A stretch of 64,000 bases of DNA. Origin: Stenomitos frigidus ULC18. Its GTDB lineage: Bacteria > Cyanobacteriota > Cyanobacteriia > Leptolyngbyales > Leptolyngbyaceae. The notes below the pieces were generated by a model. It had not been told where the DNA came from and did not search any database. It was given only the letters and a program-made list of their open reading frames with translations. This document shows, one piece after another, positions 1-64,000 of the stretch. How positions within the stretch are numbered: the first letter of the stretch is position 1; each line of letters starts with the position of its first letter. The stretch covers positions 1 through 64,000 of the forward strand of contig NZ_PVWK01000056.1 in the NCBI RefSeq assembly GCF_003003795.1, in the 5' to 3' direction. The position numbers were made by a program, and so were the translations under genes.

Positions 1-174
1 GATGCGATGGCGAGCGAGGAGCGTGGCTGCAGCCTGCACCGTTTTGGCTTGCCCACTTTTGAGTAGATAAAGCAATTGGAGCCGTTCTTTGTCAGAAGCA
101 GTCTTTGCGTGTCTGAGTCGTTGCTTCAGATCGGCTTCGGTTTCGGTGATATCGAGCTTGTAAACGCCTGCCAT
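1..174 (-). CDS. IS630-type transposase, N-terminal part (runs off window)
   Basis: Reading leftwards from an ATG at 174, 58 codons stay open to the window edge. They begin MAGVYKLDIT and contain SDKERLQLLYLLKSG and an Ala-rich helix, the helix-turn-helix start typical of cyanobacterial IS630-family transposases. The catalytic DDE domain lies outside the window. The sequence from about 175 to 241 is the 5' leader and element end: read leftwards it starts TAATACCAATTCC. The element appears to have entered at a TA inside another transposase fragment (218-385). Confidence 0.75.
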   Translation of the reverse strand, partial: MAGVYKLDITETEADLKQRLRHAKTASDKERLQLLYLLKSGQAKTVQAAATLLARHRI

Positions 175-217
175 GTCTATTGATTGAACCCAATAGCTAC
201 TTTATATCATCTGTAGC

Positions 218-385
218 TTAATCTTGAGGAATTGGTATTACTTGGGTGTGTTGAGGTAAAGGATGACCTTGAGCTTCAAGGAACAGCCCGAATAGGGCAT
301 TGAGGCTGGCTTTTTGGTACACACTAGGCATCAGACAAAGCAGGCTATACACTAGCCCTTGGGCGTGCTGAACGATGGTTTCCAT
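218..385 (-). pseudogene. Transposase N-terminal fragment interrupted by an IS630-type element
   Basis: Reading leftwards from 385, METIVQHAQG leads into GLVYSLLCLMPSVYQ, then KASLNALFGLF and EAQGHPLPQHTQ. This is the start of a DDE transposase family common in cyanobacteria. After the last Gln the sequence changes to the IS630-type element end and stops after seven foreign codons (TAA at 218-220). Only about 49 native residues remain, so the gene is dead. The family name is from memory of the motif and is less sure than the fact of truncation. Confidence 0.62.
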
Positions 386-893
386 AACCGTCAACTTAAA
401 TCATTTCTACGCCCTTTCTTTCAGATTTTCGTTCTCTTGGCAACCCCTTACTGAAACTGGTGCAAGATCTGAGCTAACCTTGAGGAATTAGTATTAATCC
501 AGTCTCACTTGGGAGCGGGGATTAAATAAAATCGACAAATTGTCTGCGGGTTAGGCGCGCAGCCATTCGCCCCTATGGGGAATGCGGCAGTAATTAAATT
601 CTTGTTCTTGAGGAATGCAATGCCTTCACTAGACTTATAACGGCGTTGTTAAATCCCTGCTTTAGCAGTCGTACTGGCAAGCCTGCGCCCAAGACGCTTC
701 AAGCCTCTGGTTAGACCCATTCACGCAGCAACAATCGTTTTGCAACCGCCGACATGAGAAAACAGCTAATTACAGCCTCTGTGCCAAGACACTTGGTACC
801 GTGATGCCACTTATTTCGTGGGCCACGATCGCGCCAAGCCCTGCCGCCAATGCCTTTCTTGGAGCACTTCTTCAGGTTATTGCAGCGGCGATC
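386..893. other. Gene-free spacer with mobile-element ends
   Basis: No convincing gene in 508 bases. At about 474-497 there is a second copy of the IS630-type end (read leftwards TAATACTAATTCCTCAAGG). At 530-620 lies degenerate repeat text (ATTAAATAAAATCGAC at one side, TTAAATTCTTGTTC at the other) resembling the repeat at 60.8-61.0 kb. The rest looks like decayed intergenic DNA. Confidence 0.5.
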
Positions 894-1907
894 CTAAGCA
901 TCTTGCAGAGCAAACGATTTTGCTTTCTTTGGCTTCAAGTAAACTTGTTGACTGGGCTGCAGTTGTAGCTGATCAAATTGCTCGCGTGTGAGAAAGACAC
1001 TCACTGTTTGTCCATCTTCAAGCGTTAATTCTGCCTGGATTTCCCAACCCAGATGGACTAACCGATCGAGTGTGGCAGGTGCACTGGCAGCATCAGGCGA
1101 TGTTTCGATGATGATATCGTGGGGGCGCAAAAAGGCTTCTGCATGAGTTGGATCAAACCCATTGCGTTGAAAAATTTGGGAATGGCTGGGTAATACGTTA
1201 ACGGGACCAATAAAGCTCATGACAAAAGGAGTCGCAGGATGATCGTAGATTTCAGCTGGACTACCAATCTGTTCTACCTTGCCGTGGTTCATCACCACTA
1301 GCTCATCAGACACTTCCATCGCTTCTTCTTGGTCGTGAGTAACAAAGACCGTCGTGACGTTTACTTTGTCGTGTAGATGGCGCAACCAACTGCGTAAATC
1401 TTTGCGAACTTTGGCATCCAAGGCACCGAAGGGTTCATCGAGCAGTAAGACACCAGGTTCGATCGCCAACGCTCTGGCAAGCGCCACACGCTGGCGTTGC
1501 CCACCCGAAAGCTGAGAGGGGTAGCGATCGCCCATTCCCTGTAGCTGCACTAAGTCGATCAGTTCGTTGACGCGATCAGAAATGCGGGGTTTCTTCCATT
1601 TGGCAATTTCCAGGCCAAACCCAATATTTTGGCGAATCGTCAAGTGCTTAAACAGGGCATAATGCTGAAAGACGAAACCGACCTGGCGATCTTGCACGCT
1701 GGCATTAGTGGCATCTTTGCCCGTCAGCAAAATTCTGCCGCTGTCAGGCTTTTCTAAGCCAGCAATCAACCGTAGCAACGTAGATTTTCCGGAACCAGAC
1801 GGCCCCAATAGGGCAACTAACGAGCCTGATTTGATTTCAACGCTAACGTGTTCAACCGCCTTAAAGCTGCCGAACTGTTTTGATACGTTGTCAACGGTGA
1901 TCCCCAC
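894..1907 (-). CDS. cysA: Sulfate/thiosulfate ABC transporter ATP-binding protein CysA
   Basis: This 337-residue ATPase would power sulfate/thiosulfate import at the inner face of the plasma membrane. Walker [10 protein letters not shown] is at about 35-43, signature LSGGQ at 133-137, Walker B VLLLDEP at about 153-159, and the switch His in [13 protein letters not shown] near 191. A C-terminal TOBE-like part (from about 230) fits the CysA/PotA group. The start is GTG at 1907, nine bases after AGGAG. The permease genes cysT/cysW and a binding protein are not alongside, so it is an orphan here. A related ABC ATPase of the same group (for example molybdate) is a less likely alternative. Confidence 0.9.
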
Positions 1908-2171
1908 AGTGTGAAACTCCTAGTTGCTACGGGATGAATCTAGCCAAAAACACGGCTTTTTGATTGACTTACTGTAGTTCTACCACAATCTGTGACCACT
2001 TAACTGGGAAAGACGATTTTTTCTAAAGTGCCGAATTTAATCGCTGGGCTTCAAAGGTGTAGATCTATGAGTGCCATCGATAACATTCAGCAAAGGTCGC
2101 TTTAGGTGGCGCTCAGTCGTCAGTGAGCAGCGATGGACTCATCGCTAATTGTGGTTTTCTTCAGCGAGCAA

Positions 2172-3305
2172 TCAGGAAGGGAGGCTAGAGGCGGTTTCTG
2201 GGATGGGCTGCTGAAGCTGTGGGCTGTCGATCGCATGGGATGCAGCAGAGTCTTCGTCGATCGCAGGTTCATCAGCAGGACGGTTGAGGTCTTCGATGAG
2301 ATCCTGAATAAACCCTGCAATGGGCACGGCGGTGAGCAGTCCCGGTAAGCCAGCAATTTTGGTGCCGATTAAGAGAGAAATAATGACCCAAATGGGTCTG
2401 AGTCCAGTGAAGCTGCCTAAGACGCGAGGGGCAACCCCTTGATCGATCAGCTGATCAATCACAGCGGCAACCACTAGCGTTTTGACCCCCAACCCCAGAT
2501 CTTGGGCAGCCACCAGTAGGCTAATCAGCCCAAAACTAAGGATATCGCCGAACGGAATTAAAGTCATGACCCCGACAAGAAGACCAAGGAGTAAGCTGTA
2601 GGGCACCTTGAGTAAAAAGAACGCTAGCGTCAGAGTACTACCCATAATCAGCCCCATTGTCGCTTGGCCGATGAAATAGCGATTGAAGTTGCCTTCAAGC
2701 TGTTGACCTACGCGATCGCGATAGTTGACCGGCACCCACTGAAACACGCCATCCCACACGCGCCTGCCATCCAACAGCAAGTAGAGGGTTAGCACGATCA
2801 CCAGCACTCCTTCTGAAAGGCTTCCGATCGCGTCTAGCGTTAGCGTTAGCGTTTGGTCGGCAAGCGCCTGCACTTCACCCGGGAGGCGATCGGACAGTTG
2901 CCTGATCAAGCGGCTCAAGTTAATTGGTAGCCGACGACTCAACGCCCACTCTTGTAGCAACTCAAGCTTTTGGCTCACTGTATTGACCCAATCGGGCAGC
3001 AGCGTGACAATCTCGGTCAACTGCGTCACCACTGTTGGAAATAGCGTTACCCCTAACGTCACCAGCACAATCAAGCTGATCACCAGCACAATCAAGACGG
3101 CATAGTTACGTTTGATGCCACTCTGATACAAAAACTGCACCGGGTAGTTAAGCACATAAGCTAAGACCGCAGAGAGCACAAAGACCGTAAAGAGCGGCTC
3201 GAAGTACTCCACGAGTTGAAGTAAAACCCAGCCATTGAGAACCAGTAGCGGCAGAGCCAACCGATTCTTGAGCCATCGATTCCAGGTATCAGGCAGTGCA
3301 GGCAT
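2172..3305 (-). CDS. AI-2E family transporter (PerM-type membrane protein)
   Basis: A 377-residue integral membrane protein with about eight hydrophobic segments in the AI-2E exporter/UPF0118 arrangement: two N-terminal helices, a soluble stretch at about 100-165, then a dense C-terminal membrane block. GLLVGVMTLIPFGDILS and the run ending LPGLLTAVPIAGF are family-typical. The C-terminal 40 residues are acidic and Pro/Ser-rich. Members export diverse small molecules or Na+, so the substrate cannot be named. It shares strand with cysA but a 260-bp gap separates them. Confidence 0.88.
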   Translation of the reverse strand: MPALPDTWNRWLKNRLALPLLVLNGWVLLQLVEYFEPLFTVFVLSAVLAYVLNYPVQFLYQSGIKRNYAVLIVLVISLIVLVTLGVTLFPTVVTQLTEIVTLLPDWVNTVSQKLELLQEWALSRRLPINLSRLIRQLSDRLPGEVQALADQTLTLTLDAIGSLSEGVLVIVLTLYLLLDGRRVWDGVFQWVPVNYRDRVGQQLEGNFNRYFIGQATMGLIMGSTLTLAFFLLKVPYSLLLGLLVGVMTLIPFGDILSFGLISLLVAAQDLGLGVKTLVVAAVIDQLIDQGVAPRVLGSFTGLRPIWVIISLLIGTKIAGLPGLLTAVPIAGFIQDLIEDLNRPADEPAIDEDSAASHAIDSPQLQQPIPETASSLPS

Positions 3306-3529
3306 AGGAGGGGAGAGAAGTGAGGGGAGAGGAGTGAGGGCTAGAACTTACGCACTTGACCCTGGAAGCTTAATCCCCTCGGCTCCCTTAAAAAGAGGAA
3401 ACTTTTCAAGTCCCTTTTTAGGGGGGTGAGGGGATCTCTCAGGCGTCAGTTTTAAGGAAGTGTGTTTGATGATTATCGTTGCTTTTTCTACCCTAAACGC
3501 TAGACCCGACATTCTGCACGCTCCTTTAG

Positions 3530-4384
3530 TTACGTTCGCTCCGATCGCGGATCAAGACCATCGCGCAACCCGTCGCCTAAAAGGTTAAAGGCTAGCACCA
3601 TCAGCGTGATCAACAAGCCAGGAAAGAGCGTTGTCCAGGGCGACGAAAGTGCATAGCCACCTTTGAAGGCATCAGCCAGCATTGCACCCAGTTCGGGTCT
3701 GGGTGGTTGTGCACCCAGACCGAGAAAGCCAAGTCCTGCCGCTTCTAGTGTTGCAGTGCCGATCGAAAGTGTTGCCTGTACGACGATTTGAGCCAAACTG
3801 GCTGGCAGAATATGATCCCGAATGATGCGGCTGGACGTTGCTCCTAGCGCTTGTGCCGCTTGCACAAATTCTTGCTCTCGTAACGAAAGCACTATGGCAC
3901 GTGTCAACCGGGTGAAGATCGGAATTTGCACCACTCCAACGGCTACCATGACGCTTTGCAAGTTGGGACGAGCCACCGTGACGATCGCGATCGCCAGCAA
4001 AATCGACGGGAATGACAACAAAATGTCGGTCAGCCAGCCGATAATGACTTCAAGCCAGCCGCGAAAATATCCAGACAGTAACCCCAGTACTAGACCGATT
4101 GTCAGTCCCAGCGCCACTGAGATCACGCTAATCAGCAATGAGGTTCGAATGCCATACCAAACTAGCGTCAGCACATCGCGCCCTAATGAATCGGTGCCGA
4201 ACCAATGCTTGCCCGTCGGTGGCAAAAGCCGTGCCAGATAATCGCGATCGGTGGTTGCATTGTACGGATGCAGCACTGGCGCTAACAGCGCTAAGACAAT
4301 GAGGGTGATCGTCAAGATCAGTCCGATTCTGCCAGCAGTCGATTGCCAAAAACGCTGAAACGATCGCGGCGCTAAAGGATTCAT
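3530..4384 (-). CDS. OppC/DppC-type ABC transporter permease
   Basis: This is an inner-membrane permease of the dipeptide/oligopeptide/nickel ABC class. It has a first membrane segment (GLILTITLIVLALLAPVL), the OppC_N-type PTGKHWFGTDSLGRDV motif, and the EAA loop ALGATSSRIIRDHILPAS that docks the ATPase. The open frame extends upstream to 4531. The ATG at 4384 (MNPLAPRSF) is preferred because the extra 49 residues look like translated spacer text and family homology begins here. Its usual partner, OppB-type, is at 6497-7507 on the same strand, but about 2 kb of opposite-strand genes lie between. No binding protein or ATPase is nearby, so the substrate is unknown. Confidence 0.85.
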   Translation of the reverse strand: MNPLAPRSFQRFWQSTAGRIGLILTITLIVLALLAPVLHPYNATTDRDYLARLLPPTGKHWFGTDSLGRDVLTLVWYGIRTSLLISVISVALGLTIGLVLGLLSGYFRGWLEVIIGWLTDILLSFPSILLAIAIVTVARPNLQSVMVAVGVVQIPIFTRLTRAIVLSLREQEFVQAAQALGATSSRIIRDHILPASLAQIVVQATLSIGTATLEAAGLGFLGLGAQPPRPELGAMLADAFKGGYALSSPWTTLFPGLLITLMVLAFNLLGDGLRDGLDPRSERT

Positions 4385-4582
4385 AAACGGGAGATGAGAT
4401 GGCAGAGTGGGCAGTGCGTGGGGTACGAAGGTGTGTAAAGCATGAGGCATGGCGTCGCTAAAGGCAATGCCGTCATGCCTTACTGAACGATTTGTTTTTG
4501 GTATTCTTTGGCTAGTGTATCGAGCCTGCATGATTAAAAGTGTCGTTGCTGACGTCCCCTAGAACTATCGCGTAGCGCTGCT

Positions 4583-6022
4583 ATGAAACTGATTCGCTGG
4601 CTTCTCCTCTTTGTCCTAGTCTTGGGCTGCACAATGGCCGCCTCAGCCCTAACGACCCTTGTGCAAGAAATGACCGTTGTGCAAGGAACAACCATTGCGC
4701 AAGGAACGCCCCTGCAAGTAAGCCCCGATCGGCCAACCCCGGAGGTTCCCGTTGCAAAACCACTATCTGTCCTGAAGCTTGATCTAAAGAAGCTCCAGGA
4801 GACGCTCGATCGCAACGATATTGCAGGCGCGATTCAGGATGTGGAAGTGAGTTGGAAGCAGCAGTATGAGAACTACTACCAGGGCAAGTTCACCACTCGC
4901 TTACTCAGTGCCGATCAAATTGGCTACAGCTTAAACCGGGTGGCTCAGTTAACGGGTAAAAAGGCCGCTTTGATCTATGTCATTCCTACCCCTGAGCATC
5001 TGGAACTCTTGCTAGTGCCCCCGGACGGCCAGCTTAGCCATCGACGCGTTACAGCCGCAACGCGCACGCGTCTCACTGAAACAGTGAAAGCCTTCCGCTC
5101 AGGCGTAGTGAACGCTGGCTCTCAACCATCAGACTATTTACCAGCGGCACAACAGCTTTATCAGTGGATCATTTCCCCTCTGGAAGCCACACTGAAAGCA
5201 CAGCAGATTGACACCTTAATCTTCTGTTTGGGCGGTGGGCTACGCGGTGTACCGATCGCCGCTTTTCACGATGGGCAGCACTTTCTAATTGAGCGATACA
5301 GCTTCGCCACGATTCCTGCCTTTAGTCTGCTCGATCAGCACCCTTCTCGTCTCGCTGGCACGAAAGTACTGGCGATGGGCGCGTCCCAATTTCAAAACGA
5401 ATCGCCTCTGCCAGCCGTCCCAGTTGAGCTAACGACAATTAGTCAGCTCTGGCAGGGAGAGTCCTGGCTGAATCAAGACTTTACACTGGCAAAGCTGAAG
5501 GATCGGCGATCGGCCTCTTCGTTCGGCCTGATCCACCTGGCCACCCACGCCATCCTTGCGCCTGGAACTGCCGAAGCCTCCTATATTCAGTTTTGGGATC
5601 AACCAATACGGTTGAACCGTTTACGCGACCTGGGTTTAAATTTTCCAGTGGTGCAACTGCTAGTCTTAAGTGCCTGTCAAACCGCCCTGGGTGATCCAAA
5701 TGCCGAACTGGGTTTTGCAGGCTTAGCCGTGCAATCGGGTGCAAAGGCTGCACTAGCCAGTTTATGGTCTGTCAGTGATGCCGGGACGCTTGTGCTGATG
5801 GTCAACTTTTATCAACGCTTAAAAGCGGCACCCATCAAAGCAGAAGCACTGCGGCAGACTCAATTGGCTATGCTGCGCGGGCAAACTCGTCTGCAAAAGA
5901 GTGCTGCCAAGGGAGGGATCGCTCAACGCGCTGTAGCCTCAGAGCTGCTTGCCGCCGCGAATGCAGATTTATCCCATCCCTACTATTGGGCTTCGTTTAC
6001 CATCATTGGCAATCCCTGGTAG
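4583..6022 (+). CDS. Secreted CHAT-domain protein (clan CD peptidase fold)
   Basis: A 479-residue protein with an N-terminal signal peptide (MKLIRWLLLFVLVLGCTMAASA), so it probably acts outside the plasma membrane. Residues about 60-200 are a helical lead-in. A CHAT domain fills about 205-479. The catalytic pair is visible: His322 in HLATHA and Cys365 in LSACQTALG. GFAGLAVQSGAKAALASLW is the family's C-terminal core. CHAT proteins are caspase-like proteases often seen in cyanobacteria, usually behind TPR repeats, which are absent here. The gene sits in reverse orientation between two permease genes. The substrate is unknown. Confidence 0.88.
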   Translation: MKLIRWLLLFVLVLGCTMAASALTTLVQEMTVVQGTTIAQGTPLQVSPDRPTPEVPVAKPLSVLKLDLKKLQETLDRNDIAGAIQDVEVSWKQQYENYYQGKFTTRLLSADQIGYSLNRVAQLTGKKAALIYVIPTPEHLELLLVPPDGQLSHRRVTAATRTRLTETVKAFRSGVVNAGSQPSDYLPAAQQLYQWIISPLEATLKAQQIDTLIFCLGGGLRGVPIAAFHDGQHFLIERYSFATIPAFSLLDQHPSRLAGTKVLAMGASQFQNESPLPAVPVELTTISQLWQGESWLNQDFTLAKLKDRRSASSFGLIHLATHAILAPGTAEASYIQFWDQPIRLNRLRDLGLNFPVVQLLVLSACQTALGDPNAELGFAGLAVQSGAKAALASLWSVSDAGTLVLMVNFYQRLKAAPIKAEALRQTQLAMLRGQTRLQKSAAKGGIAQRAVASELLAAANADLSHPYYWASFTIIGNPW

Positions 6023-6073
6023 GGATACCACCGTTGTCGTCAGCAGACGTTGAGCGTTGAGGAGAGAGCACAA

Positions 6074-6169
6074 ATGAATGTGGTCAAAGGTTTTTTGGGC
6101 ACCGGGCTGCTAGCGATCGACCTCTACACAGGCTCTGCCAAGTTTTCCTTAGGGCTTGTTAAAAAATAA
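6074..6169 (+). CDS. Possible 31-residue small protein
   Basis: A short frame begins ATGAATGTGGTC, preceded at about ten bases by GAGGAGAG, a good ribosome-binding site. It encodes MNVVKGFLGTGLLAIDLYTG and ends in LVKK. It lies 51 bp after the CHAT gene on the same strand and could be its co-transcribed partner. No family is recognised. The single weak hydrophobic stretch is not a clear membrane segment. Confidence 0.35.
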   Translation: MNVVKGFLGTGLLAIDLYTGSAKFSLGLVKK

Positions 6170-6193
6170 CTGCATACTTTTGGATTAGCGATC

Positions 6194-6253
6194 AGCGTTC
6201 AGCCGTCAGCGGTCAGCTTTTCTTCAATAGCTGACCGCTGACGGCTGAACGCT
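6194..6253. repeat. Perfect 25-bp inverted repeat
   Basis: The left arm 6194-6218 (starts AGCGTTCAGCC) is exactly complementary to 6229-6253, with a 10-base loop. The text belongs to the dispersed TCAGC/GTCAGC cyanobacterial repeat family, also seen near 28150 and 49840. It could act as a transcript hairpin between the CHAT gene and the next small gene. No T-run follows, so it is not a classical terminator. Confidence 0.8.
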
Positions 6254-6260
6254 ACAGTCC

Positions 6261-6479
6261 ATGACGTTATTTCTTTACAGCCACTTAGGGAGCGTGCCAC
6301 TCTTAGCCTTACTCTTCACTGCCGCCTATATTCAGGGCAAGTGGTCTTTGTGGAGCGACCTGTTTCGGCAGCAGAGTCGCAAACTGTACCCGTCTCTGCT
6401 AATCACCTATTTGATGCAAATGGTTGTCGTGGGAATCTTCTCTTTGTTGAGTAGCGGCGTAGCTCGCTTGTTCGGCTGA
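6261..6479 (+). CDS. Small membrane protein, unknown function
   Basis: 72 residues with two hydrophobic segments, about 8-24 (VPLLALLFTAAYIQG) and about 46-66 (LLITYLMQMVVVGIFSLLSSG), separated by a basic/aromatic loop. It starts eight bases after a 25-bp inverted repeat and has no clear ribosome-binding site. It ends 18 bp before the convergent permease gene. No family recognised; coding status rests on length and clean membrane topology. Confidence 0.5.
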   Translation: MTLFLYSHLGSVPLLALLFTAAYIQGKWSLWSDLFRQQSRKLYPSLLITYLMQMVVVGIFSLLSSGVARLFG

Positions 6480-6496
6480 TGACAGTCACATTCCCC

Positions 6497-7507
6497 TTAC
6501 TTAAAACGAATTCTGGGATCAAAAAAGGCGTAGGACAGATCCACCAGTAAGTTGATGAGGACAAAGGCGATCGCGACAATGATGACTCCTCCCTGCACTA
6601 CAGGGTAGTCTCGTGCCAGAATGCCGTCATAAATCCAGGAGCCAATCCCCGACCAGGAGAAAATCGTCTCGGTAAGAATGGCCCCACCCAACAGCGTGCC
6701 GAACTGTAGGCCAGCGATCGTCGTCATCGGTAAGAGGGCATTCTTCAATGCGTGCCGCAAAATCACCCAACGTTCCGGTAACCCTTTGGCGCGGGCAGTG
6801 CGAATATAGTCTTGCGAGAGGGTTTCTAGCATGGCGCTGCGAGTAATGCGAGCCAGAATTGCCAGCGGAATGGTGCCGAGCGCGATCGCGGGTAGAAGCA
6901 GATGAGCCAACACGTCTTTGAGAGCCGCGCCATCGAGTTTGAGTCCGGCATCCAGCACATAGAAGCCTGTAATGGGTTTGAAGTTAAACCCGAGGTCAAC
7001 ACTAATCCGTCCGCCCGGTGGTAGCCAGTGCAGATTGATCGCAAACAGATAAATCAACAGCAAGCCCAGCCAATACACAGGCAGCGAAACACCGATCAAA
7101 GAACCTATCATGGTCAGATTGTCTAACCACCGATTTTTACGGACAGCAGCAAGAATCCCGGCAGGCACTCCCAGCAGCAGGGCGATGAACATGGCAGCGA
7201 TCGATAGCTCTAAGGTGGCAGGAAAGCGAGTCCGAATTTCGTCCGCCACGGGAATACCGCTGATGATGCTAATCCCTAGCTTGAAGTGAATGAGGTTATT
7301 GAGAAAGATGAGGTATTGCGTCACCAGCGGTCGGTTTAACCCCAGTTGCTCTCTCAAAGCGGCAATTTGTTCAGGCGTTCCCCGTTCTCCTAACAGCGTC
7401 ACGGCAGGGTCACCAGGGATAAAGTGCAAAAAGCTAAAGACCAGTAGGGTGATACCCAGCAAAACAGGCAAGAGACTGAGCAATCGTTTGACGATGTAAA
7501 ACCACAC
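6497..7507 (-). CDS. OppB/DppB-type ABC transporter permease
   Basis: A 336-residue inner-membrane permease of the OppB/DppB/GsiC class. The N-terminus MWFYIVKRLLSLLPVLLGITLLVF, the segment FIPGDPAVTLLGERGTPEQI and the EAA loop RTARAKGLPERWVILRHALKNA are diagnostic. It should pair with the OppC-type permease at 3530-4384. In most genomes these two genes are adjacent; here a CHAT gene and two small genes on the other strand separate them. Substrate-binding and ATPase subunits are not in the neighbourhood. Confidence 0.92.
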   Translation of the reverse strand: MWFYIVKRLLSLLPVLLGITLLVFSFLHFIPGDPAVTLLGERGTPEQIAALREQLGLNRPLVTQYLIFLNNLIHFKLGISIISGIPVADEIRTRFPATLELSIAAMFIALLLGVPAGILAAVRKNRWLDNLTMIGSLIGVSLPVYWLGLLLIYLFAINLHWLPPGGRISVDLGFNFKPITGFYVLDAGLKLDGAALKDVLAHLLLPAIALGTIPLAILARITRSAMLETLSQDYIRTARAKGLPERWVILRHALKNALLPMTTIAGLQFGTLLGGAILTETIFSWSGIGSWIYDGILARDYPVVQGGVIIVAIAFVLINLLVDLSYAFFDPRIRFK

Positions 7508-7716
7508 AGGCGGTAACCAAAGAGCGGGTTAAATCAGCAATGATGATTACTCTCTAATGTTTGCGGCTTAATTTCAAGGAGCAACGGTTGATTCAATGGC
7601 TGCGATGGCGACTCCCGCATCTCAAGCCTTAAGGATCGTGGATTAATTAATAGACTTGTTGCTTAATAAAAGGTCGTAGAAGTGGTGCACAGACTGTCTT
7701 TCCCTTCCCTCTGCCG

Positions 7717-7966
7717 TTAAGCAGCTTCCAAATAGAAGTTCCATAACCCTGCGGCGGTCAGCATGAGATGATCATCAAAATCAGGCACACGATGCCGATA
7801 AATTGCCGATACTGCACCATCACGCTTCATCCCAGCATGGGCTGTTCGCAGGCCACCCGCTGAGCACTGAAGGCTTTGTTCTGCTGCTTTTGCTGTTCAG
7901 TGAGTGCTTTGCCTCTGGGCTTTTTAGGGGGCAAGTGGATGTTGACAAACTCGTTTTGCAAGCCCT
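7717..7966 (-). pseudogene. Transposase 3' remnant with frameshift
   Basis: Reading leftwards, GLQNEFVNIHLPPKKPRG and a Gln/Lys-rich stretch reach RVACEQ. After a frame change the sequence continues HAGMKRDGAVSAIYRHR, VPDFDDHLMLTAAGLW and NFYLEAA, stopping at 7717-7719. This is the conserved C-terminus of an IS5-like DDE transposase frequent in cyanobacteria. Only the last third survives, with at least one frameshift, and it is joined directly to another broken gene at about 7967. Confidence 0.7.
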
Positions 7967-8203
7967 GGGGTCATACAGACTATCATTCTGATCGAATGTG
8001 CCGTTATGGTTATCATCTCGATAGATTTTCGCCTCAGGAGTATTGTTAGAACTGCCATTGAGACTATGAATTGCTATGTTAAGGTTTGATGAGTTGTCAC
8101 CAGCATCGATCTTGACCTTAAAGACATCTACGAACTGTCCGTTATTGCCGCTCTGGTAGTGGCTAGGATTTGCATTAAGCGTACCAACATCGTAAGTAGA
8201 CAT
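7967..8203 (-). pseudogene. 5' fragment of an unknown Asn/Asp-rich protein
   Basis: ATG at 8203 follows AGGAGAAGAAA, a good ribosome-binding site. About 79 residues read MSTYDVGTLN, then FVDVFKVKIDAGDN, IYRDDNHNGTFDQND. The Asn/Asp-rich text resembles the beta-sandwich PPC-type or calcium-binding secreted proteins of cyanobacteria. At about 7967 the frame runs into a transposase remnant, so the gene lost its 3' part. It lies downstream of one copy of the shared 29-bp promoter element (8360-8388), which suggests it was once part of that regulon. Confidence 0.5.
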
Positions 8204-8359
8204 TTTCTTCTCCTGAATTTAGGTTGAGGTTAATTGGGCGATTATCCGTAGGTAAAATAGGGAGGATTAAGCCCCATTTTGGGCATTAAAACTGTCTTGC
8301 TTATGCAGGCAGTCCATCAACTTATCTAACCAGTGATTGATGGTTGATAATTTTTAGAA

Positions 8360-8388
8360 TAGAGAGCGATCGAGAAAAAGTCGGGAAG
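8360..8388 (-). promoter_or_regulatory. Shared 29-bp promoter element, copy 1
   Basis: Read leftwards it is three 11-bp units starting CTTCCC, TTTCTC and CTCTCT, overlapping the -10-like hexamer TATTCT. It faces the broken gene starting at 8203. The same ungapped arrangement occurs at 10447, 13540, 14392 and 19329. Confidence 0.65.
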
Positions 8389-8531
8389 ATTAATGAGTTC
8401 TATACTTACTGCTTTCATCTCCTCTCAATGCTGCAAGCAGCACTTTTTTTGGGATCTCTAACGCTAAACAGAGATAAAAAAGCGATCGTCCTCAACAACA
8501 GGACGATCGCACAGCACTCAAGCAGCATAAG

Positions 8532-8990
8532 TTATTGAAAATTTGCACCCACGACACAGACCTGATGCTTGTGGGCGATCGCGATCGTGGTTTCTGGGGT
8601 GAGTCGCAGTTCTTGCTCGGCTTGAGCTAACTCCTGCATAAACTGGGCGGCGATCGCGTTAGAAACGCCGACCAAAAATTTCGCTTGGGACGATCGCAAA
8701 GTAAAGGCGTGGGCAGCACCCGCAGGCAAGTTGATGAAATAACCAGGAGTTGCCTGCACAAGCTGATCCTCAATCTGAAGCTCGACTTCTCCCTCCAACA
8801 GGTAAGATACTTCATCCCAGGGATGACGATGCAGCGGCACGGGGCTGTCTCCAGTCATTAAGAATTCAAAGAATCGCCAACCGCGATCGTTGGGATCAAA
8901 TTTGTAGGTGATGATGTTGCCCAAAAACTTCAGCGTTTGACCCTCATCGGGTTTGAAAATGGTTGCGAGCTGTGATGATGTCGATCGCAT
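8532..8990 (-). CDS. Cupin-domain protein
   Basis: 152 residues from the ATG at 8990, which follows GGAGAA at short spacing; the open frame runs further upstream but without sense. A single cupin barrel is visible: the first metal motif GDSPVPLHRHPWDEVSYLLEG (HxH, Glu) and a second containing LPAGAAHAFTL. Cupins of this type bind a metal and act as dioxygenases, isomerases or sensors; the reaction is not evident. It is last in a same-strand run (10304 to 8532) probably driven from the shared element at 10447-10475. Confidence 0.82.
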   Translation of the reverse strand: MRSTSSQLATIFKPDEGQTLKFLGNIITYKFDPNDRGWRFFEFLMTGDSPVPLHRHPWDEVSYLLEGEVELQIEDQLVQATPGYFINLPAGAAHAFTLRSSQAKFLVGVSNAIAAQFMQELAQAEQELRLTPETTIAIAHKHQVCVVGANFQ

Positions 8991-9102
8991 AATTTCTCCA
9001 ATAGATGGGTTGGAATGAGGTCTAGAAAGGGTTCGTAATTGCGGCGATCGCGTGTTGACTAGAGAGGCGATCGCATAGAAAGGAGCAAAATAAGTGTTTA
9101 GC

Positions 9103-9564
9103 TCAACCCGCTGTTTGCATGGCTTGCAGAATGGCTTGCACGTTCTGATGCCGTTGCCCAGTGTACTCGCGCAAGCACTTGATTTTGCCCTGCTCGATTT
9201 CGTAGAACACCACGAGCCGACTAGAGAAAGGTTTGTTGGCTGCTTGACCATTGGCGAAAAACTCAAAGCCAACAGTGGTTTCGCTGACTACGATGGGATA
9301 CAGCAGCGTCAGTGCGGCTCTAACGTTAAGGTCTTCGGAGACTTTTTGCAGAATGGCAGTAATCTTCTGTTTGCCGTAAACCACGCCTGATGGAATGTAG
9401 GGGGAAGGGGCTTGAAACTCAACTTCCTCGCTCATGAGAGCGAGGAGATCAGTCCAATCTCCGGTGGCAATGCCCTTTTGGTGCGAGGCAAAGGCGTGTT
9501 GAGCCAACTGGAGAATTGCAGGTTGAGCGGAGGTTGCAGTATTGAATGCGAGTGCGGTATTCAT
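9103..9564 (-). CDS. SnoaL-like (NTF2-fold) protein
   Basis: The preferred start is the ATG at 9564 (MNTALAFNTA); the frame before it looks like spacer. The 153 residues carry the NTF2/SnoaL pattern: an N-terminal helix with GDWTDLLALMSEEVEFQAP, then YGKQKITAILQKV and strands ending REYTGQRH. The family includes polyketide cyclases, isomerases and stress-linked ketosteroid isomerase-like proteins, and no specific substrate is implied. It lies 112 bp upstream of the cupin gene on the same strand, in the peptide/cupin cluster. Confidence 0.8.
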   Translation of the reverse strand: MNTALAFNTATSAQPAILQLAQHAFASHQKGIATGDWTDLLALMSEEVEFQAPSPYIPSGVVYGKQKITAILQKVSEDLNVRAALTLLYPIVVSETTVGFEFFANGQAANKPFSSRLVVFYEIEQGKIKCLREYTGQRHQNVQAILQAMQTAG

Positions 9565-9672
9565 AGCGTTTCTTGATGAAATGGATGAGCGGTAAATGGT
9601 GAAATGAGCGAAGGTGGCGATCGCCAACAACCTAAAAAATGAAAGCACTCAATAGATTCAGAACAGAGTCAA

Positions 9673-9981
9673 TTAGTCGTGGACAATAACTCCAGTGCGC
9701 TTGACCTCGCGGATCATCACGCTGGTCTCAATTACTACTTCGGCTATCTCAGCAGCCGAGGTTTTAGATTCAGCACACTTGTCTTCTTGGCGATCGGCCT
9801 GGTTGACAATAATGCCCGTTATGATGAGGGTTTCGGCTTCCGCATCAACTTCAAAGCAGTTGCTTTCATCGGGTTTAATGTCATTAACAATGATGCCTGT
9901 CCTCATGACTGTTTCAGAATGCTTCTGTGATTCAGGCTCGTTGTCTTTGTTACGGTTAATATCATTGCTAATGATGTCCAT
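9673..9981 (-). CDS. 102-residue acidic repeat protein ending GVIVHD
   Basis: ATG at 9981 follows AGGGAG with eight-base spacing. The acidic product shows imperfect repeats of about 27 residues, each opening with a short aliphatic motif: IISNDI, then TGIIVNDI, TGIIVNQA, SVMIREV, and finally TGVIVHD at the C-terminus. No signal peptide is present. No family is recognised. The terminal GVIVxD is shared with the tiny secreted peptide encoded at 14057-14336, in both protein and DNA. Precursor or signalling roles are possible but unproven. Confidence 0.6.
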   Translation of the reverse strand: MDIISNDINRNKDNEPESQKHSETVMRTGIIVNDIKPDESNCFEVDAEAETLIITGIIVNQADRQEDKCAESKTSAAEIAEVVIETSVMIREVKRTGVIVHD

Positions 9982-10078
9982 TTGTTTCTCCCTACGTTGG
10001 ATTGAACTGTGCTCCAGCGGTTGTGAACTCAGGTTCAAAGCCTGCTCAACTTGCTGCGGTTGCCTGGATCGATGATTT

Positions 10079-10134
10079 AACTTAGAGGAGCGATTCTCAG
10101 AAGAGACGCTACGCGAACGAGAAGAAGTCGAGCA
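10079..10134 (-). promoter_or_regulatory. Degenerate, interrupted copy of the shared promoter element
   Basis: Read leftwards, GACTTCTTCTC and then ATCGCTCCTCTAAGTTAAA match the two halves of the 29-bp element. Between them sits about 21 bp containing GCGTAGCGTCTC, a known style of cyanobacterial mini-insertion, flanked by a possible AGAAG duplication. It lies about 95 bp upstream of the 102-residue repeat protein. The alignment needs small gaps, so this is tentative. Confidence 0.3.
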
Positions 10135-10157
10135 GCGCGATCGCTCCATTCAACTGC

Positions 10158-10304
10158 TTAGCCTTTAACGGGAAACCATTTGCAAACTAACTTGCCATCA
10201 GCTTTGAACCAGGATGCAGTTAAACCACGCTTGGTTGCAGTGGGTGCCGCCATCAGGGGCAGCGCGGTCGTTTCAGATTGAACTTGAAGGGTTAAAGCGG
10301 TCAT
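10158..10304 (-). CDS. 48-residue small protein, unknown function
   Basis: ATG at 10304 is preceded by GGAGTAAC at ideal spacing. The product starts MTALTLQVQSETTALPLM and ends with a basic aromatic tail, GLTASWFKADGKLVCKWF followed by PVKG. It has one Cys and no signal peptide. It is first in the leftward run 10304 to 8532, 139 bp downstream of the -10 of the shared element at 10447-10475. No family recognised. The ribosome-binding site and promoter position support it as a real gene. Confidence 0.6.
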   Translation of the reverse strand: MTALTLQVQSETTALPLMAAPTATKRGLTASWFKADGKLVCKWFPVKG

Positions 10305-10446
10305 GATGTTACTCCATAAAGTAGGGGCTGAATAATCGATGGCAGAGTTGAACATCGGTTGGAATAAAATGGAAGCAGCACTGGCATCAAGGCAAACTGC
10401 TGTTGTCTCCTGGAATGGTTGCTCTCTGTCTCGACACTTTTGATAG

Positions 10447-10475
10447 TAGAGAGCGATCGAGAAGAACTAGAGAAG
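10447..10475 (-). promoter_or_regulatory. Shared 29-bp promoter element, copy 2
   Basis: Read leftwards the 11-bp units start CTTCTC, CTTCTC and CTCTCT, overlapping the -10-like TACTAT. It faces the small-peptide/SnoaL/cupin run on the minus strand. It lies back to back with the response-regulator gene starting at 10540, so one bound regulator could affect both. Confidence 0.7.
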
Positions 10476-10539
10476 AGTGAATTGTTGAGAAAACTATTGT
10501 GCGATCTGGTTCATCCACTCCTTTAGTCGGACGCTGACC

Positions 10540-12825
10540 ATGCGAATTTTGCTCGTCGAGGATGACAAGGTTTTACTGAATGTGCTGCTGGAAACCTTGA
10601 CCAGGCAACACTATGTTGTGGATGTTGCAGAAGATGGTCAAACTGGCTGGGACTATGCCCAAAGCACCAGCTATGATCTGATTTTGTTAGATGTGGGACT
10701 GCCTGAACTTGATGGCATCGCGTTATGTCAACGGTTGCGAACGGAAAAATGCACCAGCCCGATTCTGCTGATGACCGCGCGCGAGGCGAATGGCGATCGC
10801 GTGCGTGGACTCGATTCTGGTGCCGATGATTATTTAATTAAACCGCTGGATTTGGCAGAACTTCAGGCACGGATTCGGGCACTGTTGCGGCGCGGTGAAG
10901 TGGCTCCCACGACAGTGTTGCAATGGGGGCAGTTGCGCCTCGACCCGCGCAGTTGTCAGGTGCAGTATGGCGAGAAGGTGTTGGGGTTAACGCCCAAAGA
11001 ATATAGTTTGCTGGAGGTGTTTCTGCGAAATCCTGCCCGTGTCTTTAGTCGCGGACAATTGGTCGAACATCTGTGGACGTTTGACGACCCGCCGCAAGAA
11101 GACAGTGTCAAAGCCCACATCAAGGGACTCCGGCAAAAACTAAAAGCTGCTGGAGCCGCAGATTGGATCGAGAATGTCTATGGATTAGGCTATCGTTTGC
11201 GGCAGGAAACTAACGATCGCCCAACCGAGTCTCCTGTAAACCCCAAAAGTTCAGATAAAGAGACACTGCCACTCTCGCCTGCTCCGGTGGTTGAGATGCA
11301 GTTTCATCAGGGACTCGATCACTTGTGGAAACAAAGCCGTGAATTGATGACAGAACGGCTGGCTGTGCTGCAACAAGCCGTCGCTGCTGTTGAGCAAAAC
11401 ACCTTAGCGATTGAATTGCGCCAAGCCGCAAGACAAGCCGCGCATAAGTTGGCGGGGGTGCTGGGGATGTTCGATCGCCCAGAGGGCACCGTACTCGCTC
11501 GTCAGATTGAGGAGATTTTATTAGGGCAGGGAGATTGCCGTCAGGAAGACGATCTAGGCGGATTAGTACAACAACTCGATCGCTTACTAGATTTGCAGAA
11601 CGTTGAGCCAGTCGCCGCTTCAACGTCAGATCGCCTGCTGTTAATCGATCCTGATCCTGCATTGGGGCAAGCCTTACAGCAGTTAGGACAAGCCGCGTCG
11701 CTGCATTGGCAACAGGTTGATACCCTGGAGGCTGCGAAACTTTGGCTCCAGAGTCATACGCCAGACTTGGTGGTGTTGAGCATTGATGGTTTGGGGCAAC
11801 GAGAACTCAGTTTGGTACTGTTGGCAGAACTGGCTGCCCGCACGCCTGCCATTCCTGTGCTAGTCATTGCTTCCGCCGATGGACTCTTGGATCGAGTCAC
11901 GGTTGCTCGATCGGGTGGACAAGCGTTTTTGGTGCAGCCTATGACTGCCGCCCAAGTGTGGGCATCAGCAACGCAATTATTGCAGCAAGCTCAATCGCGC
12001 TTGGTGAGAGTGCTGGTGGTGGATGATGACCCGATTTTTTTGACGGTGCTCCGATCGATGCTGGAACCGTGGGGAATGCGTTTCACCGGACTCGATCAGC
12101 CGTTGCAGTTTTGGGATGTCTTGCGCTCAACAGATCCAGACCTGTTAATTTTGGATGTCGATATGCCCCAAGTCAGCGGCATTGAGCTCTGTCAGGCAGT
12201 TCGCACTGATCCAACCTGGCAAGGATTACCGATTTTGTTTCTCACGGCACACAGCGATCGCGACACGATTCAACAGGGGTTCGCGGCTGGAGCAGATGAT
12301 TATGTGACGAAACCTGTGGTCGGCGCAGAACTCATTACTCGCATCACCAATCGACTCGATCGCGCCCATCTGCTACAAACCCTTTCCAGTCGCGATCCCC
12401 TCACAGGCTTAACCAATCAATCCCAATCCAGTCGTGAGTTAGAACAGTCTTTGACAGAATCACAGCCTTTTTGTTTAGCCGTTTTTGTGGTCGTTGAGCT
12501 GGCTCAACTCAATCTCCAGTATGGTCATGCAACAGGTCATCAAGTGTTGCAAGCTTGGGGGCGCAGGCTGCAAATGAGTTTGCGAAGAGCAGAAATTGTG
12601 AGCTACTGGGGCAATGGTGAGTTTGTCATCGGTTTACCAGGAGTGACCAAACTAGAAGCGATGCGGCAACTCTCTGAACTGCAAACTGCACTGCAACAGC
12701 AACAATTTACCGATTCAGATGGCAGACAATTTCAAGCGATCGTTCACGTTGGGCTGGCAGCGTATCCAACTGACGGAGTGACATTACAATCTCTGTATCA
12801 AGCTGCCAGCCAGCACTTATCCTAG
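10540..12825 (+). CDS. Hybrid response regulator: REC-wHTH-Hpt-REC-REC-degenerate GGDEF
   Basis: A 761-residue cytoplasmic regulator. The N-terminal receiver has phospho-acceptor Asp51 in LILLDVGLP and Lys in YLIKP. An OmpR/PhoB winged helix follows (about 125-225; LTPKEYSLLEVFLRNP, VKAHIKGLRQKL). An Hpt-like helical part has His302 in AAHKLAG. A receiver-like segment lacking the usual Asp context (VVLSIDGLG) comes next, then a full receiver (LLILDVDMP, YVTKP). The C-terminal GGDEF-like domain has GNGEF at its signature, so cyclic-di-GMP synthesis is doubtful. It is the only DNA-binding regulator in this cluster and a candidate to read the 11-bp repeats at 8360, 10447, 13540, 14392 and 19329. 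Confidence 0.9.
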   Translation: MRILLVEDDKVLLNVLLETLTRQHYVVDVAEDGQTGWDYAQSTSYDLILLDVGLPELDGIALCQRLRTEKCTSPILLMTAREANGDRVRGLDSGADDYLIKPLDLAELQARIRALLRRGEVAPTTVLQWGQLRLDPRSCQVQYGEKVLGLTPKEYSLLEVFLRNPARVFSRGQLVEHLWTFDDPPQEDSVKAHIKGLRQKLKAAGAADWIENVYGLGYRLRQETNDRPTESPVNPKSSDKETLPLSPAPVVEMQFHQGLDHLWKQSRELMTERLAVLQQAVAAVEQNTLAIELRQAARQAAHKLAGVLGMFDRPEGTVLARQIEEILLGQGDCRQEDDLGGLVQQLDRLLDLQNVEPVAASTSDRLLLIDPDPALGQALQQLGQAASLHWQQVDTLEAAKLWLQSHTPDLVVLSIDGLGQRELSLVLLAELAARTPAIPVLVIASADGLLDRVTVARSGGQAFLVQPMTAAQVWASATQLLQQAQSRLVRVLVVDDDPIFLTVLRSMLEPWGMRFTGLDQPLQFWDVLRSTDPDLLILDVDMPQVSGIELCQAVRTDPTWQGLPILFLTAHSDRDTIQQGFAAGADDYVTKPVVGAELITRITNRLDRAHLLQTLSSRDPLTGLTNQSQSSRELEQSLTESQPFCLAVFVVVELAQLNLQYGHATGHQVLQAWGRRLQMSLRRAEIVSYWGNGEFVIGLPGVTKLEAMRQLSELQTALQQQQFTDSDGRQFQAIVHVGLAAYPTDGVTLQSLYQAASQHLS

Positions 12826-12919
12826 CTGTAGCCCAGATTTGTCCAGCGTTGAAGGATCAATCTCAGGAGAAAGGCTCTCAAGGGTTTCTAAACACGGATT
12901 TGTTAAAAAAGCTCATCTG

Positions 12920-13507
12920 TTAAAGCCCCTGCCACTCAACAACATCTTCGATCTGAGGAGAGAGAGGGCGACTACCCGGTTTGACTACATAGACTCGTTT
13001 CTCTTGTTGGACGTAAACCTTCATACCCACAATGCAAGGGACGAATAGATTTAAAGAAACAGAGCGCTGGGGAGTGGGGTTGGAATCGACGTGAATCAAC
13101 CCCTCATGTAATAAAACCACATCTCCAGGGGTGTAAACACATTGGCTGTCGGGAACAAGCGTTGAGTCAACCTGCTGATAAGTAGTCTCCTTTAAAGCTC
13201 CCGATATTACACATGCCATTCCCCAAGCCCGACCATGATCATGAGGCAGTAGCGAATGATCGTACGGCTCACGATCAAGCAGAAATAACTCATACTGATC
13301 ACAAAACCGAAGCATCTTACGAGGGGCTTGCTCTGGATTGATGTCTTCTACTTGATGTGTCAATCGCTTAGTAAGTGACTTTAGCATTCCACGCAACTCG
13401 GCTTGTGCAGAGTGAGTTTGGGGAGAGGTGTTGCGTTCAATCAACTGGCAAAACTTGATGTGATATTCGTCTAGCAACGCATTTCTGTAGTCAACTGCAA
13501 CAACCAT
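12920..13507 (-). CDS. Cysteine dioxygenase-like cupin
   Basis: 195 residues from the ATG at 13507 (MVVAVDYRNALLDEYH). The upstream part of the open frame is promoter DNA. The core PHDHGRAWGMACVISGALKE and HEGLIHVDSN supply the three His ligands expected for a cysteine-dioxygenase-type iron cupin. Relatives oxidise thiols such as cysteine or mercaptopropionate, and the substrate here is inferred only to class. The start lies 29 bp from the -10 of the shared element at 13540-13568, so it belongs to the local regulon. Confidence 0.8.
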   Translation of the reverse strand: MVVAVDYRNALLDEYHIKFCQLIERNTSPQTHSAQAELRGMLKSLTKRLTHQVEDINPEQAPRKMLRFCDQYELFLLDREPYDHSLLPHDHGRAWGMACVISGALKETTYQQVDSTLVPDSQCVYTPGDVVLLHEGLIHVDSNPTPQRSVSLNLFVPCIVGMKVYVQQEKRVYVVKPGSRPLSPQIEDVVEWQGL

Positions 13508-13539
13508 AAAATTTTTCCTTAACTCGATGACTTTAACAA

Positions 13540-13568
13540 TAGGGAGCGATTGAGAAGAACTAGGGAAG
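13540..13568 (-). promoter_or_regulatory. Shared 29-bp promoter element, copy 3
   Basis: Read leftwards the 11-bp units start CTTCCC, CTTCTC and CTCCCT, running into TATTGTTAAA, a -10-type sequence 29 bp from the cupin start at 13507. This copy gives the best view of the arrangement as a promoter. Confidence 0.75.
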
Positions 13569-13657
13569 GCTAATCGGAAGCGCCAAAAAGTAGAACCGTG
13601 ATGAAGGGCGATCGCCAAGAAAAAGTGCGTCAGGAAAATCCCAACGCATCCAGCTAT

Positions 13658-13680
13658 ATCTGAAACCCCCCCTTTCAGAT
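13658..13680. terminator. Hairpin after the 14.0-kb minus-strand genes
   Basis: ATCTGAAA at 13658-13665 pairs perfectly with TTTCAGAT at 13673-13680 across a seven-C loop. It sits about 100 bp past the stop of the gene at 13782-14012, where a terminator would be expected. There is no strong U-run, so a termination role is tentative. Confidence 0.4.
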
Positions 13681-13781
13681 CTAAACTTGATTCAAGTTAA
13701 TGGCAGGATGAAGCGCTTACTTCTAGCACAGCGATTTGGCTATCCTGCCTGATGAATGATTCGATATGAGCAAAGCGAAGT

Positions 13782-14012
13782 TTAGCGATAGAAAGACTGC
13801 TCCAGCCAGATCCGCACTTCCTGCTCAGAGTCTAAAACAGCAGATTCGCGCGTACCAGGATGATAGACATTCCACCGGAGATTGCCGGAGCGATCGACAC
13901 TTTGCCAGACTTTCGGTTCAGACTGACGCGCAACTCCATCCAGTAGACCCTGCCACATTTTCCGTAGCCACAGACCTAAAAGCGTCCACTGCGTTTTTGA
14001 TTGCATTTTCAT
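13782..14012 (-). CDS. 76-residue conserved-type small protein
   Basis: ATG at 14012 follows GGAG at nine-base spacing. The product begins with a short amphipathic segment (TLLGLWLRKMWQGLLDGV) and has a compact domain: EPKVWQSVDRSGNLRWNVY, then SEQEVRIWLEQ near the end. This pattern resembles small cyanobacterial proteins of unknown function known to the reader only as hypothetical. It lies 45 bp downstream of the disrupted secreted-peptide gene and was probably co-transcribed with it from the element at 14392-14420. Confidence 0.65.
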   Translation of the reverse strand: MKMQSKTQWTLLGLWLRKMWQGLLDGVARQSEPKVWQSVDRSGNLRWNVYHPGTRESAVLDSEQEVRIWLEQSFYR

Positions 14013-14056
14013 GGTGAGTCTCCATTAAAGAAGGGATTGTTGATGTTTTAATTGGG

Positions 14057-14336
14057 TTAGTCGCGGACAATGACACCAGCGTGAGCAACAGACGAAAAGC
14101 CTGCTAATACCAAATCGAATTGCAAAGACTACAAATCTTTCCCTCATCCCCAGCCCTTCTCCCGCAGGAGAAGGGAGCTAAAGGCAATGTCCCTCGCCCC
14201 TATAGCCCGATGGGCATTCAAGAAAGGGAGAGGGATTGAGGGTGAGGGCGGCTTGATTGATCTGTAGCGCCTATTTTGGGCTTTGGTATAAACCCAAAGC
14301 GGCGACAATAACGGCAGCAAAAATCTTTGTGTTCAT
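14057..14336 (-). pseudogene. Secreted mini-peptide gene split by a MITE
   Basis: ATG at 14336 lies about ten bases after AAGGGGAA. Codons 1-15 (MNTKIFAAV then a hydrophobic run) meet a 182-bp element at 14288. Removing the element and one TA copy leaves exactly 96 bases: 31 codons plus TAA at 14057-14059. The restored peptide is a complete Sec signal peptide ending SSVAHA, with a predicted mature hexapeptide GVIVRD. As it stands, the interrupted frame stops after 21 residues. The C-terminal motif matches GVIVHD of the protein at 9673-9981. It lies 51 bp from the -10 of the shared element at 14392-14420. Confidence 0.72.
14107..14288. mobile_element. 182-bp MITE with TA target duplication
   Basis: The ends are ATACCAAATC at 14107 and, read from the other side, TACCAAAGCC at 14288. 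TA flanks it at 14105-14106 and 14289-14290, as for IS630/mariner elements. One subterminal stretch (GCTACAGAT) also occurs in the end of the IS630-type element at 175-241. Inside is a hairpin (CCCTTCTCC / GGAGAAGGG, 14153-14174). No coding capacity. Confidence 0.8.
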
Positions 14337-14391
14337 GGAAGGTTCCCCTTAAGAAACGGGTTGACCGAGCGGTGTTGCTTAGGTTTAACAA

Positions 14392-14420
14392 TAGGAAGCG
14401 ATCGGGAAGAAGTAGGGAAG
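14392..14420 (-). promoter_or_regulatory. Shared 29-bp promoter element, copy 4
   Basis: Read leftwards the 11-bp units start CTTCCC, CTTCCC and CTTCCT, running into TATTGTTAAA as in copy 3. It faces the secreted mini-peptide gene (start 14336) and the 76-residue gene beyond it. Confidence 0.72.
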
Positions 14421-14588
14421 CTGGCTGTTTGGTGGAAGAAAATTTTGGAGCGATCGCTGCCAATCCGATCCTTGGTTTTGGAATCGCTGCCTATCCTATG
14501 GGCGAATTGACTTTACAATCGTGATATTCACGTTGCAGTCAGTTCTCAAGCCAGATGTAGTCTGTCCTTCCTACCCACTAAAAGCGCT

Positions 14589-14936
14589 ATGAAAACGATC
14601 GGTGAACTGAAACTAGAAACCGATGTGCCTGTGGTGATCACCGATCAACAGGGCTTTATCACCTATATCAATGATTGCTTTACGTCGATCTTTGGCTGGA
14701 GTGAAGCTGAAATCACCGGACAAATGATCACGATCATCATCCCAATGGGGTTTCATGACCCACACCATCTTGGTTTTTCCCGCTTTCTCTCAACTCACAA
14801 ATCGACGATTCTGAACCATCCCTTACAGTTAAAAGCGATCACCAAAGACGGCAGAGAAATTGCCTCTGAGCATTTACTGATGGCAGAGCAAGAGCAGGGA
14901 CAGTGGTTTTTTGCCGCCACTCTGCGTCCGCTTTAA
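14589..14936 (+). CDS. Stand-alone PAS-domain protein
   Basis: 115 residues forming one PAS domain: PVVITDQQGFITYIND, then FGWSEAEITGQMI, and the C-terminal strand GQWFFAATLRPL. HDPHHLGFSRFL is a variant loop seen in PAS proteins placed before sensor kinases. It lies 11 bp upstream of the multi-PAS kinase gene on the same strand and is likely its co-transcribed sensory partner. Ligand or cofactor is not evident. Confidence 0.85.
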   Translation: MKTIGELKLETDVPVVITDQQGFITYINDCFTSIFGWSEAEITGQMITIIIPMGFHDPHHLGFSRFLSTHKSTILNHPLQLKAITKDGREIASEHLLMAEQEQGQWFFAATLRPL

Positions 14937-14947
14937 GGAGACGATCC

Positions 14948-17900
14948 ATGAGCACTCATTTAGAGAGTTTAGTTAACCAACTCCGATCGACGTTGGGACG
15001 AATGGAAATGGCACTGGGGGCGATTGCCGATGCCATCGTGTGGATTGGTCAAGATGGCAAGATTCAGTGGTGCAACGCGGCTTTCGATCAGTTGGTGAAG
15101 CAACCCCACATTTTGGTGTTGGGGAAGACGTTTAGTGACTTATTACCGCTGAGTCAGGCAGGTCAAGCCGTGCCGCTGACACATTACCCAGACGCAAGAG
15201 TGTTAGGTGGCGAATATCCCATCACAGAATATGAGTTTCAGCAGGGCGATCGTCCCCTCGTGCTAGAAATCGCAGGGAATTGCCTGGAGCGATCGGAGGG
15301 CGATTCCGAGCAGGGGCTACCGTCAAACTCTGCGGTACTGGTCATCCGTGATGTCACCCAGGCAAAGCAAGCACAAGCAGATTGCCAGCAAGCAGAGCAG
15401 CAACGGCAGCAGTTTTTCGCGCTGATGCGGGCAACGCTAGAGTCGATGGATGATGCCGTTTTAGTGCTGACGACCGATCGTCAGTCTCCCATCTACAACC
15501 AGAAGTTTCTGGCAATGTGGTCAATGCCGGAAGCCCTGATGCAGCCCGGTCGAGAAGATGAGCGCATTCAATGGTTACTTGAGCAAACCAAAGACCCAAA
15601 AGCCTTTCTGGCGAGAATTTGGGAACTGTTTCGCGATCGCCCAGCCGAAACGGCACTGGAGTTGATCGAGATGAAAGATGGGCGCATGATCGAGCGTCTG
15701 GCTCAGCCCCTCTGGCACAACGACCAGATTCTCGGTCGCGTCTGGACGTATCGGGATGTGACTCAGAGCGTGCAAACCGAACAAGCCCTCAGAGAGCGAG
15801 AGGCTAAATTTCGCAGTCTGGTCGAAAATGCGAACGACCTCATTTTTGCGATCGATGCCACTGGAGTCATTTCTTACATTTCCCCCAATGTTGAAACCAT
15901 GATGGGTTTTACCGCAATGGCGATGGAAGGTGACTCCTTCATGCCTTTCATTCATCCCGACGACCTACAACGCTGTTTGGATGCCCTCCAGCATGTCACT
16001 GTTAGTGGTCAGGGGCTTTCCAATCTTGAATATCGTGCGAGACACCAGGATGGAAGTTGGCACTGGTACATTGCTAGTTTGGCTGCGCCTCAAGCGGTGA
16101 GTGACCAGCATTTAATTGTGGGAATTGCACGAGACATCACGAAAGCAAAGCGTGACGAGATCATTCGCCAACAGACCGAAGCCGCGTTACGGCAAAGCGA
16201 ATTGCGCTTTCAAGCCATTTTTGAGAATGCCGCTGTTGGCACGACTTTAGCAGCGCAAGACGGCACCGTTCTACAAGTGAATCCAGCCTGGTTACAAGCG
16301 CTGGGCTATAGCGAAGCAGAGTTTCGACAAATGAAATTTGCTGACTATACGCATCCCGATGATGTGGCGGCAGATGTGGTGCTGACTCAAGCCGTCTTTG
16401 CTGGCGCGCGGGACTCCTTTCAATTAGAAAAACGCTATATCCGCAAAGATGCCAGCCTCTTTTGGGGTCGTTTAACCGTTTCTCCCATTCGTAATGCCGA
16501 AGGTACCGTTCAATTTACGCTGGCGTTGATGGAAGATATTAACGAACGGAAGCAGGCTGAACGCGATCGTCAGCGAGCCGAAGCCGCTTTAAGTGAGAGC
16601 GAAACAAAGTTTCGGCGCATTGTTGAAAACACCAATGACATCATTTCCCTGATTGATCTGGAAGGGCAAATTGTCTACATTTCTCCTAATCTCACCAATC
16701 TCACAGGCTATGCCACTATCGAATTGGAGGGCGCACTGTTTATGCCTTTCATCCATCCTGATGATCAAGCAGCCTGTTTGAATGCCTTCCAAAGCATTTT
16801 GACAACGGATCAGAGGCAGTGTGAAGTTGAGTACCGAGCGAAAATCAAGGATGGTCGCTGGCAGTGGCAGAGTACGAGCTTATCGACCCTAGAAGATGTT
16901 AGGGGAAACTTGCTGGTGCTTAGCGTTGCGCGTGATGTCACTGATCGCAAGCAAGCCGAGGAAGCCCTGCGCCGCAGTGAGCTAAAATACCGCAATATTT
17001 TTGAAAACTCTCAAGTGGGGATTGGTCGCACACGCTTGCAGGATGGGCTGTTCCTGGATGTGAATCAGCGTTATGCCGATATTATGGGCTTCGACTCCAC
17101 CGCTGACCTCATTGGCAAGCGATTCACCACCGAATTCTATGCGAATCCTCACGATCAACAGAAAATTCTGGCAGAGCTAGAACAGCATGGGGAGGTGCGC
17201 AACTTTGAAGAGGAACTGCGCTGTCCTGACGGATCAACCGCCTGGGGTTTATTGTCGCTCCGGTTAAACGCTGACGAAGACTGTCTTGACTTTGTGCTGG
17301 TAGACATTAGCGATCGCAAACGGCTTGAAGAAGAATTGCGGCAATCGCAGCAATTTCTGGACAACATTATCGACAATATTCCACTGGCTGTTTTTGCCAA
17401 AGATGTCAATGATGACTTTCGCTATGTTCTCATCAACAAAGGTTCAGCAGGCATTTTAGGCTTCACCAAAGAGGTCGCACTAGGACTCAATGACTATGAG
17501 CTAACGCCGCAAGCGCAAGCAGACTTTTATCGAGCTGAAGACCTGGCGACGTTAGCGCAAGGAACCCTGCTGGAGTGTGGTGAACAGTGGAAACAGGTGC
17601 AGGCAGACTCAGACGAAACCATTGCCATCCGCTATTGGAAACTGCCCCTCTTTGACCCACAAGGCAACGCCACACATCTGCTGTGCCTGAGTGAAGACAT
17701 TACCGATCGCAAACAGGCTGAAGCCGCGATCGCACGACGTGCGCGCATGGACAGCCTATTCAGCAGTATTTCGCGTCAGTTTGTGGATCAGGAGGCAGAC
17801 ACCGCCATTCACTTTACGCTGCAAGCGATCGCTCAATTCATTGGGGTTGAACGGTGCTGCCTGTTTGAATACTCTGAGCCACAAAGACGGTTACACACGC

Positions 17901-19270
17901 TTTATGAGTGGTGCCATGCTGACATGCAACCATTAACCGACAGTGCCCGCAGCCTAGCGCTTGAACAGTTTCCCTGGTATCACGCTCACATCTTAAATGG
18001 CAAGCTTGTGCAAATTGCCCAGGTTGCAGCCTTGCCACCAGAAGCGACAGCCGAGCAAGCGATGTTTCAGAGTCAGCACATTCAATCTGTGCTCGATGTA
18101 CCGCTGGTTTACGCCGATAAGGTGGTCGGCGTTTTAGGGGTGGATGTCGTATCTTGCTCTAAAACATGGAGCCAGGAAGAAATTAATTTCTTGCAACTGG
18201 TGAGCGAACTGATCGCCATTGGGCGCGCTCGCCACCAGGCAGAAGAAAAGTTCACCAAAGCCTTTCGTGCCAGCCCCAGCCCGATCGCGCTCACCACTTT
18301 GCCAGAAAGACGGTTCCTTGATGTGAATACGAGCTTTCTTAAAATGAGTGGCTGCTCCTTAGAGGAAATCATCGGTTACACGGCTCCAGAACTCGACCTC
18401 GGAGTGCCCCAGGAAACCTACAGCACCGCGATTCAACAATTGCTGGAAACGGGATCGCTTTACAACCAGGAAGTTGAGTTTCGCACCAAGTCCGGTGAAG
18501 CCAGGATCGTGCTGCTTTCCATTGAGCTGATTGACCTCTCTGGTACTCAGTGCGTCTTAAATATCATCAACGATATTACCGAGCGTAAGCAGCTTGAAAA
18601 CGAATTCATCTCCCTGGTGAGCCACGAACTGCGGACTCCACTCACCTCTTTGATGGGTGGACTCTATCTTTTAGGGTCAGGGCAGCTAGGCACGCTCACG
18701 CCCAAGGGTCAAAACGTCCTCAACATTGCCACCACCAACACCGAACGCTTAACGCGTCTGGTCAACGACATTCTTGATTTGGAACGCATGAAAGCGGGCA
18801 AGATGAGTGTGCAGCCTGTAGCGTGCAATGCTGCGGATCTGCTGCTCCAGGCAGCAGATGCCATGCAAGCGATGGCAGAACAGGCACAGATTACGCTGGT
18901 CACCGCACCGCTCACTGCGACCCTCTTTGTTGACCCGGATCGCATCTTGCAAACCCTGACCAATCTCCTCAGCAATGCCATCAAGTTCTCGCCCGGTGGC
19001 AGCACCGTCTGGCTTAGTGCCCAGTTGCACGCCGATCACATTCAGATCCAAGTGCAAGACCAGGGACGCGGGATTCCACCTGATAAATTGCAGCTCGTGT
19101 TCGATCGCTTTCAGCAGGTCGATCAGTCGGATGCTCGCCAGAAAGGAGGCACGGGTTTGGGGCTTGCCATTTGCCGCAATATTACAGAGCAGCACGGCGG
19201 CAAAATTTGGGTTGAGAGCGTTTTCGGTCAGGGCAGTACCTTTTTCATGACGTTGCCCTTGGTGCCTTAA
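14948..19270 (+). CDS. Multi-PAS/GAF sensor histidine kinase
   Basis: A 1440-residue kinase from the ATG at 14948, which follows AAGGAG. Seven PAS-type domains are visible at about 20-925, separated by the recurring D[IV]T(D/E)RKQAE linkers. A GAF domain follows (about 930-1090; FIGVERCCLFEYSEP), then an eighth PAS. HisKA has its His in SHELRTPL near 1220. The HATPase has N-box NLLSNAIKFSPG, DQGRGIPPDKL, FDRFQQVD and GGTGLGLAI. No membrane segments, so it is a cytoplasmic sensor. PAS copies 3 and 5 share MPFIHPDD, suggesting recent duplication. The nearest phospho-acceptors are the regulators at 10540 and 19422. Confidence 0.93.
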   Translation: MSTHLESLVNQLRSTLGRMEMALGAIADAIVWIGQDGKIQWCNAAFDQLVKQPHILVLGKTFSDLLPLSQAGQAVPLTHYPDARVLGGEYPITEYEFQQGDRPLVLEIAGNCLERSEGDSEQGLPSNSAVLVIRDVTQAKQAQADCQQAEQQRQQFFALMRATLESMDDAVLVLTTDRQSPIYNQKFLAMWSMPEALMQPGREDERIQWLLEQTKDPKAFLARIWELFRDRPAETALELIEMKDGRMIERLAQPLWHNDQILGRVWTYRDVTQSVQTEQALREREAKFRSLVENANDLIFAIDATGVISYISPNVETMMGFTAMAMEGDSFMPFIHPDDLQRCLDALQHVTVSGQGLSNLEYRARHQDGSWHWYIASLAAPQAVSDQHLIVGIARDITKAKRDEIIRQQTEAALRQSELRFQAIFENAAVGTTLAAQDGTVLQVNPAWLQALGYSEAEFRQMKFADYTHPDDVAADVVLTQAVFAGARDSFQLEKRYIRKDASLFWGRLTVSPIRNAEGTVQFTLALMEDINERKQAERDRQRAEAALSESETKFRRIVENTNDIISLIDLEGQIVYISPNLTNLTGYATIELEGALFMPFIHPDDQAACLNAFQSILTTDQRQCEVEYRAKIKDGRWQWQSTSLSTLEDVRGNLLVLSVARDVTDRKQAEEALRRSELKYRNIFENSQVGIGRTRLQDGLFLDVNQRYADIMGFDSTADLIGKRFTTEFYANPHDQQKILAELEQHGEVRNFEEELRCPDGSTAWGLLSLRLNADEDCLDFVLVDISDRKRLEEELRQSQQFLDNIIDNIPLAVFAKDVNDDFRYVLINKGSAGILGFTKEVALGLNDYELTPQAQADFYRAEDLATLAQGTLLECGEQWKQVQADSDETIAIRYWKLPLFDPQGNATHLLCLSEDITDRKQAEAAIARRARMDSLFSSISRQFVDQEADTAIHFTLQAIAQFIGVERCCLFEYSEPQRRLHTLYEWCHADMQPLTDSARSLALEQFPWYHAHILNGKLVQIAQVAALPPEATAEQAMFQSQHIQSVLDVPLVYADKVVGVLGVDVVSCSKTWSQEEINFLQLVSELIAIGRARHQAEEKFTKAFRASPSPIALTTLPERRFLDVNTSFLKMSGCSLEEIIGYTAPELDLGVPQETYSTAIQQLLETGSLYNQEVEFRTKSGEARIVLLSIELIDLSGTQCVLNIINDITERKQLENEFISLVSHELRTPLTSLMGGLYLLGSGQLGTLTPKGQNVLNIATTNTERLTRLVNDILDLERMKAGKMSVQPVACNAADLLLQAADAMQAMAEQAQITLVTAPLTATLFVDPDRILQTLTNLLSNAIKFSPGGSTVWLSAQLHADHIQIQVQDQGRGIPPDKLQLVFDRFQQVDQSDARQKGGTGLGLAICRNITEQHGGKIWVESVFGQGSTFFMTLPLVP

Positions 19271-19328
19271 TAGGGACAGATCTTTGCCCTTACTAAGAAA
19301 GGTGTGGTGGCATAAAACCACAAGTAAT

Positions 19329-19357
19329 CTTCCCTAGTTCTTCTCGATTGGTCTCTA
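19329..19357 (+). promoter_or_regulatory. Shared 29-bp promoter element, copy 5
   Basis: Here on the plus strand: 11-bp units starting CTTCCC, CTTCTC and GTCTCT, overlapping the -10-like TACCTT 61 bp before the receiver gene at 19422. Orientation relative to the downstream gene is the same as in the four minus-strand copies. Confidence 0.7.
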
Positions 19358-19421
19358 CCTTTATAGAGAAGCCCCCCAACTTTGCCCCGCCGCCGCGAAA
19401 CACTACAACGGAGTCCTTTCA

Positions 19422-19802
19422 GTGCACATGTGTGTCTTAATTGTTGACGATGAGGCAGATGTGCGGGCGATCGCCCAAATGGGACTGGAAATGGCAGCCG
19501 ATTGGCACGTACTCACGGCAAGTTCTGGTGCAGAAGCGTTGGCGATCGCGGCCACCACTCAACCCGATGTCATCTTGCTCGATCTGATGATGCCTGATAT
19601 GGATGGTCGAACCACGCTGCAACACCTGAAGGTAAACCCTGCGACTCGACAGATTCCGGTCATCTTTGTGACCGCTACGGTGAAGCCATCTGAGCAGGAG
19701 AGCTTGGCTCGATTGGACGTTGTAGCCATCTTTGCAAAGCCTTTTAACCCTCTGAAACTAGCCAACCAGATTACTACAGCTTTAGAGCTCACATCACTGT
19801 AG
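19422..19802 (+). CDS. Single-domain response regulator
   Basis: A 126-residue CheY-like receiver: acidic pair in VLIVDDEADV, phospho-acceptor Asp in DVILLDLMMPDMDG, Thr in IFVTATV and Lys in FAKPFNP. No output domain. The GTG at 19422 has GGAG eight bases upstream; an ATG two codons later is possible. It follows the multi-PAS kinase and has its own copy of the shared promoter element. It is a plausible phosphate relay or sink for that kinase. Confidence 0.9.
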   Translation: MHMCVLIVDDEADVRAIAQMGLEMAADWHVLTASSGAEALAIAATTQPDVILLDLMMPDMDGRTTLQHLKVNPATRQIPVIFVTATVKPSEQESLARLDVVAIFAKPFNPLKLANQITTALELTSL

Positions 19803-19864
19803 TCACGAGGCTCAACTTAAGCCCTATCCCTTTTTCGCGGTCATCCTTAGCCCCCTCCCTCATC

Positions 19865-21244
19865 ATGAAAAGCCACATTCTACCGCTGACCAACCCTCAA
19901 TCGATACGCGCACGCTTCCTGCCGCCGCAGCCACTCATGCGCCTCTTGCCCAGTCTCAGCACGGGTTTAACCACAGGCGCGATCGGGGTCATCTTTGACT
20001 TATCCTACGCTGCGCTGATCTTCTCTGGCAGCCTTGCCAGTCACCTTGCCGCTGGCATTAGCTTAGTGCTGTTTAGTGCCGCCACCACGCGCATTGCGAT
20101 CGTCCTGACCAGTTCGTTTCCTGGCATGGTCGCAGACTTAGGCACCGTTCCCACAGCAATTCTTGCCTGGAGTGTGGGCATGGTGGTGAAACAAATGCCT
20201 ACAACGGCCTCCTCAGCCGAAATTTTGGTGACGGCGCTGGCGACGATCGCCCTCACGTCCCTGCTCACGGGTACTGTGCTGCTGCTGCTGGGAGTGCTGC
20301 GGTTAGGTGGCTGGGTGCGATCGCTCCCCACGCCCGTTCTGGGCGGCTTTATCGCTAGCACCGGCTGGCTATTGGTGAAAGGAGCCTGTAAAATCATGAC
20401 CGATAAACCTTTGGAACTTGCCCAACTGCCCGCGCTGATGCAGCCTGAGCGTCTGATGCACTGGCTGCCTGGACTCTTCTTCGCCCTCTACTTGCTTGTC
20501 ATCACGAAACGTCGCACACATCCCCTGGTGATGATTACCAGCTTGTTGGGTGCGATCGGGCTGTTCTACTTGTTGCTGCCGCTGACGGGTACCCCTGCCG
20601 CCGCCGCAAGCCAGCACGGCTGGACCTTAGCCATTCCTACTCAAGCTGGTTTTGTAGGCATCTGGCGGTCGCTCCACTGGTCAGATTTTTGGCACATTCA
20701 CTGGGACGCGATCGCAACACAATGGCTGTGTTTGGCAACGGTGACCGTCACCACGGCGATCTCGCTCTTGATGAACGTCAGCAGCATGGAGTTGATGAGC
20801 AACAAAGCCATTAATCCTAACCAGGAATTGAAAGTAGCAGGTCTCGCAAATCTAGCGATCAGTCTGTGGGGCGGCATTCTCAGCTACCACTCGTTGAGCA
20901 AATCAGTGCTGGCACACAAGCTGGGCAGTCGCGGACGACTCATAACCCTGATTGATAGTGCTGTGTTCATTCTGGTGCCGCTGCTGGGTTCTTCGCTCCT
21001 GGCATACTTTCCGAAGCCTGTACTGAGTGGCTTGCTGTTATTTTTGGGCTTGTCGCTGCTGTTGGAATGGGTCTATGCTGCCTGGTGCAAGCTTTCCCGC
21101 TGGGACTACTTCATTGTGCAACTGATCTGGATCATCAGTGGCACAGTCGGCTTCTTACAAGGCTTAACAGTGGGTTGGGTCGTCGCGATCGGACTGCTTG
21201 CCATGCAGTCAAAACATTGTAAAAGCCAAACTTTTGACCTTTAA
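19865..21244 (+). CDS. SulP-type anion transporter without STAS domain
   Basis: 459 residues, almost all membrane-embedded, with the SulP core: SLSTGLTTGAIGVIFDLSYAAL, LGGWVRSLPTPVLGGFIAS, and NQELKVAGLANLAISLWGG followed by SYHSLSKSVLAHKLGS. It would move sulfate, bicarbonate or another anion across the plasma membrane; the substrate is open. Most SulP proteins end in a STAS domain, often followed in cyanobacteria by a cyclic-nucleotide-binding part. Here the protein stops right after the last membrane helix (MQSKHCKSQTFDL). An IS5-type transposase begins 275 bp downstream, so loss of the C-terminus by rearrangement is possible. Confidence 0.85.
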   Translation: MKSHILPLTNPQSIRARFLPPQPLMRLLPSLSTGLTTGAIGVIFDLSYAALIFSGSLASHLAAGISLVLFSAATTRIAIVLTSSFPGMVADLGTVPTAILAWSVGMVVKQMPTTASSAEILVTALATIALTSLLTGTVLLLLGVLRLGGWVRSLPTPVLGGFIASTGWLLVKGACKIMTDKPLELAQLPALMQPERLMHWLPGLFFALYLLVITKRRTHPLVMITSLLGAIGLFYLLLPLTGTPAAAASQHGWTLAIPTQAGFVGIWRSLHWSDFWHIHWDAIATQWLCLATVTVTTAISLLMNVSSMELMSNKAINPNQELKVAGLANLAISLWGGILSYHSLSKSVLAHKLGSRGRLITLIDSAVFILVPLLGSSLLAYFPKPVLSGLLLFLGLSLLLEWVYAAWCKLSRWDYFIVQLIWIISGTVGFLQGLTVGWVVAIGLLAMQSKHCKSQTFDL

Positions 21245-21518
21245 GCGTTGCTGACCATTGGAAGGAATCACTAGCTGACAAGGTTTGAAACGACCTTAAC
21301 AAGCGTCGATTGTACCCACATTCAAGAAGCACAATCCCACACTGGATTCAAAGTTGAATGAGGCGATTACCAACGCTTGGTTTCTTGCAGCCCAGCGCAG
21401 AAGACCCACGAGAGCATCGGGGTTGCAGCCGCTGAAACGGAGCAAAAAGGCTGCCATACCGCAGTTTTAGCCAATTTCAAAAATTTCTCTGAAACCCTTA
21501 TAGAACCCATTTGAGATC

Positions 21519-22394
21519 TCAGGAAGGGGCAGCAAGCCGCTTCAGCATGAGCCTGACAAAACAGAGATTAATCTTGGTTGTGGCATGAGCGAGGGTGCGC
21601 TCAAAGTTCTTCACGAGACTTTTACAGCGCTCCATCCAAGCATTGGAACGTTCGATCACCCAGCGCGCGACCGCTGGCACAAAGCCAGCTTTGCCTTGTG
21701 CTGCCTTCTCCTGCTTCGAGGGCTTGGTCGCAAGCTCAAACCTAATTTTCGTCATGATCTGGGGATAAACCTGCTCCAACGCTTCAATCAAATAGTCAAT
21801 GTGATAGCCGTGGTCTAGCAGGATCGTCGTCTTGGGAAGATTAACGGGTTTCAACTTAAAATAATCGATGTTAAGCGTCAGCATCTCAATCAAGCCGGCA
21901 TCATCTGAGAGACTGGCTTTGGTGCAGTGAGTGAAGCAGGGAAACCCCAGCGTATCCACGGCTAAATGCCGTTTAATCCCATTCGTGGCTTTGTAAAAAC
22001 AGAACCCCTTTGAAGCGACACTCGCATTGCAAGTGTGCTTCACCGCTTGGGAGTCAATGATGATTAACGTCGTCCACTTGGGCTTTTTTTTGACCTGTTC
22101 CCGCACTTTTTCATGCAAGGTCAGCATCAGTGCCTCGATCACGCCTGCCGCCCGCCACTGCTTGTAGTGCCAATAGACCGTCGAGTAACGAGGAAAGTCT
22201 TTGGGTAAGTCTTCCCAATTACAGCCATTCTTCAGTTGATAGAGAATGCCATCGATGCTCGCCCGCTTTGTCCAAGCACAAGGTCGGGTGCGTTTTTTCT
22301 GCGGCAAGATCTGAGGCAACAGCGGTGCAAGCATTGCCCATTCGGCATCACCTGATACCCTAGTAGCTGACGGCTCATGGCTGGCAGCTAACAT
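21519..22394 (-). mobile_element. IS5-family transposase (intact frame)
   Basis: A 291-residue transposase: DGILYQLKNGCNWEDLPKDF, then IIIDSQAVKHTCNASVASKG (first catalytic Asp), LDHGYH (second) and ARWVIERSNAWMERC (Glu). That is the DDE signature of a single-ORF IS5-group element. A likely element end lies at about 21497-21525 (AACCCATTTGAGATCTCAG). No matching inverted end was found at the other side, where the start codon overlaps the start of the next gene. The element is therefore probably truncated on the right, although its frame is open. Confidence 0.82.
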
Positions 22395-24687
22395 GAAGCG
22401 GCGGGATTTTCTACAACGATCGGGTTTGACACTGGCGCTGTGGGGCGCGGACGATTTGCTGCTGTCGCCGAGTGCCCAGCAGTATCAGCAGGTGTTAGCA
22501 GCACCGACACAACGCAGGCTGGCGTTGCTAATTGGCATTAATCAGTACCATCAAGCCCCATTGAGCGGCTGTGTGACCGATGTGGCCTTGCAGCGAGAAC
22601 TGCTCATCCATCGGTTTGGGTTTCAAGCCAGTGATATTCTCACGCTCACAGATCAACAGGCAACACGGGAGGCGATCGTGACTGCCTTTGTCGAGCATCT
22701 TATTGAGCAAGCGCGATCGGGTGATGTCGTCGTCTTTCACTTCAGTGGCTATGGTGGCAGAGTCGCACTCGGTGCTACGCCAGAGACGGTGCAAAATAGT
22801 CTGGTGGCCGTTGATGATCCAGTCATGCAGGGCGAGGTTCCCATCGTGCAGGATCTGCTGGCAGATACGCTGTTGCTGCTACTGCGATCGCTGCCCACCG
22901 ATCGCGTCACCACCATTCTCGATGCCAGCTATACCCCTTCGGAACAGCCGCTTCAAGGCAATCTCCGTCTTCGCAGCCGTCCCGGTTTCTCCAGTGTTCG
23001 ACCGAGTGAGGCTGAGCTTGTCTTGCAAGAGTCACTGTTGAGCCAAACCAACTTCGATCGAGCGCGACTGGCAGCTCAGAGACGATCTGGACAAATGCCA
23101 GGAGTGGTGCTGTCTGCCGTTGGCATTGATCAACTGGCAACCGAAGCAAAATGGAGTGGCTTTAGCGCCGGACTCTTTACCTACGCACTTACGCAACAGC
23201 TTTGGCAAGCAACCCCAGCAACGGCTTTGCGGATCAGTCTGCGACGAGCAACTGAACAGGTAGAACAGCTAGCAAATCAAGTTCAACAACCGCAGCTTAG
23301 TGGTCAAAAAAGCCAGGAGCGTCCGCTGACACCGTATCACGTGACGCCAGTTCCTCTGTGGGGCGCGGATGGTGTCGTTGTCGGACTGGAAGACGGGGGC
23401 GCAGCGCAGGTTTGGTTAGGTGGACTAGCGGCGGCGGTGCTGGAGCAGTATGAGGCAAATTCAGTGCTGCGGCTGGTGGATGATCCTGCGACTCCCGATC
23501 GCCCATCCACTCTCCCAATCCAACTACAAATCCTGTCCCGCGATGGGTTGATGGCAAAAGCCAAGCTGTATTCAGCAACAGGGGCTGTCCCGGCGCTCCA
23601 GGTGGGGCAATTTGTCCGCGAACAGGTGCGCGTGCTGCCTCGCAATGTTGGGCTGACGATCGCCCTCGATAGCAGTCTGGCCCGCATTGAACGAGTCGAT
23701 GCGATCAGCGCCATTTCGGCAGTGCCACGCGTATCAGCCGCGATCGCAGGCAAACACGCCGCCGACTACCTGTTTAGCAAAACGCAGGACGTGCAGCCCA
23801 CGCAGATTGCAGCGCTACCGACAACGTCATTGCCGGACATACTCACCAACAAGGCGACTTCGCAAGGCAGCTATGCGCTTTTTTCTCCAGGTCGTAGCAC
23901 CATTCCACACACGGCAGGCGAAGGCGGTGAAGCTGTCAAAGTGGCGGTCAAACGATTGGTGCCCAAGCTGCAAGCACTACTGGCAACGAAGCTGCTGAAC
24001 CTGACTGTCAATGATGGCTCCTCTCAACTGGCAGTACGGGCAACGCTGATCGTGCTGTCTCCCCAAGAGCGCAGTTTGCTGCTCCGTGAAACGCCCGCGA
24101 TCGCAAAACGTGTGCCGATTCCCAAAACGCTGCCATTACTGCTGTCACCAGAAACGGCTGCATTGATAAGCCTTCCCATTGGCAGTCACATTCAGTATCA
24201 GCTAGACAACCAGAGCGATGTCGCACTCTACTTCTTGGTGTTGCATTTGGACAGTAACGGTGATCTGATCGCACTTCGCTCACCACTGTTGCGCCCCACG
24301 TCTTCAGCGTCAGCACCATTGCTTCCTGACAGTCCAAGTGCTAGCGATCGCACCCGGAATACCATCGAACCTCGCGAAACCCTCACGCTGCCCCAGGTAT
24401 CCGCCTCCTTTCAATGGCTGGTCACAGGTGCAACCGGACTGGCAACCACCTATCTGCTGTGTAGCCGTGCGCCCTTCACCCAAACGATGACGCTCCTGGG
24501 TGCGCGATCGTCCGATGCGCCATCGCTCCAGACCCTCTCCAAGCCGCTCGAAGTCGCTCAGGCAATCTTGCAAGATTTGCACCAGGCCAGCGCTCGCGTA
24601 GCTCAGTCTCCTGGCAATCTTGCCGATAGTTTTGTCTTGGATATGAACGCCTGGGCAAGTCTCCGCTTTGTCTATCAAATCGTTTGA
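22393..24687 (+). CDS. Pseudo-orthocaspase (Tyr/Ser variant), Tat-type N-terminus
   Basis: 764 residues. The N-terminus MKRRDFLQRSGLTLALWG is a twin-arginine-type export signal. The caspase-like p20 region spans about 40-290: RRLALLIGINQYHQAPLSGC, then VVFHFSGYGGRV and TILDASYTP. The catalytic His of SGHG is Tyr120 and the catalytic Cys is Ser179, so peptidase activity is unlikely. Such Tyr/Ser variants are known among cyanobacterial orthocaspases. The remaining 450 residues are an extracellular-type region with no recognised domain. The gene begins at the edge of an IS5-type element and has no good ribosome-binding site, so its expression may have been altered. Confidence 0.85.
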   Translation: MKRRDFLQRSGLTLALWGADDLLLSPSAQQYQQVLAAPTQRRLALLIGINQYHQAPLSGCVTDVALQRELLIHRFGFQASDILTLTDQQATREAIVTAFVEHLIEQARSGDVVVFHFSGYGGRVALGATPETVQNSLVAVDDPVMQGEVPIVQDLLADTLLLLLRSLPTDRVTTILDASYTPSEQPLQGNLRLRSRPGFSSVRPSEAELVLQESLLSQTNFDRARLAAQRRSGQMPGVVLSAVGIDQLATEAKWSGFSAGLFTYALTQQLWQATPATALRISLRRATEQVEQLANQVQQPQLSGQKSQERPLTPYHVTPVPLWGADGVVVGLEDGGAAQVWLGGLAAAVLEQYEANSVLRLVDDPATPDRPSTLPIQLQILSRDGLMAKAKLYSATGAVPALQVGQFVREQVRVLPRNVGLTIALDSSLARIERVDAISAISAVPRVSAAIAGKHAADYLFSKTQDVQPTQIAALPTTSLPDILTNKATSQGSYALFSPGRSTIPHTAGEGGEAVKVAVKRLVPKLQALLATKLLNLTVNDGSSQLAVRATLIVLSPQERSLLLRETPAIAKRVPIPKTLPLLLSPETAALISLPIGSHIQYQLDNQSDVALYFLVLHLDSNGDLIALRSPLLRPTSSASAPLLPDSPSASDRTRNTIEPRETLTLPQVSASFQWLVTGATGLATTYLLCSRAPFTQTMTLLGARSSDAPSLQTLSKPLEVAQAILQDLHQASARVAQSPGNLADSFVLDMNAWASLRFVYQIV

Positions 24688-24839
24688 TGTGACAGCATAC
24701 CAACAGAATTCAGGCAGAGCTTTTGTAGCCTCTGCTTCATTTCCAAAGCGGCTGATATCCCTACAATGGCACCAAATAACCATGCCAATGCTCGAAAATC
24801 CAAAAATCAAAAAGTCAGCATGAACGCGAACAGGTTGCC

Positions 24840-25901
24840 ATGAATTATCTAGATTTTGGCATTTTTATTCCGATCGCCAACAATGGTTGGATTATGTCTA
24901 AAGCGTCGCAATATATGCCGACCTTTGATCTCAATAAAGAGATCACTTTGAAGGCTGAACAATATGGCTTTGACTTTGCTTTTTCAATGGTGAAATGGCG
25001 TGGCTATGGTGGTGAAATTGAGCATTGGGACTATGCTCTCGAATCGTTTAATTTAATGGCGGGGCTGGCGGCGGTGACTAGCACGATCGACCTCTACGCC
25101 TCTATTGCCATTCCTACCGTTCATCCTGCGGTGGTGGCGCGGATGGCAGTCACGATCGATGACATCAGCAACGGCAGATTTGGCATCAATATTGTTTCCG
25201 GCTGGAACAAACTCGAATATTCTCAGATGGGCATTTTAGCGGATGATTCCTATTTGTCTTACCGCTATGAATACGCGACTGAATATGTTGAAATCCTCAA
25301 AAGACTGTGGGCAGAGGGTCGAGTCACCTATAAAGGTAAATTCTTTGAGCTAACGGATTGTCTCTGTCAACCAAAACCGTCACGAGACATTCCGATCGTG
25401 TGTGCGGGGCAGTCCGATCGTGGCATTCAATTCACCGCTGAATTGGGCCATTACAACTTTGTGTTGGGCGAACTTGAAACTGTAAGCGATATCAATCTTC
25501 GCCTCAAACAGAAAGCCAGTGACTGTAAGCGTCAAGTTGGCACCTACGCTCTCTTTACTGTCGTTGCCGCGCCCACCGATGCCGCTGCACAAGCAAGAGT
25601 GCAGGCACTGGCTGAGAATGCCGACATGACTGCCATCCAAGCCTGGGGGGGTGCCTTAGCAACAGACAAAGGGGGCGGTATGTCCACAGCCATGCAGGCA
25701 GAAATGTTCATGGGCATTCCCACGATCGTTGGTTCCTATGCCACTGTTGCTGCCAAACTCGACCAACTCGCAACCAAAACCACGATCGATGGCGTACTGT
25801 TCACCTTTCCCAACTTCGTAGACGATATTACCAACTTTGGTGAAGCCGTCATACCTTTGCTGCAATGCCGACAGCAGACAAAACGGGCGATCGCTGCTTG
25901 A
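24840..25901 (+). CDS. rutA: Pyrimidine monooxygenase RutA
   Basis: A 353-residue bacterial-luciferase-like (LLM) flavin monooxygenase that opens the uracil/thymine ring to ureidoacrylate peracid using FMNH2 and O2. RutA-type signatures include FGIFIPIANNGWIMSKASQY, FAFSMVKWRGYGG, RFGINIVSGWNKLEY and PIVCAGQSDRGI. It is first of a plus-strand run with rutC, rutB and an aldo/keto reductase, which supports RutA over other LLM enzymes. The flavin reductase RutF is not present here. Confidence 0.9.
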   Translation: MNYLDFGIFIPIANNGWIMSKASQYMPTFDLNKEITLKAEQYGFDFAFSMVKWRGYGGEIEHWDYALESFNLMAGLAAVTSTIDLYASIAIPTVHPAVVARMAVTIDDISNGRFGINIVSGWNKLEYSQMGILADDSYLSYRYEYATEYVEILKRLWAEGRVTYKGKFFELTDCLCQPKPSRDIPIVCAGQSDRGIQFTAELGHYNFVLGELETVSDINLRLKQKASDCKRQVGTYALFTVVAAPTDAAAQARVQALAENADMTAIQAWGGALATDKGGGMSTAMQAEMFMGIPTIVGSYATVAAKLDQLATKTTIDGVLFTFPNFVDDITNFGEAVIPLLQCRQQTKRAIAA

Positions 25902-25990
25902 GCAAAAAGTTGTCAGAAGGCTAAAGGCTAAAGGCTCAGTAAACTCAAAACTCTTCACTCCTCACCCCTCACTCCTCACTCCCCTCCCCA

Positions 25991-26380
25991 ATGCCCGGAA
26001 CACCCATCATCCCCGACGGCTCACCGCCACCACTTGCCCCCTACTCGCCCGGAATGCTGGCAGCAGGCGAGGCACTCTATATCTCTGGCACGCTAGCACT
26101 TGATACCGATGGCAAGCTCGTTGGCGAAGGCGATGCAACCGCACAGACTCGTCAGGTTTTAGAAGCCATCAAGAGCGTGATTGCTGCTGCTGGTGGCACG
26201 ATGGCCGATGTCACCTTCAATATGATTTTTCTGAAGGATTTTGCCGACTATCCCAAGATGAATGCGGTCTATGCTGAGTATTTTCCTAGCCCATGCCCTG
26301 CCCGCTATTGCATTCGCGCTGATCTGGTGAAGCCAGAATTTCTCGTCGAAATTGCGTCGATCGCTCATATCAGTCGTTAA
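25991..26380 (+). CDS. rutC: RutC, RidA-family aminoacrylate deaminase
   Basis: 129 residues of the RidA/YjgF fold: [37 protein letters not shown] and the ligand-binding [14 protein letters not shown]. In the Rut pathway RutC speeds 3-aminoacrylate breakdown to malonic semialdehyde. It lies between rutA and rutB, 89 bp after rutA across a spacer of CTCACTCCTCACTC-type repeat text. General RidA function cannot be excluded, but the context favours RutC. Confidence 0.88.
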
Positions 26381-26402
26381 TCTGCCATTAATCTGCACCA
26401 TC

Positions 26403-27143
26403 ATGGCTCCTCTACTCACCGTTCCCGCAAAACCAGAGGCGATCGCTATCAACCCTCGTGAAACGGCGGTGATCGTGGTTGATATGCAAAATGCTTATGC
26501 CTCGAAAGGCGGGTATCTGGACATTTTGGGCGTTGATCTGTCCGGTATTCCAGCGGTGGTGGAGTCAATCCAAACCGTTATTGCCACGTCTCGTCAGGCA
26601 GGAATGCAGCTTGTGTTTCTGCAAAACGGGTGGAGCGCTAGCCTACACGAAGCCGGTTCCCCTGCCTCACCGCACTGGCACAAGTCCAACGCGATGCGGC
26701 TAATGCGTGAACATGCCGACCTGGAAGGCAAACTCACCATCAAAGGCACCTGGGATTACGACTTTATTGACGCGATTCGGCCCCAGCCACAGGACTATGT
26801 TGTGCAAAAGCCCCGTTACAGCGGCTTTTTTGGCACCAATCTAGATATGTTTTTGCGTGGCAATGGTATTCGCAATCTGGTTTTCGCAGGGGTCGCAACC
26901 AACGTCTGCGTCGAATCGACTCTGCGAGATGCCTTCTTTTTGGAATACTTCGCACTCATGCTTGCCGATGCCACCCTGCATATTGGTTCCCCGTCCATCC
27001 AGGAAGCGACCCTCTTCAATGTTGAAAAATTCTTTGGTTGGGTGACGACTACGCAAGATTATCTAAGTGCGCTCAAAAGTGTTGCTGTTGAGAGACCTCA
27101 GCCGCTGCAACCAAACGTGGTGAAATGCTCTACCGCACACTAG
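26403..27143 (+). CDS. rutB: Ureidoacrylate amidohydrolase RutB
   Basis: 246 residues from the ATG at 26403 (MAPLLTVPAKPEAI), 22 bp after rutC; the upstream part of the frame overlaps rutC and is not used. It is an isochorismatase-fold cysteine hydrolase: Asp in VIVVDMQNAY, Lys in LTIKGTWDYD, Cys in AGVATNVCVEST. SGFFGTNLDMFLRGNGI is RutB-like. It hydrolyses ureidoacrylate (peracid) to carbamate and aminoacrylate (peracid). Its 3' end overlaps the next gene by 19 bp. Confidence 0.9.
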   Translation: MAPLLTVPAKPEAIAINPRETAVIVVDMQNAYASKGGYLDILGVDLSGIPAVVESIQTVIATSRQAGMQLVFLQNGWSASLHEAGSPASPHWHKSNAMRLMREHADLEGKLTIKGTWDYDFIDAIRPQPQDYVVQKPRYSGFFGTNLDMFLRGNGIRNLVFAGVATNVCVESTLRDAFFLEYFALMLADATLHIGSPSIQEATLFNVEKFFGWVTTTQDYLSALKSVAVERPQPLQPNVVKCSTAH

Positions 27144-28021
27144 GGCGGACAAACGAAAAAGTGTCCCTCATTGGTTTGGGTGGGCATCATATCGGCAGGC
27201 CGCCCAGTGAGCAAGACGGGATCAGACTCATCCATGCAGCCATCGATCGCGGCATCACCTTCATGGACAACAGTTGGGACTATCACGATGGTGGCAGAGA
27301 GATTCGGATGGGTAAAGCGCTGCAAAACGGCTACCGCGACAAGGTCTTTCTGATGACCAAGATTGATGGGCGTACCAAAAAAGAAGCCGTGAGGCAGATT
27401 GATCAATCGCTCATGCGCTTAAAAACCGATCGCATTGATCTGTTGCAACACCATGAAGTGATTCGCCTGGAAGACCCCGATCGCATTTTTGCATCAGATG
27501 GTGCGCAAGAAGCGTTTTTAGAAGCGCGTCAGGCTGGGAAAATTCGCTACATCGGCTTTACCGGACACAACGATCCGATGGTGCATCTCCACATGTTGGA
27601 AATGGCCGCTCAACACAACGTCCGCTTCGATACGGTGCAGATGCCGCTCAACGTGATGGATGACCACTTCCGCCGCTTCGAGAAGCAAGTGTTGCCGGTG
27701 CTTTTGAAAGACGGCATTGGCGTATTGGGGATGAAGTCGATGGGCGATCAGAGCATTCTCAAGAGCAACACAGTGAAACCGATCGAGTGTCTCCACTATT
27801 CGATGAATCTACCCATTTCCACCGTGATCACGGGCATCGAGAGCATTCCTATGCTTGAGCAGGCATTTGAAGCCGTTCGTACCTTTCAACCAATGGGGCA
27901 GGATCAAGTCTCTGCGCTGCTGCACCGCACCGCTCAAGCGGCGGCAAAGGGAGAGTACGAGAAATTTAAGACCAGCAGCCAATTTGATAGTACGGCGAAG
28001 AAACCGCAGTATTTGGGGTAG
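27125..28021 (+). CDS. Aldo/keto reductase coupled to the rut genes
   Basis: 298 residues of the aldo/keto reductase superfamily: MLYRTLGRTNEKVSLIGLGG, FMDNSWDYHDGGREIRMGKAL (catalytic Tyr region), FLMTKIDGRTKKE, and cofactor-loop text STVITGIESIPMLEQA. The start overlaps rutB by 19 bp, implying translational coupling. The Rut route ends in malonic semialdehyde, normally reduced by RutE/YdfG, neither of which is present. This NAD(P)H-dependent reductase is a candidate replacement; that role is inferred from position only. Confidence 0.85.
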   Translation: MLYRTLGRTNEKVSLIGLGGHHIGRPPSEQDGIRLIHAAIDRGITFMDNSWDYHDGGREIRMGKALQNGYRDKVFLMTKIDGRTKKEAVRQIDQSLMRLKTDRIDLLQHHEVIRLEDPDRIFASDGAQEAFLEARQAGKIRYIGFTGHNDPMVHLHMLEMAAQHNVRFDTVQMPLNVMDDHFRRFEKQVLPVLLKDGIGVLGMKSMGDQSILKSNTVKPIECLHYSMNLPISTVITGIESIPMLEQAFEAVRTFQPMGQDQVSALLHRTAQAAAKGEYEKFKTSSQFDSTAKKPQYLG

Positions 28022-28495
28022 AAGGGGAGGGGGGAGTAGTTTTGAGTTGGAAGAGAGGGGAGAGAGGAGAGGGGAGAGGTGTGAAGAAAGTTTTGAGTTT
28101 TAGCCTTTAGCCTTTCATCCCTCATCCCTCATTTCTCATCCTTTAGCGATCAGCCATCAGCCGTCAGCTTTCAGCCACTAACTCAAAACTCAAAACTCAA
28201 AACTTTCATCCCTCATCCTTCTGCTGCAATCAGGCGCACCCCAAAACAGGTTTCGTCACGTTACGCTAAATCAATGGAACCGATCGACGGTTTTGCAGTC
28301 TGATAGGCGGCTTTGAGTGGGTGGTATTTCCAAAAAGTTGCTTTCGTCTGTAGGGACGTTACATGTAACGTCCCTACAGACAGTCGGTTAAACCCCTCGG
28401 ACACTATCGACTCCGGGTTGGTGAAGGCTTGATGCGATCGCATGCCATCATGACTCATCGCCTCACGCAACGCATCAGACTGAACGAACGGAATT
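28022..28495. other. Repeat-rich spacer without genes
   Basis: 28030-28215 is low-complexity cyanobacterial spacer text: GGGGAGAGG runs, CCTTTAGCCTTT, CATCCCTCATCCCTC, CATCAGCCGTCAGC and four AACTCAAAACTCAAAACTC-like units. A perfect palindrome follows at 28346-28381. No coding frame is convincing. Confidence 0.6.
28346..28381. repeat. Perfect 36-bp palindrome
   Basis: The 18 bases GTCTGTAGGGACGTTACA are followed directly by their exact complement. GTAGGG-ACGTTACATGTAACG-type palindromes are dispersed in many cyanobacterial genomes. It lies about 115 bp before larE and could form a cruciform or an RNA hairpin. Confidence 0.85.
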
Positions 28496-29347
28496 ATGGT
28501 GCTGAATGAAATGATGCTGGATAATACGGTGCTGGCTAAACTTGAGAAACTGACCGCTGTTTTTGGTGAAATGCAACGGGCATTGATTGCCTATTCGGGC
28601 GGGATCGATAGCACATTGGTGGCTAAGGTTGCGTACGATGTGTTGGGCGATCGTGCCCTTGCCGTTACGGCTGTTTCGCCATCCCTTTTGCCAGAAGATC
28701 TGGAAGAAGCGGGCATTCAAGCGGTAGACATTGGTATTGCCCATGAGTTGGTGCGAACCCACGAAATGGACAATCCCAACTACACGGCGAACCCAATCAA
28801 CCGCTGCTATTTTTGCAAAAGCGAACTGCACGACACGTTGAAACTCCTGGCGTTAGAGCGAGGCTATCCCTACGTGGTAGATGGCGTGAATGCAGATGAT
28901 CTGTCCGACTATCGACCCGGCATTCAAGCAGCCAAAGAACGGGGTGCCCGATCGCCGCTTGCAGAAGTGGGTATTACCAAGGCTGAAGTACGCGAAATTG
29001 CAAAGCATTTAGGGCTGTCCTGTTGGGACAAACCCGCGCAACCCTGCCTCAGTTCTCGCTTTCCCTATGGAGAGGAGATTACGATCGTCAAACTACAGCG
29101 CGTCGGTAGAGCCGAAGCGTCCCTGCGCCGCATGGGGTTAAGAACGTTTCGAGTGCGATCGGACGGTGATACCGCACGCATCGAACTGCCTGCCGATCAG
29201 CTTAAGGAATTTGTGCTGACGACCGATTTGCCCACACTGGTTGAGAAATTCCAGTCCTTCGGCTTTCTCTACGTCACCCTTGACCTGGAAGGTTTTCGGA
29301 GTGGTAAGCTCAATCAGGTGCTGCAGTTGGCTACAGGTCAACATTAG
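28496..29347 (+). CDS. larE: ATP-dependent sacrificial sulfur transferase LarE
   Basis: 283 residues. The PP-loop ATP pyrophosphatase motif SGGIDS is at about 34-39, followed by NRCYFCKSELHDTL and KPAQPCLSSRFPYG. The Cys of the last motif is the position used as sulfur donor in LarE enzymes that sacrifice a cysteine. LarE converts the nicotinate-derived mononucleotide made by LarB to its thiolated form for the nickel-pincer cofactor. LarB and LarC are not in this window. Another ATG five codons downstream is a possible start. Confidence 0.9.
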   Translation: MVLNEMMLDNTVLAKLEKLTAVFGEMQRALIAYSGGIDSTLVAKVAYDVLGDRALAVTAVSPSLLPEDLEEAGIQAVDIGIAHELVRTHEMDNPNYTANPINRCYFCKSELHDTLKLLALERGYPYVVDGVNADDLSDYRPGIQAAKERGARSPLAEVGITKAEVREIAKHLGLSCWDKPAQPCLSSRFPYGEEITIVKLQRVGRAEASLRRMGLRTFRVRSDGDTARIELPADQLKEFVLTTDLPTLVEKFQSFGFLYVTLDLEGFRSGKLNQVLQLATGQH

Positions 29348-29719
29348 GGTCAGAAACGATGACGCGATCGCAGGCTCTGAAGGATGTAGTCTATCCTGAC
29401 AGCGATGGACAGCCAATGGCTGACCACACAAAACAGCTTGACTGGATTGTCTCTGTCACGTTGGGATGCGAAGCGCCAGCAATTCTCATTTGAGGAAATA
29501 GCTGTTCAAGCTCCCAACGTGTCTGTATTGTCAGGACCTCGGCATGAGGCAAGAGAGCTAAAACCGTTGAGAGCGCGGGCATGCTTTGACACAATCATGG
29601 GTTCTTTTCGCCACGTGCTGCTATCGTTACCCGACAAGCACACTGGCAACAATACCTGCTACAAGATGGAAGATGCAGCCTTAAGCGCGTTTAGCAGGCT
29701 CCCCTACTGGCGCGATCGC
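29348..29719. other. Spacer with no recognised gene
   Basis: Open frames exist on both strands (plus 29405-29794, minus 29391-29594) but both overlap other sequence awkwardly and resemble nothing recognised. The plus frame runs antisense into prs. No repeats of note. Confidence 0.4.
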
Positions 29720-30712
29720 CTAACGAAACATGCTGCTCACAGAGCTATCTTCGTGGATGCGCCAGATCGTTTCGCCCAGCAAATTGGCGACTGAAAGCAC
29801 CGTAAGCTGTGGGAAGCGATCGCCCTCTGGAATGGGGATGGTATTAGTCACAATCACCTCTTCAAAGAGGCCACTAGAGAGCCGTTCGATCGCAGGCGGC
29901 GAAAAGACCGCATGGGTCGCACAGGCGTAGACCTGCCGTGCGCCTTCCTGCTTCAATAGCCGCGCACCCTCAATAATGGTGCCAGCTGTATCGATCATGT
30001 CATCAACCAAAACGGCCGTTTTACCCGACACATCGCCGATCAGGTTCATGACTTCTGCTACATTGTGAGCCTGTCGCCGTTTATCGATAATAGCCAGTGG
30101 CGCATCGTGCAGCTTTTTAGCAAAGGCTCGTGCTCGTGCTACGCCACCGACATCAGGTGAAACCACAACCAGATCAGATAATTGCTTGCTCGAAAGATAA
30201 TCGATCAACGTCGGCGAACCGTAGACATGATCGAGCGGAATATCAAAATAGCCCTGGATTTGTGACGAGTGTAAATCCATTGCCAGCACCCGACTTGCAC
30301 CTGCCTGCGTGATCAGGTTTGCCACCAGCTTAGCGCTGATCGACTCTCGTCCTGCTGTTTTACGGTCTGCCCTGGCGTAGCCGTAGTACGGCATCACGGC
30401 AGTAATCTGCCGTGCCGAGGCGCGCCGACAGGCATCGATCATGATCAGCAGTTCCATGATATTGTCATTCACCGGGCGGCACGTGGGTTGGAGCAAATAG
30501 ACATCACAACCCCGGATCGACTCCTGAATTTGGATGTAGAGTTCGCCATCAGCAAACCGCTTCCGCACCATTGGGCTAAGATCCATGCCCAGGTAGCGTG
30601 CAACCTCGTGAGAGAGTGGCATGTTTGCTGAACCAGAGAGCAGCCGCAACCGATTTTGGTCATTCAGAGACGGCAGCGTAGCTTGAGGCGTAAGAGTTGC
30701 AGAGCGGATCAC
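29720..30712 (-). CDS. prs: Ribose-phosphate pyrophosphokinase
   Basis: 330 residues; makes PRPP from ribose 5-phosphate and ATP for nucleotide, His, Trp and NAD synthesis. It has RLLSGSANMPLSHEVARYLG, the ATP-site loop FADGELYIQIQESIRG, MPYYGYARADRK, DLHSSQIQGYFDIP and the PRPP-binding AVLVDDMIDTAGTI. Length and motifs are those of class I enzymes, with a short N-terminal extension before NRLRLLSG. Transcribed alone. Confidence 0.95.
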   Translation of the reverse strand: MIRSATLTPQATLPSLNDQNRLRLLSGSANMPLSHEVARYLGMDLSPMVRKRFADGELYIQIQESIRGCDVYLLQPTCRPVNDNIMELLIMIDACRRASARQITAVMPYYGYARADRKTAGRESISAKLVANLITQAGASRVLAMDLHSSQIQGYFDIPLDHVYGSPTLIDYLSSKQLSDLVVVSPDVGGVARARAFAKKLHDAPLAIIDKRRQAHNVAEVMNLIGDVSGKTAVLVDDMIDTAGTIIEGARLLKQEGARQVYACATHAVFSPPAIERLSSGLFEEVIVTNTIPIPEGDRFPQLTVLSVANLLGETIWRIHEDSSVSSMFR

Positions 30713-31136
30713 GGCGTACCCTCGAACGTAGTCATCGCAATATTACCATTCAGATTTGAAAACAGCCCTCGGAATATACCCGTGGAAAAGCGGCGCACAG
30801 CCATGAAAAACGAAAGAAATTCAAAAGTTAACAGTAGGGAGAAGGGATTGCAAGAATTTACTCGATCACAGCCCAAAGAGTCCACCAGGCCTAAAAACAT
30901 CTAGTCTCATAAAGTTGCTAGTAGTCAAGAAAGCGCTGTTGGTACGGTGCCCTTCGCTCCCCATTTTCCCTTGATCTTAAAAAAACAAATCAGTGAATTT
31001 ACAGAAACCACCACTACAATTTTAGGCAATCTGAGCGTAGCCTTTGCAAAAATCGCTTGACTTCACCCAACTGGTGTGTCCATATGGTCGAACCGATCGT
31101 TTTACAAGCCGCCTTAATTAAGTCAAGGAGCAAGAC
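30713..31136. other. Divergent promoter region between prs and the yqeY-type gene
   Basis: 424 bases holding the promoters of two divergent genes. AT-rich stretches occur near 30800-30830 and 30970-31020, and AAGGAG (31123-31128) serves the gene at 31137. The small frames present have no recognisable product. Confidence 0.45.
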
Positions 31137-31595
31137 ATGAGTTTGAAAGATCGCATTAGCGAAGAGATTAAAACCGCTATGAAAGCAAAGGACAAAGTTC
31201 GGCTAGAAACGGTTCGGAGCATCAAAAAAATGATCCTGGAAAAGGAATCCAGCGTCCGCCCATCGGGCCAGGAAGGCTTGACGGAAGCCCAGGAAATCGA
31301 ATTGCTGGTGCAGTTGGCGAAGCAGCGACGGGACTCGATCGCCCAATATCAGCAAGCAAACCGTCCTGACTTAGCCGATCTAGAAGCTCAGGAATTGGTG
31401 ATTTTGGAAGAGTACTTACCCAAGCAACTCTCGGACGATGAGATCGCTGCTGCTATTGACCAAATCATTGCTCAAGTGGGTGCGACCGCTGCCAAAGATA
31501 TGGGTAAGGTCATGGGGCCCGCTATGCAACAGCTGAAAGGTAAAGCAGATGGTAAAAAAGTACAAGACCTGGTGAAAGCAAAGTTGGGTGGTTGA
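31137..31595 (+). CDS. GatB/YqeY-domain protein
   Basis: 152 residues: MSLKDRISEEIKTAMKAKDK, RLETVRSIKKMILEKE, LAKQRRDSIAQYQ and a C-terminal Lys-rich end (MQQLKGKADGKKVQDLVKAKL). This is the YqeY family, related to the tail domain of amidotransferase GatB that contacts tRNA. Its exact role is unsettled. ATG follows AAGGAG. It lies 67 bp upstream of the Ser/Thr kinase gene. Confidence 0.9.
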   Translation: MSLKDRISEEIKTAMKAKDKVRLETVRSIKKMILEKESSVRPSGQEGLTEAQEIELLVQLAKQRRDSIAQYQQANRPDLADLEAQELVILEEYLPKQLSDDEIAAAIDQIIAQVGATAAKDMGKVMGPAMQQLKGKADGKKVQDLVKAKLGG

Positions 31596-31662
31596 CACTG
31601 ATCGTCGATCGCAACACCTTGTCTGCCAGAATAGGAGAGCTAGACGCTAGAAGTATTCCGCT

Positions 31663-33537
31663 ATGCGACCACCCATTCCCATTGGCACTACTTTGCAGAA
31701 CCGTTACCGCATCCTCAGCGTTTTGGGTCAGGGGGGGTTTGGTCGTACCTATCTATCAGAAGACCAGGGGCGGTTTAACGAACTCTGCGCGCTTAAAGAA
31801 CTGATTCCGGCACAGGGAAATGCCTATGCGTTGGACAAGTCTAAAGAGCTGTTCCAGCGGGAGGCGCAAATTCTCTACCAAATTCAGCATCCCCAGATCC
31901 CTCAATTTCGGGCCACTTTTGAGGAAGACCAGCGCCTGTTTTTAGTGCAGGACTACGTTGAGGGACAAACCTATCGGACGTTGTTAGAGCAACGCCAGGT
32001 ACAGGGAATCGCCTTTTCGGAGGCGGAGGTACTGCAACTCATGCGGCAGCTTTTGCCCGTGCTGGCTCATATTCACAGCAAAGGTATCATCCACCGAGAC
32101 ATTGCCCCAGATAACATCATGCTGCGGCAACAAGATGGGAAACCCGTCTTGATTGATTTTGGCGTGGTGAAAGAATTGGCAACGCGCTTCCAATCGCCAA
32201 CGCTGACTGTGCAGAATACAACCGTTGGTAAGCCGGGGTTTGCGCCCAGCGAACAGATGCAGTCGGGGCGAGCCTACCCTAGCAGCGACTTGTACTCGCT
32301 GGCCGTGACGGCAGTGGTACTCTTGACCGGACGTGAGCCCCAGACGTTGCTGGATGATACGACGCTGACCTGGTACTGGCAGCGGTGGGTGACTGTCAGC
32401 CCAGGCTTTACTCAGGTCTTAAATAAAATGCTGAGCTACCGTCCAGACGATCGCTTTCAGTCGGTTGCCGAAGTGGTACAGGCGCTGCAATCGCCCACAG
32501 CCTATACGCCTCCTCCTTATCAACCACCGGCTCAGACCGCCGCGCCGCCTAATCCAGATGTCTCTCACATGGCAACGATGGCGGTAGGACGACGCCCTGA
32601 TCCCTTACCAGCGGCGGCGAGCCCCAATCGAGACGTGCCGATCGTGCCGCCACCCCGCAGCTCCGTTTGGGATGATCCGTTGGCGGTGGTTGCGATCGGA
32701 CTAGGCCTGGTGGTATTAACAGGCGTGGGCACCTGGGCCGTTGTTCGGGCAGTGCTCAACAACCAGCCGACGCCATCACCAACACCATCGCTCACGGCAT
32801 CGGTTAGCCCATCGCCCACGTTCTCGTTCACGCCGACGCCAAAACCCACCAATGAGCCGATCGCCTACAGCCAAAATCTTGATATCAACCCTGATACAAA
32901 GGCGACGAAAACAGGCACGCTGCGATCGAACGAAACCGTCACTTATATTCTTGCCGGAGAGCAGGGGCAGCAGTTGAACGCTGTCATTTCAGGCGAAGGG
33001 GTGTTGATGACCATGCTAGGCCCCGATCGACAGCCTCTTAGCGGTCAGTCCAACCGGGTGTCGCTCTGGCAAGGAACGCTGCCGTATACTGGTAACTACT
33101 ACATCCAACTCAGCCCCGTTAAAGGCTTGGCTAAGAGTGATTATCGGCTTGATGTCGTGCTTAGAAGTGCCGCTACGCCCAGCCCGACGCCAACCCAAGC
33201 CACGCCATCACCGAGCCCATCACCCTCGGCACCCAGCATTCAAACTCATCGCGTGCGGTTTGAAGCGGGGCAAACGGCAACTACTGTTAGCGATCGGGCA
33301 AATCCCCAAGTCATCCACCGCTATTTAGTCAGAGCCACGGAAGGGCAGATCTTCAAAGCAGTGGTACGGGATGGTTCCGTGACGCTCAACATCACCACCC
33401 CCGATGGTCAAGCGATCCAGGCAGCCTCCAACGTCTTGTCATGGGAAGATCAGTTGCCCATGAGCGGCACGTACCAGATTGATGTCATTGCGGCTCAGGA
33501 CACAAACTTCAGTCTGGATATAAGTATTCGGAACTAA
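31663..33537 (+). CDS. Membrane Ser/Thr protein kinase with two extracellular beta domains
   Basis: 624 residues. The kinase domain spans about 12-275: Gly loop LGQGGFGRTY, Lys in CALKELI, catalytic HRDIAPDN, and DFG in LIDFGVVKE. A Pro-rich linker leads to one membrane segment at about 343-367. Outside are two PPC-like beta domains (about 400-500 and 530-624) joined by Pro/Ser/Thr linkers with TPSPTPT repeats. This is a transmembrane receptor-type kinase. HRDIAPDN instead of HRDLKPxN is common in cyanobacterial members. Substrates and ligand unknown. Confidence 0.92.
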   Translation: MRPPIPIGTTLQNRYRILSVLGQGGFGRTYLSEDQGRFNELCALKELIPAQGNAYALDKSKELFQREAQILYQIQHPQIPQFRATFEEDQRLFLVQDYVEGQTYRTLLEQRQVQGIAFSEAEVLQLMRQLLPVLAHIHSKGIIHRDIAPDNIMLRQQDGKPVLIDFGVVKELATRFQSPTLTVQNTTVGKPGFAPSEQMQSGRAYPSSDLYSLAVTAVVLLTGREPQTLLDDTTLTWYWQRWVTVSPGFTQVLNKMLSYRPDDRFQSVAEVVQALQSPTAYTPPPYQPPAQTAAPPNPDVSHMATMAVGRRPDPLPAAASPNRDVPIVPPPRSSVWDDPLAVVAIGLGLVVLTGVGTWAVVRAVLNNQPTPSPTPSLTASVSPSPTFSFTPTPKPTNEPIAYSQNLDINPDTKATKTGTLRSNETVTYILAGEQGQQLNAVISGEGVLMTMLGPDRQPLSGQSNRVSLWQGTLPYTGNYYIQLSPVKGLAKSDYRLDVVLRSAATPSPTPTQATPSPSPSPSAPSIQTHRVRFEAGQTATTVSDRANPQVIHRYLVRATEGQIFKAVVRDGSVTLNITTPDGQAIQAASNVLSWEDQLPMSGTYQIDVIAAQDTNFSLDISIRN

Positions 33538-33713
33538 GATAGAAGTTGGCTTTTAGTGATTGGCTGTTAAAGACAGTGCCTTTTAAGGCAAAACGATCGC
33601 TATAACCAATCACTGACTCACTCATTTCATTCATTCAGCCCAATTCAGCTAGCCTGTCTCAGGCTTGTCACGTCCTCCCCAACCGCTAACAACCAAAAAC
33701 TAACAAATACGCC

Positions 33714-34418
33714 TTGTCTCTTTTGAACGCTTTACTGATCACTGCAACCGATACCGAAGCTGGGAAGACCGTTCTCACAACGGCACTGGCAGCTTACTTA
33801 CGCACCTATTGTGCTCACCAAACCTGGGGCATTCTGAAGCCCATTCAAACAGGCAAGGGCGACTGCGAACTCTACAGCCAGCTGTTTGCGCTTGCTCCGG
33901 ATGCAGTCACCCCGTTGCGCTTTGACGCCCCTCTTGCGCCACCGCTAGCAGCCGCGAAAGAAGGACGGCGCGTTGATATGGAACCAGTCTGGCAAGCCTT
34001 TGAAACCATGCGTCAGCAATATGATGGGCTGCTGGTAGAAGCGTTAGGCGGGCTGGGTTCTCCCATCACGCACGAAACTACTGTGGCAGACTTAGCCTGG
34101 GACTGGCGTCTGCCGACCGTCTTGGTGGTGCCTGTCAAGCTGGGCGCGATCGGGCAAGCTGTTGCCAATGTCGCGCTGGCTCGTCAAACTCGCGTTCACC
34201 TCAAAGGCATTGTGCTTAACTGTGTGCAGCCTTGCACAGAGGAAGATATTGAGAACTGGGCCTCAGCTGACCTGATCCAGTCTTTGACCCGAACCCCTGT
34301 TCTAGGAGTCATGCCCCATTTGACTGATCCAACGGATCTGGCTCAATTAGCTCAAGTTGCCTCAAACCTGGCGTTAGAGCGCCTGATACCCGTTCCACTG
34401 GGAGCGATGAGGGTATAA
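33714..34418 (+). CDS. bioD: Dethiobiotin synthase BioD
   Basis: 234 residues from a TTG start. It carries the P-loop variant ITATDTEAGKT, LKPIQTGKGD, VEALGGLGSPI (family VEGAGG) and GAIGQAVANVALAR. BioD carboxylates 7,8-diaminopelargonate to dethiobiotin using ATP. The VEA instead of VEG change in the second motif is minor. No other bio genes are nearby, as is common in cyanobacteria. The start is uncertain because the upstream ribosome-binding site is weak. Confidence 0.88.
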   Translation: MSLLNALLITATDTEAGKTVLTTALAAYLRTYCAHQTWGILKPIQTGKGDCELYSQLFALAPDAVTPLRFDAPLAPPLAAAKEGRRVDMEPVWQAFETMRQQYDGLLVEALGGLGSPITHETTVADLAWDWRLPTVLVVPVKLGAIGQAVANVALARQTRVHLKGIVLNCVQPCTEEDIENWASADLIQSLTRTPVLGVMPHLTDPTDLAQLAQVASNLALERLIPVPLGAMRV

Positions 34419-34595
34419 ACAACTGTCAAGCCAGAAATCCTATGCTGCGTAAGGGTTGTGCTAGCGGCATCAGTAGTCAACCGCGTAATTCTGACCATTA
34501 CTGTAGCGAGTCGTGCCACAAACTCTGTGGTTTGTACGATGTGCAGATAGGGTTGGGGGTAGCCATGATCGTGCTGTTGTCCCCAGGCTATCTGT

Positions 34596-36401
34596 ATGAG
34601 CCCCAGCCCAGCCGCTTCACTGTCATCGATCCAGATTGCTGCAGCCGACCAATCTACACGAGTAACGGCTGTGCCCCAGAAGCGGGAAGCATTGCTGGAA
34701 CTGGTTTTAGATCACATGCCTCATTGTGTCTTCTGGAAAGATGTGAATTCAGTGTATTTAGGCTGTAATCGGCCTTGGGCAGAGCTAGTCGGCATTGCAG
34801 ACCCTGCGACGATCGTCGGCAAAACCGATCACGATCTACCCTGGGCAGAGGGAGAAGCGGATTCCTACGGTGCGCGTGATCGCCAGCTTATGCTAGCGGG
34901 TGAGCCTGACCTTCACAGCCTGACGAGCCGTCTGAAAGCCAATGGCGAACAACTTTGGTTCGATGCCAGCAGAGTGCCGCTTTTGGATACCAATGGTCAA
35001 GTGCTTGGCATTCTCTGTACCTTTGAAAACATCACCGAACGTCAGCAAGCAGCAGAAAAGCTGAACACCAGTGCCGAACTTTTACAACTGGTACTGGACA
35101 ACATTCCTCAAGCAATTTTCTGGAAGGATCGCAACTCAGTCTACATGGGTTGCAACAAGAACTGGGCACAGGCAGCCGGAATCAACCATTTTCAAGACGT
35201 CGTTGGCAAAACCGACTTTGAGTTATTCTGGACGCGAGAAGAAGCCGCATTGTACTGCGAGCAAGATCGTCAGGTGATGGAAACGGATACACCCGTGCTC
35301 CACCTCATTGAACATCGGCTACAGGCAGATGAAAAGCAGGCTTGGATTGATGTCAACAAAATTCCCATTCGTGATGTTGAGGGAAACGTCATCGGCATTT
35401 TAGGCACGATCGAAGATATTACCGATCGCAAGCAGGCAGAGGTGTCGCTCTTGGCTTCTGAGCAGCAGTTGCGCCAGCGAACACAGCAGTTGGAACAAAC
35501 GCTGCATGACCTGCAGCAAACCCAGGCACAGCTAGTACAGACTGAAAAAATGTCGAGTCTGGGGCAACTGGTCGCTGGTGTGGCGCATGAGATTAACAAT
35601 CCGGTGAATTTTATTTATGGTAATTTGACCCACGCCAATACCTACACGAAGGATTTGCGGAAGCTCGTGCAGCTTTACCAGCAACATCACCCCAATCCGG
35701 CTCCCGAAGTGCAGGCAGAAGCAGAGGCGATCGACCTGGACTTTCTAATGGAGGATCTACCCAAGCTCATGGCATCGATGAAAGTGGGAGCAGAGCGGAT
35801 TCAGCAAATTGTGCGCTCGCTTCGCAACTTCTCACGGACGGATGAGGCCGCAATGAAAGCGGTCAATATTCATGAAGGCATTGAGAGCACGCTGCTAATT
35901 CTCCACAGCCGCCTGAAAGACAGCCACGATCACCCCGACATTCAAATCGTTAAGGACTATGGCGAGCTACCCCATATCGAATGCTATGCCGGGCCGCTCA
36001 ATCAAGTGCTGATGAATGTGCTGGCAAATGCGATCGATGCGCTGGATGAGGCGGTAGTCAGTGGTCGGTGGCCAATGGTCGATGGCATGAAGCCAGACAG
36101 TGGGAACGAGAAAACGGACAACGCACGCCCCACAATCACCATTCAGACCGAACAATTGCACGACGATCGGATTGCCATTCGGATTCGTGATAATGGACCA
36201 GGCATGCCAGAAGCCGTGAGAACGCGACTGTTTGACCCCTTTTTTACCACTAAACCCGTTGGTCATGGCACCGGGCTCGGCCTTTCCATTAGCTACCAGA
36301 TTGTGACCGAAAAGCATAAAGGAACGCTTCAATGCTTCTCAGAATTGGGACAGGGCAGTGAGTTTAGGATTGAGATTCCGATGCGGCAGAGTGAGGTGTG
36401 A
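34596..36401 (+). CDS. Double-PAS sensor histidine kinase
   Basis: 601 residues, soluble. Two tandem PAS domains (about 30-150 and 160-280) are clearly duplicated: LDHMPHCVFWKDVNSVYLGCN and LDNIPQAIFWKDRNSVYMGCN. A coiled coil follows (QQLEQTLHDLQQTQAQL). The phospho-acceptor His is in GQLVAGVAHEINNPVNF. ATPase boxes are NVLANAIDAL, DNGPGMPE and GTGLGLSIS. The GVAHEINNPVNF kinase type is widespread in cyanobacteria. No cognate regulator is adjacent. Confidence 0.92.
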   Translation: MSPSPAASLSSIQIAAADQSTRVTAVPQKREALLELVLDHMPHCVFWKDVNSVYLGCNRPWAELVGIADPATIVGKTDHDLPWAEGEADSYGARDRQLMLAGEPDLHSLTSRLKANGEQLWFDASRVPLLDTNGQVLGILCTFENITERQQAAEKLNTSAELLQLVLDNIPQAIFWKDRNSVYMGCNKNWAQAAGINHFQDVVGKTDFELFWTREEAALYCEQDRQVMETDTPVLHLIEHRLQADEKQAWIDVNKIPIRDVEGNVIGILGTIEDITDRKQAEVSLLASEQQLRQRTQQLEQTLHDLQQTQAQLVQTEKMSSLGQLVAGVAHEINNPVNFIYGNLTHANTYTKDLRKLVQLYQQHHPNPAPEVQAEAEAIDLDFLMEDLPKLMASMKVGAERIQQIVRSLRNFSRTDEAAMKAVNIHEGIESTLLILHSRLKDSHDHPDIQIVKDYGELPHIECYAGPLNQVLMNVLANAIDALDEAVVSGRWPMVDGMKPDSGNEKTDNARPTITIQTEQLHDDRIAIRIRDNGPGMPEAVRTRLFDPFFTTKPVGHGTGLGLSISYQIVTEKHKGTLQCFSELGQGSEFRIEIPMRQSEV

Positions 36402-36490
36402 GGGGAGCGAAGGGATTTTTGAGTAGCGCTTTGGGCCGCTACGCTAGAGAGTTTTGAGTTTTGCATTTTGAATTCCCACTCCCCTGCCTT

Positions 36491-36916
36491 CTATTCAGCC
36501 TCTGCCAACACCGCTTTCAGCGCCTCAATGCCGACCTGAGCCACTTCGATATCTTCTTCATCGCTACCAGAGCCGACACCGATCGCGCCAACGACTTCAC
36601 CATCAATGGTGATTGGGAGTCCACCGGCAATGGGTGCATAGCGCAGGCCAGTGGCTAGAGCAATGCCAACACCGAGTTCGGCCGGGAGTGTCCCAGTTTG
36701 CGTGCGATGAGAGGCGGCAGTGATTGCTTTTTGCATGGCGGAATGCTGGCTGAGCAGCTTGGCTCCTTCCATGCGCTCAAAGGCCAGCAAGTTACCCCCC
36801 CGATCGACAATAGCGACACACTGCGGCACACCCATTGTCTCAGCGTGGGCGATCGCGGCTCTTAGTACAACGCGTGCACCTGCGATCGATAAATCCAAAA
36901 TCTTCTTTACATACAT
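36491..36916 (-). CDS. GlcG/HbpS-family (DUF336) protein
   Basis: 141 residues: CVAIVDRGGNLLAFERMEGAKLLS, AITAASHRTQTG, and PIAGGLPITIDGEVVGAIGVGSGSDEED. This matches the GlcG/HbpS/PduO-C fold, whose members bind heme or cobalamin or act as accessory proteins in glycolate and diol pathways. Function here is unassigned. It precedes the BMP lipoprotein gene's 3' end, transcribed on the same strand. Confidence 0.85.
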   Translation of the reverse strand: MYVKKILDLSIAGARVVLRAAIAHAETMGVPQCVAIVDRGGNLLAFERMEGAKLLSQHSAMQKAITAASHRTQTGTLPAELGVGIALATGLRYAPIAGGLPITIDGEVVGAIGVGSGSDEEDIEVAQVGIEALKAVLAEAE

Positions 36917-37044
36917 TCTGCATCAGCTCCATCGACGAAATCATTGCTATCCCCTGCTAGGGGCAGGTTTCGCACAAATTCTCTTGCTACAACCGTGCAA
37001 TTGCGCCTAAACCTGCCCTTACAGGCGTTGTGCTGGTTAGAAAC

Positions 37045-38232
37045 CTAAGTGTTCTTGGGATCGCCAAGGACGCCTTCGACGAGCCAGTCGATCGTTTCCA
37101 GCTGCGGATCTTGCAGCGTGTACTGCTTTCCGGCTGGAATGACGACTTTGCCTTTGTTGTCCTTGAGTTCGCCCTTAAAGATTACTAAACTACCGCCGAG
37201 GAATTTTGCTTTTGCCTCATCTGCCGCTTTTTTAGCCGTTTCACTCACAGCGGGGCCATAGGGTGAATTCTTGCAGTACTCTTCCTTCAGCCCACCGCGA
37301 ATGACGTGTGGAATGCCGCCATTCATCAACGTCTTACCGGCACTGATCAGCTCTGCGTAGTTAGTATAGATTTTGGCCCAGTTCCATTCCACGCCTGTCA
37401 GGTAGCCTTTAGGAGCCAGACTGGACTGGTCAATATGGTAGCCGCAGGAAAACACACCCCGTTTTTCAGCTGTGGTGATGACGACTTTCAAATTATCGAC
37501 TCGGCTGATAATCACATCGGCTCCTTGATCAATCAGGCTGTTGGTGGCTTCGGCTTCCTTGACCGGCAGCGACCAATCGCCTGTGAAAATCGCCTGTACT
37601 TTTAGATCTGGCTTGACGCTGCGAGCGCCAAGAGCGAAGGCGTTGACTTCTCGGATCACGATCGGAATTGGTTTGGGTACGACATAGCCCAACTTGCCTG
37701 TTTTTGAGGTGTAGGCTGCCACAATCCCGGCAATGTAGGCAGGCTCTAACAAATAGCCCAGATACGAACCCACATTCTTAGGGTGAACGCCTTCTTTATA
37801 GAGCGCACCGGGATGGAAAAACTGCACTTCGGGGAACTCTACCGCCATCTTTAAAATATGTGGATCGTAATAGCCATAGGAGGCTGGAAACAGGACTTGC
37901 ACCCCGTTTTCCTTGATCATGTTCCGCATGACTTCCTGCACTTCGACGGTTTCGGGCACGCTCGCCTGATCCACCGTTTTGACCCCACTGACTTTGGCAA
38001 CAGCAGCCTCGCCTTCTGCATGGGATTGGTTGTAGCCATAATCATCTTTAGGGCCAACGTAGATGTAGCCGATCGTCAACGTTTTGACTGCCGTTGCGCT
38101 GGGGGCGGTCTGGGTTTGCGGCGGCGCTGGCGTACAGCCTGTCCAGAAACGCGAGGTGGCTCCAAACGCCCCTGCAGCGAGCAGACCCCGTATGACGGTG
38201 CGACGTTTGAGTGAAGAAGATCCGATCGTCAT
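37045..38232 (-). CDS. BMP-family substrate-binding lipoprotein
   Basis: 395 residues from the ATG at 38232, which follows AAGGAG. A twin-arginine signal (KRRTVIRGLLAAGAFG) and a Cys in FWTGCTPAPP suggest a Tat-exported lipoprotein. The mature part is a periplasmic binding fold of the BMP/PnrA class (IGYIYVGPKDDYGYNQSHAEG, HPGALYKEGVHPKNVGSYLG). Such proteins feed ABC transporters for nucleosides and similar ligands. No permease or ATPase genes lie alongside, so the partner is elsewhere. The ligand is inferred only to class. Confidence 0.88.
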   Translation of the reverse strand: MTIGSSSLKRRTVIRGLLAAGAFGATSRFWTGCTPAPPQTQTAPSATAVKTLTIGYIYVGPKDDYGYNQSHAEGEAAVAKVSGVKTVDQASVPETVEVQEVMRNMIKENGVQVLFPASYGYYDPHILKMAVEFPEVQFFHPGALYKEGVHPKNVGSYLGYLLEPAYIAGIVAAYTSKTGKLGYVVPKPIPIVIREVNAFALGARSVKPDLKVQAIFTGDWSLPVKEAEATNSLIDQGADVIISRVDNLKVVITTAEKRGVFSCGYHIDQSSLAPKGYLTGVEWNWAKIYTNYAELISAGKTLMNGGIPHVIRGGLKEEYCKNSPYGPAVSETAKKAADEAKAKFLGGSLVIFKGELKDNKGKVVIPAGKQYTLQDPQLETIDWLVEGVLGDPKNT

Positions 38233-38342
38233 GGCATGAGACTCCTTAAAGCAGCAGGGAAACACATGTAGCGTTCACTTTTCGGCACAAAAGCAACTGC
38301 AGAGGCTCTGCAGTGAGGACACTTTATCACTCTGTCTGACCG

Positions 38343-38951
38343 TTAAACTGCTTTGAAAACCAATGCTTGAATGTTGTAAGACGGGTAGCGATCGAGCCCA
38401 AGGTTCACCCTGATGCTGTCCGGCACAGCCTTGGTAGGCACTGGCACAAACCTCAGGCGTGTGTAGAACGGCACTCGATGGGGTTGACTGGCTAAATAGA
38501 GTGGCAGTATCGCTTCTTGAGTAAGCCGTTGCACCAGGCACGATCCGTGTCCCTGACCGCGCCATTGAGCATCAATGTACACGAGATACGCCTCGGAATG
38601 GGTTTCGTAGCAAAAGAGTTTGGCGCATCCAATCACGTTGCCACGCCATTCAACCACCCAGACGTTTGAGAGCGATCGGTCAATCCACTGATTTGCTCGC
38701 AGTGCCAGGGCGAAAATTAGTCCCAGAGCCACGGCATGTGAGTAGAACCCATATAGGATCAGCACTAGCAAAAGGCCCATAGCAACCGCGATCGCTCCCA
38801 CCCCTTGATTAGGAAGTGGACGCGTCCACCAGGGTTTATGAGGCTGAAGCGATCGATAAAATTGGTCAATGAGTCGATTAACGGCTCTGCGATCGCCCCT
38901 TGTAGCAGGACGAATCAGACATTGGGGCGATCGGGGAACATGCTGCACCAT
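38343..38951 (-). CDS. Membrane-anchored GNAT acetyltransferase
   Basis: 202 residues. The GNAT fold is split by a hydrophobic hairpin at about 48-85 (VGAIAVAMGLLLVLILYGF, AVALGLIFALAL). The acetyl-CoA loop lies in VYIDAQWRGQGHGSCLVQRL. Strands ending VPFYTRLRFVPVP close the domain. The membrane insertion within the fold is typical of a cyanobacterial subgroup of unknown substrate. It is divergent from the amidohydrolase gene at 39062. Confidence 0.8.
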   Translation of the reverse strand: MVQHVPRSPQCLIRPATRGDRRAVNRLIDQFYRSLQPHKPWWTRPLPNQGVGAIAVAMGLLLVLILYGFYSHAVALGLIFALALRANQWIDRSLSNVWVVEWRGNVIGCAKLFCYETHSEAYLVYIDAQWRGQGHGSCLVQRLTQEAILPLYLASQPHRVPFYTRLRFVPVPTKAVPDSIRVNLGLDRYPSYNIQALVFKAV

Positions 38952-39061
38952 AGAAAAATAGAGGTTGCCAGTTAAAGCCCTCGCCTAAAGTCGCTAAAGT
39001 AGATCTATTGCGATCGGTAATCCTTTCAGGATGCCCAGGGTTTCTTTGAGAGGCACACGCT

Positions 39062-40273
39062 ATGGTTTCGACTTCCCTATCCCCACACCCGATTGATACG
39101 TCGCGCATTCGCGCCACGATTCAGTCCTTGCAGCCTGAGCTAGTCGAGTGGCGTAGGCAGCTACACCAAAAACCAGAATTGGGTTTTCGGGAGCAGTTAA
39201 CGGCAGCGTTTATTGCTCAAAAACTAGAAGCATGGGGCATTGAGCATGAGACAGGGATTGCTCAAACGGGGATTGCTGCAATTATTCGGGGCACCCGTCC
39301 TGGTCGCGTGCTGGGGATTCGCGCCGATATGGATGCACTGCCCATTCAAGAAGAAAATACGGTTGCTTACAAATCGCAACACGATGGCGTGATGCACGCC
39401 TGTGGTCATGATGGGCATGTCACGATCGCCCTCGGCACCGCGCGTTATCTAGCGCAACACCGAGACGCTTTCGCTGGCACGGTCAAAATCATCTTCCAAC
39501 CCGCTGAAGAAGGGCCAGGTGGAGCGAAGCCCATGATTGAGGCAGGCGTGCTCAAAAATCCTGATGTGGATGCCATGATTGGTTTGCATTTATGGAATAA
39601 CTTGCCGTTGGGAACGATCGGCGTTCGTAGTGGCGCGCTGATGGCGGCAGTCGAACTGTTTAACTGCACGATTCTGGGTAAAGGTGGGCACGGCGCGATG
39701 CCGCACCAGACGATCGATTCCATTGTGGTTGCCTCGCAAGTAGTGACGGCGCTGCAAACGATCGTGTCGCGCAATGTAGACCCGATCCAATCAGCGGTGG
39801 TGACGGTGGGCAAGTTACATGCGGGTACGGCGCATAACGTCATTGCTGCCACAGCCAAAATGAGTGGCACTGTACGCTATTTCAACCCTCAATTTGATGG
39901 GTTTTTCAAGCAACGCCTTGAGCAAATTGTGAGAGGGATCTGCCAAAGTCACGGTGCGGATTACACGCTGGAATACTACAGTCTGTATCCACCTGTGATT
40001 AATGATGAGCGCATTGCAGGTTTGGTGCGATCGGTGGCTGAAACGGTTATCGAATCTCCGCTTGGCGTTGTCCCGCAATGCCAAACAATGGGCGGCGAAG
40101 ATATGTCCTTTTTCCTTCAGGAAATTCCTGGCTGCTATTTCTTCCTCGGTTCCGCGAACGCTGACAAGGATCTGGCGTATCCCCACCATCATCCTCGGTT
40201 TAACTTTGATGAAACGGCTTTGGGCATGGGTGTTGAAATCTTTGTCCGCTGTGTGGAGCAGTATTGCCGCTAA
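39062..40273 (+). CDS. M20-family amidohydrolase (N-acyl-amino-acid hydrolase type)
   Basis: 403 residues of the M20D/HipO-ILR1 class: RRQLHQKPELGFREQLTAAF, metal ligands in MHACGHDGHV, Glu pair in IFQPAEEGPGGAKPM, and the C-terminal His in YPHHHPRFNFDE. These di-metal enzymes hydrolyse N-acylated amino acids such as hippurate or auxin conjugates; the natural substrate is unknown. The integron begins just downstream. Confidence 0.9.
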   Translation: MVSTSLSPHPIDTSRIRATIQSLQPELVEWRRQLHQKPELGFREQLTAAFIAQKLEAWGIEHETGIAQTGIAAIIRGTRPGRVLGIRADMDALPIQEENTVAYKSQHDGVMHACGHDGHVTIALGTARYLAQHRDAFAGTVKIIFQPAEEGPGGAKPMIEAGVLKNPDVDAMIGLHLWNNLPLGTIGVRSGALMAAVELFNCTILGKGGHGAMPHQTIDSIVVASQVVTALQTIVSRNVDPIQSAVVTVGKLHAGTAHNVIAATAKMSGTVRYFNPQFDGFFKQRLEQIVRGICQSHGADYTLEYYSLYPPVINDERIAGLVRSVAETVIESPLGVVPQCQTMGGEDMSFFLQEIPGCYFFLGSANADKDLAYPHHHPRFNFDETALGMGVEIFVRCVEQYCR

Positions 40274-40330
40274 GTCTAGTTAGGATGATTGCTACACAGT
40301 GATGGTGATTGTGAATGCACGATCGGCTGG

Positions 40331-40512
40331 AATGAGAAAGCAAACTCCCCTTTTGTTTGGGGGAAACACCAAAATGAGTACGCGATCGACTGAAATGAGT
40401 AAGCAAATGCTTAAAACAAGTAAGCATATGACCTTTTTGCTTACGGAAACTACTGAAACGAGAAAGCAAATCGCAGTTTGAGAAAGCAAACAAGCAAAAT
40501 GAGAAAGCAAAT
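40331..40512. repeat. 21-bp-period direct repeats beside the integron
   Basis: Seven copies of (A/T)(A/T/C)GAGAAAGCAAA or close variants start at about 40332, 40374, 40395, 40416, 40458, 40478 and 40499. Spacings are 20-21 or 42 bp. The array lies between the amidohydrolase stop and the integrase stop. Confidence 0.7.
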
Positions 40513-40557
40513 AGCCATTTTGCCCATTGAATCAGTCGTAAAAAGCAAGCGACGCTC

Positions 40558-41520
40558 TTAGTCGTCCAATGGGCTTCTCACGCCTTTTCCACCTCGGTTT
40601 AAAACGTGCGTGTAGATCATCGTTGTCTTGACATCCCTATGTCCCAACAACTCCTGAATCGTGCGGATGTCATACCCGCTCTCTAACAGATGAGTCGCAA
40701 AGCTATGTCGAAACGTGTGACAGCCAATGCGCTTAGTGAGCTTTGCACCCCTCGCCGCCTGTTTGACCGCTTTTTGCACGCCACTCTCATGCAGGTGATG
40801 CCGACACATCAACCCGTTGCGTGGATCTTTGGCAACCTGACTAGCCGGAAACACATACTGCCAAAGCCATTCGCGGTCGGCATTGGGATACTTACGCTCT
40901 AGTGCAAAAGGCAGAGGCACGGCTCCAAACCCTCGACTCAAGTCCCGTTGGTGCTGCCGCTGTACACCCACGAGATGATCTCGCAATTCCACTGCTACGC
41001 TCGATGGCAGCATCGTCACACGGCTCTTGCTACCTTTGCCGTCCCTGACCAGGATTTGCTGTTGAGCAAAGTCAACATCCTTGACGCGCAAGCGCAGCCC
41101 TTCGATCAAGCGGAGACCACTACCGTAAAGCAGCTTCACGATCAGTTGATACACGCCATCACACAGGTGGATTACTGCTAATGCCTCCTGCTTGGTCATC
41201 ACCGTCGGCACATACTGCGGTCGCTTGGCGCGAACCGCATCGATACCCATCATGTCCAGATTGAGCACCTCCCGATAGAGAAACAACAAGGCGCTGAGGG
41301 CTTGATTTTGTGTCGAAGCGGCTACCTGTCCTTCTACGGCTAGATGAGTCAGAAACGCTTCGATTTCAGCTTTGCCCATCTCTTTGGGGTGGCGCTTATT
41401 GTGAAACAGGATATAGCGGCGAATCCACTGCACGTAGGTTTCTTCGGTGCGGTAGGCATAGTGCTTAAGGCGAATAGCATCCCGCACCTGATCTAATAAT
41501 TTCTTAGGAGGTGGCTGCAT
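40558..41520 (-). CDS. intI: Integron integrase (IntI)
   Basis: 320 residues from the ATG at 41520 ([20 protein letters not shown]); the frame extends to a GTG at 41565. It is a tyrosine recombinase: Arg in [45 protein letters not shown] with the Tyr nucleophile. It carries the extra IntI patch that ordinary XerC/D lack ([15 protein letters not shown] to [18 protein letters not shown]). It should recombine attC hairpins with attI, capturing and shuffling cassettes. It is divergent from the seven-cassette array starting at 41816, the standard integron layout. Confidence 0.93.
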
Positions 41521-41533
41521 AGAGATAAGTAGA

Positions 41534-41647
41534 TGTACTGCGTGTCTAATAGTACATTTGCTCACCTCCGTAAGGAATCTGAAAATATGCGGAAAGTTTC
41601 TCGCTATTTAGCTTAAGCGGCGTATTATGCAGAAACAATCTGCATAA
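41534..41647. promoter_or_regulatory. intI leader with two inverted repeats
   Basis: TGTACT (41534-41539) and AGTACA (41551-41556) form an 11-bp-spaced inverted repeat just upstream of intI. A second perfect repeat, TTATGCAGA / TCTGCATAA, is at 41625-41633 and 41639-41647. On the minus strand GGAGG with seven-base spacing leads to an ATG at 41557 that encodes only Met-Tyr-Tyr before TAG. These are candidate operator, attI-binding or leader signals; none matches a LexA box convincingly. Confidence 0.4.
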
Positions 41648-41815
41648 GTGGTAAATTTCGGGTGTTATGCCGAATCATTCTACCTATCTACCCCAATTGG
41701 GATCTTAGGCGGAAAACTTCAGTCTATTAATAGTTAGACATCTCCCTTGCGCTGACCGAATATATGAATTCCCTATAACTACCTTCGTTTTAGTGATAGG
41801 AAAGTTAGAAGCGCG

Positions 41816-41822
41816 GTTAGGC
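41816..41822 (+). other. attI core site (GTTAGGC), left edge of cassette 1
   Basis: GTTAGGC fits the GTTRRRY crossover consensus. It lies about 300 bp from the intI start and 40 bp before the first cassette gene. The attI region should extend leftwards from here. Confidence 0.65.
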
Positions 41823-41861
41823 ATGTGAAGAAGTACGCTATGAGTTGGTGGAGAAGGAGTT

Positions 41862-42368
41862 GTGGCAGTTAATAACGGACTCATTATTACGCTCTTTATT
41901 CTAGTTGCAACAAGCCTAGCCGTTGGCTATGGTTTTGGCGTTAAAGCTCAACATTTTCCCTTTACCGCAGAAATTGGATTTAGTGAGCAACAATGGCAAT
42001 TCTTGCGGTGGTGGGTCAAGTTAGCCTTAATTACTGGGGTTTTGTTACCGATTTTCTTGTTTATTCAGGCTTGGGGACAACCTTCCTTATTGATATTCTG
42101 GGGGAGTTACCTGCTGGTAGTAGCTGTGCAATTAATTTCGGAGCGTGTGTTTAGTCGGTGGTTAGTACCCAGTATCGTTGTACCCATTGGCTTTTTCTAC
42201 ACTGTTTTTCGGTTGTGGCAATTACTGGATGGATTCACACACCTACCATTGTCCCGTTTGGCATTGGTGGGTTTTGTTGGTGTTGTACTGTTCTGGGCTG
42301 CAAACTTGGCGATGTTGATGATGATGGCGATTCCAACGGTCTACCAAGGACAGAAACTTCAAGAGTAG
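41862..42368 (+). CDS. Cassette 1: small membrane protein, unknown
   Basis: 168 residues with about five hydrophobic segments (starting IITLFILVATSLAVGYGF, then WWVKLALITGVLLPIFLFI). No family recognised. The start is a GTG at 41862 beside AAGGAG; spacing is tight, so a nearby start is possible. The gene occupies the first cassette (41816-42515), normally the best expressed position. Its AT-richer, HIP1-free DNA differs from the chromosomal genes around the integron. Confidence 0.75.
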   Translation: MAVNNGLIITLFILVATSLAVGYGFGVKAQHFPFTAEIGFSEQQWQFLRWWVKLALITGVLLPIFLFIQAWGQPSLLIFWGSYLLVVAVQLISERVFSRWLVPSIVVPIGFFYTVFRLWQLLDGFTHLPLSRLALVGFVGVVLFWAANLAMLMMMAIPTVYQGQKLQE

Positions 42369-42435
42369 ATTTTTAGGTTGAGACGGAGATCGCCTGCACT
42401 TAACAGATAGACTTAAGTTAAGAGAGGATACCTCT

Positions 42436-42522
42436 GTCTAACAAGCGCGCTGCACCGGAACGCCTCGATTTGGTTGTTGAATGGCAAAGATTATCTGCGC
42501 CCGGTGAGCGCGAACGTTATGC
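42436..42522 (+). repeat. attC site of cassette 1
   Basis: R'' GTCTAAC at 42436-42442 and R' GTTATGC at 42516-42522, 87 bp. Arms CGCGCTGCACCGG and, complemented, CGCGCTCACCGG pair except for one extra G, the extrahelical base expected of attC. Confidence 0.88.
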
Positions 42523-42621
42523 GGCTTCAAGCCTTAAGATTAATGTTAGTTTGATAGCTACGGATATTGGAATCAGTTATTCGAGACAGCATAAACACTT
42601 TTAGTCCTTCTGGGTCTTACG

Positions 42622-43416
42622 ATGCAGCTTGAATTAATTTCGAGATCGCCTACAAATCACGAAAATGGCAATAGCATCTTATTCGTTCACGGTGCGTATC
42701 ATGCTGCATGGTGTTGGGAAGAGCACTTTCTAGATTATTTTTCTAATTCTGGATATTTTGCCTATGCTCTCAGTTTACGGGGGCATGGAAACAGCGAGAG
42801 CTTTGCACTTCAGAAAGTGGGTTTCAACGAATATTTGGAAGATATCAAGCAAACCATACAAAAACTTGGTCAACAGACCATATTGGTAGGACACTCGCTT
42901 GGTGGAATGTTGGTTCAGAAATATATCGAGACAAATGCTGTACCTGCCGCAGTGATTATGTCCGCAACTACGCCACAGGGGCTGAATGCTGTAGGGAAAC
43001 GTCTTCTAAGTCTTTATCCAATCAAAACTATGCAAATGCTTTTGACAGGCAATCCTAATACCTTCTGGCATTCTTCCCAAGTCATCCAAAATATGTTTCT
43101 ATCCCCTGAAATAACTGAGGACAAGAAAAATCACTATACAAAACGGATTGTAAGTCAATCTGAACCGGGACATTTGATGTTAAAGGAGCTACCATCTCTG
43201 AAGTTTAACCGTCCGATAAAACCTCAGCGTATATTGGTGCTCAAAGGAAAAAAAGATGCATTAATTCAAGATAGAGAATGTAATATGCTTGCTGATATTC
43301 ATCAAGTTCGACCTGTCTTTCTAGACCAACTTCCTCATGATTTAATGTTGGGGGAAAATTGGAAGCTTGCAGCAGACACAACTTTGAATTGGCTACAAGC
43401 TGAAGGTTTGCATTAG
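42622..43416 (+). CDS. Cassette 2: alpha/beta hydrolase
   Basis: 264 residues with a complete alpha/beta-hydrolase triad: oxyanion motif FVHGAYHAAW, nucleophile Ser92 in VGHSLGG, Asp in LKGKKDALIQ and His in QLPHDLML. It looks like a soluble esterase/lipase-type enzyme (MenH/EstA-like). The substrate is unknown. It lies in cassette 42516-43543 with a 106-bp leader. Its low G+C and AAA/ATT-rich codons suggest recent acquisition. Confidence 0.88.
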   Translation: MQLELISRSPTNHENGNSILFVHGAYHAAWCWEEHFLDYFSNSGYFAYALSLRGHGNSESFALQKVGFNEYLEDIKQTIQKLGQQTILVGHSLGGMLVQKYIETNAVPAAVIMSATTPQGLNAVGKRLLSLYPIKTMQMLLTGNPNTFWHSSQVIQNMFLSPEITEDKKNHYTKRIVSQSEPGHLMLKELPSLKFNRPIKPQRILVLKGKKDALIQDRECNMLADIHQVRPVFLDQLPHDLMLGENWKLAADTTLNWLQAEGLH

Positions 43417-43463
43417 GTCTCAATACCATGAGGAGTTGTATGTTTACTACGCTAGCGATCGCC

Positions 43464-43550
43464 GCATAACAAACCTAGTGCAGCGGATTGACCAAAACCG
43501 CCTGGTGTTGCTGCAAAGTCTCTGGCAACCGCTGACTAGGAACGTTCTAC
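43464..43550 (+). repeat. attC site of cassette 2
   Basis: R'' GCATAAC at 43464-43470, R' GTTCTAC at 43544-43550, 87 bp. Arms CCTAGTGCAGCGG and (complemented) CCTAGTCAGCGG match apart from one extrahelical G. Confidence 0.88.
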
Positions 43551-43638
43551 TGCTTCGGTTAAAGGTTGAGACAGCGGTTTTGAGTTTGCAGATAATATGC
43601 AGAGATAATGCACTTTTGAAAGTAGGAGGCTGTTGATA

Positions 43639-44271
43639 TTGTACGGAGCAGATCCGAAAGATAAGCATCCAATGAAGGGGTTTCCGCAAATCTGCTTCAT
43701 TCAAAACACGGTGTCGAATCCTAATATCATCATTGGAGATTACACGTATTACGATGACCCAGAAGATTCAGAAGATTTTGAGCGAAACGTTTTGTATCAT
43801 TTCCCGTTCATCGGCGATCGCTTAATCATCGGAAAGTTTTGCGCTTTGGCAAGAGACATCAAGTTCATCATGAATGGTGCTAATCACAAGTTGGACGGGT
43901 TTTCGACTTATCCGTTTCAAATTTTCGGCAACGGTTGGGAGAAAGTAACTCCTCAATCTGAAGAACTGCCCTACAAAGGCGATACGGTGATCGGCAATGA
44001 TGTGTGGATTGGCTATGAAGCGGTCATGATGCCGGGGGTGCAAGTGGGAGACGGAGCCATCATTGCAGCAAAGTCAGTTGTTGTAGGCGATGTTTCACCT
44101 TATACAATTGTTGGCGGCAATCCAGCTAAGCGTATCCGACAGCGTTTTGAAGATGATGCGATCCAATCCTTGCTTGAAGTTGCTTGGTGGAATTGGAACA
44201 TTGAGAAAATTACGCGAAATCTGGATAAGATTGTAGCGGCAGATATCGACGCTCTGAGAAGCTCTGAGTAG
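43639..44271 (+). CDS. Cassette 3: Vat-type xenobiotic acetyltransferase
   Basis: About 210 residues of the left-handed beta-helix (hexapeptide) acetyltransferase class. It strongly resembles Vat streptogramin A acetyltransferases: NPNIIIGDYTYYDDPED, FIMNGANHKLDGFSTYPF (catalytic His), FGNGWEKVTPQ, GDTVIGNDVWIGYEAVMMPG and IVGGNPAKRIRQRF. It would acetylate a hydroxyl on a small hydrophobic compound using acetyl-CoA. Start codons TTG 43633 or TTG 43639 follow GGAGG; the latter has better spacing. Real antibiotic resistance is untested. Confidence 0.87.
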   Translation: MYGADPKDKHPMKGFPQICFIQNTVSNPNIIIGDYTYYDDPEDSEDFERNVLYHFPFIGDRLIIGKFCALARDIKFIMNGANHKLDGFSTYPFQIFGNGWEKVTPQSEELPYKGDTVIGNDVWIGYEAVMMPGVQVGDGAIIAAKSVVVGDVSPYTIVGGNPAKRIRQRFEDDAIQSLLEVAWWNWNIEKITRNLDKIVAADIDALRSSE

Positions 44272-44278
44272 CAGCGCA

Positions 44279-44363
44279 GTAGAACAAATCTGTTGGAGCG
44301 GCGAACAAAGTCTTTGCGCTTCGTGTAGGTGTTGCTTATCGCCGCTCAACAGACCCGTTATGC
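44279..44363 (+). repeat. attC site of cassette 3
   Basis: R'' GTAGAAC at 44279-44285, R' GTTATGC at 44357-44363, 85 bp. Arms TCTGTTGGAGCGGCG and (complemented) TCTGTTGAGCGGCG differ by one extrahelical G. Confidence 0.88.
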
Positions 44364-44476
44364 CGCAAGTTCTCGGTGGTGGAAGTAGTTAGAAGTTATC
44401 TGTCAGTGTTTAGAGTTGAACTAGCGCGAGGTTACTGGAAAAGAGGCAGTTTTTAGATTGTCGATGAGGCGATCCT

Positions 44477-44950
44477 ATGAAAATAAGGTTGTTTGAAAAA
44501 CAAGACGCAGAAAAAGTAGCACGGTTGTTTCATGAAACAGTACGCGAAATAAACATCCGCGATTACTCAAGTAATCAAGTTGAGGCATGGGCACCTAACA
44601 ATATTTACTTCAGAGATTGGGAAAAGATCTGCTCAAATCGATTCACCTATGTTGCTGACGATGAAGGTGTGATTGCTGGATTCGGAGAGCTAGAGTCTAA
44701 TGGTCATATCGACTGCTTTTACTGCCACAAAAACTATCAACGTTGTGGAGTGGGTAGTCAAATTTATCAAGCGATTGAAGCAAAGGCGTTAGGCTTGGGG
44801 GTGAGCCATCTAATCACTGAAGCTAGCATCACGGCAAAACCATTTTTTCAACGTATGGGGTTTTCAATCGTTAAAGAGCAGAAGGTAACTTGTCGGGGCA
44901 AAATATTCATCAATTACGTAATGGAGAGGTCGCTGTATAAGGCGGCATAA
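44477..44950 (+). CDS. Cassette 4: GNAT acetyltransferase (YafP-like)
   Basis: 157 residues: IRLFEKQDAEKVARLFHETVRE, DYSSNQVEAWAP, then HIDCFYCHKNYQRCGVGSQ with the acetyl-CoA loop, and FFQRMGFSIVKEQ. The N-terminal pattern and YQRxGVGxxI loop resemble the YafP group. The start ATG follows GAGG. The stop codon lies inside the attC R'' box, a compact arrangement often seen in cassettes. Substrate unknown. Confidence 0.85.
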   Translation: MKIRLFEKQDAEKVARLFHETVREINIRDYSSNQVEAWAPNNIYFRDWEKICSNRFTYVADDEGVIAGFGELESNGHIDCFYCHKNYQRCGVGSQIYQAIEAKALGLGVSHLITEASITAKPFFQRMGFSIVKEQKVTCRGKIFINYVMERSLYKAA

Positions 44951-45030
44951 CAATTCGCTTGGAGCGGACTGACACAGTTGGTCGGTGCTGTGCAAAGGTT
45001 GCTGGCAGCGGCTCAACTTAGCCGTTGGGC
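44945..45030 (+). repeat. attC site of cassette 4
   Basis: R'' GCATAAC at 44945-44951 (overlapping the gene's TAA), R' GTTGGGC at 45024-45030, 86 bp. Pairing is less perfect than in the others but retains the TTG(G)AGC core. Confidence 0.85.
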
Positions 45031-45104
45031 GGCAGTTGTGGTATCGCTTGTATTACTGAGTGAGAAACTATTCTTAAAAGCATTGTTCAGGGAGAACACT
45101 CTAT

Positions 45105-45560
45105 ATGTCCAAGTTCGACCTCGAAGTAACGCTGCGCGAGATTACTAAGGAAAACTGGCGTGATATCCTCCGCTTAAAAGTAGCCCCCCACCAAGAGCAG
45201 TTCGTGGCATCCAACGCCGCATCTATCGCAGAAGCGCACTTTAACCCAGAGGTTGCTTGGTTCCGCGCGATCTACGCTGGTGATGTGCCAGTCGGGTTTT
45301 TGATGTTGGAAGACGACGTAGCTCAGCAAGAGTACTTTCTGTGGCGCTTTATGATAGGTGAGCAATACCAGGGGCGTGGGTACGGGCGAAAGGCGCTGGA
45401 GTTGTTCTTCGCACACGTCAAGACGCGCCCTGGAGCGGATGCAGTCGAAACAAGTTGTGTGCCAACCAAAGGTGGTCCCGGTCCGTTCTACGAGAAGATG
45501 GGTTTTGTTTACACCGGAAAAGAAGAGAACGGCGAACTTGTGATGCGACGTGAATTGTGA
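45105..45560 (+). CDS. Cassette 5: GNAT acetyltransferase (spermidine/PaiA-like)
   Basis: 151 residues: VTLREITKENWRDILRLKV, QEQFVASNAASIAEAHF, FLWRFMIGEQYQGRGYGRKAL with the Q/RxxGxG acetyl-CoA loop, and GPGPFYEKMGFVYTGKEENG. This layout is that of polyamine-type N-acetyltransferases (BltD/PaiA group). Substrate inferred only to class. Ribosome-binding site AGGGAG lies upstream of the ATG. G+C is higher than in cassettes 2-4, suggesting a different source. Confidence 0.85.
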   Translation: MSKFDLEVTLREITKENWRDILRLKVAPHQEQFVASNAASIAEAHFNPEVAWFRAIYAGDVPVGFLMLEDDVAQQEYFLWRFMIGEQYQGRGYGRKALELFFAHVKTRPGADAVETSCVPTKGGPGPFYEKMGFVYTGKEENGELVMRREL

Positions 45561-45588
45561 TCTAGAAATGGTAGGTGGGTAGCGATCC

Positions 45589-45676
45589 GCCCAACAATTC
45601 AAATACAGACGGACGGTTGAAAACCGCTGGTGCTGAGTTCAAGATTGCTTGCCGCCGCTCAATTCAGCCGTTCTAC
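45589..45676 (+). repeat. attC site of cassette 5
   Basis: R'' GCCCAAC at 45589-45595, R' GTTCTAC at 45670-45676, 88 bp. Its inner text (CGCTGGTGCTGAGTTC) is nearly identical to the attC of cassette 7. Confidence 0.85.
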
Positions 45677-45787
45677 CGCTTTGATTACAGTTTGTGACAG
45701 TCCTTTGAAAAGCCTCAGTGGGTGTTCGAGGCTAAGTTATCTTGATTGAAAATATCTGTAATCTGCCGCAATCAGTAGTCCTGAGTT

Positions 45788-46321
45788 ATGGAAGTTAGAG
45801 CCGAGAAACCAGAAGATATAGAAGTGATTCGCAGGGTCAATGTTGCGGCATTTGGGCGAGAGAGTGAGGCTGATTTAGTTGATCAGTTACGAGGCGTTGC
45901 GTCTACATTTTCCTTCGTTGCGGTTGAAGTCGAGCAAATTGTTGGACACATTTTCTCTAGTCCAGTTGCGATTCCGCCAAGCGGACGCTCCGCGAACACA
46001 GGGGAATATGCTGAGGATTTACTCGTTCTTGGATTAGCGCCAGTAGCAGTGCTACCCGACTATCAGCGACAAGGCATTGGGTCATTGCTGATTCAGCATG
46101 GTTTAGAAGAGTGCGCTCGGTTAGGTTTTAAGGCTGTTGTCGTCCTGGGTTCTCCAGCATACTATCCACGATTCGGGTTTATTCCAGCCAAGAAGAAGGG
46201 ATTAGGCTGTGAGTATCCAGTACCAGATGAGGCATTTATGGTGCTGGAGTTGGAAAGTGGTGCATTAGAGGGAAGTGTTGGAATGGTAAAATATCGGTCA
46301 GAGTTCAACCAACTTGAGTAG
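45788..46321 (+). CDS. Cassette 6: GNAT acetyltransferase (YhbS-like)
   Basis: 177 residues: VRAEKPEDIEVIRRVNVAAFG, FVAVEVEQIVGHIFSSPV, LGLAPVAVLPDYQRQGIGS with the acetyl-CoA loop, and VVLGSPAYYPRFGFIPA. This matches the YhbS-type N-acetyltransferases. Within the gene, AAGCGGACGCTCCGCGAAC (codons for PPSGRSANTG) looks like a small cyanobacterial palindromic repeat inserted in frame. That would imply the cassette has resided in a cyanobacterium for some time. Substrate unknown. Confidence 0.85.
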   Translation: MEVRAEKPEDIEVIRRVNVAAFGRESEADLVDQLRGVASTFSFVAVEVEQIVGHIFSSPVAIPPSGRSANTGEYAEDLLVLGLAPVAVLPDYQRQGIGSLLIQHGLEECARLGFKAVVVLGSPAYYPRFGFIPAKKKGLGCEYPVPDEAFMVLELESGALEGSVGMVKYRSEFNQLE

Positions 46322-46329
46322 CGATCGCC

Positions 46330-46416
46330 GTAGAACAATTCTGGTGCAGCGGACTGATAGAGTAGCTCGGTGTTGTTGCAAAAGTTATCTACAGCCGCTC
46401 AACAGACCCGTTATGC
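46330..46416 (+). repeat. attC site of cassette 6
   Basis: R'' GTAGAAC at 46330-46336, R' GTTATGC at 46410-46416, 87 bp. The right half (CCGCTCAACAGACCCGTTATGC region) is almost identical to that of cassette 3. Confidence 0.87.
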
Positions 46417-46462
46417 ATCTTACCCAGCACCTTTCTGCGTCGCTCCAATTAGTAGGTAGAGT

Positions 46463-46945
46463 ATGTCATCTTTCGAGCCAATTAGCATTCGTCAGCTTTC
46501 TGCTAATGACTTGGCACTTATGGAGGGCTTATTGGCTACGTTCGGTGAGGCTTTCGACGAAGTTGATACTTATAGATCGTCTCGCCCAAGCGATACCTAT
46601 CTCAAGCGGTTGCTAAGCAGTGATTATTTCATCGCGCTTGCAGCGCTAAAAAATGGATCAGTAGTCGGAGGTATCGCCGCTTACGAACTCCAGAAGTTTG
46701 AGCAAGAGCGAAGTGAAATTTATATTTACGATCTGGCTGTTGCAGCAGCGCATCGACATGAAGGTATTGCCACCGCATTAATCCAGGAATTAAAGAAGAT
46801 CGCTGTAGTACGAGCAGCCTATGTTATTTTTGTACAGGCAGACATCGGAGATGAACCTGCGATTGCACTTTACACGAAGCTTGGGGTACGCGAGGATGTG
46901 CTTCATTTCGATATTGCTGTTGCGGTCAGCGATGAAGATGCATAA
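46463..46945 (+). CDS. Cassette 7: AAC(3)-I-type aminoglycoside N-acetyltransferase
   Basis: 160 residues. The match to AAC(3)-I gentamicin/fortimicin acetyltransferases extends across the whole protein: YFIALAALKNGSVVGGIAAY, KFEQERSEIYIYDLAV, HRHEGIATALIQELK with the acetyl-CoA loop, and IFVQADIGDEPAIALYTKLG, then REDVLHFDI. AAC(3)-I enzymes acetylate the 3-amino group of 2-deoxystreptamine aminoglycosides and are classically integron-borne. Whether this enzyme confers resistance cannot be told from sequence. It is last in the array, so expression from a single upstream promoter would be weak. The ribosome-binding site is poor. Confidence 0.88.
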   Translation: MSSFEPISIRQLSANDLALMEGLLATFGEAFDEVDTYRSSRPSDTYLKRLLSSDYFIALAALKNGSVVGGIAAYELQKFEQERSEIYIYDLAVAAAHRHEGIATALIQELKKIAVVRAAYVIFVQADIGDEPAIALYTKLGVREDVLHFDIAVAVSDEDA

Positions 46946-47027
46946 CAATTCAAATGCAGGCGGACACTCGAAAGTCGCTGGTGCTGAGTTCGAGGTTATC
47001 TGCCGCCGCTGATTTGAGCCGTTAGCT
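46940..47027 (+). repeat. attC site of cassette 7
   Basis: R'' GCATAAC at 46940-46946, R' GTTAGCT at 47021-47027, 88 bp. Arms TCAAATGCAG and (complemented) TCAAATCAG differ by one extrahelical G. It ends the array; its R' also holds the stop codon of the minus-strand small gene beyond. Confidence 0.86.
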
Positions 47028-47216
47028 TGCCAAAAAAAGCGGGGAGGCAACGATGCTTCCCCGTTTCTGGTTTTGATTGTCGGATTGTTCTTTCAGCTTT
47101 TGTCGCAGTGCTTGAAACTGCTTGCGGCGCTGTCGTTGACGGGCAGAACCGCCTTTACCCTTGTCGTTTCGTCCTTCGCGACGGGGAGACTCCCATCGCT
47201 TGAGTCGTTGTGCCAT
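47022..47216 (-). CDS. Small basic protein, 3' end abutting the integron
   Basis: 64 residues beginning MAQRLKRWESPRREGR, rich in Lys, Arg and Gln, with no Cys and no hydrophobic segment until the tail. ATG follows GGAG at eight-base spacing, so the gene looks real. Its frame runs through a terminator hairpin and stops only inside the last attC. The last 15 or so residues are therefore probably not native, and the original end may have been altered when the array formed. Nucleic-acid binding is a guess from composition. Confidence 0.45.
   Translation of the reverse strand: MAQRLKRWESPRREGRNDKGKGGSARQRQRRKQFQALRQKLKEQSDNQNQKRGSIVASPLFLAS
47032..47063 (-). terminator. Rho-independent terminator at the array end
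   Basis: Read leftwards: a stem CGGGGAAGC / GCCTCCCCG with six-base loop (47040-47063), then C and seven T (47038-47032). It serves minus-strand transcription. From the plus side the same hairpin is followed by TTTCTGGTTTT and could also stop read-through from the cassettes. Confidence 0.7.
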
Positions 47217-47336
47217 TGTGGTGCTCCGATCGTTGTTAGGGGTGAGGTCTAAGGAGTTAGAAGGTAGGATAAATCAATTATGACGCTTGATTCCTTATTT
47301 TAGCTGGAATCCTGACTCCTCGTTTTCACCTGTTGT

Positions 47337-47756
47337 TTATGAAAAGACAGCAGACTGCACCCGATCGCTCTCTTCAGTGCGCTTTGGCTGCAAGTGGGCT
47401 CGGATTCTAGACAACAGTTCATTTACGTCGATCGGCTTGCTAATGAAATCATTTGCCCCTAGTGCCAATCCCCGCATGCTGTTTGCCTCGTCCTGAGCCG
47501 TGATCAGCAAAATCGGCATCGGCGGCAAACTCCGATCCTGCCGGATGCGTTGGGTCACTTCGTAACCTGTCATACCTGGCATCATGACATCTAACAAAAC
47601 CAGGTCAGGCGGCGACGCTTTGATTTTGTTTAAGGCAGTGGTGCCATTGGTTGCAACATCGACGACAAACCCTTCGGCTTCTAGAATCGTTTGAAGCAGA
47701 AACAAGTTGTCTGGGATATCATCGACAGCAAGCAGCTGATAAACCTGATTTGACAT
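47337..47756 (-). CDS. Single-domain response regulator
   Basis: 139 residues, CheY-like: LLAVDDIPDNLFLL, phospho-acceptor Asp in DLVLLDVMMPGMTG, Thr in LLITAQDEANS, Lys in FISKPIDVNELLSRI. No output domain; a short charged C-terminal tail. The DDIPDNL start is typical of cyanobacterial receivers that pair with hybrid kinases. No kinase is adjacent. It sits between the integron and the PTS genes on the minus strand. Confidence 0.92.
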   Translation of the reverse strand: MSNQVYQLLAVDDIPDNLFLLQTILEAEGFVVDVATNGTTALNKIKASPPDLVLLDVMMPGMTGYEVTQRIRQDRSLPPMPILLITAQDEANSMRGLALGANDFISKPIDVNELLSRIRAHLQPKRTEESDRVQSAVFS

Positions 47757-47837
47757 AGCAGCAAAAATCCCAAACCCCTAAAGAGTTCTTATTTACTACA
47801 CTCGTTCTAGCGTCTACGGTGCTTCTTTGAGGTCTGA

Positions 47838-49706
47838 CTAGGGACAGATTTCTGGAGCGCACATGGCCGCAGCATACTGATCAGCATGCAACCCAACGAG
47901 TAGGTGCATCCTACCCTCTGGTAAGCGCAAAATGCCTTCGACACCAGCCGCTTGTAATGCCGATTCGTTCACAGCAGCCCGATCGACCACATCGATACGG
48001 AGTCGCGTCAGGGCAACCGACGTGACCTCACGAAGGTTGGTTTTGCCACCCAACGCGTTCACGATCGCCTGTGCTGTCTGGGTCGCCTTTGAATCAGGTA
48101 GCGTTGCAGGCGGCTCTTCTGGTGGTTTCGTCTCTGTCAAGACGGTTGCAGCCAACGGGTCAACGGTCGGAGCCTCCGCTGGCTCAGCGTCTGCACCAGC
48201 GGTCTTCAGGTATTCCACCATATCGGTTTTCAGGTTCTCCGATCGCGTCCCAAAGATGGCCTGAGCGCTGTTGCCCATTTCCAGCACACCCGAAGCGCCA
48301 AGGGCTTTGAGTTTTGCTTTATCCACCTTCGTCATATCGTTCACCGTCATGCGCAGACGCGTAATGCAGGCATCCAGTCCAGCAATATTGCTACGCCCAC
48401 CAAAGGCCAGCACCAACGCTCTTGCCATTCCTGCTGACCCTCCAGAAAGCGTGGCTTCTCCGGTTTCAGGCGTGACCGTTTCATCCTCGCGGCCGGGAGT
48501 CATAAAGTTGAATGACTTGATCGCAAAACGAAAGGCAAAGTAGTAAAGCAAAGCAAAAAACGGGCCAAAGGCGAGAATCAGCCAGGTCTTAGTGCCCAGA
48601 CGATTGAACAAAAAGAAGTCGATAAAGCCCTGGGAGAAGGTGAAGCCCATCCTGCCGCCCAGCGTGACAAAGAGCCAATCGGCAAAACCTGCAATCACAG
48701 CATGTATGGCATACAGCGGCGGCGACACAAACAAAAAGGAAAATTCGATCGGCTCCGTAATGCCCGTGAGAAATGAGGTGAAGGCCGCCGAAAGCATGAT
48801 GCCACCTGTGACCTTACGGTTTTTGGGTTTTGCCGAATGCCAGATGGCGATCGCGGCGGCAGGCAGACCAAACATTTTGAACCAATAGGCACCACCGAGA
48901 ATACCAGCGGTTTTATCGCCTGCAAAAAAGCGAGTAATGTCACCATGCACCACCTTGCCCGCTGCATCGGTGAACGAGCCAATTTGAAAAAAGAAGGGCA
49001 CGTTCCAGATATGGTGCAACCCAAAGGGCAGCAGCGCGCGTTCCACAATGCCGTAGGTCGCGGCTGTAAGGGCGACGTTACTACCAGAGGCGGCGGCATT
49101 GGCGGCGGTGCTGATGGCATGGCCGATCGGGGGCCAAATGACGCTCATGAGAATGCCCATGACGATCGCCGATAAGCCCGTAATGATGGGTACAAAGCGC
49201 TTACCAGCAAAGAAGCCCAGATACGGCGGCAACTTAATCCGAAAGAAACGGTTGAACAGGTAGGCCGCAATGCAGCCCATAATCAAGCCACCAAAGACGC
49301 CTGTATCCAGCGTGGGGATGCCCATGACGGGCTTGAGCGTGGCAGGATCAACGCCCCACAGAGAGGTTGAGGCCGCTCCTAAAGCCGCGATGAAGACCGC
49401 GAAACCAACGGTCGCTGCCAGTGCTGACACACCATCATTACCGGTGTACCCGATCGCCACTGAGACGGCAAAGATCAAGGGCAAATTCGCAAAGATCGCA
49501 TCACCGGACAGCTTCATGATGGTTGCCAACCATTCGGGCAGCCACCAAAAAGCGGGACTGGTAATCACCCCTGTTTTCAGGTTTTCGAGTTCAATCGAGC
49601 GGGCGCTACCCAGTCCGAGTAGTAACCCGGCGATCGGCAGCACCGAGACAGGAAGCATTAAGGACTTCCCCATCTGTTGCAGTAGGGCAAAGGCTTTTTT
49701 CCACAT
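47838..49706 (-). CDS. PTS glucose/N-acetylglucosamine-type transporter EIICB with second, Cys-less EIIB
   Basis: 622 residues. EIIC (about 1-400) has ten or so membrane segments and the sugar-binding motif GITEPIEF at 315-322; [13 protein letters not shown] fits the glucose/GlcNAc family. EIIB (about 425-500) has phospho-Cys447 in [11 protein letters not shown] second EIIB-like domain (about 540-615) has Ala565 where Cys should be (VALTRLRID), so it cannot carry phosphate. Family-level specificity is glucose or N-acetylglucosamine. It lies 221 bp downstream of the EIIA-HPr-EI gene and is probably co-transcribed. Confidence 0.92.
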
Positions 49707-49715
49707 TGGGTTTAA

Positions 49716-49757
49716 GGGGGTGTGGGGTGTGGGGTGTGGGGTGTGGGGTGTGGGGTG
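49716..49757. repeat. Heptamer tandem repeat (GTGTGGG, about six copies)
   Basis: GTGTGGG units run without break in the spacer between the two PTS genes. Heptameric short tandem repeats are a known cyanobacterial feature. The following 49758-49927 is AAGTTTTGAGTA / CAGTGGTCAGTG repeat text with no gene. Confidence 0.85.
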
Positions 49758-49927
49758 AAAGTTTTGAGTAGCACTAGCTCTTTGAGAGCTACTTCGTAAG
49801 TGCGCCGCTACGCTAGAGAGTTTTGAGTTTTGAGTCAGTGGTCAGTGGTCAGCAAACAGTGGTCAGTGAGTGACTCTATTGGCTTTTGGTGGCTGAGGAC
49901 TGCCTCCTCTGCCTCCTAGCTGCTAGG

Positions 49928-52489
49928 CTACTCATCGACTAACGGGCATAGCGCTCTGACTGCGGCGGCTGTGGATAGGGTTAAGGCTTGTTTTGCCAAC
50001 GTTTGGCAGTGAGCGAAGTTTAAGGTGCGGATTTGAGCTTTGATGCTGGGAATGGTGGCGATACTAACGCTCAGTTCTTTCACCCCTAAGCCCAGTAAAA
50101 GTGGCACTGCTTGCGGGTCGCTGGCGCTACCACCACATACACCCACCCATTTACCGTGTTGGCTGGCTCCTTTGACCGTCTGGGCAATCAGTTGGAGTAC
50201 GGCCGGGTGCAGGCTATCGACATAGGGAGCCAGTTTTGGATGACCGCGATCCATCGCCAGGGTGTATTGGGTGAGGTCATTAGTGCCAATGGAGAAGAAA
50301 TCGACCTCTTTGGCAAATTGCTCTGCCATCACGGCGGCTGACGGCACTTCGATCATGATGCCGACTGCAATGGGCGCAATGCCAAGCCGTTGCCGCTCTT
50401 CTTCCAGTATCGCTTTCGCCATTTGGATTTCTTCGAGACGACCGATCATGGGAAACATGACCCGTAAGGTACCCGCACCAGAAGCTCGTAAAAGGGCACG
50501 GAGTTGGGTGCGAAGCATGTCGGGCTGATCGAATGCCATGCGAATGCCGCGTTCACCCAGGAAGGGGTTTTCCTCATGGGGCATCGGTAAATAAGAGAGC
50601 GGTTTATCGCCACCGACATCTAAGGTGCGTACAATCAGCGATCGATCGCGTCCCAAGACTTGCAGAATACTGCGATACAGGGTTGTCTGCTCCTCTTCAC
50701 TCGGTGCCAAAGCTCGTGCCATAAACATCACTTCAGTCCGCAGCAGCCCGACGCCTTCACCACCCAGAGCCACGGACTCTTTAGCGTCGTTCAGGCTACC
50801 AATATTGGCAACGACTTCAACACGGTAGCCATCGATCGTCACCGCCGGGTAGGTGGCGTACTGGCGATCGGTCGTTTGCCTTGCCTGTTGTTGTGCGATA
50901 CGTTGCTGCACCCGCTCCAGTTCGTCGGGTGTGGCATGGAGGCGGAGGGTGCCCTGGCTTCCATCAAGGATGACCGATGACCCATCTGGTAACTCTAACA
51001 GTCGGGGTTCTGCGCCGACGATCGCGGGTACTCCCATCGAGCGAGCCAGAATTGCGACATGAGACGTTGCGCCTCCTGCCAGCGTACAGAAGCCTTTAAC
51101 CACCTCGCGATCGAGCGTCGCCATGTCTGAGGGCGTGAGGTCTTCTGCTAACAGAATGGTGTTGGGTGGATAGCTGGCGGCGGTGGCGGTGGCTCCTACA
51201 AGCAAACGCAGTACACGCTGCCCAACGTCGCGCAAGTCATTGGCACGTTGAGCGAACAATGCATTCGGCAACCGAGCCAACTGTTCGGCTTGGGCAGTAA
51301 ACGCTTGCTTCCAGGCGAAGGCAGCGCTCTTGCCCTGATCAAGGTAGCTGTGGGCGACATCAAGCAATTCTGGGTCTGCCAATAATTCACGATGCGCCGC
51401 AAAGATCGCGGCTTTATCTGGCTTGCCCTGCTCCTCGACCTTGGCTCGTACGGCTTCCACCTCCAGCATGGCCTGGGCGATCGCAGCGTCAAGCTGTTGC
51501 TTCTCGGCTACTGGATTTTGAGCGGTCTCCACGATCGACAGCACGTCTTCGCGCACTCGATAGGTCTGTCCGACGGCAAGACCGGGCGACGCCGAGACGC
51601 CCAACAGCAGGTTTGCATCGGTAGAGCGAGGACGAAGCGGCTGACTCTGCTGGGATTGAGCGGGTTTAAGCGGTGCAACGGCGGGAACAGAAACGTCTTC
51701 TCCTAACCCACGCGCGATCGCGTCCGTTAAGGCCAAAACCGCCGCTTTGGCATCAGCGCCTATTGCCGTCAGCGTTACCGTCTCCTTCTGTACCACCTGC
51801 AGATTCATGAGTGCAATAACGCTGCGCACATTGGCACTGTCGTTGCCGCGATGCAATTGGATTTTGGCTTGATAGTGCTTGGCTAAATTTGCCAGAACCG
51901 CCGCTGGTCGAGCGTGCAGCCCTATCGGATTGGGAATGACGATCGGCGCAGAGGTGGTTTGTTCACCGACTGGAGTTGCCGTCTCCGCATCCACTGCTCC
52001 AGCGAGAGTGACCTCCAGGATGATATCTTCTCCCACCGTGACCGATCCAGAACGACCGATCAGAGTCTGCACTCGATCGCCGTTTGTGATCACCATCTCC
52101 GTCAGCAGACTTTTGGCGTGCAGGGCAATATAGTCGGCATCAAAATCAATTAGAGCCTCGCCCGTTTTCACCCGATCGCCGACTTTGACATGTGGTGTAA
52201 AGCCCTTTCCCCTTAGCGCAACGGTATCCAACCCGATGTGCATTAAAACTTCCAACCCTTGCAGAGTGCGCAACGTCACGGCATGGTGTGAGGGATGGAG
52301 CTGAATAATTTCCCCGTCACAGGGTGCCAGCAGACTCTGACTGGTGGGGTCAATGGCAATGCCATCGCCAACCATTTTTTGGGCAAAGACGGGATCTGGA
52401 ACGTGCTCGATCGCGAAGAGAGAACCAGAGAGCGGTGCCAGTAAAGAAACGCTTGTCTGAGGCGGAGCGGAGGCTGTAGCAGTATGCAT
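49928..52489 (-). CDS. PTS multiphosphoryl transfer protein EIIA(Glc)-HPr-EI
   Basis: 853 residues fusing three phosphotransfer modules. EIIA(Glc): phospho-His84 in VLMHIGLDTVALRG. HPr: His192 in NPIGLHARPAAVL, though the regulatory region lacks the Gram-positive Ser context. EI: swivelling-domain His477 in GGATSHVAILAR, PEP-binding MFPMIGRLEEIQMAK, SIGTNDLTQYTLAMDR and GVCGGSASDP. Phosphate would pass PEP to EI to HPr to EIIA and then to the EIIB at 47838-49706. The pair is a complete sugar PTS, unusual in cyanobacteria. Start ATG at 52489 has no strong ribosome-binding site. Confidence 0.93.
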   Translation of the reverse strand: MHTATASAPPQTSVSLLAPLSGSLFAIEHVPDPVFAQKMVGDGIAIDPTSQSLLAPCDGEIIQLHPSHHAVTLRTLQGLEVLMHIGLDTVALRGKGFTPHVKVGDRVKTGEALIDFDADYIALHAKSLLTEMVITNGDRVQTLIGRSGSVTVGEDIILEVTLAGAVDAETATPVGEQTTSAPIVIPNPIGLHARPAAVLANLAKHYQAKIQLHRGNDSANVRSVIALMNLQVVQKETVTLTAIGADAKAAVLALTDAIARGLGEDVSVPAVAPLKPAQSQQSQPLRPRSTDANLLLGVSASPGLAVGQTYRVREDVLSIVETAQNPVAEKQQLDAAIAQAMLEVEAVRAKVEEQGKPDKAAIFAAHRELLADPELLDVAHSYLDQGKSAAFAWKQAFTAQAEQLARLPNALFAQRANDLRDVGQRVLRLLVGATATAASYPPNTILLAEDLTPSDMATLDREVVKGFCTLAGGATSHVAILARSMGVPAIVGAEPRLLELPDGSSVILDGSQGTLRLHATPDELERVQQRIAQQQARQTTDRQYATYPAVTIDGYRVEVVANIGSLNDAKESVALGGEGVGLLRTEVMFMARALAPSEEEQTTLYRSILQVLGRDRSLIVRTLDVGGDKPLSYLPMPHEENPFLGERGIRMAFDQPDMLRTQLRALLRASGAGTLRVMFPMIGRLEEIQMAKAILEEERQRLGIAPIAVGIMIEVPSAAVMAEQFAKEVDFFSIGTNDLTQYTLAMDRGHPKLAPYVDSLHPAVLQLIAQTVKGASQHGKWVGVCGGSASDPQAVPLLLGLGVKELSVSIATIPSIKAQIRTLNFAHCQTLAKQALTLSTAAAVRALCPLVDE

Positions 52490-52961
52490 AATGGTATTGA
52501 CAATTTAAATGGCGTTTTAAACACTGTTGTGCGCATCGAAAGCGATCGCTGCAATTAAAAATTTTCACTTGAAATTAAGCCTACAGTGGCGGCTTTGTGA
52601 TCGTTCAACCTGCGATCTTCCCTCAATGGCATGCTTCATTAATTGCTATTTAAAGCATAGACTAACCGTCCACTTAGCAGCGCTTAAGTTATTTCAATCT
52701 GACCTTGAAATTCAGTCAAAATGGTTAATTTTCTTAACGGAAAGGAGCACTTTGATGAAAGCAATAACGTTGAAAGAATAGCTGCGACAACAATCATCAA
52801 ACTAACTCCGAAAAATCCCTCTTCGGGAGGATGCAAGACGGATTGAAATTTTAGTCTTCTATTGAGTCTTTTATCTATAAGTGCTCCTTCAAGTCTCTTT
52901 CAGTCGCGTTACTCATCCTAAAAATATGGGCACATAGTGCGTTACGCTGGCACTAAGAGAC
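52490..52961. other. Divergent promoter region, PTS operon and hutG-type gene
   Basis: 472 AT-rich bases between divergent genes. A short near-palindrome (ATCCCTCTTCGGGAGGAT, 52804-52821) is the only structure noticed. A plus-strand frame at 52527-52781 has no recognisable product and is not called. Confidence 0.4.
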
Positions 52962-53762
52962 ATGACAGAACCCATGGAACCATTTATTTTACATGCACCG
53001 CAAGGACAGGCAGTGCCAATCATCGCTAATCTTCCCCACAGCGGTATGATGGTTCCTGAGGCGATCGCGGCACAGTTTGCACCAACACAGTTAAAGTCAT
53101 TGCCTAACACCGATTGGCATCTTGATCAGCTCTATCGATCATTGCCCATGTTAGGAATGACAGTCTTGCAGGCGACCCATAGTCGCTATGTGGTTGATCT
53201 GAATCGTCAACTGCAGGAACCGATTTTTGGCAGCTTTTGGTCATCGGTTATTCCAGAGCAAACGGCTTTTGGAAAACCGATTTATGTCGCGACTCCCAGC
53301 TTAGAACAGTTGCAAGAACGTGTTGAAAAGTTCTACGTTCCATACCATCGAAAACTAACCCAACTCCTCCAAAAAACCATTGTTGACTTCGGTAAGGTTT
53401 ATCTTTTGGACTTACATAGTTTCTTTGGCCCCATCACTGAAGCTGTTTGTTTGGGCAACCGTAACGGCAAGACCTGCTCAGAACACTTAATGGCCTCTGT
53501 AGAAACGCATTTCCGCCGTAAAAATTATCAAGTGGTGAGAAACAAAGTCTTTAATGGTGGCTACATTACGGGTCATTATGGTCAAATGGCAGGTGTCGAA
53601 GCACTCCAGATTGAAGTTCGCTATCATGTGTATCTTAATGCTGCTGAACTAGAACGATCGCAGCCGCCAACATGGGACATACCCAAGTTTCATGTCGCCA
53701 AACACGCGATCGATGACATTTTCGGTGCCATTGTTCATGACCTCACAGAAGACAACGTTTAA
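52962..53762 (+). CDS. N-formylglutamate amidohydrolase-family protein
   Basis: 266 residues of the FGase (HutG-type) family: IIANLPHSGMMVPEAIAAQF, NTDWHLDQLY, ATHSRYVVDLNRQL, LLDLHSFFGP and GGYITGHYGQMAGVEALQIEV. These are zinc-dependent hydrolases that release formate from N-formylglutamate at the end of one histidine-degradation route. Other hut genes are absent here, so histidine breakdown is not established. Another Met four codons in is a possible start. Confidence 0.87.
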   Translation: MTEPMEPFILHAPQGQAVPIIANLPHSGMMVPEAIAAQFAPTQLKSLPNTDWHLDQLYRSLPMLGMTVLQATHSRYVVDLNRQLQEPIFGSFWSSVIPEQTAFGKPIYVATPSLEQLQERVEKFYVPYHRKLTQLLQKTIVDFGKVYLLDLHSFFGPITEAVCLGNRNGKTCSEHLMASVETHFRRKNYQVVRNKVFNGGYITGHYGQMAGVEALQIEVRYHVYLNAAELERSQPPTWDIPKFHVAKHAIDDIFGAIVHDLTEDNV

Positions 53763-54156
53763 GTAGCGACTGTTCGAGCTTCCATCATCGGGCAAACAGC
53801 GTGGTTCCAAGTGCTACCATACCGTGTTAAGCACCAGGGGAAAACTGGATGACCATGCTCTTTTCTAAAATACAGGCACCCACGCGGCAAAGCGGTATTT
53901 TCTACCTTAGGGCGACAGACTACGATCCCTAGGAGCGTGGATTCAATAACATCGGTCATCCTCACGGTAAGGGCTTAGCATGCGGCAGGGTTGCCTTTGG
54001 CTACGGTAAGCGCTTTTACCCGCATGCTAAGCCCCTACAAAATTATCGGTTTGATTAAATTCTCATTCCTAAGATCAATCCTGCGGTGGATAGCTTGAGC
54101 AATCTAAATTCGCTTATTTATCATATGAGGCTTATTTCTTTTGTTAGCTGCTATCT
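53763..54156. other. Spacer with inverted repeat
   Basis: 394 bases without a gene. GGGCTTAGCATGCGG (53971-53985) pairs exactly with 54020-54034 around a 34-base loop. TTAAATTCTCATTCCTAAG at about 54055-54073 resembles the end of the repeat at 60801-61011, so this may be a decayed MITE. Confidence 0.55.
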
Positions 54157-54567
54157 ATGACCACTACGCTTCCCACACGCGGTCAGCTTGAACGATCGCT
54201 TTCCCAACAGATTCAGGCGCTTTATCGTAGCCAGCTTGGCCATCGCGTGAGCGAAGTTGATTGCGCACTTTTAGAAACCAAGATTGCGATCGTCTTGGAG
54301 CAATCCCTCACCCAACCAGAACAGCTTTTAGCTGAGCAGGGTAAAGATGAGTTGGTCAACGAACTTCACACTGAACTGGATGCGGCCATTCGACCGCAGC
54401 TCAAGGAGCTTATCGAGGCAGTTGTTGGCGTTCCCGTGATCGATTTATTGAGCGACTCCACGCTTAAAACCGCGCGCACTGGCATGATCGTCATGCTTGC
54501 AGAAGCACCACAGATTCGCGATGCAGCCAGCAGAGCCACTGCGCCGACTCAAGCGTCCACGAAGTAA
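54157..54567 (+). CDS. DUF2294-family protein
   Basis: 136 residues of a helical family common in cyanobacteria and Firmicutes: LERSLSQQIQALYRSQLGHR, VSEVDCALLETKIAIVLEQS, LTQPEQLLAEQG and GVPVIDLLSDSTLKTARTGMI. Biochemical function is unknown. It lies 55 bp upstream of the DNA-methylase gene on the same strand. Recognition is from pattern memory and is fairly firm at family level. Confidence 0.8.
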   Translation: MTTTLPTRGQLERSLSQQIQALYRSQLGHRVSEVDCALLETKIAIVLEQSLTQPEQLLAEQGKDELVNELHTELDAAIRPQLKELIEAVVGVPVIDLLSDSTLKTARTGMIVMLAEAPQIRDAASRATAPTQASTK

Positions 54568-54622
54568 ACCTGAGCACCGTAAGAACAAGCGGTGAATGTC
54601 GGTTAAACTGTCCTTTTAGTTC

Positions 54623-55936
54623 ATGACTGAAGGCTCGAAACCGCCTGTGACGCCTCTTGATACTTCTGCTGCCGCCAAGCAAGTTCGCTACCGCAGCGAG
54701 ATTAATCAGCTATTTGCTGCTGACCACGCGGCACACAACTGGTACCGGTTTGTGTTGTCCTATCCTCCCCATCTGGTGCGTGACTACCTGCAACGGTTTG
54801 GCATTACGTCAGAACATCGGGTGTTAGACCCCTTTTGCGGGACGGGAACCACGGTTGTGGAGTGTAAAAAGCTGGGCATACCAAGCGTGGGGGTTGAGGC
54901 TAACCCAATGGCACACTTTGCCGGTCGAGTTAAAGTCGATTGGCACCCCAATCCCGATCGACTGCTTGAGCACGCCACTCAAGTCGCTAACGCGACGATC
55001 GCTGAGCTAGAGCAAACGACTGCACCTGTATACCTGCGATCGTTGAACGGTGATCAGGAAAAGCTGATTCTTAAGAACTCGATTAGCCCTCTACCGCTGC
55101 ATAAGACTCTGGTACTGCTCGAACATCTGCAGCAGCAAGCGGATGCCTCATTCTATGACCATGAGCGTCTCGCCTTAGCCAAGTCGGTGGTGAGTGCCAT
55201 CAGTAATCTAAACTTTGGGCCAGAGGTCTGTGTCGGACGTGCGAAGCCAGATGCACCGGTTGTTGACCTTTGGCTGAACGCGATCGCCGCCATCGCGAAC
55301 GATCTGCATGCGTTGGGACAGTCTCCACCCGTAGAGGCAATGGTGCATTACGCCGATTCACGCCAGTTGCTAAGTGTACTAGACCCCCAGTCGATCGATG
55401 CTGTTATTACGTCACCACCCTATCCCAACGAAAAGGACTATACGCGCACCACTCGCCTAGAGTCTGTGCTGCTGGGCTTCATTAAGGATAAAGCTGATCT
55501 CCGTTCCCTTAAGCAAGGGCTGGTGCGGTCTAATACCCGAAATGTTTATACCGTTGATGATGACGATCGCTGGGTCGTTGACCAGCCCGAAGTGCAACGG
55601 ATCGCCAACGAAATTGAAGCCCGGCGGATTAGCTTGGGCAAAACGAGCGGTTTCGAGCGACTGTATGCGCGAGCCACCAAACTCTATTTTGGTGGCATGG
55701 CACGACACCTCGCGGAACTCCGCCAAATTTTGCGCCCCGGTGCCCAGCTTGCTTATGTGGTTGGCGATCAAGCGTCTTACTTGCGGGTTATGATTCGCAC
55801 CGGGCAAATTCTGGCTGATATTGCCCGATCGCTCGGTTACGAAGTTGTTGCGATCGACTTGTTTCGAACGCGGATTGCAACTGCCACTAATGAACAAATG
55901 CGAGAAGAAGTCGTCGTTTTGCGCTGGCCAGGATGA
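54623..55936 (+). CDS. Solitary DNA methyltransferase (SPPY class)
   Basis: 437 residues. The AdoMet-binding motif VLDPFCGTGTTVVECKKLG lies at about 72-90 and the catalytic SPPY motif in VITSPPYPNEKDYTRT near 262, the motif order of alpha-amino (N4-cytosine or N6-adenine) methylases. The C-terminal part includes GAQLAYVVGDQAS. No restriction endonuclease or specificity gene is adjacent, so it may be an orphan methylase. Whether it modifies the abundant HIP1 sites or another target, or RNA, cannot be told. Confidence 0.82.
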   Translation: MTEGSKPPVTPLDTSAAAKQVRYRSEINQLFAADHAAHNWYRFVLSYPPHLVRDYLQRFGITSEHRVLDPFCGTGTTVVECKKLGIPSVGVEANPMAHFAGRVKVDWHPNPDRLLEHATQVANATIAELEQTTAPVYLRSLNGDQEKLILKNSISPLPLHKTLVLLEHLQQQADASFYDHERLALAKSVVSAISNLNFGPEVCVGRAKPDAPVVDLWLNAIAAIANDLHALGQSPPVEAMVHYADSRQLLSVLDPQSIDAVITSPPYPNEKDYTRTTRLESVLLGFIKDKADLRSLKQGLVRSNTRNVYTVDDDDRWVVDQPEVQRIANEIEARRISLGKTSGFERLYARATKLYFGGMARHLAELRQILRPGAQLAYVVGDQASYLRVMIRTGQILADIARSLGYEVVAIDLFRTRIATATNEQMREEVVVLRWPG

Positions 55937-55953
55937 GTCCGATGCGCCTTTCT

Positions 55954-58047
55954 CTACTTTGGTACCAAATGCGCCAGCACCTGCGCTTTACTCAGTTCGC
56001 GAACCAGACGCTGTGCTTGCTGTTTGTAGAGTGGAAACGGCATCAGGCAGGGGAGTTGCTGCATCCAATCGCGTGCCGTATTGATGCTGCAGCCAGAGAT
56101 CCGAGCGATCGTCGTCGCGCCATCAAAGAGCGCATCTTTAGAAAGGGCTTTGTCAATGCACACCTGCCATTGGCGGGGAAGCCGTTCGCCACGTTCAATC
56201 TGCTGCAAGCTGTTGCTGGTTGCCAGAATAACCAGGCGATCGCCCGCTTCTAGACGCGTGTCGTCTGATGGCATTAAGCGCCCAGAGGCTTGCGTCGATC
56301 GCTGATGCAAAATGGGTACAGCCCCGTAGCCATAGGCAACTTCAGCCAATAGCTGACCTTGCAGATGGTCGTCTGGCGCAATGGTGTATTCAGTCACCAA
56401 AACCGTTTGCTCGTTCAGGCGCATCAGGTTGAGCACGTTTTCACCAAAAGCTGCCGCGACAAAGGCTTCTGCTGCCAGATCATAGGCACACAGCACTTTG
56501 GCGTAAGGCAACAGACGATCGATGCTGGCGCTAAACCGCGTATCAAATGTGCGAATCACCAGCGCGCAGTGGGGATTGGCAGCATGCACCATCAAACCCA
56601 GTTCCAGATTTGTCATCTCGTCATCTGTCGCAATTACCACGCTCTTTGCTGTCGCTAAATTCACCTTCGAGAGTGTGCTGGTGAGTTCGTTTACAACCAA
56701 CGGCATTTGGGGCAAGAGGGTAGGGTCTACCGCTTGGTTGCTCACACCAACCAGCGGTTGCTTGATCTGCTGTAGAAACGTGGCAACTCGTCGTCCTACA
56801 CGACCCAAACCAATAAGCACCACATGGTCTTGCTGAGGAATGGGTGGACGCTTCTTTGGCAACTGAAACTTCGCAGCCAGGAGCGTTTCGGTCAACAGCG
56901 CATAGAGTACTGCAATGGATGCTGTGCCTGCCATCATGTAACTCAGGTTCATGAGCCGCATCCAGAGAGGAATCGAGTCCTGCGGGTTGAGAATGCCAAA
57001 GACCGTATCATACGAACCGAGTAGCATGACGCCTGCGGTATAGAACGCTTTCAGCCAACCAAGGCCGGGTTGCGTCAGCTTGAAAATCACGGTGCCGCAG
57101 ACCAACAGCGAGAGCATGGTACTGCCTACCACGATCGCCACTCGTTTGGTTTGCTGCTGTGCTGTGGCATGCCAGAATGCCAGTAGCGTCTGGCGTAAGT
57201 AGCCATTGGACAAAAGCTGTCGCCTTTTCCGCCAAAGATGCTTGACGCGACTGTCCGGACGAGGGGTTGGAGTAACCGTAGCGGCAAGGTCGGCTAATCC
57301 AGTGACTTCGATGTAGGCAATCAAATCACCCGTTTGCACTCTGGCATCCGCTTCCCATTGATGGAATTCTGTTGGTAGCGATTGGCTCTTTGGGATGTGG
57401 CTGAGCAGTCGTCGTGTTGAGGTGTTGAGCTCATGCAGCAACCGTACATCACGCCAGCGATGGTCAGCGCCAATTGGCACCTTAACCACACGCAGCAGGT
57501 GCTCACCTAAATTAATAAACCCTCGCACTTCACTTGCCAGAGCCGCGATCGCAAAGGCAGGTGCAGGCAATTGGGTGGCTTCAAACGCCACAAAATTACC
57601 TAGACTCTGGCTCAGCAATGCATTCAAATTTTGCTTGGCCGATCGCACGACAAGCCGCACGGTTGGGTTCAGTAACCGAATGGCAAACGCTGCTTCAACA
57701 TTGACCCTCTCGTCACTGGTAACCAGCAAGACCGCACGACAGTCGTGTATGACGTTCTCTAACGCCTCTGGTTGGCGACAATCACCAATGACCAGATCAT
57801 CTAGCAATGCCGGTAGCAGCGGACTTTCCCAGCTTGTTGGCAGCGGGGTTGTCATTGCACTCACCGGCACCCCAAACTCGTTGAGCACCATGGCACAATA
57901 CTGCCCTAAACTGCCGAGCCCGCAAACCAGAAAGCGCGATCGTTCAGATGGATGATCTTTTTCTGATCGACGATCGCCAACCATATCCATATCCACACTC
58001 AGTTGAGAATCCACACTCAGTTGAGACTCTGGTTCATCTGGCAGCAT
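55954..58047 (-). CDS. Two-RCK-domain membrane protein (K+ channel/TrkA-like)
   Basis: 697 residues. A first Rossmann-type RCK_N domain (about 38-160; FLVCGLGSLGQYCAMVL) and a following C-lobe precede a membrane region with about three segments (about 305-325, 335-352, 370-395). A second RCK_N follows (about 405-520; VVLIGLGRVGRRVATFL) with a TrkA_C-type end. The layout suggests a ligand-gated cation channel. The stretch where a filter would lie reads VMLLGSYDTVFG, not TVGYGD, so K+ selectivity is doubtful. The start codon is uncertain: residues 9-19 come from a tandem 17-bp duplication (QLSVD twice). Confidence 0.85.
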   Translation of the reverse strand: MLPDEPESQLSVDSQLSVDMDMVGDRRSEKDHPSERSRFLVCGLGSLGQYCAMVLNEFGVPVSAMTTPLPTSWESPLLPALLDDLVIGDCRQPEALENVIHDCRAVLLVTSDERVNVEAAFAIRLLNPTVRLVVRSAKQNLNALLSQSLGNFVAFEATQLPAPAFAIAALASEVRGFINLGEHLLRVVKVPIGADHRWRDVRLLHELNTSTRRLLSHIPKSQSLPTEFHQWEADARVQTGDLIAYIEVTGLADLAATVTPTPRPDSRVKHLWRKRRQLLSNGYLRQTLLAFWHATAQQQTKRVAIVVGSTMLSLLVCGTVIFKLTQPGLGWLKAFYTAGVMLLGSYDTVFGILNPQDSIPLWMRLMNLSYMMAGTASIAVLYALLTETLLAAKFQLPKKRPPIPQQDHVVLIGLGRVGRRVATFLQQIKQPLVGVSNQAVDPTLLPQMPLVVNELTSTLSKVNLATAKSVVIATDDEMTNLELGLMVHAANPHCALVIRTFDTRFSASIDRLLPYAKVLCAYDLAAEAFVAAAFGENVLNLMRLNEQTVLVTEYTIAPDDHLQGQLLAEVAYGYGAVPILHQRSTQASGRLMPSDDTRLEAGDRLVILATSNSLQQIERGERLPRQWQVCIDKALSKDALFDGATTIARISGCSINTARDWMQQLPCLMPFPLYKQQAQRLVRELSKAQVLAHLVPK

Positions 58048-58214
58048 AACGGGCGTTTAGTGAAGAGCAGTCAGTTTTCACCACTACTATGCCCAAGAAA
58101 CGGTCAAATGCCTACGAGGTGATCTGGTTTGGAGTCTGAAGGAAGTAGGGATTAAGAAGGCAGGAGGCTAAAGGCTAAAGGCTAAAATTCAAAATTCAAA
58201 ATTCAAAACTCCCC

Positions 58215-58337
58215 TCACCCCAAATTCTCCAGAAGTGGCAAAAAAGAATTGGCAAACAGTGCTGCCTGAGTCCGATCGCGCAGATGCAGGCGACTCAAGA
58301 TATTGGTGACATAGTTTTTGACCGTACTTTCAGCTCT
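58215..58337 (-). pseudogene. LuxR/NarL-type response regulator, C-terminal remnant
   Basis: Read leftwards, [20 protein letters not shown] then [19 protein letters not shown] and TGA. This is the recognition half of a LuxR-type helix-turn-helix as found in cyanobacterial NarL-family regulators. A stop lies two codons upstream and no receiver domain precedes it. Only about 39 residues survive. Confidence 0.72.
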
Positions 58338-58421
58338 GTTTCATGTAGAAACGATCGCACCGCTCTAGGATGAACCCACGGCATTCAAACATCCCACTTG
58401 AAAGCCGTAAGAGGTGCTCAA

Positions 58422-58823
58422 ATGAAACTGATCGTTCACGCGATCGGTGTGCTAATGGTTTCGGGGGCAATGTCTTTGGCCATCGCCCCCATTTTGTCTC
58501 TTGCTCAGCCAGCGATGTCTAACTTTTCTGGCCTACCGGGTGTGATGCTGACTCCAGAGCAAGCAGAACAGCTCAAGCAACTGGATGCACAAACGCGATC
58601 GCACCTGCAAGGTATGCTCACGCCAACCCAACTGACGCAACTCGAATGTGCTCTAAAGAGTGCCGATGGTATCAGTAGAGCCGAGATCGTTGCGCTTAAC
58701 CTTTCGCCAGCGCAGCAAGTAGAACTCATGCAAATCTTGATGTCAACGCAGCAACAGGCCACTGATGTGTTGACACCAGACCAGATTGAGACCGTGCGCC
58801 GCAATCTGCCGTTTCATCCATAG
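58422..58823 (+). CDS. Exported small helical protein
   Basis: 133 residues from the ATG at 58422 behind GAGGTG. Signal peptide MKLIVHAIGVLMVSGAMSLA to SLAQPAMS. The mature part is helical with repeats built on Leu-Thr/Ser-Pro: LTPEQAEQLKQLD, LTPTQLTQLECAL, LSPAQQVELMQIL, LTPDQIETVRRNL. This spacing resembles Spy/CpxP-type periplasmic proteins, but the LTxxQ motif fit is loose, so the family is not assigned. It may act in the periplasm as a chaperone or sensor. Confidence 0.7.
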   Translation: MKLIVHAIGVLMVSGAMSLAIAPILSLAQPAMSNFSGLPGVMLTPEQAEQLKQLDAQTRSHLQGMLTPTQLTQLECALKSADGISRAEIVALNLSPAQQVELMQILMSTQQQATDVLTPDQIETVRRNLPFHP

Positions 58824-58917
58824 GGTTAAGGAGGCGGAGGCAGAGGGTAGGAGAAGCTGATAGATGGCATAAGACAGTAACGGCTCGGAGGTGTTGTAAT
58901 GGTGAAGAGACCGTCAC

Positions 58918-59283
58918 ATGCCGTTACCAATGCCAGACTGTCCACGTTGTCACCAACCCGTTGAGCCACAGGCGATCGCCTGCCCCCATTGCCGTACACC
59001 GCTCAAGGCGCATGGTCATCCAGGCATACCGCTCTACCAGGCCACAGGAGAGGCGCCACTGTGTATGACCTGCACCTATCACGCAGACGATACCTGCACG
59101 TTTCCCAAACGGCCTCTGGCAATGGATTGCACGCTGTATAACGACATAACAAAACCAGCAGCCACTGTGCAAGCGGGTTATAAAAGCGGCTTTCAGCTTC
59201 AAAGCTGGGTGAAGCGTAACGCTGGCCTACTTGCACTCCTGGGGCTGGTACTGATTAGCCTACTGGTGGCGCTACTGCGTTAA
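58918..59283 (+). CDS. Zinc-ribbon membrane protein
   Basis: 121 residues. A zinc ribbon at the N-terminus (CPRCHQPVEPQAIACPHC), a second Cys/His cluster (CMTCTYHADDTC), then a C-terminal membrane anchor at about 102-120 (LLALLGLVLISLLVALL). It is tail-anchored with a cytoplasmic zinc-binding head. Similar proteins are frequent in cyanobacteria without assigned function. It lies 32 bp upstream of the cytosine deaminase gene on the same strand. Confidence 0.78.
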   Translation: MPLPMPDCPRCHQPVEPQAIACPHCRTPLKAHGHPGIPLYQATGEAPLCMTCTYHADDTCTFPKRPLAMDCTLYNDITKPAATVQAGYKSGFQLQSWVKRNAGLLALLGLVLISLLVALLR

Positions 59284-59315
59284 GGTCTGATTGGTCATTG
59301 ATTGAGACGAGCTTC

Positions 59316-60641
59316 ATGATTCCGGTTTCCGATCGCTATTGGCTGAAAAACGCCAATGTCCCATTGCCCCTATTGAAGCAAGACAGAGCGCAGTTCGGTC
59401 TACCTGCTGACGCTCAAGACCAAACGAACACTGACTTTCAGCTCGTCGATATCGAAATTGCTCATGGTACGATCGCCCAACTGATCCCTGCTGGAACCTC
59501 CCCTAACAACGACCCTGCGGCTGATTTGCTTGGCGGCATTGTTTTTCCCTGCTTTGTCGATCTGCATACACACCTGGACAAAGGGCACATCTGGGATCGA
59601 TCGCCCAGTCCTGATTGCACTTTCAATGGTGCGATCGACACCATTCAAACTGATGCTCAAACTCATTGGGATGCTGAAGATGTCTATCGTCGTATGGCGT
59701 TTGGGCTGAAGTGCAGCTATGCCCACGGCACTAAAGCGCTTCGCACACATATCGATGCTTCAGGCGCACAAGCAGCCATTAGTCTAAGTGTCTTTAAAGC
59801 ACTGCAGGCAGAATGGGCCGGACGATTGATGCTGCAGGCAGCTTCTCTTGTTTCGCTGGACTATTACCTCACGCCAGCGGGTGAACAGCTTGCCGATCAA
59901 ATGGCTGAATTAGGCGGCATCCTCGGTGGTGTTGCTTATATGAATCCGGCGATCGAAGCCCAAATCGATCGTGCGTTTACTCTGGCAAAAGCCCGCCACC
60001 TCAACCTGGACTTTCACGCTGACGAAACCGACGATCCCAATTCAACAACGCTACGAATCATTGCTGAGACGGCGATGCGGCACCAATTTCAGGGGCAGGT
60101 TGTCTGTGGGCACTGCTGTAGCCTGGCGGTGCAGGAACCCGAAGCCGCTCAAACCACGATCGCGCTCGTTAAGCAAGCAGGCATTGGTATTGTCAGCTTG
60201 CCGATGTGTAACCTTTACTTGCAAGATCGGCAGACAGGACGCACACCGCGTTGGCGTGGTGTGACGTTACTGCACGAGTTAGCACAAGCAGGAGTGCCGG
60301 TTGCGATCGCTAGCGATAACTGCCGCGATCCCTTTCATGGTTTCGGTGATCATGATGGTTTGGAGGTCTTTAGCCTCTCAGTCAAAATTGCTCACCTGGA
60401 TCAACCCTATGGCAACTGGTGCCGTGCGATTACGTCCACTCCAGCTGACCTGATGGGCTTGCCTAGAGTAGGACGCTTTGGCATTGGACTGCCTGCTGAT
60501 CTCGTTTTGTTTAAGGCCCGTCGCTACAGTGAGCTATTGTCTCGGCCGCAGCACGATCGCATTGTGCTGCGGTCTGGGACTGCGATCGACACCACGCTAC
60601 CCGACTATGCTGAATTAGATGACGTCATGGCTAAAGCTTAG
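59316..60641 (+). CDS. codA: Cytosine deaminase-type amidohydrolase
   Basis: 441 residues from the ATG at 59316. Amidohydrolase metal motifs: DLHTHLDKGHIW, NLDFHADETDDPN, VVCGHCCSLAVQ and VAIASDNCRDPFHGFGDHD. HTHLDK and the SDNCRDPF segment are CodA-like. It would convert cytosine to uracil (CodA may also take isoguanine-like rings). Uracil is the substrate of RutA encoded at 24840, so the two loci could form a cytosine-salvage/degradation route. The sole doubt is substrate, as related amidohydrolases use other N-heterocycles. Confidence 0.83.
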   Translation: MIPVSDRYWLKNANVPLPLLKQDRAQFGLPADAQDQTNTDFQLVDIEIAHGTIAQLIPAGTSPNNDPAADLLGGIVFPCFVDLHTHLDKGHIWDRSPSPDCTFNGAIDTIQTDAQTHWDAEDVYRRMAFGLKCSYAHGTKALRTHIDASGAQAAISLSVFKALQAEWAGRLMLQAASLVSLDYYLTPAGEQLADQMAELGGILGGVAYMNPAIEAQIDRAFTLAKARHLNLDFHADETDDPNSTTLRIIAETAMRHQFQGQVVCGHCCSLAVQEPEAAQTTIALVKQAGIGIVSLPMCNLYLQDRQTGRTPRWRGVTLLHELAQAGVPVAIASDNCRDPFHGFGDHDGLEVFSLSVKIAHLDQPYGNWCRAITSTPADLMGLPRVGRFGIGLPADLVLFKARRYSELLSRPQHDRIVLRSGTAIDTTLPDYAELDDVMAKA

Positions 60642-60800
60642 GATTCTGCCTTAAATCATCTCAGGAATGCAAGCCCTGGGTCGGGAATGGCACTGCCACA
60701 CCCCACGAGAAGGCCGACCAAAGCCACCTTTCTTCAAAAAGCGTTGTTTTACGACAGCGCCGCCGCCGCACAATACCATGCTGGATCTCGCTACAGTAGT

Positions 60801-61011
60801 CTAAGGATCATGGATTAAATAAAGTCGACACATTCTTGAGTTACGCATTTGCCCCCAAACCCCTTTTCTTGAATGCCCGATAGGGCTGCTTTAATCAGCT
60901 CAGTTCCCCCAATCTTGGGGGCTGGGGGGCAAACTTCGACAGCTTCTGCAGGGGCGCACGGCCGTGCGCCCCTACGGGAAAGGCCGGATTTATTAAATTC
61001 GTGTTCCTAAG
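60801..61011. repeat. MITE-like repeat with palindromic core
   Basis: Imperfect terminal inverted repeats: CTAAGGATCATGGATTAAAT at the left, and CTTAGGAACACGAATTTAAT when the right end is complemented. Inside, AGGGGCGCACGG and its exact complement form a 24-bp palindrome (60950-60973). TTACGCATTTGCCCCC text recurs inverted at about 63565-63605, and related ends occur near 530-620 and 54060. Confidence 0.55.
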
Positions 61012-61037
61012 GTGCAGTAAGAACGGATTGCTTGGTG

Positions 61038-62147
61038 ATGTCTGACACAAAATCTTATCGTCCTCGACTAGCGATGACGCTGGGTGATCCAGCGGGTATT
61101 GGCCCGGAAGTGGTGCTGAAGGCACTGGCAGTTCCCCCTGTGGACTGTGATATCACCGTGGTCGGTAGTCGATCGCGCCTGATTGCCACTTACCAACAGC
61201 TGCGATCGCTCAAGGCTGCCTTGCCCCTTGCGAACCCAGAGCAGTTGCAGATGCTGGATGTGCCGCTGGCGCCGTCGCTCGAACAGCAAATTGTTGTGGG
61301 GCAGGAAAGCGTTGCCAGTGGAGCCGCAAGTTTTCGCTCTCTTGAAACCGCGATCGACCAGGCGCTGACGGGAGCCTTTGATGGCATTGTTACTGGCCCC
61401 ATTTCCAAAGCGGCCTGGAGTGCAGCCGGGCACGCCTATCCCGGACAAACTGAACTGTTGGCAGAACGGGCAGGCGTTGACCGTTTCGGCATGCTGTTTG
61501 TCGCGCGATCGCCCCATACTGGCTGGTGCTTGCGGACTTTACTGGCGACGACCCATATTCCCTTACGCGACGTTGCTGATGCCCTTACCCCAGCACTTCT
61601 TACCCGCAAACTTGATCTATTAATTGAATGCCTGTGGCAAGATTTTGGCCTGGCAACACCCCGGATTGCGATCGCCGGACTCAACCCGCACAGTGGCGAA
61701 CAGGGCAAGCTGGGGCACGAAGAACAAGACTGGCTCATCCCCTGGCTACAAGCTACTCGCTTGCGCTTGCCCCAGTTACAGCTTGAGGGCCCGATTCCAC
61801 CCGATACGCTGTGGGTGAAACCGGGACAGGCATGGTTTGGTACGACGCATACTCCAGGCTTTAATCCTGCCGATGCCTATCTGGCGCTTTATCACGATCA
61901 GGGGCTGATTCCAGTGAAACTGATGGCTTTCGATCGGGCGGTCAATACTTCGATCGGCCTGCCATTCGTGCGCACGTCACCTGACCACGGTACCGCCTTT
62001 GATATTGCCGGACGAGGGCAGGCGGACGCAACAAGCATAATGGCAGCGCTAGCACTGGCGGCAGAATTTTGCTGTGAACGTCATCGAGTAGCGGCAGCGC
62101 CTAGTCTTTCTAGGTTGCACGATCGCAAGTTGTCTTACAAGTCCTGA
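61038..62147 (+). CDS. pdxA: 4-hydroxythreonine-4-phosphate dehydrogenase PdxA
   Basis: 369 residues from the ATG at 61038; TTG 61032 and GTG 61035 just upstream are alternatives. Conserved PdxA motifs: [38 protein letters not shown] (metal His), [14 protein letters not shown] (metal His), [15 protein letters not shown] (metal His), and [18 protein letters not shown]. It oxidises 4-phosphohydroxy-L-threonine with NAD(P)+ in vitamin B6 synthesis. Its 3' end overlaps the convergent proA by 13 bp. Confidence 0.95.
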
Positions 62148-63445
62148 TGCGTAAAGGGTTTGGCTTTTGCACCAGAGTAGGTCGCGACAATCTGCCCCTT
62201 ACCGACCAACTGATACTTGTAAGTGATTAAGCCTTCTAACCCAACAGGCCCACGCGGCGGCATTTTTTGGGTACTGATGCCCACTTCGGCACCGAAGCCG
62301 TAGCGGAAACCATCGGCGAAGCGAGTTGAGCAGTTGTGGAAAACCCCCGCTGCATCAACCTGTGCCATAAATGTTGCTGCTGTTTGAGTATTTTCGGTGG
62401 CGATCGCCTCCGTATGTCGAGAACCATAAGTATTGATATGCTCGATCGCTTCGTCTAGATGATCCACAATTTTAATCGCCAGGATCAGGTCTGTGTATTC
62501 GGTAGACCAATCGGCTTCAGTGGCCGCAGCGATATTGAGAATTTCGCGTGTGCGATCGTCGCCACGTAGTTCGACATTACGGAGCTGGAGGGCAACCACC
62601 GCTTCGAGCAAGAATTCGGACGCGATCGCTTGATGCACCAGCAGGGTTTCGATCGCGTTACAAGCGGCAGGATATTGGGTTTTGGAGTCAACGGCGATCG
62701 CTACTGCTTTCTGCACATCAGCCGCTTCATCGACATAAAGGTGGCAGATGCCATCGGCATGACCCAATACCGGAATGCGCGTGTTGTCCTGCACAAAGCG
62801 CACAAACGAGTTGGAACCTCTGGGAATAATGAGATCCACATATTGATCGAGCTGCAGCAGTGCTAGCGTTTCCTCTCTCGTGGTCAAGAGTTGCACGACG
62901 GCAGGATCAATATTGGTTTGGGCTAAACCCTGGCGGATGGCGTTGACTAGCGCTTCGCACGATCGCACCGCTTCCTGCCCACCTTTAAGAATGAGACCAT
63001 TGCCCGACTTGATTGCCAGGCTAGAAATCTGCATCACAGCATCAGGACGGGCTTCAAAAATCACGCCCAGCACGCCTAGTGGACAGGTGAGGCGTGTCAG
63101 CACCAGCCCCTGATCAAGCTCGCGGTGGATCTGCACAGCGCCCACCGGATCGGGTAGCCTGGCGACATCACGAATCCCTGCGATCGCCGCTTGCAGCTTC
63201 GTCTCATCTAGCTTCAAGCGGGCCATCAGCGCGGCCGGAAGCTGTGCGGCTATGGCGGCCTGACAGTCTGCCTGGTTGGCGGCCAAAATTTCTACACTAG
63301 CGGCCTCCAGAGCCTGAGCGATCGCTTCTAGCGCCTGGTTTCTTGTTTCAGTGGATAGGGTTGCCAGGTAACGAGCACTATGACGCACGTGCTGAGCGAT
63401 TTCAGTAAGGGGAGCAGCCGTCGTAGTGGCAAAAACGCTAGTCAT
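62135..63445 (-). CDS. proA: Gamma-glutamyl phosphate reductase ProA
   Basis: 436 residues of the aldehyde-dehydrogenase fold. NADPH-binding and catalytic motifs: [63 protein letters not shown] (Cys nucleophile) and [12 protein letters not shown]. It reduces gamma-glutamyl phosphate to glutamate semialdehyde in proline synthesis. proB is not adjacent. Convergent with pdxA, overlapping by 13 bp. Confidence 0.95.
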
Positions 63446-63611
63446 GGACGATAATCCGGTGCGAGACGATTAGCTGATCAGGATGAATAAGCCTAAAAGC
63501 ATATCCCCATTAAAGCAACCTGTCTACCAAATTTTTATGACTGACACCATAAGCTGAGCAATTCCGCGGGCATTCAAGAAAGGGGGGTCGGGGGCAAATG
63601 CGTCAGTCCTA

Positions 63612-64000
63612 CTAAAACGGCAGTCCCAATGCTTTGGTAATCAATGGCAGCAGTTTGGTGCAGGCTTCGGCAAGTTTGGCAGTGTCGGGCAAAGAGGACG
63701 CGGCACCTTTGAGAAAGGTAATGGCTTGGCTCCCTAAGCCTTTCTTTTCGGGTTGTTCAGGATCTTGAGCCACTTCTGCCAGCACTTTGACGTGTTCTAG
63801 CGCGGAGGCTTTGCCTTTTTCGGGCAGGTCAGCATCGCTTTCAATGGCGGCTTGCAGTTCGATCAGGAGTTCTTTGATGCCGGGTTGGGCAGGGTCAGGG
63901 GCACTGGGCAACTGGTTGACGACGTTGGAAACACTGCCGCTGATGGCACCGAGATTAAGCGTCGATCCGGTGACGTTGCCGCCTATATTTACACTCTGGC
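63612..64000 (-). CDS. C-terminal part of a repeat-type protein (runs off window)
   Basis: The frame is open from the stop at 63612 to the window edge, 129 codons. The edge-proximal part reads SVNIGGNVTGSTLNLGAISG, a beta-rich repeat style seen in cyanobacterial effector and pentapeptide-like proteins. It is followed by a helical tail (GIKELLIELQAAIESDADLPE, ALEHVKVLAEVAQD, ACTKLLPLITKALGLPF). Such tails often cap cyanobacterial signalling or effector-associated proteins. The N-terminal domain is outside the window, so no function is assigned. Confidence 0.65.
   Translation of the reverse strand, partial: QSVNIGGNVTGSTLNLGAISGSVSNVVNQLPSAPDPAQPGIKELLIELQAAIESDADLPEKGKASALEHVKVLAEVAQDPEQPEKKGLGSQAITFLKGAASSLPDTAKLAEACTKLLPLITKALGLPF

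Follow-up and report, generated by a model that had tools for sequence, protein, structure and literature searches.

Five genes in a 64,000-nt stretch of the Stenomitos frigidus ULC18 genome (the window) carry the same ungapped 29-bp tag. Judging from sequence comparison, the tag is very probably bound by a two-component regulator encoded nearby, at 10540–12825 (+ strand). All five copies lie within 11 kb. Four are on the − strand, at 8360–8388 (-10-like hexamer TATTCT at 8356–8361), 10447–10475 (TACTAT at 10443–10448), 13540–13568 (TATTGT at 13536–13541) and 14392–14420 (TATTGT at 14388–14393), and the fifth is on the + strand at 19329–19357 (TACCTT at 19356–19361), between a kinase and a receiver gene. 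The sequence-only reading had described these copies as overlapping a TANNNT hexamer and pointing to the next gene. Both descriptions were borne out: the hexamer lies at element bases 28–33 in 5/5 copies, and each copy is oriented towards an ORF on its own strand. With a position weight matrix the copies score 46.2–49.4 bits, compared with 8.1 bits for the runner-up place in the window. When the window was simulated 100 times with a third-order Markov model, the best score was 22.1 (mean of maxima 4.1), and leave-one-out scores of the copies were 38.1–44.7. Of the three 11-bp units proposed earlier, the first two are strong and were retained; the third (bases 23–27) is weaker, in copy 1 too. 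At element base 25, C prevails in either of the site dialects described below.

Copy 2 heads a run, divergent from the regulator, that encodes a 48-aa peptide ending in GKLVCKW (10158–10304, −), a 102-aa protein with TGIIVN/TGVIVH-like repeats and no family match (9673–9981, −), a SnoaL-like protein of 153 aa (9103–9564, −) and a cupin protein of 152 aa (8532–8990, −). Copy 3 precedes a 195-aa protein (12920–13507, −) with weak cysteine-dioxygenase similarity only (CDO_I E 0.048, under the cut-off), and copy 5 a single-domain receiver of 126 aa (19422–19802, +), which is repeatedly element-led in relatives. Every copy has an own-strand target as claimed, but two of the targets look damaged. 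The 127-aa ORF behind copy 1 (7820–8203, −) appears by eye to be truncated, and the 21-codon ORF behind copy 4 (14271–14336, −) is broken by a dispersed repeat (14105–14292). Further along, a 76-aa protein (13782–14012, −) has directly element-led relatives in five other loci (L077, L079, L084, L102, L111); relatives of the 48-aa peptide likewise adjoin element sites in L043, L092, L116, L117 and L124. Family searches with the small peptides of the window (10161–10304, 9676–9981, 13785–14012) and with a 40-aa array peptide returned no family. By eye, a recurrent MIHHISIAV protein of 160 aa resembles the VOC type; a Pfam search with a 130-residue piece of it gave no match.

We scanned the whole genome (6,984,011 bases, 167 contigs) with the degenerate 29-mer at ≤3 mismatches and recovered the same five copies only, and the reversed pattern gave 0 matches in the same search. 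These results bear on the reading of the element as a dispersed repeat or mobile promoter spread by duplication. Tandem units of a site and a peptide gene are indeed duplicated in Nostoc, and in one locus (L098) the site is duplicated in tandem over 27 bp. Against this, the five copies in 7.0 Mb all fall within 11 kb, and the element is kept over many genera. Moreover, only 4/138 sites lie within ORFs of ≥120 aa, compared with 539/690 random places, sites too close to a locus end having been dropped from the count. A repeat or MITE unrelated to gene starts was therefore rejected, and we consider its probability close to negligible. The element, read as a promoter site, recurs together with the regulator in many further cyanobacteria, and in relatives up to 12 sites are spread across one genome. 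The sequence-only reading had spoken of an undescribed local system; "local" fits the Stenomitos frigidus ULC18 genome but not these relatives. In the open-access literature we found no paper describing the element core, the peptides or the system, and as far as that literature goes the system is undescribed.

Across cyanobacteria the element accompanies the regulator. Of 69 loci with a 10540-type regulator (L116–L184, out of 71; L185 and L186, GGDEF-only matches of non-cyanobacterial origin, were left out), 42 hold it at >19 bits within 10 kb of the regulator. Those loci (1.29 Mb) hold 86 places of >15 bits, the 13 training sites coming partly from genomes that recur in the set, and the reversed control over the same sequence gave 0 such places. 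For the closest regulators (L036–L043, loci of 12–20 kb) the element was present in 8/8 loci at 22.9–40.1 bits, and in 6/8 it lay ≤400 bases from the regulator start. Among 290 genomes of the class, 19 have the HLWTFDD motif, 29 have sites (≤2 mismatches) and 18 have both (Fisher 3.3e-20, uncorrected for kinship). Eight of the 11 site-only genomes contain a regulator ortholog of 65–74%; two genomes (G221, G066) have the ortholog and no site at the thresholds used.

Some observations could speak for a different reader, be it a paralog of the OmpR type or a special sigma factor, with 10540 a mere neighbour. Fifty-eight genomes hold 6–24 matches each to the 10540 regulator, and sites occur without a close ortholog in G181 and G260 and, within the family, in G028 and G060. 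In G053, the ninth of the 11 site-only genomes, a 231-aa regulator (56%, VKAH) lies ~400 bases from the site. On the other hand, no place of ≥14 bits was found in 27 shorter loci of other matches (L009–L035) or in L044–L047, and the presence, position and dialect of the sites track the 10540 regulator clade, including in G074, which is discussed below. We regard a different reader as unlikely.

The 10540 product (761 aa) is a response regulator of the OmpR/PhoB type, as anticipated from its fold: Response_reg (3–113) and Trans_reg_C (147–220) both match above the cut-off. The winged helix is followed by Hpt, two more REC domains and a degenerate GGDEF domain (GNGEF), so that the protein contains the REC–winged helix–Hpt–REC order of RcaC. 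The phospho-acceptors are conserved, with Asp51 kept in 90/90 rows of an alignment that includes a few more distant paralogs, and His302 and Asp539 each in 85/85 aligned rows. An active diguanylate cyclase site reads GG[DE]EF. GNGEF was found in 60/90 rows and Gly at the third position in 83/83 aligned rows, which makes an active cyclase unlikely.

The recognition helix gives the strongest new link between regulator and site. Sites come in two dialects, CTTC..CTTC or CTCC..CTCC. Residue 192 (Ala or Ser; Ala in the window) is the sole perfect dialect separator among 230 regulator columns, in 71/71 distinct rows, where identical rows were merged, dialect was the majority of regulator-near sites (genome-wide for 20 rows), a contrary site on another contig of G061 falls outside the set, and the set leaves aside rows with no dialect (L122, L156, L237, L243), with a mixed site (L240, from G230) or with an unreadable winged helix (L161, L164, L179, L180, L181, L184). 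A forecast of this match, set in advance, held in a later classification of 140 sites by dialect, the 12 sites of G074 being counted separately. G074 carries both Ala- and Ser-type regulators, and 3 of its 4 TT sites share a contig with the Ala-type. PMC3973317 describes PhoB Val197 as touching thymines in both half-sites. Residue 192 aligns with this valine.

The match has exceptions. In G061, one contig carries a TT site before a receiver gene together with a TA site, though its ortholog is Ser-type only; a search of G061 for a second, Ala-type ortholog found none (best match Ser-type at 68%, others ≤57%). Because of this site, we trust reading by the 10540-type regulator slightly less and reading by a different protein slightly more. 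Four further mixed sites occur in Ser genomes (G026, G061, G002), and in L118, L129, L137, L171 and G230 (Ala) single units show the other base. Ala192 is not diagnostic, since distant paralogs that have no site (L013, L018, L044) share it. The tree requires at minimum 3 residue changes and 2–3 dialect changes. Our attempt to establish independent residue switches from the tree failed: 1 starred pair came out of the independent-pairs test (p 1), and a single Ser clade stays compatible with the data (AU p 0.77). A single evolutionary Ala/Ser switch could suffice for the match.

The layout of the sites suggests how they might work. TANNNT stands at a fixed place, after a 5-bp gap, in 163/177 core sites (expected 3.9), and T at element base 33, which is outside every search pattern, is found in 134/138 sites. 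Two tandem 11-bp direct repeats near -35 are what an OmpR/PhoB-type site would be, in agreement with the earlier proposal. We consider it probable that the element is a promoter operator of the 10540-type regulator, which would act by activation within an RcaE–RcaF–RcaC-like relay. A winged-helix dimer would read the two units, CTTCYCnAnTT CTTCYCGATYG, which, a short way ahead of TANNNT, would stand in for a -35 box; the bound regulator would activate the promoter. The footprint of sequence conservation, the co-occurrence and the residue–dialect match all favour the 10540 product as this reader. The site also spans the -35 region and reaches the -10 hexamer, and so the regulator might instead block polymerase there. 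Such repression is conceivable though rather unlikely, as the site takes the place of a -35 box at that fixed gap, a layout that, by established knowledge, is that of PhoB-type activated promoters.

On the sensing side, the multi-PAS/GAF histidine kinase (1440 aa, 14948–19270, +), immediately preceded by a PAS-domain protein (115 aa, 14589–14936, +), had been put forward as the likely sensor. Synteny supports this: the gene order in relatives is kinase–[element]–receiver, and the C-terminal part of the kinase (about residues 1093–1438, PAS-HisKA-HATPase) is kept beside the receiver. Among the 33 listed receiver loci, which comprise only receiver matches with a kinase upstream or with a site, a kinase is upstream in 30 and a site is present in 23, leaving 10 without the element. 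Because the kinase–receiver pair is often distant from the regulator, its pairing with the regulator is argued from synteny. The phosphoryl group would most likely pass from the kinase to the single receiver (19422), then to the Hpt and finally to the receiver domains of the regulator. As the receiver gene itself carries the element, the relay would be self-amplifying.

The predicted regulon in Stenomitos frigidus ULC18 would comprise small peptides, the SnoaL-like protein and cupins; in relatives, it would comprise export proteins and peptides that are small, secreted or of the RiPP type. The element there often precedes genes whose peptide products are small, modified or secreted; its targets include small peptides, RiPP precursors and genes of NHLP or type I secretion. 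In culture many RiPP and secretion clusters of cyanobacteria stay silent, and for most of them the regulator is not known. In our judgement the arguments are evenly balanced on whether this is an old, unrecognised master switch for peptide natural products, in which, across Nostocales and cyanobacteria outside that order, one promoter code and one clade of multidomain relay regulators control RiPP precursors, their NHLP/type I export and small peptides that resemble signals. It would be retuned by Ala/Ser at 192, with base 3 of both half-sites shifting together, and two insulated copies could share one genome, as in G074. If true, the readable promoter tag with its regulator, kinase and receiver would make such genes predictable and switchable. 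The Ala/Ser–T/C match offers winged-helix regulators a specificity code that can be tested directly; nature supplies controls on either side and, in G074, a single genome with both versions.

Several known systems resemble the one proposed here. CcaR, a simple regulator with the G-box half-site CTTTNCNATTT, serves phycobilisome genes, and by eye this half-site is close to CTTCYCnAnTT. RcaC has the order receiver, winged helix, Hpt, receiver, binds L-box repeats TTGCACA and works with a separate receiver (RcaF), as 10540 probably would. These likenesses would suit a chromatic-acclimation regulon with light as its signal, which we nevertheless hold to be highly unlikely. The L-box is missing from the element consensus, no phycobilisome gene was noticed among the listed ORFs in a non-systematic inspection by eye, and the kinase region common to most relatives starts after the GAF domain, in which no bilin-type motif was seen by eye. 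Read as a peptide-related relay, the system shares its domain order with RcaC but has an extra REC, a terminal degenerate GGDEF and another site sequence; unlike RcaE, its PAS/GAF kinase shows no bilin motif by eye, and its listed targets are peptides and secretion genes. In CcaS–CcaR, as PMC8256508 and PMC12461855 describe it, the regulator is OmpR-type and its activating site lies ahead of the cpcG2 promoter; 10540 differs from CcaR in being a relay regulator with other targets. In OmpR/PhoB direct repeats the spacing is 10–11 bp, and PhoB places tandem 11-bp units in place of -35. The layout is alike here, and Ala/Ser192 occupies the place of Val197, in a regulator that differs from PhoB in its multidomain build, its site sequence and its targets.

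The five ungapped copies of the 29-bp element reported by the sequence-only reading lie exactly where it had placed them, at 8360-8388 (-), 10447-10475 (-), 13540-13568 (-), 14392-14420 (-) and 19329-19357 (+). With a matrix built from these same copies, they score 46.2-49.4 bits, against 8.1 for the best-scoring place elsewhere in the window; a leave-one-out matrix leaves every copy 38.1-44.7 bits, and the top score among 100 third-order Markov simulations of the window was 22.1. The view of a local system also held in the organism's own genome (6,984,011 bases), where a search for the degenerate 29-mer, allowing 3 mismatches, found the five window copies only and its reversed pattern found 0 matches. 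Towards the promoter, the element reads CTTCYCnAnTT / YTTCYCRATYG / STYYCTA, and the next four bases finish the TANNNT hexamer. Two of the three proposed 11-bp units stand, while the third is weak, its third base being mostly C whichever form the site takes.

By eye, the ORF led by copy 1 (7400-8203) appears truncated, and a dispersed MITE-like repeat at 14105-14292, with 21 matching pieces in the genome (itself counted), interrupts the short ORF led by copy 4. Since two of the five targets look damaged, what the window holds may be an outlying, decaying part of a system richer in relatives. CHAT-domain and caspase-domain proteins (4583-6022 and 22393-24687) lie on either side of the cluster, an IS4/5-type transposase occupies 21519-22394, and the SulP-type transporter gene behind the receiver (19865-21244) is possibly co-transcribed from copy 5.

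The 10540 product has the order REC, winged helix, Hpt, REC, REC, GGDEF, and a set of 58 genomes has 6-24 matches to it per genome. Its closest relatives over the full length (G021, G010) are 62-63% identical, those over the first 355-373 residues (G030, G033, G008, G026, G002) 59-63%, and the G017 regulator reaches 70% over residues 1-230. The element occurs in all eight loci of the closest regulators (L036-L043, 12-20 kb) at 22.9-40.1 bits, in six of them less than 400 bases from the regulator start. The 27 shorter loci around other matches (L009-L035), as well as the four loci L044-L047, contained no place of at least 14 bits. A family scan allowing 3 mismatches found sites in 13 of 42 genomes (62 sites vs 1 with the reversed pattern), including 12 in G010; G028 and G060 had one weak site apiece without a close ortholog. 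Of 71 loci obtained by scanning named genomes, 69 were used (L116-L184, 1.29 Mb), spanning Nostoc, Scytonema, Calothrix, Brasilonema, Hassallia, Mastigocoleus, Leptolyngbya and others. These contain 86 places above 15 bits (reversed control, 0), and 42 of the 69 have an element above 19 bits; because they were retrieved by the regulator and a few come from genomes that supplied training sites, this is footprinting and no unbiased sample.

Across 290 class genomes, a DNA version of the regulator motif HLWTFDD was present in 19, sites with up to 2 mismatches in 29 and both in 18 (Fisher p 3.3e-20, kinship uncorrected). Eight of the 11 site-only genomes hold a VK[AS]H ortholog of 65-74% identity overlooked by the strict motif, in G053 a VKAH regulator of 56% identity lies ~400 bases away from the site, and in G181 and G260 none of these regulators was found. 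Two genomes speak against strict pairing: their orthologs are present without a site at 2 (G221) or 3 mismatches (G066).

Sites come in two forms, CTTC..CTTC (TT) and CTCC..CTCC (CC), which accompany a neighbouring regulator with the recognition helix VKAH and VKSH, respectively, in 52 of 52 dialect-called rows (22 + 30). We predicted the dialect beforehand for 22 regulators without a site inside 10 kb; 21 of their genomes have sites (140 vs 5 reversed-control matches). At up to 2 mismatches, TT made up 12/12 sites in Ala genomes and 0/90 in Ser genomes (55 CC, 23 CA, 7 AC, 3 CG, 2 TC); at up to 3, it was 17/18 and 3/110. G067 has two weak sites only, one of them other than TT. In the family genomes, TT accounts for 33/33 sites with Ala, and with Ser CC for 21/27 and TT for 1/27. 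Among 230 columns, residue 192 alone separates the dialects perfectly (71 distinct rows; runner-up 95.8%).

Against this match, single units with the other dialect's base occur in L118, L129, L137, L171 and G230, Ala192 is also present in distant paralogs (L013, L018, L044), and contig C160 of G061 (L092) has a TT site before a receiver as well as a TA site, although a Ser-type regulator is the sole close ortholog in that genome; a kinase, this receiver and a GKLVCKW peptide with the T/A site stand together there. The Nostoc genome G074 has both regulators (L131 and L183) and both dialects, with 3 of 4 TT sites on the contig of the Ala regulator, and offers a natural test of insulation between the two types. 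A recurring variant, TTTCTT[TG]ACTTCTTCCCAGTTGCT[TC]TCTA (3 mismatches; G072:C2:83177, G074:C210:24457, G078:C68:28890), found in genomes with a Ser-type regulator, is perhaps the site of another regulator.

The tree does not reject one Ser clade (AU p 0.77), so the switch may have been a single event; the match is strong as a pattern and weak as a number of events. In BasR/PmrA, the valine of E-V-H-I-H-N is the residue aligned with 192. The excerpted text of PMC3973317 equates PmrA Asn196 with PhoB Arg201 and describes PhoB Val197 as touching thymines of both half-sites; residue 192 would therefore take the place of Val197.

The 22-bp core gave 177 sites, and in 163 of them bases 28-29 are TA and base 33 is T (3.9 expected). 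The search itself favoured the TA in part, since a 29-mer ending in TA had served to retrieve many of the loci. Base 33, which was in no search pattern, is T in 134/138. Only 4/138 sites fall inside ORFs of at least 120 aa (random places, 539/690). An ORF of at least 90 aa starts within 250 bases downstream of 89/138 sites and on the opposite side of 54/138, a weak asymmetry. This geometry suggests that the site would replace the -35 box, as in PhoB-type activated promoters.

Targets, a subset of each regulon, were read by eye from the listed element-led ORFs. Recurrent ones are the receiver, cupins, SnoaL-like proteins, peptides ending in GKLVCKW, a 160-aa VOC-like protein (no Pfam match) and a ~95-aa family to which window ORF 13782-14012 belongs. 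Family searches confirmed an NHLP-leader precursor and, near the cut-off, Nif11-leader precursors; they also found a mersacidin-family precursor, an NHLP secretion protein, an HlyB-type exporter, RTX repeats, methyltransferases, HlyD adaptors, an acyl carrier protein and Coq4. Six Nostoc loci (L217-L222) carry tandem ~235-bp units, each an element plus a 40-aa peptide ending in YVCWICS[NS]CW; these Cys/Trp-rich peptides are a candidate RiPP family. ORFs of 408 and 657 aa adjoin the array in all three loci examined, and its neighbours in L217 are an M50-type protease (barely over the cut-off) and a TPR protein. Ahead of a VOC-like ORF in L098 (1124-1179), two element copies overlap, offset in tandem by 27 bp. 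The 102-aa protein at window 9673-9981, with loose TGIIVN/TGVIVH-like repeats, gave no family match, and a motif search of the other loci found no relative.

Immediately upstream of the same receiver gene, relatives encode kinases that share 54-70% identity with the end of the 14948 kinase (about residues 1093-1438). The receiver loci listed number 33, including the window and with some genomes counted twice; the kinase is found in 30 of them and the element, at up to 4 mismatches, in 23. The regulator is directly followed by a large kinase of ~30% identity in L041 and L086. Asp51 is present in 90/90 VK[AS]H rows, and His302 and Asp539 in 85/85 aligned rows; the Asp of the second REC is often missing, and GNGEF replaces the GGDEF motif in 60/90. 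Kinase, receiver and regulator match the components of the RcaE-RcaF-RcaC relay (PMC8256508), and by analogy phosphate would pass between them in the corresponding order.
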